This document shows positions 1-24,441 of a stretch of DNA of 24,441 bases, in pieces. Numbering within the stretch: the stretch's first letter is position 1; every line of letters starts with the position of its first letter. The translations under genes were made by a program, and so were the position numbers. Origin of the DNA: a virus. Under the pieces are notes generated by a model that was given only the letters and a program-made list of their open reading frames with translations, made no database searches and was not told the DNA's origin. The stretch lies in IMG/VR virus record IMGVR_UViG_3300025759_000669, positions 1-24,441 of that record, one strand, 5' to 3'.

Positions 1-26
1 CATATTAAATTATTTCTTGTATTCAT
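1..26 (-). CDS. Start of a gene cut by the left edge
   Basis: An ATG two bases after the stop of the upstream 46-aa gene opens a frame reading MNTRNNLI before the window ends. The tight spacing matches the rest of the operon. There is too little sequence to say what it encodes, and a chance ATG cannot be excluded. Confidence 0.3.
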
Positions 27-28
27 AT

Positions 29-169
29 TTATTTGTTTTTAAATTGAGTTGAGCATACAGCTAGTCGCTGTTCTTTGTCAGGGTATTCATTTACCATTAT
101 TTTATCTGACATACATCTTACAATAAAATCTTTTCTTGATTCGTTTGCTTTTGGTTTTGGTATAGGCAT
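29..169 (-). CDS. Conserved phage mini-protein, 46 aa
   Basis: This ATG-TAA frame of 46 codons begins MPIPKPKANESRKDF and contains RCMSD, NEYPDKEQR and LAVCSTQF. The pattern of a Pro/Lys-rich N-terminus, a central RCM, then EYPDxxQRxAVC resembles a short module I recall as a stand-alone phage protein or as the N-terminal piece of some prohead proteases. Its molecular function is unknown. The two cysteines (residues 19 and 39) could matter structurally. It lies 29 bases after the nuclease-like gene ending at 199, on the same strand. It is below usual ORF length cut-offs but the motif makes it convincing. Confidence 0.7.
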   Translation of the reverse strand: MPIPKPKANESRKDFIVRCMSDKIMVNEYPDKEQRLAVCSTQFKNK

Positions 170-198
170 AATTAACAATTTTTGATAAATATATAAAA

Positions 199-612
199 TT
201 ATTCTGGAACGACAATACTAGCCATTGATTCGTCCAATAAATATACTTTCTTTAATACTTTCTTCTTTGTCCATAATGTAGTGTCAGGACAATACAATTC
301 TTTAACAACAGGCATCTCTAAATAGTTTAACCAGAATAAATATGTCGCTTTAGGGTCTGCTACTAAATATAGCTTTACTATTTCTTCATCCATTTTCATT
401 AGTGCATCGTACTTGTCTTTTTCTAACAATTTGTCTGAATAATATTTATTTCTAAATTTCATTTCAATTACGCACTCGTGACCTTTAGGCGTTAAACCTT
501 TTGCGTCATAATGTTCAAAGCCACCTCCTGACCATTCAAGTTGCCAATCCTGAAACTCATTCATAAACGTAACTACGGTCTGCTCAAACTTATGTATTCT
601 TTCTATATCCAA
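199..612 (-). CDS. PD-(D/E)XK-type phage nuclease-like protein
   Basis: This 137-residue protein has the outline of a PD-(D/E)XK nuclease: an N-terminal helix (HKFEQTVVTFMNEF, with E19-type acidic residues), D36 in HYDAKG, then a beta strand carrying E50-M-K52 (CVIEMKFRNKYY), followed by a Lys-rich helix. Such phage proteins usually act as endonucleases or junction resolvases on phage DNA intermediates. The start is TTG, overlapping the upstream gene by 23 bases. The next in-frame ATG (residue 17) would remove the first helix, so TTG is preferred. The C-terminal half (YLFWLNYLEMP) is family-like but its role is unclear. Substrate and exact class are inferred; the D/ExK triad is what is seen. 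Confidence 0.6.
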   Translation of the reverse strand: MDIERIHKFEQTVVTFMNEFQDWQLEWSGGGFEHYDAKGLTPKGHECVIEMKFRNKYYSDKLLEKDKYDALMKMDEEIVKLYLVADPKATYLFWLNYLEMPVVKELYCPDTTLWTKKKVLKKVYLLDESMASIVVPE

Positions 613-829
613 GCTCGTATAATTCGTTTATTTGTTTAATCCAGTTATTCCATTGTTTCGGACTGCATCCGCAAGGTAAATAAAACTTATGCGAGAAATA
701 CTTACTATGAATAGTTGCAATTAGTTCTTGTTCTTTACGACTGATTTTATTACTCTTTACAGCTTTGAACTCTGTCCACTTGTCGTATTCTTCTTTATTT
801 AGTTTCTGTTCCATCTCTTGTGATTCCAT
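590..829 (-). CDS. Small phage protein of unknown function (79 aa)
   Basis: A charged helical protein of 79 residues with a Cys pair in PCGCSPKQWNNWIKQIN near residues 53-66. No catalytic motif is visible. The pattern of helix, CxC and Trp-rich helix recurs in small phage proteins I recognise only as hypothetical. The start is uncertain: ATG at 829 overlaps the upstream 55-aa gene by 35 bases, while ATG at 814 (MEQKLNK) overlaps it by 20. The 3' end overlaps the downstream TTG-started nuclease gene, which suggests coupled translation. Confidence 0.65.
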   Translation of the reverse strand: MESQEMEQKLNKEEYDKWTEFKAVKSNKISRKEQELIATIHSKYFSHKFYLPCGCSPKQWNNWIKQINELYELGYRKNT

Positions 830-962
830 TTAAATAGTTTTTACGTTTTTCACATCCGCAATCTTCATAGCCAAGTTTATTAGCTATCCAAGTTGCTATA
901 GCTTTGCCCTTACCTAAAGTAATGACATTTATTATTGTTTCTAATTTATCGCCTAGTTTCAT
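795..962 (-). CDS. Small CGC-motif phage protein (55 aa)
   Basis: A 55-codon frame starting MKLGDKLETIINVITLGKGK, followed by a helix with W25 and an EDCGCEKRKNYLN segment. The DCGCxxRxxxLN signature occurs in small phage proteins of unknown function that I associate with Bacteroidetes phages. The ATG overlaps the stop of the upstream 43-aa gene in an ATGA arrangement, typical of this operon and good support that it is translated. The cysteines suggest metal binding or a redox role, but a single CxC gives no defined zinc finger. Confidence 0.65.
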   Translation of the reverse strand: MKLGDKLETIINVITLGKGKAIATWIANKLGYEDCGCEKRKNYLNGITRDGTETK

Positions 963-1090
963 TTCTTTTTTCTATATTTTTCTAACATATGCTGTGGAAC
1001 ATAATTTGACTTTTTATTAGTTCTTCCATTCCAACTATATATTTGCTGAAACTCCGAACACGGTATAAATCTTACTTTTTTGTTTTTCAT
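959..1090 (-). CDS. Basic mini-protein, 43 aa
   Basis: Frame of 43 codons beginning MKNKKVRFIPCSEFQQIY and ending in a Lys/Arg-rich tail (LEKYRKKK). It is bracketed by ATGA overlaps on both sides: its start overlaps the stop of the nuclease-like gene at 1087, and its stop overlaps the start of the 55-aa gene. That double coupling is the main evidence that it is real. The positive charge suggests nucleic-acid or ribosome contact, but no family is recognised. Confidence 0.55.
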   Translation of the reverse strand: MKNKKVRFIPCSEFQQIYSWNGRTNKKSNYVPQHMLEKYRKKK

Positions 1091-1434
1091 AATATTTCTT
1101 TTATCGGAATACAAATACCTTTACTAGTATTATTATCGCCTCCTCTTTTATCAAATTTAGTTCCTATATATTTTCTGCAAATATCTTTTAGTTTATCTGT
1201 TGCTATCAGTATTATTTTTTCTTTGCTTAATACAAATGCGTACCAGTCGCTTTGTGTTGTAGCAATTCCACTTGGTTTGTTTCTTGATTCATATTCAATA
1301 TATATATTACCAGTATCTTTAAATTGTAAATCTGTTTTAACTTCTATTTTTTTATTAGCTAATATATCGTTTAAATACTTTTCGCCTAACTGACCTAATT
1401 GTAAATCATATTTAAAATCGCTATTAAAATTCAT
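1087..1434 (-). CDS. PD-(D/E)XK nuclease-like protein (115 aa)
   Basis: Residues 11-35 read as helix LQLGQLGEKYLNDIL followed by KKIEVKTD, giving the E31-V-K33 core of a PD-(D/E)XK fold with E18 as the likely helix acid. A second strand IYIEYESR with SGIATTQSDWYAFVL matches the layout of small phage resolvase-like or restriction-like nucleases. It probably cuts or repairs DNA; the substrate is unknown. It starts in an ATGA overlap with the sigma-like gene and ends in another with the 43-aa gene, so it belongs to the same translated chain. Distinct from the nuclease at 199-612. Confidence 0.65.
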   Translation of the reverse strand: MNFNSDFKYDLQLGQLGEKYLNDILANKKIEVKTDLQFKDTGNIYIEYESRNKPSGIATTQSDWYAFVLSKEKIILIATDKLKDICRKYIGTKFDKRGGDNNTSKGICIPIKEIL

Positions 1435-1907
1435 AAATGCTCTTTTAGTTTTTGTTTTACTTTATTATAAGTATTGTATAATGAATAATAACTTATATCG
1501 CTCTTTCTTGATAGTTCGCTTATTGATTCTCCAGAGTTTATAATGTCAAATACTTTTGCATCATACCAACGCATCTCTTTCAATACCTTTTGTATTTTAC
1601 TATATGCTTCTTCATAATTCGCATTATCGTCTTGTGATATATCTATTCCTTCAAGCTCAACTAATTTTACTTTACATTTTTTTCTCATTAAATCAACCCA
1701 TAAACCCTTTAGTATTCTAAATACATAATAATAGTTTACATCTTCTTCATAACTAAAATCAATTCCTTTTTGTTGATTCTTAATTAATAACAAATACATT
1801 TCTTGTACTATATCTTCTACTTCAGTTTGTTTTAAACTTCCAAATGTAGATACTATATCAATCCATCTATCGTGTTTCTGATATGCTATTTCTACTAGTG
1901 TTTTCAA
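1431..1907 (-). CDS. Sigma-70-like transcription factor (phage)
   Basis: This 158-residue protein has the shape of a small ECF-type sigma factor. Residues about 28-72 resemble region 2 (TEVEDIVQEMYLLLI, then YYYVFRILKGLWVDLMRKK). An acidic linker follows, and residues about 110-158 form a helix-turn-helix region 4 (ISELSRKSDISYYSLYNTYNKVKQKL). It would redirect host RNA polymerase to phage promoters. The start is TTG, overlapping the stop of the helicase gene (TTGA), so the two are probably co-translated. A pure HTH regulator or small-terminase-like protein is the alternative, but the EDIVQEMYL signature favours sigma. The repeated leader at 12877, 15151 and 17593 is a possible target. Confidence 0.7.
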   Translation of the reverse strand: MKTLVEIAYQKHDRWIDIVSTFGSLKQTEVEDIVQEMYLLLIKNQQKGIDFSYEEDVNYYYVFRILKGLWVDLMRKKCKVKLVELEGIDISQDDNANYEEAYSKIQKVLKEMRWYDAKVFDIINSGESISELSRKSDISYYSLYNTYNKVKQKLKEHL

Positions 1908-2818
1908 AATGGTAAATTCATTTGTTCTATTATTGTACTGTTTATTGCTTGACTTTCTCCTATCTTAAATCCTACATTATTTATAATAGATTTAATTTTT
2001 ATAGGTGCGTCTATTGGTGTAGGTCGTCCTCCTGTATCAATCTCTTTAACTTTTCTAACGTGTATCATTGAATACATCCAGTCAGTAGGATGCTGAATAT
2101 ACCTATGAATACAAATAAAGTCATCTGCTCTATTAACAAACTTACCGCCTCCTTCTACATCACTAGCCATAGGTGGTATAGGGTGTCCTGCATAATCTTC
2201 ATTTTGATTATGCTTTTTTCTTAATGCTTCTGTAGCTGCGTGAGTACATAACCATATTGCTACATTATACTTTTTACAGAATACTCTAAATTCTGACGTA
2301 GCTTGATAATCGTAATCGTGACCTGAAATACCTTTTAACGTATCTCTGTCTTTGACTAGAGAATTATAAGGGTCAATTAAAAATCCGTCAAAGTGCCAAG
2401 CATCTTTAATAACAGTAGCCAAGTCAATAAGCGACCTATAAGTATGCAGCTCGTTACAATCAATAAATTTAAAGTGATTAAATATGAACTCTTGGTGTTT
2501 AGTAAATTCTTCATCTGATATTTTGTTTATAGGTTTGACTGACATAAACTCAATAAGTTTCTTAATAATGCTATAAGGTTCGTTCTCACTAGAAAATACA
2601 AGCCACTTAATATTATGCTTTATTGAATATAATAACATAAAAAATAAAGTAACTGTAGTTTTACCTGAATTGGCGTGTCCTAGTATAATATTAAAATTCC
2701 CAAACTTAAACCTAAAATATTGGTCTATATCTGGGAATCCTAAAGACAATCCTTCTTTGACTTTGCCAGTCCTGATATCGTGTATCTTACTTATCTGGTC
2801 ATCAAAATTAATCAGCAT
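1904..2818 (-). CDS. DnaB-like replicative helicase / RecA-fold ATPase
   Basis: This 304-residue ATPase has Walker A GHANSGKT at 47-54, an acidic SSENE stretch near 76-80 (probable catalytic Glu), Walker B FDGFLIDP ending in D149, and a WLCTHA motif near 189-194. Order and spacing match the C-terminal domain of DnaB-type helicases. The N-terminal primase-interacting domain of full DnaB is absent, as in some phage helicases. It should unwind DNA at phage forks. Its last residues are NLPF, echoing the DLPF end of the SSB-like protein encoded just upstream. It overlaps the upstream gene by 11 bases and the downstream sigma gene by 4. A recombination or partition ATPase is the alternative. Confidence 0.8.
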   Translation of the reverse strand: MLINFDDQISKIHDIRTGKVKEGLSLGFPDIDQYFRFKFGNFNIILGHANSGKTTVTLFFMLLYSIKHNIKWLVFSSENEPYSIIKKLIEFMSVKPINKISDEEFTKHQEFIFNHFKFIDCNELHTYRSLIDLATVIKDAWHFDGFLIDPYNSLVKDRDTLKGISGHDYDYQATSEFRVFCKKYNVAIWLCTHAATEALRKKHNQNEDYAGHPIPPMASDVEGGGKFVNRADDFICIHRYIQHPTDWMYSMIHVRKVKEIDTGGRPTPIDAPIKIKSIINNVGFKIGESQAINSTIIEQMNLPF

Positions 2819-3074
2819 CTTTTTCGGTATCTCTAACTAAAATTAATAAAATTAAATAACCTACTAAATCATATAACGTATCTTCTGTCTTGTCATTAAT
2901 GCCCTTGTTTTTTATTCTCATTAGCTTGTCGTCTAGTCGAGCTTTAATCGCTTCTTCTGCTCCTAGCTTTGAAAATATATTCACAGGGTCTTGTGCAGTA
3001 TTGCCATATGCTTTGTTTTTAGCTAATAGCAATTCAGTTAAATGGTTAGTTATTTGTCGTATCTGTTGCTCCAT
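2808..3074 (-). CDS. DUF1599/Nmad1-like or MazG-like small protein
   Basis: An all-helical 88-residue protein with LLLAKNKAYGNTA at 15-27, a central EEAIKARLDDKLMRIKN (40-56) and C-terminal EDTLYDLVGYLILLIL (64-79). The KNxxYG, then KARxxxKxxRI, then D-L-x-GYL layout resembles DUF1599 (nucleotide modification associated domain 1) and, more distantly, MazG-type nucleotide pyrophosphohydrolases, where acidic residues bind magnesium. A role in nucleotide pools or DNA modification is inferred, not shown. It starts in a TAATG overlap with the SSB-like gene. Confidence 0.55.
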   Translation of the reverse strand: MEQQIRQITNHLTELLLAKNKAYGNTAQDPVNIFSKLGAEEAIKARLDDKLMRIKNKGINDKTEDTLYDLVGYLILLILVRDTEKDAD

Positions 3075-3430
3075 TAAAAAGGTAAATCTTGTACTACTTC
3101 TCTATCTGGATTATGTTGTGCATTTGTCACAGCTTCTTTTACTTCTTTTACTATAGGAGTGTTAGATTCTATTCTCCATCCTATAATACTATTAAAGTAC
3201 TTTACTTCGCCTTGCGGACTTGTCCACTCTCGACCTCTTAAGTTTATATCAATACTTACACTATCGCCTACATTGTATTCGTCTAGTAAGTATGTCTTTT
3301 CTTTTGTAAAGTCAAGTTGTAAAGTTTGTGGGTACTGGTCATCAGTTGTTAATACTAATGGTCTTACTCTAAAGTTATTTGCAAACTCTTTTGTTTCTCC
3401 TATTGATTTTATCGTTCCTGTTAATTTCAT
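3074..3430 (-). CDS. DUF3127-like OB-fold single-strand DNA binding protein
   Basis: A 118-residue protein beginning MKLTGTIKSIGETKEF, with FRVRPLVLTTDDQYPQTLQLDF, then YNVGDSVSIDINLRGREW and QGEVKYFNSIIGWRIE. These are the strands and signature of the DUF3127 family, an OB-fold group frequent in Bacteroidetes. A polar linker (about 90-112) ends in QDLPF, closely resembling the acidic-hydrophobic SSB C-terminal tail that recruits replication proteins. It most likely coats single-stranded DNA at the phage fork. It begins in an ATGA overlap with the upstream OB-like gene and ends in a TAATG overlap, and is two genes from the helicase. Confidence 0.75.
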   Translation of the reverse strand: MKLTGTIKSIGETKEFANNFRVRPLVLTTDDQYPQTLQLDFTKEKTYLLDEYNVGDSVSIDINLRGREWTSPQGEVKYFNSIIGWRIESNTPIVKEVKEAVTNAQHNPDREVVQDLPF

Positions 3431-3777
3431 TTTAATATCTCGTTAAATTGGTTAGTAAATTGTTCTACTTCGTCTAGTTTAATTTTACCAGAACTTGCTA
3501 ATTCTATAGCTCCTTTAAATGCTACTTGTCTTAAAATACTATTATGAGTATCATTTGCTCTTACAGGTTTGTCTTGTAAGTAAACAAGTTTAGCAGTTCC
3601 GTATTCTTCGTTAGTTATTTCGTAATCAATAACATCGCCTACTTTCTTTTTAAATTCTCCTTTTGAAAGAAAAGTATAAGCGTTACCATTTGCGAGAAAG
3701 ACCTCGCTTTTTGTGAAAGTACCGTGTTTTAGTTGTGCAGTACCTTTTGACTTAATGTCTGTAATTTTACTTTGCAT
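3427..3777 (-). CDS. Putative OB-fold nucleic-acid binding protein (116 aa)
   Basis: The N-terminal 70 residues look like a small beta barrel (GTAQLKHGTFTKSEVFLANG, FLSKGEF, VGDVIDYEIT, GTAKLVYL). Residues 78-116 form two helices (SILRQVAFKGAIELA, LDEVEQFTNQFNEIL). An OB domain plus C-terminal helical pair is common in phage proteins next to SSB or recombination genes, so DNA binding is the best guess. The family is recalled only as hypothetical. It sits in an ATGA overlap with the SSB-like gene, 12 bases after the coiled-coil gene. Confidence 0.55.
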   Translation of the reverse strand: MQSKITDIKSKGTAQLKHGTFTKSEVFLANGNAYTFLSKGEFKKKVGDVIDYEITNEEYGTAKLVYLQDKPVRANDTHNSILRQVAFKGAIELASSGKIKLDEVEQFTNQFNEILK

Positions 3778-3789
3778 AGTTAAATATAA

Positions 3790-3987
3790 TTAATTTTTTG
3801 TTTCTAAATAATTCTCTGTTTCTAGTTCTTCTAAAATTTCGTTCTTTGCGTGAAGTAATCTGTTTTTAATTTTTAAGTTTTCGATTTCTTCATTTTGTTT
3901 AGCAACGTGTTTAGTCAAGAAATTTATTCTATTATGTAGACGTTCAATTTCTTTGTTAAATTCTTCTTTACTTAAGTGTAGTGTCAT
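3790..3987 (-). CDS. Small coiled-coil protein (65 aa)
   Basis: Nearly the whole 65-residue protein is a charged heptad-rich helix (KEIERLHNRINFLTKHVAKQ, then EEIENLKIKNRLLHAKNEIL). No other domain is visible. Such proteins often act as adaptors or oligomerisation partners; nothing in the sequence says for what. It starts 20 bases inside the end of the upstream 55-aa gene, in another frame, which suggests coupled translation. Confidence 0.6.
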   Translation of the reverse strand: MTLHLSKEEFNKEIERLHNRINFLTKHVAKQNEEIENLKIKNRLLHAKNEILEELETENYLETKN

Positions 3988-4135
3988 TGTAAGTTTTTAA
4001 GTGAGTTAATTCTATCATTGTAGCTATTGTATCTAAATAAGTTTCTTCAGATACATCTCCTGACTTATATAACCTAGTAACGTGTTCTAGTAACTTATAG
4101 TCAGATTCAATTAAAAGTTTTTGTAATCTATTCAT
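3968..4135 (-). CDS. Small helical protein (55 aa), first gene of the replication operon
   Basis: Frame of 55 codons from ATG at 4135 to TAA at 3968, reading MNRLQKLLIESDYKLLEHV, then TRLYKSGDVSEETYLDTIAT, then MIELTHLKTYNDTTLK. The composition is that of a normal soluble helical protein and the end overlaps the next gene by 20 bases. It is the first frame after the terminator at 4195-4230, so it probably heads the DNA-replication transcript. No known family is recognised. Confidence 0.6.
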   Translation of the reverse strand: MNRLQKLLIESDYKLLEHVTRLYKSGDVSEETYLDTIATMIELTHLKTYNDTTLK

Positions 4136-4194
4136 AGTAAATGTTTTATTTTTTACTAAACTAATTAAAAAAAGTTAATAAATCAAGTGTTTAT

Positions 4195-4230
4195 AAAAAA
4201 AAAAGGGGAAAAATTAATCTCCCCTCTTAA
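4195..4230 (-). terminator. Rho-independent terminator after ninG
   Basis: On the minus strand a GGGGA stem (extended by A/G pairs) faces TCCCC across a 10-base AT loop and is followed by about ten T residues. It lies about 50 bases after the ninG stop and ends the lysis/NinG transcript, or attenuates the next one. Confidence 0.7.
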
Positions 4231-4279
4231 AAACAAAACACTTACCGAATATTTAGGTTATAAAACCTATTAGATAAGA
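4195..4279 (-). ncRNA. Candidate short RNA or leader between promoter and terminator
   Basis: A host-type promoter (4285-4314) would start transcription near 4278, and the terminator at 4195-4230 would stop it after about 85 bases. Between them lies a perfect small hairpin, TAGGTT-loop-AACCTA (4254-4269), and no reading frame. It may be a small RNA or an attenuated leader for the operon starting at 4135. Only sequence geometry supports this. Confidence 0.25.
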
Positions 4280-4281
4280 AT

Positions 4282-4686
4282 TTACAAAGATAGTCGTTTA
4301 TTCTCTATTTCCAACTTATTTTTAAAGTATTCCACTTTTTCGTTCAGGTCAGTCATACTAAACTTTACTACTTCTTTTGACTTATTATAAAGTCGTTTAG
4401 AAAGACCTTTTGACTTTTTATCTAATGCTAAACTAAACTGATACTGACGACCATATCTAAAACGATTACAGTATTGACATTGAGCAGCTACGTTTCTTTC
4501 GTCCCAACGTACCGACATTTCTTTGCGAGATATAAAATGACCTGCGTCTAATTCGTTCCACTTAAACTCTCTTTGACAAGTTATACATTTACAGAAACCT
4601 TTTTTATCTGCATCTCTTTTGCGTATGTATTCGCTAAATATTCTGTCTAGTTTGTTTATAAGACCTTTACGACTAATCTTTCTCAT
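4282..4686 (-). CDS. ninG: NinG-like recombination endonuclease (HNH-type, zinc-binding)
   Basis: This 134-residue protein carries the NinG/Rap layout: a basic N-terminal helix, FCKCITCQREFKWNELDAGH (cysteines at 32, 34 and 37, H50), ISRKEMSVRWDERNVAAQC and QYCNRFRYG (C70, C73). The paired CxxC sites bind zinc and DAGHFISR is the family hallmark. Lambda NinG (Rap) promotes phage recombination by cutting branched DNA. It starts in an ATGA overlap with the 75-aa gene and is followed by a terminator, so it ends its transcript. Confidence 0.88.
   Translation of the reverse strand: MRKISRKGLINKLDRIFSEYIRKRDADKKGFCKCITCQREFKWNELDAGHFISRKEMSVRWDERNVAAQCQYCNRFRYGRQYQFSLALDKKSKGLSKRLYNKSKEVVKFSMTDLNEKVEYFKNKLEIENKRLSL
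4285..4314 (-). promoter_or_regulatory. Candidate Bacteroidetes-type promoter
   Basis: On the minus strand TTG at 4314-4312 is followed after 19 bases by TATCTTTG at 4292-4285. This matches the known Bacteroidetes -33 TTG / -7 TAnnTTTG arrangement. It overlaps the last codons and stop of ninG. In AT-rich DNA a chance match is possible. Confidence 0.4.
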
Positions 4687-4910
4687 TTGTCCATTGCTCT
4701 TAAAAACTGGTCGCCTGTTGCTTTGTCAAGAGTTTTAATAGCTAGATATATTTGTCTACTTTGTTTCTTAACTTCTAGTTTTTCTTTTTTTGTACTGTCA
4801 CTACCTAAATTAGCATATAACGTAGAATCCAATTCTAGCAACCTATCTATTTTGCCTTTGTCACTTACTCTTTTATAATTAAGTATTTTGTCTATCATAA
4901 ATGTTAACAT
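4683..4910 (-). CDS. Small phage protein upstream of NinG (71-75 aa)
   Basis: A helical protein containing KGKIDRLLELDSTLYANLGSDSTKKEKLEVKK and a C-terminal KTLDKATGDQFLRAMDK. The KIDRLLExDxxxYxNLGxDST pattern is one I associate with small phage proteins of unknown function. Two starts are possible: ATG at 4910 or ATG at 4898 (MIDKILN). A TATATTTG box at 4923-4916 would place a transcript start near 4910, which would favour 4898. The stop overlaps the ninG start (ATGA), so the pair is coupled. Confidence 0.7.
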   Translation of the reverse strand: MLTFMIDKILNYKRVSDKGKIDRLLELDSTLYANLGSDSTKKEKLEVKKQSRQIYLAIKTLDKATGDQFLRAMDK

Positions 4911-4914
4911 ATTG

Positions 4915-5070
4915 TCAAATATATAAAATTAGAATTAAAAGAAAAGAAAGAAAAAGGACAAAAAGAAAGAAAAGAAAAAGTCCCCCTAGAAAAACAAAAT
5001 TCAAATTTATCTGTTCCAACAAGCGTCCATCTTTATTAGGGTCTTGAAGTTTAGCTATAAGCGAAAACAA
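4915..5070 (-). CDS. Putative small membrane protein (51 aa, TTG start)
   Basis: The otherwise unexplained 170-base gap holds an open frame beginning at TTG: a soluble N-terminus with LQDPNKDGRLLEQINLNF, then about 25 very hydrophobic residues (LFLFFLFVLFLSFLLILILY), stop at 4915. It lies 9 bases after the 38-aa gene stop and 4 bases before the next ATG, exactly as a gene would in this packed operon. There is no ATG, and the hydrophobic stretch is encoded by a pure pyrimidine tract that would read as Phe/Leu by chance, so this call is tentative. If real, it is a single-span membrane protein of the lysis module. Confidence 0.4.
   Translation of the reverse strand: MFSLIAKLQDPNKDGRLLEQINLNFVFLGGLFLFFLFVLFLSFLLILILYI
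4937..4978. repeat. Perfect polypurine mirror repeat
   Basis: On the plus strand, A-runs of 4-4-3-5 separated by single G residues (4937-4955) are mirrored exactly after the spacer GGAC as runs of 5-3-4-4 (4960-4978). Homopurine mirror repeats are the sequence class able to form intramolecular triplex (H-DNA). It may simply reflect Phe/Leu codons in the overlapping 51-aa frame. GGAC and GTCC (4980-4983) could also pair as a weak terminator stem. Confidence 0.6.
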
Positions 5071-5079
5071 ATATATAAA

Positions 5080-5196
5080 TTATTTTGAATACGCTTTGTA
5101 TAGCATAAATTTTACTAATACAATTAAAAGTATTATTGTCCATACGTTTGGGTGTGCTTCTCCGCACATTCCTAAAAAATGTTCTATTGCGTTCAT
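5080..5196 (-). CDS. Small single-span membrane protein (38 aa)
   Basis: Frame of 38 codons beginning MNAIEHFLGMCGEAHPNVW, then one hydrophobic segment TIILLIVLVKFMLY and a short basic tail (KAYSK). N-terminal soluble, one membrane span: it may be a holin accessory or lysis-timing protein, given the holin and endolysin just upstream. I recognise the MNAIEHFLGxCGExHPN opening as recurring in Bacteroidetes phages, without known function. The ATG follows the stop of the upstream 43-aa gene by one base. Confidence 0.65.
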   Translation of the reverse strand: MNAIEHFLGMCGEAHPNVWTIILLIVLVKFMLYKAYSK

Positions 5197-5197
5197 A

Positions 5198-5329
5198 TTA
5201 TTTACCTTGACCTTTATAGCGTTTAAAATAATTTTTTGATGCTTTTACTTTAGAAGATTTAGATTTAGCGTGTATGCCTTTCCTTTTGCGCTTATTTGAC
5301 TTGTATATATTTACTACTAGCTTTGCCAT
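5198..5329 (-). CDS. Very basic mini-protein (43 aa)
   Basis: Frame of 43 codons with 17 Lys/Arg residues: MAKLVVNIYKSNKRKRKGIH, then AKSKSSKVKASKNYFKRYKG, ending QGK. Its ATG overlaps the holin stop in TAATG, which strongly suggests translation. Highly basic small proteins of this type occur next to lysis genes in related phages. Nucleic-acid or membrane-phosphate binding is plausible but unproven. Confidence 0.65.
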   Translation of the reverse strand: MAKLVVNIYKSNKRKRKGIHAKSKSSKVKASKNYFKRYKGQGK

Positions 5330-5727
5330 TATTGTTTTCTTACTTTTTCAATACTACGCCCACCGAAATAAGCACCTATTACAGTAATTAAAACGAGTTG
5401 TAATAAGTCAGTCCATTTTTCTTCTACATTGAATTTTAAAGAACCTGAATCTATAAATACCATCAATACAGTAGTAACTATTAAAAATACTAACACTAAA
5501 GGTCTAACAGAACGAGTAAGCCAGTTTCCGTGTTCTAAATCTGCTTTCCATCTTTCAGTAACATTATGCTGCATATCTTGTTCAGCTTTTATAAATACTT
5601 CTGTCATCTCTTTTTCAAATCTTGATTTTTCTTCTTTACTAAAAGTATGCTTGTCAATTATTCCAGATATTTTTTCTGCTACACCACCTGCAGCACCTCC
5701 AAAGATTTTAGCTAGTATTTCTTTCAT
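5329..5727 (-). CDS. Holin, GTA_holin_3TM-like
   Basis: This 132-residue protein starts with a Gly-rich amphipathic segment (IFGGAAGGVAEKI), then a charged helix ending TERWKADLEHGNWLTRSVRP, then two clear membrane segments (about 75-92 and 107-123) and a basic tail. The Arg-Trp-x-x-Asp and SWL/NWLTRSVRPL block matches the GTA-type three-segment holin family. It would form lesions in the inner membrane that release the endolysin. It follows the endolysin gene in a TAATG overlap, the classic lysis pairing although in inverted order. Confidence 0.75.
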   Translation of the reverse strand: MKEILAKIFGGAAGGVAEKISGIIDKHTFSKEEKSRFEKEMTEVFIKAEQDMQHNVTERWKADLEHGNWLTRSVRPLVLVFLIVTTVLMVFIDSGSLKFNVEEKWTDLLQLVLITVIGAYFGGRSIEKVRKQ

Positions 5728-6185
5728 TATGTTATATCAATGTATTTAGTTTTGCCGTCATCTCTAACAGCTTTTAATATCTTGTTTCTGTTTTTATCTT
5801 CACTAACATAAGAAACGTGTATCCAGTCAGGATTATCTTCATTACCAAACTCCCATATCATTTGGTCAAAATCTAAATTCTCCTTTATGTAATTAAACAT
5901 CTCTTTATTTGTTTTGTGTCCGTATATATCGTCAATATCAATAGCACGTCCTTGACAATGTTGTGAGCGTGAAGAACCTCCTATAGCTTCATTTAAAGCT
6001 GTACTTCTGTAGAAGGAATTAATCTTTATAGGTCCTCCTACATATTCTCTTAAAGGTTCAAATACTTTTTCTGCTACTAACTTCATATTACTTAAACTAT
6101 CTCCATTAGGCGTATTATCTATACCTAATCGTAAAGCTGTAACGCTTTTAGTTGCTTCTTTTTCAGATATATGCTTACTAATCAT
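5727..6185 (-). CDS. Endolysin, peptidase M15 family
   Basis: A 152-residue zinc peptidase with KINSFYRSTALNEAIGG at 54-70, SQHCQGRAIDID at 74-85 (zinc ligands H76 and D83) and PDWIHVSY at 119-126 (D120, H123). These are the ligands of the M15 D-Ala-D-Ala / L-Ala-D-Glu peptidase fold (Peptidase_M15_3-like), which cleaves peptidoglycan stem peptides. There is no signal peptide, so release depends on the holin encoded immediately downstream. The start overlaps the thioredoxin-like gene by 8 bases. Confidence 0.85.
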   Translation of the reverse strand: MISKHISEKEATKSVTALRLGIDNTPNGDSLSNMKLVAEKVFEPLREYVGGPIKINSFYRSTALNEAIGGSSRSQHCQGRAIDIDDIYGHKTNKEMFNYIKENLDFDQMIWEFGNEDNPDWIHVSYVSEDKNRNKILKAVRDDGKTKYIDIT

Positions 6186-6516
6186 TTGTTGCTACTCTTG
6201 TATATTTAGAACTGTCTATTGCTTCTTGCATTTCTTCTACAGGTGCTTTTATTGTTAAAGAAATATCAGCATCCCATCTACCTACTAAACTGCTTCCTTT
6301 ATATATAAATATAACAGGTACAGCTTTTATTTGACGCTTAATGCTTGGTTGTTGGTCTTCTAATAATGCTTTGATTATCCTTGCACCCTTAATCTGATTT
6401 AATTGCTTATAATCATTCCTAGAGTTCCAAGTACTATTAATATGTAGAACTGTATATTCTTGACTACTCGCTATAGCATATACAAACAACGCAATTAGGA
6501 CAAATATCTGTTTCAT
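6178..6516 (-). CDS. Secreted thioredoxin-fold protein lacking the CxxC site
   Basis: Residues 1-19 form a signal peptide (MKQIFVLIALFVYAIASSQ). The remaining 93 residues look like a thioredoxin fold: strand YTVLHINSTWN, helix, and a cis-Pro loop AVPVIFIYKG at 65-73. At the place of WCxxC the sequence is W30-N-S-R-N34, so both cysteines are replaced by Asn and redox activity is unlikely. It has probably been repurposed as a periplasmic binding or structural protein. It sits in an ATGA overlap with the membrane protein gene and overlaps the endolysin gene, so it belongs to the lysis operon. Fold call is by eye. Confidence 0.6.
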   Translation of the reverse strand: MKQIFVLIALFVYAIASSQEYTVLHINSTWNSRNDYKQLNQIKGARIIKALLEDQQPSIKRQIKAVPVIFIYKGSSLVGRWDADISLTIKAPVEEMQEAIDSSKYTRVATND

Positions 6517-6794
6517 TTCTGTATAATTTCATATAATTTCTCATCTATTTTATCTAACTTATCGCTGTTTTCCTCAACTTGCTTTGCTGTATTTTCGATT
6601 GTTTCACGGATTAACTGGTCTTTCAAATCGTATTCAGTTCGTGATATGCTAGGTTCTGGAAGTAGTTTAGCTTCTTCTATACCTGCGTTTAGGTCGGTGT
6701 ACATTAAAGCAAGTGAAACAGCCCCTGCTATTACGATACCAATGGTTCTTAAATCCAGCGTTAGCTTTGTGTTTTCACTTACTTCGTTTTTCAT
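6513..6794 (-). CDS. Membrane-anchored coiled-coil protein (93 aa)
   Basis: Starting at ATG 6794 (MKNEVSENTKLTLDLRTI), the protein has one membrane span (GIVIAGAVSLALMYT, about 18-34), then a periplasmic-type helical region with a coiled coil near the end (NTAKQVEENSDKLDKIDEKL). A longer frame reaches ATG 6839, but the upstream gene stops at 6799 and 6794 gives the usual short spacing. The topology (short cytoplasmic tail, span, coiled coil) resembles an inner-membrane spanin subunit; no outer-membrane lipoprotein partner was found, so this is only a suggestion. Confidence 0.6.
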   Translation of the reverse strand: MKNEVSENTKLTLDLRTIGIVIAGAVSLALMYTDLNAGIEEAKLLPEPSISRTEYDLKDQLIRETIENTAKQVEENSDKLDKIDEKLYEIIQK

Positions 6795-6798
6795 AATA

Positions 6799-7038
6799 TT
6801 AACTTTTATTTTCTTCTTTAATTTCTTCATAAGAACCATCTTCCAAGTTGATATTTATTTTACCATACTTTTCTTCTAGCTCTTTTTTAAACTTATTTTC
6901 TTCCTCTTGAAGACCTGCCCACAAATGTAGTAATCCGTGTTTCTGTACTTCAAGCTGTCCCAAGTCGTGCTTAATAGCAGCGAACTTCTTTTGTGATTCT
7001 TGTAATGATTCTAATTCTTCTTTTTTTATTTTACTCAT
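6799..7038 (-). CDS. Coiled-coil protein (79 aa)
   Basis: A helical protein rich in Lys/Glu/Gln (ELESLQESQKKFAAIKHDLG, then QEEENKFKKELEEKYGKINI), ending in INLEDGSYEEI. The pattern of two helices and a short KYGxxxIxLExG strand recurs in small phage proteins next to tail or lysis genes; function unknown. A candidate promoter sits just before it (7056-7085). Confidence 0.6.
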   Translation of the reverse strand: MSKIKKEELESLQESQKKFAAIKHDLGQLEVQKHGLLHLWAGLQEEENKFKKELEEKYGKININLEDGSYEEIKEENKS

Positions 7039-7055
7039 AATATTAAATTTATATT

Positions 7056-7085
7056 CAAATATAATTAATCCCAGTCAGGTCTTAA
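7056..7085 (-). promoter_or_regulatory. Candidate Bacteroidetes-type promoter for the lysis operon
   Basis: In the 26-base gap before the 79-aa gene, minus-strand TATATTTG (7063-7056) fits the -7 TAnnTTTG box. A TTA sits 19 bases upstream at the -33 position (consensus TTG). It would start transcription near 7050, about 12 bases before the ATG at 7038. Confidence 0.35.
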
Positions 7086-7385
7086 TGTCTCATCTACTGG
7101 GTTTATTTGTAATTCAATTTGATTATCTAAATTTGTTTTCATTGCTTCAACATCTAATCCTGCTTCTAACCATCCGACTACATCGTCTTTTTCTAGGTCA
7201 GCATAAGGAATAAAGTTGTCTGGGTCATAAGTCACACCTAACGTACCTATTGAACTTGCTGTGTGTTCTCCTGATTCGTCTTGTGCAATATAACTCCAAT
7301 GTACTGTGTAGATAACATCGCTATTATCTCCGTCTTGAATTTTTGCGTCTAACGCATTAATTTTCCAATTATAAGTATTTGCCAT
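7065..7385 (-). CDS. Phage structural-type protein, fibre-associated (106 aa)
   Basis: A 106-residue acidic beta-rich protein: NTYNWKINALDAKIQDGD, VIYTVHWSYIAQD, IGTLGVTYDPDNFIPYADL, then helix DVVGWLEAGLDVEAMKTNLD and a tail ending RPDWD. This arrangement recalls small phage proteins found next to tail fibres (DUF7936-like, from memory). It directly follows the tail fibre gene by 2 bases. A fibre-assembly or accessory role is inferred only from position. Confidence 0.6.
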   Translation of the reverse strand: MANTYNWKINALDAKIQDGDNSDVIYTVHWSYIAQDESGEHTASSIGTLGVTYDPDNFIPYADLEKDDVVGWLEAGLDVEAMKTNLDNQIELQINPVDETLRPDWD

Positions 7386-7387
7386 AA

Positions 7388-10195
7388 TTAATTATTTTCT
7401 AAAGTTTCTATTCTTGCCCTTAAGCTATCGTTATCTGCTTTTAATTCTTGTATTGCTTTCATTAAAGCATACATCATATCTGTTGTGTAAACACTCTTTA
7501 AAGGTATCCCATCTTCTGGTGTTTCCCCAAAACCTTCTGGGTTTACAAGTTCTGGTGCAATAGCTTCAACTTCTTGTGCAATAACTCCAAGATTTTTTTC
7601 AGTTCCTTCTGGCTCATCTTTGTAATTGAATAACCTAACAGGTATTGAACAAATTTTGTCTAAATAATTACCAGATAATTCTATATTAGTTTTTACTCTT
7701 TCATCAGATAAGTTAACATTATTCGCTGAATAATTATAAATACCTCCATTATTAGTTATATAAAATCTAAAGCCATTATAAGTAGCATTTGTATTATAGT
7801 GATGGAAATTACTCACACCAGTTGCACTTGAGGAATTTACTGTTAATCCAAAATATGGAGCTGTTGCAGAATCAATATATTTAAAACCTACGCCAGTACT
7901 TAAAGCCGAGTCAGTAGTACCAAATAAAACGTGCCCTCCAGATGTTATACGCATTCTTTCTTCATTAGCTGATGTTGAATGGAATCTTAATGCACCATTA
8001 GAATTTCCATTATCATAATCAATTCTACCATTAGTTTGTGCTAAAATAATATCATCAGATATTTTCATTTTACCAACAACATCTAATTTCTCATCAGGCG
8101 ATGTCGTTCCAATTCCTACGTTTCCAGCAGCATCAATGTCCATTAAAGATGCACCAGAGTTTCCATTTCTAAAACTTAAAGTTGTTGTAGAATTTACATT
8201 TGATTTTCCGATACTAAAATCATATCCTGGTGTTGAACTAAAAAAGATACCGCCAAAAGTTGTATTAGATGCTGTTGCTTGTGAATTTCTTAATGTCAAA
8301 ATTGCTCCACTTGTTGCCACAGGAGTATCTTTAACGTGTAATTTACTTGTAGGACTTGTTTCTCCAATTCCTACGTTTTCTGAACTATCTATGGTTAAAG
8401 CCGTTGTAGTTGAACTCCCATTATAATGGTCGCAAATAAAATTATTACTTGCATCTCGCCTCCATCTCCAATAATCATTATTTGCAGTATTAGTCCAATA
8501 TATTTCTGCATCATCTACTTGAACTTGCACATAGTTTGATGAATTTATATTTGTACCAGAAATTGTACCTGCAAAAGTTGCGTTTTGTGAGGTATCTAAA
8601 GTTAAAGCAGTTGTGTTATTTGTTTTAATAATTAATGGAAAAGAATTGCTTGTTGTTAATAACCCCTCAGTATCAGTAGCACCTAAATAAACTTGTGCTC
8701 CACTTGTTCTATCAATGTGCATATAAAGATTTCCAGAATCTTTTAAAGTTAATTTTTGGTCAGGAGCACCCCCAATTCCTACATTTGTTCCGTCATCATA
8801 AATAATACTATTAGTAATTGTATCTGTATCGCTCCATTTTGCTACATAATTAGCCGTACCTGAACCATCTACCCCTGAAATATCTGATAAATCTTGCCAA
8901 TCCGTTCCTGTACCTGTAGATACTAATACTTGGTCTGCTGTACCTGATGAATTATTTGAATCTAAAAATGCTCCTGTTACATATAAATCTCCTTGTATTT
9001 CTGTATCTAAATAAGCAACTATACCATTATAATTAACAGAAAATCTTGTAAATCCATCTGGTTTAAAATTTATAAAATTATCAGCTATAGATAATCTTTC
9101 TTCTCCTGCCGTAGACATTTTTAAACTTACTCCACTTAAAAAAATACCTGTATCACTATCATTAGTAAAAGTTAATGCAGGATTTGTTTCGCTTCCATTT
9201 GGTAAAAATATTTGGTCTGAAGTACTAACTATTAAATCAGTACCTCCTGTTGTATTCCCATTAGCAAGTATTTCTGCTAAAGTATCTTGACCTTCAACTA
9301 AACCATCTACATATCCTTTACTTGCAGCATCAGTATCAGCTACAGGCGTTGCGGGTATTGTAACTTGTCCTGTAAAACTACCCGTTCCTGTAACTTCTAT
9401 TCCATTTGTTGTAGTCGTTAGCTTTTCAGAGTTTTGATAATATAACCTAATACCCGAATCGCCACCTCTTAATAAACTCCCATTAGTATTGCTAAAGCTA
9501 AAATTCTCTGCGTCAATGTTTAAATTGTCACTAGCTTGAATCCTTAAAGTAATTCCGTTTGAATCATTAAATATTCTATTATTTGTGTTTCCGAAATATG
9601 CGACACCGACACTACTTGGTATCCCTGAATTTGTGCCTGTTGTTGGTAATGTAATATTCTCTGCATCTATGTCTAAAGCATCTAAATCGCCTATGACTAA
9701 ATCTGCTTTAGTATATCCTGTTCCACTTGTATTTACTGTAGTCGTAGGTTGCTCCTCTAGGTTTCTAAATAGTTTAAATTTACTATCTCCCGTATCTCTA
9801 AATAAACCTGCATATAAAGTCGTTCCACTTGGTGCATATTTACCATACCATCCTATATCTACTGCATCTGTTGAAGTGTTATTACTTGCAACTTCAATTA
9901 ACGGGTCTTCTACAGTTAGTGTTTGAGTATCTATTGTTGTTGTTGTTCCTTCTACTGTTAAATCTCCTGTTACAGTTAGATTGCCTCCTACTTTAGCATT
10001 TGAGTAAACGTGCAAATCATAAGTTGCTTCTGGCGTTACTCCTATTCCGATTTGTGTAGTAGAAATATATAAAGGTGTTCCATTACCTAAACCGTCTGTA
10101 ATTTGTTTCGCTGAACTTCCTATTGCATCGTTATCAGATGCTTTTAGAAGCGCATCGTAAGTGTTTTTTATTTTCGTGCTTGTTAATGTCGCCAT
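7388..10195 (-). CDS. Tail fibre/spike with C-terminal S74 chaperone domain
   Basis: A 935-residue adhesin. The N-terminus has a phage structural start and LTVTGDLTVEGTTTTIDTQTL near 75-95. The body is beta-rich and repeats a GIG-x-x-P-x-x-KL-x-V motif (IGIGVTPEATYDLHV, VGIGGAPDQKLTLKD, VGIGETSPTSKLHVK, VGIGTTSPDEKLDVV), each probably a turn of a trimeric fibre. The C-terminus is an intramolecular chaperone of the peptidase S74 family: SDERVKTNI at 830-838, FNYKDEP, LGVIAQEVEAIAPELV, YALMKAIQELK and a final coiled coil. S830-D831 is the expected self-cleavage site. It should trimerise, release the chaperone and bind the host surface. Confidence 0.85.
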   Translation of the reverse strand: MATLTSTKIKNTYDALLKASDNDAIGSSAKQITDGLGNGTPLYISTTQIGIGVTPEATYDLHVYSNAKVGGNLTVTGDLTVEGTTTTIDTQTLTVEDPLIEVASNNTSTDAVDIGWYGKYAPSGTTLYAGLFRDTGDSKFKLFRNLEEQPTTTVNTSGTGYTKADLVIGDLDALDIDAENITLPTTGTNSGIPSSVGVAYFGNTNNRIFNDSNGITLRIQASDNLNIDAENFSFSNTNGSLLRGGDSGIRLYYQNSEKLTTTTNGIEVTGTGSFTGQVTIPATPVADTDAASKGYVDGLVEGQDTLAEILANGNTTGGTDLIVSTSDQIFLPNGSETNPALTFTNDSDTGIFLSGVSLKMSTAGEERLSIADNFINFKPDGFTRFSVNYNGIVAYLDTEIQGDLYVTGAFLDSNNSSGTADQVLVSTGTGTDWQDLSDISGVDGSGTANYVAKWSDTDTITNSIIYDDGTNVGIGGAPDQKLTLKDSGNLYMHIDRTSGAQVYLGATDTEGLLTTSNSFPLIIKTNNTTALTLDTSQNATFAGTISGTNINSSNYVQVQVDDAEIYWTNTANNDYWRWRRDASNNFICDHYNGSSTTTALTIDSSENVGIGETSPTSKLHVKDTPVATSGAILTLRNSQATASNTTFGGIFFSSTPGYDFSIGKSNVNSTTTLSFRNGNSGASLMDIDAAGNVGIGTTSPDEKLDVVGKMKISDDIILAQTNGRIDYDNGNSNGALRFHSTSANEERMRITSGGHVLFGTTDSALSTGVGFKYIDSATAPYFGLTVNSSSATGVSNFHHYNTNATYNGFRFYITNNGGIYNYSANNVNLSDERVKTNIELSGNYLDKICSIPVRLFNYKDEPEGTEKNLGVIAQEVEAIAPELVNPEGFGETPEDGIPLKSVYTTDMMYALMKAIQELKADNDSLRARIETLENN

Positions 10196-10256
10196 TATTC
10201 TTTTTTAAATACGTTAATAATCTTTTAATATTGACTTGCTTCGGTTTATATCTCAT
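10134..10256 (-). CDS. Small basic ORF (40 aa) overlapping the tail fibre start
   Basis: Frame of 40 codons reading MRYKPKQVNIKRLLTYLKKN, then NGDINKHENKKHLRCASKSI. Its ATG overlaps the stop of the upstream gene (ATGA), the usual coupling signal here, and it fills an otherwise empty 57-base gap before the fibre ATG. The last 62 bases overlap the fibre gene in another frame, so only the first 20 codons have independent evidence. It could instead be a leader frame that carries ribosomes to the fibre start. Confidence 0.45.
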   Translation of the reverse strand: MRYKPKQVNIKRLLTYLKKNNGDINKHENKKHLRCASKSI

Positions 10257-10753
10257 AATACCCACCCATTAAATAAACTGTCTTTGTCAGGACTTATATC
10301 TTCATTTGTATTAGAATTATATTCAGGAAAACTAGCTTGATTAAAAGTCATATAATCAATAAATCTTCTTGTATAGTATTCTGCAAATTCTCTTTCTTTA
10401 TTTACTAAATAATCTACTTCACTCTTTGCTACCGTTTCTGCTGTTTCGCTAGTATGCTTGAATATGCCTCCATTCTTAATTTGATAAGCTGCAAAAGGCA
10501 AATAATCGACCATTGCAAAATGTATAAGCATTGGTTGTATATAAGTGTTTACTAGCGTCAAATAATCTCCTGTTAAACTGTCTGCTATAATATCTGCGCT
10601 TATTTTGTTATATAAATCGCTCCCTAGATAGTTTCTTATATGTATTTCCTGCGCTATCTTTATATACTGAATAAACTTGTCTATATCTACATTTCCGTCT
10701 ATTATAGAGTTTCTTTTGAGCGTTACTGGTTTTATAAATAATGCTGTTGCCAT
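10253..10753 (-). CDS. Head-tail adaptor-like protein (DUF6712-type, tentative)
   Basis: This 166-residue mostly helical protein has NVDIDKFIQYIKIAQEIHI, RNYLGSDLYNKISADI and LPFAAYQIKNGGIFKHTSETA, followed by a helix with EYYTRRFIDYM. The layout of a helical bundle with a central YxxxxLGxxLY motif resembles proteins next to portals in Bacteroidetes phages (I recall DUF6712). Position directly after the portal suggests a head completion or adaptor role. No experimental link is implied. Confidence 0.55.
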   Translation of the reverse strand: MATALFIKPVTLKRNSIIDGNVDIDKFIQYIKIAQEIHIRNYLGSDLYNKISADIIADSLTGDYLTLVNTYIQPMLIHFAMVDYLPFAAYQIKNGGIFKHTSETAETVAKSEVDYLVNKEREFAEYYTRRFIDYMTFNQASFPEYNSNTNEDISPDKDSLFNGWVL

Positions 10754-10756
10754 ATC

Positions 10757-12505
10757 TTATTTAAAATTTGGGTGATGTCCGTTATTAGGCATATCTTTAG
10801 GTGCTATCTTTGCTTTCTTATGTCCTGCAGGAGTTGGCGCATAAGATTTAGGTATGCTATTCACTTCATCATAATTTTGTATTTTTTTCTTCATTGTTTT
10901 AGATTTTAACCTATACAATACCTCACTCCAATAATGACCGCAATTCACACCACCTTTATATTTGAATAAATCATAAGATTTGCCTTTATGTCCAAATGAC
11001 TTATTCACTCCTGCTCTACTTGCTTTGTCAATATCTTCTATTCTGTATACGACACCTCGACCACTTCTTGACATCATAATTCTACAGAACTGTCTTGATT
11101 TACCAGAAGAATATTTTTCATTGTATCGGTATCTCACTTTATATAGAGATTTATCTAAATAACTAAAACCTGACTTTTTAGAATCTATACTTTTCTTTTC
11201 TAAATTCTCTTGCTTTGATTCTATTAATCTTGCAGCCCATTCTTCTTCACTTTCGTTTTCTTCTTTATACTCTCTTGCATCTACTTCTTCCCATCTATTA
11301 GAAATAGTTTCGCCTCTTAATTCATCTAGTATAATATCAAATTCTTCATCTGTTAAATCTTTACTTAACTTTACTCCTGTTTCTTCTTCTCTTGTTTCTT
11401 CATCTTCTACATTGTCTAAATCAGTAAATTCAAGCGGTTGAAGCGTTTTAAAGTATAAATGCAACGAGATATTATTAAAAGCAAGTATTTGGTCAAAAGC
11501 ATCAATTAAAAGCGTCTGAAACGGTCTAATTACTGTATTGTCCATTAATAGAGTTGCTGTTTTTAATTCGTCTGCATTGTTTCCTAAACCTGACTGGTCT
11601 TTGATACCTAAAAGCATAGGAGAAACAACTCTGTGAGCTACCATTATCTTTTTTGTACTTTCTTCACTTAAGAATTGGTATTGTTGGTGTGCGTCTGATA
11701 ATTGTACAGGTTCTATTGATGCTGCAGTTTCAGCATTGTCATTAAAAGCTAATATGAACTTACCCGCATTACTTGACCCACTAAACTTTTGGTATATTCT
11801 TTGCTCGATTAATTCTCTCTCCTCTGCGTTAGGCGTTCCATTATTAAAATTAATCAACATTGAAGGCGACATACCATTCATAATGTTGTTTAAATGGAAA
11901 TTACTTATTTCTTCTTCTAATTCTGCGTATTGTAACCCTCCTTGATAATCTACAGGAGAATAATAATAAAATCCTGACTTATAAGGTTTGACATATAAAA
12001 TCTCTATAGATTCTTTAGACATACCAAATGCAGGTATTCTTAAAGGTTTGTCATTAGGTTTAATTGATGTCCAGTCCTTAAAATAAAAGTATGCTTCTAC
12101 ATCCCCGTCACTATTCGCCTTTTCAGCTCTTAATGTTTCTACTGGCATATGCTCTACTTGTGCTATCTTACTTCTGTCTTTGCTATAAATTACTTGTATC
12201 GCACATTGACCCATAAGTTTTAAATCATAAGCAAGTTTTCTAACACAGTCATTGTGAAATAAACTTACCATTTGTGCATATTGGTCTGGTTTTCTATTTG
12301 AATCTGTAGCGTCTAAACCTTTTCCAAATATCATAGCAGATATACCATTTATAACTGCATTGTTTGTAGGCGAACCATTATATCTGTCAATTAAGTATTG
12401 AAAGTAATTGTTGTCATCGCCATAAGATACCCACTCCTTATTCTTAACTTCTTTGATTTTAGGACTTGTATAGGTACTTAAATTTACTACTCTTAAATCG
12501 TTCAT
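10757..12505 (-). CDS. Portal protein with an extra C-terminal domain
   Basis: Residues 1 to about 380 show the portal pattern: an N-terminal WVSYGDDNNYFQYLIDRYNG, INGISAMIFGKGL, a central beta wing, and helices with FHLNNIMNGMSPSMLINF and RVVSPMLLGIKDQSGLGNNADELK. It forms the dodecameric DNA gate of the capsid. Residues about 370-450 are acidic linker, then a second module (KVRYRYNEKYSSGKSRQFCR, YRIEDIDKASRAGVNKSFG, LFKYKGGVNCGHYWSEVLYR) that I have seen in Bacteroidetes phage head proteins but cannot name. It starts in an ATGA overlap with the preceding gene. Confidence 0.8.
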   Translation of the reverse strand: MNDLRVVNLSTYTSPKIKEVKNKEWVSYGDDNNYFQYLIDRYNGSPTNNAVINGISAMIFGKGLDATDSNRKPDQYAQMVSLFHNDCVRKLAYDLKLMGQCAIQVIYSKDRSKIAQVEHMPVETLRAEKANSDGDVEAYFYFKDWTSIKPNDKPLRIPAFGMSKESIEILYVKPYKSGFYYYSPVDYQGGLQYAELEEEISNFHLNNIMNGMSPSMLINFNNGTPNAEERELIEQRIYQKFSGSSNAGKFILAFNDNAETAASIEPVQLSDAHQQYQFLSEESTKKIMVAHRVVSPMLLGIKDQSGLGNNADELKTATLLMDNTVIRPFQTLLIDAFDQILAFNNISLHLYFKTLQPLEFTDLDNVEDEETREEETGVKLSKDLTDEEFDIILDELRGETISNRWEEVDAREYKEENESEEEWAARLIESKQENLEKKSIDSKKSGFSYLDKSLYKVRYRYNEKYSSGKSRQFCRIMMSRSGRGVVYRIEDIDKASRAGVNKSFGHKGKSYDLFKYKGGVNCGHYWSEVLYRLKSKTMKKKIQNYDEVNSIPKSYAPTPAGHKKAKIAPKDMPNNGHHPNFK

Positions 12506-12876
12506 ATTATTATGTAATCGTTATCGTGTGAACCTGACGTGTCATCAAAATCATATTGACCATTATTTATATCGTAATAGTCGTTATTGTCTTGATTAAT
12601 TGTCTGGTCTGTACAAAATATTTTGTCTTTATAATAAATTAGCGTATCTACTAATCTATTTCTAACTTCCATTGTATAGAAACGCCCTTCCTTTAATACA
12701 GGGTCAAACGTAACTTGCAACTGTCTATAATTATCGGATGCTGCTGCTGTTACTTCGCCATTAAATACTTCTTCATTTGCAGCTTCGTCTTTTACTATTA
12801 ATTTGTAACTAGATGAAAAAGCTCTAGGTATAATGTCAATAGTTTGTTGTGAAGCACTTGTCGTTAATATCTTCAT
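12502..12876 (-). CDS. Beta-rich phage structural protein (124 aa)
   Basis: The 124 residues include strands SSYKLIVKDEAANEEVF, YRQLQVTFDPVLKEGRFYTM and LIYYKDKIFCTDQTINQ, then an Asp/Asn/Tyr-rich tail. FY-x-x-EV and IYxDKIFCTDQ resemble a small structural protein between portal and tail genes in Bacteroidetes phages; its exact place in the virion is unknown. It is preceded by a terminator and by one copy of the CGATATATA leader, so it probably begins its own transcript that continues into the portal gene (ATGA overlap). Confidence 0.6.
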   Translation of the reverse strand: MKILTTSASQQTIDIIPRAFSSSYKLIVKDEAANEEVFNGEVTAAASDNYRQLQVTFDPVLKEGRFYTMEVRNRLVDTLIYYKDKIFCTDQTINQDNNDYYDINNGQYDFDDTSGSHDNDYIII

Positions 12877-12910
12877 ATTTATATATCGAAATAATAACGC
12901 TATTTTGTAC
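12877..12910 (-). promoter_or_regulatory. Repeated late leader element, copy 3
   Basis: Minus-strand GTACAAAA (12910-12903), 14 bases, CGATATATA (12888-12880), 3 bases, then ATG at 12876. Spacing is identical to the copies at 15151 and 17593. It lies directly after the terminator at 12918-12946, as a promoter would. Confidence 0.6.
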
Positions 12911-12917
12911 TATATAT

Positions 12918-12946
12918 AAAAAAAAAGAGGTCATATAGACCCCTTT
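12918..12946 (-). terminator. Rho-independent terminator after the tail tube gene
   Basis: The minus strand forms AAAGGGGTC-TATAT-GACCTCTTT, a 9-pair stem containing one G-U pair, followed by nine T residues. The G-U pair is allowed only in the minus-strand transcript (A-C mismatch on the other), which fixes the direction. Confidence 0.8.
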
Positions 12947-12967
12947 CTTTACATTTAAAAGTTTCTA

Positions 12968-13510
12968 CTATCCGTTATTAGGAGTTGCAGGTGTAATTTG
13001 AGTTGCACTTGCATTTCCTGTTACGTCAGTTGAATCTGCTAGGAACGCAGGAGCAGAAATCTCTTGCGCTGTTAATGTAATTGAGAACTGTGAAGCATCT
13101 CCCATCGCAGCACCACTAGAGAAAGTTCCTCCAGTTACTTCGCATCCGTGTTCTCTACCTAACAAGAAGAAGTTTCCGTTATAATCTTCTACTACTACTT
13201 GAGGTCTACCTAAAGCAATAATTTTTAATTCTTCTTGTGTCGCACTATCTAATAATTGTAGTGTCATATTTAAGTTCGATTCAAAGAAAGTCGTACCGTT
13301 CTCTCTTGAACTGTTTACTGTAGTTTCTAAAGATGAATTTCCTTTTAAGTCATATTGATAAAAAGTTGGTGTTCCACCTATATCTACTTTTTCAGCGTCA
13401 GTTGCATTATCAGTAACAGTTAATCCATAGTCAGCAAAATATACTGTCTTTAGACCTCCTACTGAAGATTTACAAGGTATCGCTCTTCCTGTTGTTAATG
13501 TACAAGCCAT
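12968..13510 (-). CDS. Probable major tail tube protein
   Basis: A 180-residue beta-rich protein starting MACTLTTGRAIPCKSSVGGL, with VYFADYGL, then YDLKGNSSLETTVNSSRENG, TFFESNLNMTLQLLD, and LGREHGCEVTGGTFSSGAAM followed by a GDASQFSITLTAQE strand. This reads like a phage tail tube monomer: N-terminal loop, beta sandwich, and a late GxxxGDxxxFxxTLTA strand. It has a terminator on either side, suggesting separate control of a high-copy product. It is placed next to the capsid gene rather than next to the tape measure, so a head decoration protein is the alternative. Confidence 0.6.
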   Translation of the reverse strand: MACTLTTGRAIPCKSSVGGLKTVYFADYGLTVTDNATDAEKVDIGGTPTFYQYDLKGNSSLETTVNSSRENGTTFFESNLNMTLQLLDSATQEELKIIALGRPQVVVEDYNGNFFLLGREHGCEVTGGTFSSGAAMGDASQFSITLTAQEISAPAFLADSTDVTGNASATQITPATPNNG

Positions 13511-13525
13511 ATTTTATTCTTTTTT

Positions 13526-13560
13526 AAAAAAAAAAGGTAGGTAGTCAAAACCCACCTACC
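13526..13560 (-). terminator. Rho-independent terminator after the major capsid gene
   Basis: Minus strand GGTAGGT, 11-base loop, ACCTACC, then ten T residues. It lies about 30 bases beyond the capsid gene stop and before the tail tube start, probably attenuating rather than abolishing read-through because no promoter-like element was seen before the tube gene. Confidence 0.85.
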
Positions 13561-13587
13561 CTTTCTTTAGTTATACTTATTTATTTA

Positions 13588-14535
13588 TTATGCTAGAGTT
13601 AATAAAGCTAAATCTGAACCGATGCCATATTGAACACCTGCTGTAAATCTCATTACTACTCTTACATTTTGACTTCCGTCAAGGTCAGCCATATCTAATA
13701 ATTTAACTTCGTTATGGTCAGATAATAGACCAGTACCGAAATATAAGTTAGATTTTTGACCTGCTACGATATGGTCAGAAGGCATACCTGGTGCTAATAC
13801 AACTTCAATTCCATCGAAAGAAAGTGCATTACCTTGATTATACCATAAACCACCTCTGTTATCAACACCCGCAGCACCAACACCACCTGAAGCAAATCCG
13901 CCTAATTGTCTAATGTATGATTGCCAAGCGATAGTTGGAACATAAATTTTTAAATCTTCTTTTCCGTAAACTGCTGAAGGTAACGCATCAACAACATTCT
14001 CTAATAAAGTAATGATGTTAGAAGAACTAAAAGCAGTTTCACCACCGTTAGCAGCATCGTTTACGTCTGCATCTGCAGCAGCTAATACTGTGATACCGTC
14101 AAATTCTCCTGCGTTTCCGTTAACACCACCCCAGATGTTTTGCTCGTTTTTCTCTGCTACTAATCCTGCAACGTGTCCGATTAAGAAATCAGAAAACTTT
14201 GGTGGAAATTCGCTATATGCGCTATACCCCATAGAAATTGCTTCCCAGTCAGATACGAAATCTTTTTTACAAAGCTCAAGGTTTACTTGGAACTCCTCTG
14301 GTTGTAGGATTCTTTCAGTCAACGTTACTGTTGCTGTGTCTGTGAAATCACAAGTAGCGTCTTTGATTACGTTAGAATCAGTTGCTACTTTTTTGATTAC
14401 ATCTTTGTACTTAACATTCGGTTTAATCTCGATGTTACCGTTTTCTAATGTAGGTGAACTTAAAAGGGCAGCAGAAATATACTTCCCTGAAAATTCGCCT
14501 GCATATGTACTAGTTATACTTACTGTAGTCGCCAT
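13588..14535 (-). CDS. Major capsid protein (HK97 fold, probable)
   Basis: A 315-residue protein with a capsid-like plan: N-terminal arm (STYAGEFSGKYISAALL), a beta domain with VIKDATCDFTDTATVTLTER, a spine helix (FSDFLIGHVAGLVAEKNEQN), a loop with WGGVNGNAGEFDGITVLAA, helix NIITLLENVVDALPSAVYG, LKIYVPTIAWQSYIRQL, and a C-terminal strand block (VLAPGMPSDHIVAGQKSNLYFG, then VRVVMRFTAGVQYG). This resembles capsids of Bacteroidetes tailed phages. It follows a scaffold-like gene by 15 bases and is followed by a strong terminator. Confidence 0.82.
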   Translation of the reverse strand: MATTVSITSTYAGEFSGKYISAALLSSPTLENGNIEIKPNVKYKDVIKKVATDSNVIKDATCDFTDTATVTLTERILQPEEFQVNLELCKKDFVSDWEAISMGYSAYSEFPPKFSDFLIGHVAGLVAEKNEQNIWGGVNGNAGEFDGITVLAAADADVNDAANGGETAFSSSNIITLLENVVDALPSAVYGKEDLKIYVPTIAWQSYIRQLGGFASGGVGAAGVDNRGGLWYNQGNALSFDGIEVVLAPGMPSDHIVAGQKSNLYFGTGLLSDHNEVKLLDMADLDGSQNVRVVMRFTAGVQYGIGSDLALLTLA

Positions 14536-14550
14536 AATTATTTATTTATT

Positions 14551-15150
14551 TTAAAAGTTTGCTATTTTTTGTAATACTCTATCTCTTGTACTTAAGTTTC
14601 TTTTTTGTGCGTACAAGTAATTTTGTTTTTTTGTTTCTCCTTCTGGATTGTGCTTAATAGGTTCAGCAGCAGGTTTAGATAATTCTTCTTTTACTGCTTC
14701 TTCTACTTTCTCTTGCTCTGATAACATAGTAGTCATTGCAAGTCCGATTTCTTCTGCTATTTCTTGGTCTTTTAACTCAAGTTTAGCTTTTAAATCTTCA
14801 ATGATAGCTTTTAGTTCAGATAGTTCGTCTTTAGATGCGTATACTTCTTCTTTCATTTCTTCTTCTTCTGAAGTAGCTTCTTCTTCTTCTACTTCTTCTT
14901 CCATTTCTTTGATGTCAGAAATAATACCTTCTTCAACGACAAGAATTTTACCATCTTCAAGTGAATACTCTCCTGAAGGTACTGGTACTTTCTCATCTTC
15001 TGTAACTATAAAAACTTCATTATCTTTTTCAAACGCCTCTGCTTCTAAAACAGTTCCGTTTTCTAATTTCATTTGCTCAAGTTTAACTTCTTCTGAAAGT
15101 TCCACTCCTAACAAATTTTTTACTTGATTTAACATTTCTGTAGCTTTCAT
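14551..15150 (-). CDS. Acidic scaffolding/assembly protein
   Basis: This 199-residue protein has an N-terminal beta part (ENGTVLEAEAFEKDNEVFIV, then VPSGEYSLEDGKILVVEEG), a very acidic stretch near 80-105 (EMEEEVEEEEATSEEEEMKE), a helical coiled coil (ELSELKAIIEDLKAKLELKD) and a basic C-terminus. Acidic helix plus basic tail directly upstream of the capsid gene fits an internal scaffold. It starts right after a copy of the CGATATATA leader, so it may begin a capsid transcript. Confidence 0.7.
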   Translation of the reverse strand: MKATEMLNQVKNLLGVELSEEVKLEQMKLENGTVLEAEAFEKDNEVFIVTEDEKVPVPSGEYSLEDGKILVVEEGIISDIKEMEEEVEEEEATSEEEEMKEEVYASKDELSELKAIIEDLKAKLELKDQEIAEEIGLAMTTMLSEQEKVEEAVKEELSKPAAEPIKHNPEGETKKQNYLYAQKRNLSTRDRVLQKIANF

Positions 15151-15184
15151 ATATATATATCGTTTAAGGTTATTTATTTTGCAT
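15151..15184 (-). promoter_or_regulatory. Repeated late leader element, copy 2
   Basis: Minus-strand ATGCAAAA (15184-15177), 14 bases, CGATATATA (15162-15154), 3 bases, ATG at 15150. It lies in the 36-base gap between the coiled-coil gene and the scaffold gene, two bases after the upstream stop. Confidence 0.6.
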
Positions 15185-15186
15185 TT

Positions 15187-15600
15187 TTATAATACTCTAA
15201 AACTTTTCATATCAACGCCTAATACATCGATTTCATCCATTACTTGCTCTAATCTTGAATAACCTTCTATATTATTAGGAGATATACCTAATGCCTTTGC
15301 AGATTGAGCAGCATTTTGTATAATTTTCGATGCTTTTGCATAGAGTTGGTCTGCGTTTTGAGCTTCTTTTTTTATTTTGCTCTCTAATTTTTCTGCATCT
15401 TTGAACTCTTTTTCTACTCTTTTTTTAGTATCAAGTCCAACATTTCTTAAACTCTTAAGTTCTTCAATAGCGTCGTTAATTCTTCTAGTAGAACCTTTGA
15501 TGTCATCAACTATTGCTAAATCAACTTTTTGTGTTTCTAAATTTGTTTTATCTTCTTGAGATAATTTTTGATAGATTTTTTTTAATGTTCTTGTATCCAT
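15187..15600 (-). CDS. Coiled-coil virion-assembly-region protein (137 aa)
   Basis: Almost entirely helical and charged: NDAIEELKSLRNVGLDTKKR, VEKEFKDAEKLESKIKKEAQ, then a shorter domain ALGISPNNIEGYSRLEQVMD. The heptad pattern at 35-95 indicates a coiled coil. Its place between mini-protein and scaffold suggests a role in capsid assembly, but no family is recognised. Confidence 0.6.
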   Translation of the reverse strand: MDTRTLKKIYQKLSQEDKTNLETQKVDLAIVDDIKGSTRRINDAIEELKSLRNVGLDTKKRVEKEFKDAEKLESKIKKEAQNADQLYAKASKIIQNAAQSAKALGISPNNIEGYSRLEQVMDEIDVLGVDMKSFRVL

Positions 15601-15612
15601 TTTTATTTAATT

Positions 15613-15780
15613 TTATGATGTTCTATATATGTTTCCTATTCCTTGTGCGTGTAACGAGCCATCGCAACATTCTATACTATAAGTGTTCGTGTCCCAACAT
15701 AAACACGCTGTACGACCACCTTTTCTGCTTGATTTAGCAGGTATATAATTTACTTTTTGTCCTGTACTTGAATTACGCAT
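15613..15780 (-). CDS. Cys-rich conserved mini-protein (55 aa)
   Basis: Starting at ATG 15780 (MRNSSTGQKVNYIPAKSSRK), it has TACLCWDTNTYSIECCDGSL and AQGIGNI. Four cysteines (CxC at 36-38 and CC at 48-49 approximately) and the CLCWDTNTYSxxCCDGSLxAQGIG signature look strongly conserved in Bacteroidetes phages; function unknown. A longer frame to 15864 exists, but it lies inside the upstream gene, and 15780 gives an 8-base overlap. A disulfide or metal-stabilised structural protein is plausible. Confidence 0.7.
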   Translation of the reverse strand: MRNSSTGQKVNYIPAKSSRKGGRTACLCWDTNTYSIECCDGSLHAQGIGNIYRTS

Positions 15781-16402
15781 AGCTTTGTGTTTTTTGTATA
15801 AAGTATATAATGTCCCAAACTTGTGCAGTTCCGCCTGTAGCAGTAATCTTCCATTGACTACCATTGCTTACAAAATCTTCTGTTGCATAATATTGAAATA
15901 CTTGATGAAATTCGTGAGCAACATCATTACCTTTTGGAAATGGTATATCCACTCCTACTCTTTCATAAGGCGTACCATTAACAGAATCTAATTGTAATCT
16001 AATAAATGTTTGATTAGCATTTGCTGCTTGACATTTAAATACTACAGTTGCTACATATACATCGTTTTCATTATCTGCTAATACCTTTTCAGTTGTTGAA
16101 TTATAATAATCAATACCTGTATAACTTCTATATACAGTTGCTCCATTATTTGGCAATACTACTTCTGTGTCTAATGCTAAAGATAATTTACTTTCTGACG
16201 TATATTCTCCATCATCGTATCTTGTCCATCCTAGACCAGAGCCAGTACCAGATTGAGGATGTAACTTAACCCACTCTCCATTATATACTGTCCATACGCC
16301 ACTCTCTGTAGTAACAAATGCACCTTCTTCAATTTTATATTGATTTCTTATGACATCTGTATCGACATCTACTTGTACTTTATATGAAGTGTTTTTTATC
16401 AT
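15773..16402 (-). CDS. Beta-rich virion-type protein (209 aa)
   Basis: Taking ATG at 16402 (MIKNTSYKVQVDVDTDVIRN; ATGA overlap with the protease stop) rather than an upstream TTG. Residues 20-60 are a short beta piece with GVWTVYNGEWVKLHPQSG; residues 65-209 look like a jelly-roll (TRYDDGEYTSESKLSLALDT, NQTFIRLQLDSVNGTPYERV, TATGGTAQVWDIIYFIQKTQ). The IRLxLD and GxxAQVWDIIYFI strands resemble carbohydrate-binding or decoration folds on virions. Its placement in the capsid block suggests a head fibre or decoration protein; this is inference. Confidence 0.55.
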   Translation of the reverse strand: MIKNTSYKVQVDVDTDVIRNQYKIEEGAFVTTESGVWTVYNGEWVKLHPQSGTGSGLGWTRYDDGEYTSESKLSLALDTEVVLPNNGATVYRSYTGIDYYNSTTEKVLADNENDVYVATVVFKCQAANANQTFIRLQLDSVNGTPYERVGVDIPFPKGNDVAHEFHQVFQYYATEDFVSNGSQWKITATGGTAQVWDIIYFIQKTQSYA

Positions 16403-17592
16403 TTTATTGGTATGCAATTAGGTACTTCTTTTCCGTCTTTTATTTTCGTTCCATACTGCTCGTACCCTGCTTGACAAGGTGCTTTCAGTTCGTGATACTC
16501 ACAAGGCATATACCATATCTGTCCTTCAAAGTCGTGTTCGTGTACGCCCTCGCATCCTAAATCTATAGCTATCTCCTCTGCTCTTTCTTTTGATGAATAT
16601 GCTAATCTGTCGTCTATAATTGCAAAGTCATCATTTACTTTCATTGATGCTAATTCTATTTCTCCTAATTCTTTTAGTTTAGATTTGCTCCATCTTAAAC
16701 CTGCTTTTCCACCCCATAGTAAATATGAGATAGTTCCACACGCTTCTCTATCACTTTCATTATAATATTCTTCTGCTCTTGATAAATAAGAGTACATTCT
16801 CTTAATGGTTTCTTTTGAAATAGGTTTGCCTTGTGCTAATTGTTGCGCTCTAATCTTTCCTACATCTGTTGCGCATTTATTATTTACTTTCTTGTTTAAG
16901 TCAATACCCCTTTTAGCATTATTTTTCACACCACTTGGATAGTCACTATAACTTTCCATTATCATTTTCTTTCCGTTCTTATATCTCTTATCGTTTCTAA
17001 TAATACCTTTTACTTCTGACAATAATTCTTCTGCTTCAGCTTCTACATCTGCAAAGTCATTTATTTGTTCTTTAGGTCTTTCCATTTTGTCAGCAAAGTA
17101 ACCCTCAATACTAAATCCTTTAACCTTTCCTGTCTTTACATACTCGTTCCAAATATCTTCATTGTTTACTTTTACCGCTCCCATCCAAGTACCTATAGGT
17201 AAATTCATATCATACTTTCTTGACTTATCGTGTACTTCATCTTCTATAATCCACGATTCTACTAAAGACAAACCTTGTAAAGAGTGCTGATGCTCTAAAG
17301 TTGAATTGTTTTGGTTGCCTTTTTGTAAATAAAGTTGGGACGCTTTTAATACCGTGTCTTTTGAGAAGTATATATAATATTCATCTTCTCCGTTTCTGCG
17401 ATATATCGGTTTATTTGGTATTAATAAAGCTCCCATAAGAATACGTTTCTCTTTATTAATTTCTGCTAGTTTTATTTCTTGTGATTTTAATGCGACAAAA
17501 TCTTCTTCTATTGCAGGATTCTCTACTATACTAATCGCTTCTATTCCTGAAATCTCTTGGTCTTCGTCTAATATTAATTCGACTATTCTCAT
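16399..17592 (-). CDS. XkdF-like prohead protease with C-terminal extension
   Basis: The N-terminal 170 residues match the phage prohead protease (PBSX XkdF-type): GIEAISIVENPAIEEDFVAL, LMGALLIPNKPIYRR, YYIYFSKDTVL, TLEHQHSLQGLSLVESW, YDMNLPIGTWMGAVKV and GKVKGFSIEGYF. H101 in TLEH and S161 in GFSIEG are the likely catalytic pair. Residues about 215-310 form a separate module (YPSGVKNNAKRGIDLNKKVN, MYSYLSRAEEYYNESDREAC, GTISYLLWGGKAGLRWSKSK), followed by LAYSSKERAEEIAIDLGCEG and a Cys-containing end with EVPNCIPIK. It would mature the capsid by cutting scaffold and capsid subunits. A CGATATATA leader precedes it. Confidence 0.75.
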   Translation of the reverse strand: MRIVELILDEDQEISGIEAISIVENPAIEEDFVALKSQEIKLAEINKEKRILMGALLIPNKPIYRRNGEDEYYIYFSKDTVLKASQLYLQKGNQNNSTLEHQHSLQGLSLVESWIIEDEVHDKSRKYDMNLPIGTWMGAVKVNNEDIWNEYVKTGKVKGFSIEGYFADKMERPKEQINDFADVEAEAEELLSEVKGIIRNDKRYKNGKKMIMESYSDYPSGVKNNAKRGIDLNKKVNNKCATDVGKIRAQQLAQGKPISKETIKRMYSYLSRAEEYYNESDREACGTISYLLWGGKAGLRWSKSKLKELGEIELASMKVNDDFAIIDDRLAYSSKERAEEIAIDLGCEGVHEHDFEGQIWYMPCEYHELKAPCQAGYEQYGTKIKDGKEVPNCIPIK

Positions 17593-17626
17593 AATTATAT
17601 ATCGTTTATTAAATTAAATTTTGCAT
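17593..17626 (-). promoter_or_regulatory. Repeated late leader element, copy 1
   Basis: Minus-strand ATGCAAAA (17626-17619), 14 bases, CGATATATA (17604-17596), 3 bases, ATG at 17592. The first box abuts the tape-measure stop codon. Confidence 0.6.
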
Positions 17627-19387
17627 TTATCCTATTGCTGCTCCTTGTACTATATTTCTATCTAGTTCTTGCGCTGTAGAAACATCTCCTGAAACTACAT
17701 ACGCTTTTACAGGTTGCTCTTGCTGACCTGCTATTGCTGTTGCTAATTGATTCGTTCCTGACGCTCCTACTACGTTAAATGCAGGAGGTGCTGAAGGCGT
17801 TGCAATAGCTTGTCCTCCTCCGCCACCTGCTCCTCTAGCAAATGAAGGCGGTGCAGGGTCAGGTGTAGATGTAATTTGTTTTACATTTCTTAAACCAGTA
17901 GCTATAATTGCTGCTGCTTGTATCGCTCCAAATATACCGCCTTGTGCAAGAGCTTTAGATGCACCTGCATAAGTATCTCTAATAGCAGATACGACAGCTA
18001 TGCCTTTTCCAAACTTACTATTTTGACCTACTATGTTTGCTATGTTTCCTAAAGCATTAGTAATCTCTTGTTCTTTTGCTTTTGCTAAATCTTTTTCTAT
18101 TTGCTTTTGTCTATTAGCAGAATCTTGTTGATATGCTAGTAATTCGTTCTGTGCGTCTGCATACGCTTGAGTACCTTCTTTATATAAACCTCTTTTTTCT
18201 TGTAATCTTTGTTCTTCTTGTTCTTTTTCTATAGCAAGTGCAGCTTGTTGAGCTTGTAATCTTAAATACTCGTTTTCTATTTGCTCTGCATTAAAATCTC
18301 TTTGCGCTATTTGTCTTTCTGCTTCTGCATCTTTTATAGAATTTTCTAATTCTAACTTTTCTCTATTTAGTGCTAAATCATTAGATAACTGCTCACTTCT
18401 AATACCTCCTATTTGTTCTAAAACAGCTTCTCTTTCTTGTTGAGCTTCTAATAACGCTATAGTATTTTCTTGATTTTGATTTTTGTCAAACTCTGCTTGT
18501 GCTGCAGCTATTTGTAAATCTACTTGTTTTAGCATAGCGACTTCTTGTTCTGCTAATATTTTTGCTAATTCATTATTTGCTGCTATTCTTTCTTCTATAG
18601 TGTTTCTTTCTTCATCTCTAACATTTCTTATTAATTCTGCTTGTCTATTGTATTGGTCTATTAATCCTTGTTGTCTTACTCTTGCTATTTCAGCTTGTTT
18701 TCCTAAATCTACATTTGCTTTAGCTGCACTTACTGTTTCTACTACATAATTTTTAGTCGCTTCTGCTACTTTAGTAACTGTTTCTACTGTCTTTTCAAAA
18801 CTATCGTCTACGCCCGTAACAACGTCAAATAATTCTTTTCCTGCATTTTTTGCGCTTTCTGCTGCTCCTGCAAAATCTCCTTCAAATACTTTTTTAATTG
18901 CAGTACCTAAAAAACCTATTGCTTCTATAGCTGAATTAAAGCGTTCTATAATATTATTTATTATTGCTTGACCAAAACTCTTAATAGATTCTACAGGGTC
19001 GTTAAAAATGCTTTTAAATGCGTTTACAACACCTCCTACATTATCAAATATAAAGTTGAAGAAATCATTAAACGCTAAAGACAATATTTCAAATGTAGTA
19101 TTAAAGAAATCTGCTACTTTTTGGTTAGATTGTAAAACCTCTGTGAATTTAGCAAATGCTGCTACTATAAGTCCAATACCTAAACCTTTTAAAGCAGTAC
19201 CTATCTTTTTAACACCTCCTGCAGTTTTATTAGATGCAGTTTGCACTCCTTGTAAACCTGCTTTAGTATCTTGATTTCCTTGTGCTACTTCTTTATTAAG
19301 TTTTTGTATCTCTTTCTTAAGGTCAGCTATTTCTCTAGTAGCTTTGTCAGTTTTTGCTTCTAGGTCTATTATTATTTGTTTTGCCAT
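17627..19387 (-). CDS. Tail tape-measure protein
   Basis: A 586-residue protein with an N-terminal coiled coil (IADLKKEIQKLNKEVAQG), hydrophobic segments typical of tape measures (ALKGLGIGLIVAAFAKFTEV and FFNTTFEILSLAFNDFFNFI), a long charged helical middle (about 225-440) and a C-terminal Ala/Gly-rich hydrophobic stretch (GIFGAIQAAAIIATGLRNVK) before GGGGG. It sets tail length. At the often used value of about 1.5 angstrom per residue this predicts a tail near 85-90 nm (inference). Its start lies 16 bases inside the 48-aa gene. Confidence 0.85.
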   Translation of the reverse strand: MAKQIIIDLEAKTDKATREIADLKKEIQKLNKEVAQGNQDTKAGLQGVQTASNKTAGGVKKIGTALKGLGIGLIVAAFAKFTEVLQSNQKVADFFNTTFEILSLAFNDFFNFIFDNVGGVVNAFKSIFNDPVESIKSFGQAIINNIIERFNSAIEAIGFLGTAIKKVFEGDFAGAAESAKNAGKELFDVVTGVDDSFEKTVETVTKVAEATKNYVVETVSAAKANVDLGKQAEIARVRQQGLIDQYNRQAELIRNVRDEERNTIEERIAANNELAKILAEQEVAMLKQVDLQIAAAQAEFDKNQNQENTIALLEAQQEREAVLEQIGGIRSEQLSNDLALNREKLELENSIKDAEAERQIAQRDFNAEQIENEYLRLQAQQAALAIEKEQEEQRLQEKRGLYKEGTQAYADAQNELLAYQQDSANRQKQIEKDLAKAKEQEITNALGNIANIVGQNSKFGKGIAVVSAIRDTYAGASKALAQGGIFGAIQAAAIIATGLRNVKQITSTPDPAPPSFARGAGGGGGQAIATPSAPPAFNVVGASGTNQLATAIAGQQEQPVKAYVVSGDVSTAQELDRNIVQGAAIG

Positions 19388-19518
19388 TTCACTTCATTTT
19401 TAATTTGTTTAACTCCTTCTTTAAAAGTTTCTGGTAGCTTATATTTTCCTTGTGCGATTCTTATTCTTTCTGTTTCGCCATTTGCTATTTGTAATAATTC
19501 AAATATGTTTCTTAACAT
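19372..19518 (-). CDS. Small protein before the tape measure (48 aa)
   Basis: Frame of 48 codons: MLRNIFELLQIANGETERIR, IAQGKYKLPETFKEGVKQIK, NEVKWQNK. Its ATG overlaps the stop of the tail protein gene (TAATG) and it runs 16 bases into the tape-measure gene, so it is coupled on both sides. It fills the only gap between those genes. It may be a small tail assembly partner; no family is recognised. Confidence 0.65.
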   Translation of the reverse strand: MLRNIFELLQIANGETERIRIAQGKYKLPETFKEGVKQIKNEVKWQNK

Positions 19519-21557
19519 TATACTACGTTTAATAATTCTAGGTCAGATTCTCCTGTCCCTAAATTTGTTGTTATACTATTTATTCTATATTCTTGATTGC
19601 CTATTACAAACTTGTCAGCTAGTGTATAGGTTCTTAATATCTTTAATGGTAAATATGCTTTTACCTTTATTAATCTTCTTTTAGTTTTAAATACATCTGT
19701 TATATAACTTGTATAGTAATTACTAAATAGCGTACCTGCAAATGTTTCTGTAGGTGTGTATTCGTTTAGCTCTTGATTAAAATGTAAATTGTCATCATCT
19801 GTTGCAGAGCTTGTACTTATACTATTACTAGGTATATAATAATTTGTTATATCTGTATAATCAGTTGATTCATCATTTAAGAAACGTATAGACGTACCGC
19901 TTGATATTCTTATAGGGTAAAATAATAATGGGTCGCCTAAATATGGGTCGTCATTATCATCTACAAACCATCCTACTTGTGCGTCTGTTTGTGCATAAGA
20001 ACTTCCTGCATCTAATAATCTTTCAAACTTCATATGCTCAAAAGGTGCTTCAACTTTATAAATGCCTCCTGCCATTTCATCTGTTTCGTCTAACCCTCCT
20101 CTATATTCTGCTGTTCCCCAGTCAGTACCTTGTGTTAATTGAGCGTGTTGAATAGCAAGTTTCGTACCGAGACCTTTATATCCAAAATCTATTTCTTTAT
20201 AAGGCAAAGCAACGTCTACTTGTCTTTGTGTCATATCTACATATTCATCTATAGTATAGCTCGAACCTGCTGAATAAAAGTTGTCTAATGTTTCTACTTT
20301 AATCGTTCCGTCGTCTTGCTTATATGCCGTTAGATTAAATACTTTAAATAGACCTGTAAGAAAATCTATAACTTTCATATTAGGCATTTGTGCAGTACCG
20401 CTAAATGATTTAGTAGCATTAATTGTAAACGAACCAGAATTAAATGTATCGCTTATAGGTTGCAATAAATCTGCTGCATCAAACTCAACATCTGTAACTG
20501 TAAATGTTTCGCTTATTATCATTTTAAGATTATAAGTACCATTACCTAAATCTGCACTTACTGAAACATCTGAAGGAGCAGTACCGCTAAAAGTTTCTAT
20601 GACTGTCCCTCCTTGTAATAATTGTACTGTATAATCACTAGATTCTGAAGCGTCAGGGTCTACTGTAAATGTAGATGTAATTTTATGCGCTCCTGTTAAT
20701 CCACTTACTATAATATTTTCTCCTGCTATTGTTAAATGATTCCATCCACTCGTGTCAGGTAAACCAAAATCTACAATATGGTCGTATGTTTCTGGAGCAT
20801 TAGGGTCATCTATAAATCCTTTCTTTCTATGCATCCACATATATAAATTATAATAAGGCGCATTACTTGAAGTAAAAAAATCTGTGCTAAATGTTATTCC
20901 GTATTGTTCTTCTATAGCTTTTATAATTAAGTGTACTCTTATAGCGTATTTTAATTGATTGTATAATACACCTTGTTGAGTAGTACCGCTAGGATATAAA
21001 TTGCCATCTCCTTCTGTTGCTGAATTATAATATAATCTGTCTGTGTGTGTGATTAAAGGAACTACTAAAGCATCTGTATAAGTAACTGCGTCTACTGTTT
21101 TATCTATTCCATTTTGTAAACCTGTACGAATTGTACTAGCATCATAAGTAGAAGTAAAATTGTTTAGCCACGTTAAAGCATCTAATTTATCTTCTCCTAA
21201 TAAATCTTTAAGGTCTACTGTATCGCCAAAGAAAGTAACTCTATACGCATAAGGTTTATTATTACGCATATCTACGCCTTCTAGTTTTATTTTACCTTTT
21301 TCAAATGGAAAATAGTTTAATTCTATAGTAGCTGTTTTTTTTACTCTTGCATCAAATCCATCATCTATGTTATAATTATAATAATGCTCAAATACTTTGT
21401 TATTGTCTTTAGAAGCAGGTAAAGAAAATGTTTTAGTAAAGTTTGTAAATACCTTTGCTATGTCTTTTACATTTTGGATTGTTTGTGTAAGCGAAACTGA
21501 TTCGTCTTTAAACATATCCATTCTATTACCCTCTATATAAAGCTGTATATTTTGCAT
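19518..21557 (-). CDS. Tail structural protein, large (679 aa)
   Basis: Starts MQNIQLYIEGNRMDMFKDES with a VFTNFTKTFSLPASKDNN motif, followed by FDARVKKTATIELNYFPFEK and an extended beta-rich body. A middle section near 300-380 (FTVDPDASESSDYTVQLLQG) looks like an Ig-like insert. The end has LKILRTYTLADKFVIGNQEY. The FTxxTxTFSLPAS opening is one I associate with a large tail/baseplate-type protein of Bacteroidetes siphoviruses encoded near the tape measure. It is probably part of the tail tip or baseplate hub. It overlaps its neighbours by TAATG at both ends. Confidence 0.65.
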   Translation of the reverse strand: MQNIQLYIEGNRMDMFKDESVSLTQTIQNVKDIAKVFTNFTKTFSLPASKDNNKVFEHYYNYNIDDGFDARVKKTATIELNYFPFEKGKIKLEGVDMRNNKPYAYRVTFFGDTVDLKDLLGEDKLDALTWLNNFTSTYDASTIRTGLQNGIDKTVDAVTYTDALVVPLITHTDRLYYNSATEGDGNLYPSGTTQQGVLYNQLKYAIRVHLIIKAIEEQYGITFSTDFFTSSNAPYYNLYMWMHRKKGFIDDPNAPETYDHIVDFGLPDTSGWNHLTIAGENIIVSGLTGAHKITSTFTVDPDASESSDYTVQLLQGGTVIETFSGTAPSDVSVSADLGNGTYNLKMIISETFTVTDVEFDAADLLQPISDTFNSGSFTINATKSFSGTAQMPNMKVIDFLTGLFKVFNLTAYKQDDGTIKVETLDNFYSAGSSYTIDEYVDMTQRQVDVALPYKEIDFGYKGLGTKLAIQHAQLTQGTDWGTAEYRGGLDETDEMAGGIYKVEAPFEHMKFERLLDAGSSYAQTDAQVGWFVDDNDDPYLGDPLLFYPIRISSGTSIRFLNDESTDYTDITNYYIPSNSISTSSATDDDNLHFNQELNEYTPTETFAGTLFSNYYTSYITDVFKTKRRLIKVKAYLPLKILRTYTLADKFVIGNQEYRINSITTNLGTGESDLELLNVV

Positions 21558-22918
21558 TATCTTATATCATTTACTTTATTAAACGCATAGCTAAAGTCAA
21601 ACGTATAGTTTATTAGTTTGTCGTTTACAGATGTTTTAAATTGTACTGATTTAGTGTCTAGTGTAATTGGTTTAACTTCCGTACCATCGTATACCCATAC
21701 TTGCTCACTTAACATTAACTGTCTTATAACTTCGTTAAACGATTCATCTATAAATCCTGTATTCATTTGTATCTTCTCTTTTCCAGTAACTTGAAATTGT
21801 CTTACTTGATGTTTCTCTTTATTAAATGTAGGGTCATTTACAAAGTCCATTAAACTACGCTTATAGCTTTCTGAATTTGTGTCTAAACTAATCATTGACT
21901 TTTTATGGAAAGGCATTACTTGTAACGCTCCATACTTATTGTAAAATACTACATCTAAAAAGTCGTATTTAGGTTCGCATACTTCTTGAAGTGTTAATAC
22001 AACGCTTTGAGCGTATCCTGATTTAGTTGTAGATACTGTAATTTGGTCTCCTGTTTCTAAAGTAGTTGTAGGTGTTATTCTTATATATACTATTTTATCT
22101 TCTGAAACATTTGTGTCGCTTATTGTTATATCGCTTAATACATTACCCCAAGCTACATCGTATAAGTTCCAAAATTCATCTACTTGCTCCCAATAAACAT
22201 CTGCACCTCCTCCTGTAGTAAAGCTAATAGTTCCTTCTGCTTCTGCAAATACTGGAAATACTATATCTCGACCTTGTTTAAAATATATTGTTGTATTTGA
22301 TTGTAATAGTTGAGGCGTATAGTTTCCTGTGTCTGCTATAGTATAATTATCGCTACTTACAAATATGTCATCTTTAACTGTTAGTTGCGTATCGCTATCT
22401 ATTGCAGAAATAGTTGTGCTTGTGCTATCAGTAGTGTTATTTACTGTATCTCCTACGTTTACTGTTTTAGTAAATGTTTGACCAGAATCTATAAGTTTAT
22501 AAGCTGTCGTTCCTGTCGTTGTAGAACTTATTTTAGTAACAGCAGGATTTACGCTTGTTCTAGGATTTACTCCGTCCTCAAAATATCCGTACCCATCAAA
22601 AGCTAGATAATCATAATTCTGTGTTTCACTACCTACTGTTTTAGTTAGTGTAATATCTGCTTCAACCCAAACTCCGTCTATAGAGTATGCTCCATATTCT
22701 GTTATAAGATAATCTCTAATTAATTCTGTTATTTCAAATATTACATAATTGTTAGAACCTATTATATCTTTACTAATTGTATAAGTAGCTGATGCAGGTT
22801 TGTCTGTTGTAAGCGTACCTGAATATATAAATAAATCCATTGACGCAGAACTTAACGTACCTGACGCAGGTGCTACCTTTATGTAATATGGACTTCTTGC
22901 GTTTATTATTGTACTCAT
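21557..22918 (-). CDS. Tail structural protein with beta insert domain (453 aa)
   Basis: The N-terminus (MSTIINARSPYYIKVAPASG) and C-terminus (NTGFIDESFNEVIRQLMLSE, then INYTFDFSYAFNKVNDIR) frame a beta-rich protein. Residues about 126-200 are an insert (TKISSTTTGTTAYKLIDSGQ, then VGDTVNNTTDSTSTTISAID) resembling a module seen in several phage structural proteins. Residues about 210-315 add another Ig-like part. FHKKSMISLDTNSESYKRSL is in the conserved core. A tail tip or baseplate component is inferred from position next to the 679-aa protein. Confidence 0.6.
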   Translation of the reverse strand: MSTIINARSPYYIKVAPASGTLSSASMDLFIYSGTLTTDKPASATYTISKDIIGSNNYVIFEITELIRDYLITEYGAYSIDGVWVEADITLTKTVGSETQNYDYLAFDGYGYFEDGVNPRTSVNPAVTKISSTTTGTTAYKLIDSGQTFTKTVNVGDTVNNTTDSTSTTISAIDSDTQLTVKDDIFVSSDNYTIADTGNYTPQLLQSNTTIYFKQGRDIVFPVFAEAEGTISFTTGGGADVYWEQVDEFWNLYDVAWGNVLSDITISDTNVSEDKIVYIRITPTTTLETGDQITVSTTKSGYAQSVVLTLQEVCEPKYDFLDVVFYNKYGALQVMPFHKKSMISLDTNSESYKRSLMDFVNDPTFNKEKHQVRQFQVTGKEKIQMNTGFIDESFNEVIRQLMLSEQVWVYDGTEVKPITLDTKSVQFKTSVNDKLINYTFDFSYAFNKVNDIR

Positions 22919-23403
22919 TCTATACTGTTTTCTATGTCTATTGCAAATGCTTCTGTTAATTCTGGTGGCAAGTTTTTAAATGCCTTCTCAAAAGGTTTAG
23001 TAAAAAACATACTTGGTTTAATACCGTACATAAATATACTTCTAGCTATTAAGAAGTTTAAACTTTGTCTTGGTATAAACCTACCTTTCTTATCTCTTGG
23101 TGCGATACCTTTTCTTACTGACCATTTATCTAAACTGCTAGGTGGTGGCATCTTTGACTTAAAACTAAATGGCGTATCAAACTTTCTTTTCTTTCCGCTA
23201 ACTCCTTCGTCTTGATAAGCTCCGTATTCTTCCATTATAAAACGTAAACCAAAAGCATTTTGAGATACTTTTAAGTCATAATCTAAACTATCATATAATC
23301 TCTTACTACTATTTTTTTTGTCTTTAGTTAAGTTAGTTCGTGCCTGTTTTATAACGTATTTAGCAAAGTTGTTTAATATGTCTTTAGTTTCTTTTAAATC
23401 CAT
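22915..23403 (-). CDS. Neck/tail completion protein, HK97 gp10-like
   Basis: Taking ATG 23403 (MDLKETKDILNNFAKYVIKQ; TAATG overlap) over an upstream TTG at 23409. The protein has an N-terminal helix pair, SKRLYDSLDYDLKVSQNAFG, LRFIMEEYGAYQDEGVSGKK, and a C-terminal part GIKPSMFFTKPFEKAFKNLP. The YGxYQDxGxxG with a late GIKPxxFFTxxFEKAF block matches head-tail connector/tail completion proteins of the gp10 type. It links tail to capsid in the expected order beside the tail terminator. Confidence 0.7.
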   Translation of the reverse strand: MDLKETKDILNNFAKYVIKQARTNLTKDKKNSSKRLYDSLDYDLKVSQNAFGLRFIMEEYGAYQDEGVSGKKRKFDTPFSFKSKMPPPSSLDKWSVRKGIAPRDKKGRFIPRQSLNFLIARSIFMYGIKPSMFFTKPFEKAFKNLPPELTEAFAIDIENSIE

Positions 23404-23873
23404 TAACAATTACTTACGTTGTTTTCTATTAATATGTTCATCGTACAAGCCCATCCTGCTAACTGGTTTTCAAATCTTTCATAAAAAGGTTCACAGCTCG
23501 GGTCGCCATCTAATTGGTATCTATCTCTATATAACGTGCCACCTCTTAACAATACTATTAATCTATTTAATACTGCTAATTGAGAGTTTAATACATCGTG
23601 TTCGTTATTATTGCCAGTAAATATATCTGTCTTGTTTTCTTTGTTTATATCTACTATATCCATTGACATAATAGTTATGTTAAAATTCAACACTTGGTCT
23701 TGCGGTGTCACACTATTTATAATAATATGACTTAAAGGAAATATAGTTTGTTTAGATAAATCTATTTCTGTTATATCTCCTGTTGTTACTGTATTGACAT
23801 TTATGTCGTCTAATAGCTTGTCTTTAATTGTATCTAGTATCGTGTAAAAAGCTGTTATACCTCTATTACTCAT
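23403..23873 (-). CDS. Tail terminator / tail completion-like protein
   Basis: 156 residues: helix FYTILDTIKDKLLDDI, beta NTVTTGDITEIDLSKQTIFP, strand VLNFNITIMSMDIVD, helix HDVLNSQLAVLNRLIVLLRG, and a terminal strand FENQLAGWACTMNILIENNV. The alpha-beta order resembles gpU-type terminators that cap the tail tube before head joining. It starts in an ATGA overlap with the stop of the -1 frame of the tail chaperone gene, which ties it to translation of that frameshifted product. Confidence 0.6.
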   Translation of the reverse strand: MSNRGITAFYTILDTIKDKLLDDINVNTVTTGDITEIDLSKQTIFPLSHIIINSVTPQDQVLNFNITIMSMDIVDINKENKTDIFTGNNNEHDVLNSQLAVLNRLIVLLRGGTLYRDRYQLDGDPSCEPFYERFENQLAGWACTMNILIENNVSNC

Positions 23874-24441
23874 CTTAATTTAGTTTTTAATTGTTTCGCT
23901 TCTGCTTCTGATTTGTCTTTCATAAATGCTAAAAAGTTTAAACATTGATGTACATTTAGTTTAGTGATATTTTCAATTCTTCTAATATCTCCTTGAGCGA
24001 GTGCGTAAATTGATTGATACCATCCCCACTTCTGACCAAACTGTCCTGCAGGTGTATAGTCCTGTCCTCCTCCTGCTCCAAATAATTCGTCATAGTTTTC
24101 GACAAGTCGATGCCTAAACGATAAAAAAAAAGTATAGAACCTAATACTGCATCCATAGGCATATTTTGCATTATCTCTGGATTCTCTGCTGTGTATTCTT
24201 TTATTGTATATTTGTCTTTTAGCTTATTCTCTATAGGTCTATAAAGTACATTCATAGCTATTTCCATTTTTTCCCAGTTGCCTAAATAAGTATCTAGGTC
24301 TATATATTCGCCTAGTGTCATATCGTCTAGGTTTGGAACAAAGCCATACTCTACACCATTCATTACAAATCTTTGTTTAAGTTTTGGTTTCTGCTCAAAC
24401 ATCTCTGTAAGTATAGCTGTAATTCTGTGTACGTCTGTAGC
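23870..24441 (-). CDS. Tail assembly chaperone, -1 frameshift fusion (5' partial)
   Basis: After codon 93 counted from the ATG at 24402, a one-base backward slip on the T9 run joins the first frame to a second that is open to TGA at 23870. The added 84 residues read LSFRHRLVENYDELFGAGGG, QDYTPAGQFGQKWGWYQSIY, ALAQGDIRRIENITKLNVHQ, CLNFLAFMKDKSEAEAKQLK, TKLR. The second frame has no usable start of its own, yet its stop overlaps the next gene's ATG (ATGA) as in a real gene. Many tail phages make such long and short chaperone forms (lambda G/GT type) to load the tape measure. The 5' end lies outside the window because the frame is open to base 24441. Confidence 0.7.
23956..24441 (-). CDS. Tail assembly chaperone, unshifted form (5' partial)
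   Basis: The zero frame has an ATG at 24402 but stays open upstream (ATDVHRITAILTE) to the window edge, so the true start is probably outside. It contains KQRFVMNGVEYGFVPNLDDM, TLGEYIDLDTYLGNWEKMEI and DAVLGSILFFYRLGIDLSKT, ending INQFTHSLKEILEELKISLN. The N-terminal half is shared with the frameshifted form; the C-terminal 55 residues are specific to this short product and overlap the other frame for about 169 bases. The role is inferred from the frameshift layout upstream of tail genes. Confidence 0.7.
   Translation of the reverse strand, partial: ATDVHRITAILTEMFEQKPKLKQRFVMNGVEYGFVPNLDDMTLGEYIDLDTYLGNWEKMEIAMNVLYRPIENKLKDKYTIKEYTAENPEIMQNMPMDAVLGSILFFYRLGIDLSKTMTNYLEQEEDRTIHLQDSLVRSGDGINQFTHSLKEILEELKISLN
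24123..24131 (-). other. Probable -1 slippery site (T9) of the tail chaperone
   Basis: The minus strand reads C-TT TTT TTT T-AT in the zero frame, a classic T TTT TTT heptamer. Slippage by one base enters the frame that ends at 23870. Confidence 0.65.

Follow-up and report, generated by a model that had tools for sequence, protein, structure and literature searches.

Late promoters read by phage-encoded sigma factors are already known in phiEco32-like phages. In Salmonella phage 7-11 the sigma factor SaPh711_gp47 reads bipartite late promoters (GTAAtg-16-aCTA), eight copies of which lie upstream of late genes, and within this kind of system the promoter sequence differs between related phages whose sigmas are distant (PMC8948821). 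The gp36-dependent middle/late promoters of phiEco32 carry the element tAATGTAtA, with starts 6-8 bp downstream of it (PMC8948821), and the late promoters of phiKZ carry T-3ATG+1 overlapping the start site (PMC7598289). Among bacterial promoters, the SM6 motif of F. psychrophilum is an ECF sigma promoter motif with CGT in the -10 region and belongs to a host regulon for type IX secretion (PMC9723704). The cultured relatives of the phage considered here are the Nonlabens (Persicivirga) phages P12024S and P12024L, and no description of their promoters was found in the literature searched.

Here we describe a two-box element in a window of 24,441 nucleotides, the whole stretch of DNA analysed, from an IMG/VR virus record. 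The element is most probably this phage's late promoter, read by a phage ECF-type sigma factor, with a predicted +1 on the A of the ATG that would make the virion mRNAs leaderless. It differs from the known phage-sigma late promoters in the kind of its boxes and in its lock to the start codon. Like phage 7-11, the window phage has bipartite late promoters and a phage-encoded sigma (here predicted) acting on host RNA polymerase, but the promoter sequence is another one, the host of 7-11 is gammaproteobacterial, and the 7-11 paper (PMC8948821) makes no mention of leaderless mRNAs. Late genes driven by a phage sigma, as predicted here, are shared with phiEco32 as well, yet phiEco32 has a single element without a -35 box, whereas the window phage keeps two boxes, both of them conserved, and its predicted sigma includes a region-4-like domain. 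With SM6 the element has in common the CG(T) of the -10 element and, by prediction, an ECF sigma, although in the phage box (A/T)TATATA comes next and an AAAAT box stands upstream. With phiKZ it shares an ATG at the start site, here a predicted one, of a late promoter, although phiKZ uses its own multisubunit RNA polymerase and a motif of only TATG, as against two extended boxes and a sigma.

An exact-match scan for CAAAAT-N13-CGATATATA-N3-ATG returned exactly three copies in the window, all on the minus strand. In the predicted late promoter copy 1 (17590-17623), CAAAAT at 17623-17618 is followed by N13, CGATATATA at 17604-17596, N3 and the ATG of the protease gene (17592-17590). Copies 2 (15148-15181) and 3 (12874-12907), likewise exact matches and predicted promoters, have CAAAAT at 15181-15176 and 12907-12902, CGATATATA at 15162-15154 and 12888-12880, and the ATG of the scaffold gene (15150-15148) and the pre-portal gene (12876-12874), respectively. 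A preliminary description of this DNA had reported three minus-strand copies with fixed box spacing and ATG distance and with spacers unlike in sequence, all of which was borne out; its CAAAA-N14 and CAAAAT-N13 are two spellings of one element. The predicted +1 lies 12 nt past the C of CGATATATA and 4 nt past its last A, which puts it on the A of the ATG in each copy (17592, 15150 and 12876). Besides these three places the window has CGATATATA once more, at 5923-5931, with neither the first box nor an ATG.

The comparison with shuffled DNA that the same description had proposed gave no match to the two-box and ATG element in 100 dinucleotide shuffles of the window (0 expected by chance, 3 found), which together with its conservation in IMG/VR rules out a chance AT-rich match. 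A simple duplication of the leader is ruled out by the differing spacers and the differing downstream genes. The second box had been held not to be the host TAnnTTTG, the sigmaA -7 box of Bacteroidota, and all 49 TAnnTTTG matches of the window lie outside the three leaders, so that a host sigmaA box was rejected there.

The genes behind the three copies all lie on the minus strand. The first gene behind copy 1 (16399-17592) encodes a head maturation protease of 397 aa, its earlier designation as a protease being matched by Pfam Peptidase_S78_2 (2.2e-13). Behind copy 2 come a scaffold-like protein of 199 aa (14551-15150) and a major-capsid-like protein (13588-14535), the latter a homologue of P12024S_02 whose name is assigned from its position. 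The scaffold-like protein, first called a scaffold from the sequence alone, matches the C-terminal part of phrog_24921 (residues 206-338 of 349), the N-terminal part of which matches the protease. Behind copy 3 are a pre-portal gene conserved in relatives (12502-12876) and the portal gene (10757-12505; phrog_33693, 6.9e-112); the former had been described as a structural protein leading into the portal, and it does stand directly ahead of the portal, while the word structural is without a family assignment.

An intrinsic-terminator-like hairpin of 13 pairs with a T-run (12950-12920, minus strand) ends about 12 nt before copy 3; relatives have a T-run at the same place, and T-runs stand directly ahead of two operon heads. 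A terminator-like structure does lie just before copy 3, as had been reported, but its position, put forward as what would be expected of a promoter, is by itself a weak argument, because a second terminator-like hairpin (13557-13535) stands before the 13510 gene, which is without any motif.

Scans of IMG/VR show that the element is conserved before late genes across a large group of relatives. As the scan of relatives proposed at the outset required, it precedes the same three gene families, with the ATG at exactly +3 in 133 of 161 exact box pairs: copy 1 is conserved before MRIVEL/MKIVEL proteases, copy 2 before MKATE/MKPMEM scaffolds and copy 3 before MK(I/V)LTTS proteins. Several near-identical copies before late operons, as expected of phage-sigma late promoters, are found in the window (three) and in near-whole relatives (about 4-6 each). 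The strict ATG distance first asserted holds at 91 of the 95 unique sites with a gene start in the group to which the window phage belongs, but it varies in more distant relatives, whose box-to-box distance is constant. Beyond the family, a nearby gene start is missing at 24 of 25 CGA-type matches. The carriers are uncultured marine phages that probably infect Bacteroidota; a scan of genome contigs based on the alignment of the sigmas, meant to assign a host via prophages, yielded no confirmed relative.

CG-type sites with the ATG at +1 have T(-1) in 87 of 87 cases, against 40% T ahead of these phages' other genes. At sites with the ATG elsewhere, T(-1) is kept in 38 of 43 and R(+1) in 42 of 43, flanking positions being much less constrained. 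With the predicted start on the A of the ATG at every copy in the window, the late mRNAs are expected to be leaderless. On the other hand, bacterial RNA polymerase often spreads its choice of start over several bases, and relatives tolerate an ATG at 12-16 nt, and so leaders of 0-4 nt; a promoter read by the phage sigma might thus start a few nucleotides upstream or within the first codon, leaving a near-leaderless or heterogeneous 5' end. We consider displaced starts of this kind rather unlikely, given that T(-1)/R(+1) is tightly kept at a single position also where no ATG imposes it. Counting against the main reading, the ATG of a few relatives lies at 10 nt, not 12, so that their start codon would begin ahead of the predicted +1.

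A candidate reader of the element is encoded at 1431-1907 on the minus strand; the preliminary description had singled out neither this gene nor its match with the boxes. Its product, of 158 aa, has regions 2 and 4 only, the layout of ECF (group 4) sigmas of about 150-200 aa. NCBIfam sigma70-ECF aligns to it over 25-165 of 165 (E 1.2e-6) with 28.3 bits, below the curated cut-off of 42.9, which none of the 12 records reached. BLASTP matches it to P12024S_33 (3e-10), which itself matches Pfam Sigma70_r2. The best PDB matches of its AF2 model (pLDDT 85.6) are ECF sigmas, among them SigL, SigH, SigE and SigW, with a full-length TM-score of only about 0.4, the relative placement of the two domains being uncertain; a single domain compared with sigmaE region 2 gave a TM of 0.53. 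The protein is best described as a divergent relative of the ECF sigmas, not a standard member. Directly upstream is a DnaB-helicase-like gene (1904-2818, minus strand; weak match, 5.4e-5) in an early/middle gene run. The sigma gene is present in family records over 24 kb and missing in two long records with a chance motif match.

Sigma clades that differ in region 2.4 residues also differ in the -12/-11 dinucleotide, D-L-x-R-K going with CG, N-x-x-K-K with TT and (S/A/Q)-x-L-R with CT. The TT sigmas form one well-supported clade and so do the CT sigmas, and the association amounts to two independent changes only, because related contigs are not independent. The tabulation covers sites matched by a regular expression, which misses many sites and leaves them unscored, and most of its AT/AA/AG/GC exceptions are out-of-register or far-upstream matches, as judged by eye on printed sequences. 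It was also reasonable to consider a host alternative sigma (a host ECF), or host sigmaA with a phage activator at box 1, as the reader, flavobacteria having several ECF sigmas and F. psychrophilum the CGT -10 box of SM6 (PMC9723704). However, the dinucleotide in box 2 follows the changes in region 2.4 of the phage sigma, the sigma gene is conserved together with the motif, and box 2 is not TAnnTTTG, all of which makes a host reader improbable.

The comparative evidence supports a promoter over a translation signal, because the box-to-box distance is fixed while the ATG distance is not, and the T(-1)/purine(+1) initiator persists without an ATG; the original inference of a phage late promoter, possibly near-leaderless, is strengthened by it. 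If the leader RNA bound ribosomes or a repressor and so coordinated virion protein synthesis, the ATG distance fixed within the window phage's own group would fit. Against it, in relatives the same boxes also stand far from the ATG of other late genes, among them a terminase-small-like gene, where the leader measures some 20 nt or longer, distant relatives vary the ATG distance and not the box-to-box distance, leader RNA has no structure beyond shuffles (z -1.4 to +0.8), and box 2 co-varies with a sigma. The variable ATG distance, the longer-leader sites and the ordinary folding speak against the translation enhancer that had been offered as an alternative, or an RNA structure in its place, and we hold any translation-level element to be very improbable. 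Although a fixed promoter-to-+1 distance is also typical of T7-like enzymes, a promoter of a phage-encoded single-subunit RNA polymerase is scarcely credible, the two boxes 19 nt apart fitting a sigma and not a contiguous T7-type promoter, the P12024S annotation being without a polymerase, and the window, ten relatives and P12024S being without an RNA_pol (PF00940) match, the last a weak point since the control set was likewise without one.

P12024S was linked to the window phage via portal and capsid, gene position and BLASTP; tblastn of the window sigma against cultured phages gave no match, and a scan of P12024S with the window motif gave no site ahead of a gene. An analogous motif emerged from reading its gene starts. 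The leaders of its protease, pre-portal and tail genes have the form AAACAAA...CGTTAATATA, with CG at -12, analogous to those of the window phage, and P12024S carries a homologous sigma gene, but its box sequences are other ones and its box spacing is 1-2 nt shorter. Within the 45 nt preceding each of its 59 annotated starts, CGTTA occurs only at exactly -12 (six genes) and at -11 (one gene).

What the sequences show in silico is a conserved pair of boxes, a homology to sigma factors, a joint divergence of sigma and box, and an initiator; sigma binding, late timing, the start site and leaderless translation are what we infer from them. The phage ECF-type sigma, made from the early/middle gene run, would displace the host sigma on host RNA polymerase. 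Its region 4 would read box 1, (C/T)AAAAT, at -31 to -26, and its region 2 would read box 2, CGATATATA, at -12 to -4. This register is in line with two known ones, that of the -10 element of sigmaE, at -12 to -10 (PMC7598289), and that of the sigmaA box in flavobacteria, at -12 to -5 (PMC9723704). The T(-1)/A(+1) initiator at which transcription would begin lies 12 nt past the C of box 2, and protease, scaffold/capsid and pre-portal/portal would be expressed from leaderless mRNAs. Such messages would suit a host lineage whose phylum, to our knowledge, is without Shine-Dalgarno initiation.

Two further propositions, taken jointly, are offered tentatively and may well not hold. Region 2.4 might be a readable specificity code for -12/-11 (D-x-x-R for CG, N-x-x-K for TT, S/A/Q-x-L-R for CT), and most of the group's late programme might run through leaderless mRNAs as a switch, in which the sigma would set +1 on the start codon and late messages would bypass leader-dependent host initiation and perhaps gain an advantage as host translation shifts during infection.

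With this element the late regulon of a large group of marine phages, most of them uncultured, becomes readable from sequence, and a function is proposed for a family of sigma-like genes of which IMG/VR contains at least 595 copies. The CG, TT and CT sigma/-10 pairs form a natural series for testing base choice by ECF sigmas, and the cultured P12024S and P12024L make the promoter idea testable now. If the predicted start sites are true, a phage sigma, and not a ribosome-binding site, would define the translation starts of the major virion genes, in a phylum that as far as we know is without Shine-Dalgarno initiation.

The pattern CAAAAT-N13-CGATATATA-N3-ATG had exactly three matches in a scan of the whole window (the entire virus record, 24,441 bases), all on the minus strand, at 17590-17623, 15148-15181 and 12874-12907, and none in 100 dinucleotide-preserving shuffles of the window; CGATATATA by itself occurred four times. 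The genes behind these copies are, respectively, a head protease matching Peptidase_S78_2, a scaffold-like gene matching the C-terminal part of phrog_24921 and followed by a capsid-like gene, and a small protein gene directly before the portal (phrog_33693). The three strictly spaced copies named in the preliminary description were borne out, as were its protease and scaffold and the position of the third gene before the portal. At the scaffold gene (15172-15184, minus), and almost always at its counterparts in relatives, AAAAATG lies directly 5' of box 1, the CAAAAT-type element; on read-through transcripts the two make up a very short reading frame (ATG CAA AAT ... TAA) overlapping the promoter.

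Searched for exact copies of the box pair, with ATG not required, IMG/VR yielded at least 119 stretches. The same description had proposed searching relatives, and the sites indeed recurred there in front of genes homologous to those three: in 133 of 161 among the matches listed, the window's own three counted in, box 2 was followed by ATG at a distance of exactly 3 nt. The rest of those listed were mostly isolated with no gene start behind, and 24 of 25 CGA-type matches in contigs outside the family lacked a nearby gene start. A profile of 36 dissimilar sites had YAAAAW at -31 to -26, A or T only from -16 to -14, CG at -12/-11 followed by (A/T)TATATA, and T at -1 (35/36). A two-box profile blind to ATG was run over ten long relatives (G001-G010, loci L205-L224), of which nine carried about 4-6 strong sites each, nearly all before late genes. 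These were the protease, scaffold and pre-portal genes, the first gene of the tail operon (216 aa), one of 120 aa, and a terminase-small-like gene (MDKRKNNGG...) whose homologue in the cultured Nonlabens phage P12024S directly precedes the large terminase. In G001 (L205) the pre-portal gene start (MKKLTTSASS) occurs twice together with its promoter, box 2 lying at 4651 and at 8440, 3.8 kb apart; the repeat is either genuine or a duplication introduced by assembly.

The proposed reader of these sites is the ORF at 1431-1907 (minus), which matched most of the NCBIfam sigma70-ECF model (E 1.2e-6, under the curated cut-off) and is homologous (3e-10) to P12024S_33, itself a match to Pfam Sigma70_r2. 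Its AlphaFold2 model (pLDDT 85.6) found its best PDB matches among ECF sigmas, including M. tuberculosis SigL and SigH, E. coli SigE, and SigW; the ORF is a divergent sigma. At least 595 relatives of it were present in IMG/VR. Of the twelve family records in the test set only one, a 22-kb fragment, lacked it, and it was also absent from the two long records in which the motif match is a chance one.

The clade of L200/G010 keeps box 1, TATATA in register and T(-1)A(+1) before the corresponding late genes, with TT in place of CG (GTTTATATATTA). Among sigma-bearing contigs, D-L-x-R-K in region 2.4 of the sigma went with CG (48 sites), N-(I/T/V)-x-K-K with TT (35 sites, CG in none), and (S/A/Q)-(F/Y)-L-R with CT (10 sites, CG in none, one contig being counted with its residues unaligned). 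The P12024S sigma, a deep branch, has D-E-L-R-R and is paired with CG. In a maximum-likelihood tree TT formed one clade (99/99) and CT another (100/98), and therefore these represent two independent co-changes rather than dozens. Reading of a CG box by a host ECF sigma is conceivable in principle, but this would leave unexplained why the box and the phage sigma change together. A search for a phage RNA polymerase as the reader was negative, an argument of little weight, as control genomes also gave no match.

The distance between the boxes was essentially constant throughout the long relatives, while that from the C of box 2 to ATG was 10, 12, 13, 14, 15 or 16 nt in CGTTATATA relatives, and at the terminase-small-like gene both boxes lie 31-49 nt upstream of ATG. 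Therefore the two boxes constitute the functional unit, and the ATG is placed beside them without being part of it. The longer leaders, the variable ATG distance and the failure to detect RNA structure argue against the translation enhancer that had been offered as an alternative to a promoter. At L131, L139, L155, L211 and similar loci the leader of about 20-37 nt between late promoter and MDKRKNNGG gene contains a conserved palindrome, ATTGATTAATCAAT or ATTGAATAAACAAT, often with a second TCAA(T) beside the ATG; it may serve as an operator or as a small RNA switch, and two instances folded alone were no more stable than shuffles.

The start site was examined in 43 dissimilar promoters in which the ATG follows the first base of box 1 by 35 nt or more. 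Counting 12 nt on from the C of box 2, 42 of them had a purine, and 38 had T just before that position (CG-type, 31/32 and 27/32; TT-type, 11/11 and 11/11), with flanking positions much less constrained; before other genes of these phages T at -1 amounted to 40%. Such a T/R step is a normal initiator. Its retention where no ATG is at the site, together with the recurrence of the boxes before late genes, favors the late promoter originally suggested. Setting +1 at this purine makes box 2 start at -12, in register with the sigmaE -10 element (-12 to -10; PMC7598289) and the flavobacterial sigmaA box (-12 to -5; PMC9723704), and at each of the three window genes the predicted +1 would then fall on the A of the ATG. 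Leaderless messages exist in flavobacteria but make up only 5.5% of the mRNAs mapped in F. psychrophilum (PMC9723704), and a giant-phage study comments that phage transcripts often lack a leader (PMC5312081). At ParB-like genes (L177, L182, L217:4813) the ATG comes only 10 nt behind the C of box 2 and so ahead of the predicted start; either transcription begins 2 nt sooner at these genes or translation uses a different start codon.

A terminator-like hairpin does end about 12 nt before the pre-portal copy, as described earlier, and in relatives this position is taken by a T-run, both at the pre-portal gene and at the 216-aa tail-operon gene. This placement is consistent with a new transcript starting at these sites, but terminator adjacency is no proof of a promoter, because the motif-free gene at 13510 also follows a hairpin. 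The latter (13535-13557, minus) separates the capsid-like gene from the 13510 gene, is followed by no late promoter, and may be a partial terminator setting capsid excess.

P12024S is a cultured relative (capsid 27%, portal 36% identity), and no copy of the window motif was found before any of its genes. AAACAAA...CGTTAATATA leaders precede its genes at 3031, 5412, 23961, 25201 and 26802, a variant precedes that at 179, and in all of these the C is exactly 12 nt before ATG; at 21280 a further such leader has it at 11 nt. CGTTA was absent elsewhere from the 45 nt before the 59 annotated starts. The protease (179), pre-portal (3031; assigned by position) and tail (26802) genes are counterparts of genes in the window's group.

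Comparative sequence evidence thus supports a scheme in which the phage sigma, on host core RNA polymerase, would open the late promoters, with transcription beginning on the AUG; we infer sigma binding, timing, start site and translation, and from the P12024 relatives that the host is a member of the Bacteroidota. That the host sigma transcribes the early/middle gene run, phage sigma included, is a guess, since the window shows only a mild enrichment of TAnnTTTG. A TATATTTG match at 4916-4923 (minus), 5 nt before the ATG at 4910, is a putative promoter of host type for the run of genes that ends in the sigma, and may be near-leaderless too.

The literature searched, with most subscription journals outside it, held no description of late promoters of flavobacterial phages or of a sigma-driven leaderless late regulon. 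Late promoters read by a phage sigma are established in phiEco32 and 7-11, whose sequences and hosts differ from the window's (PMC8948821).
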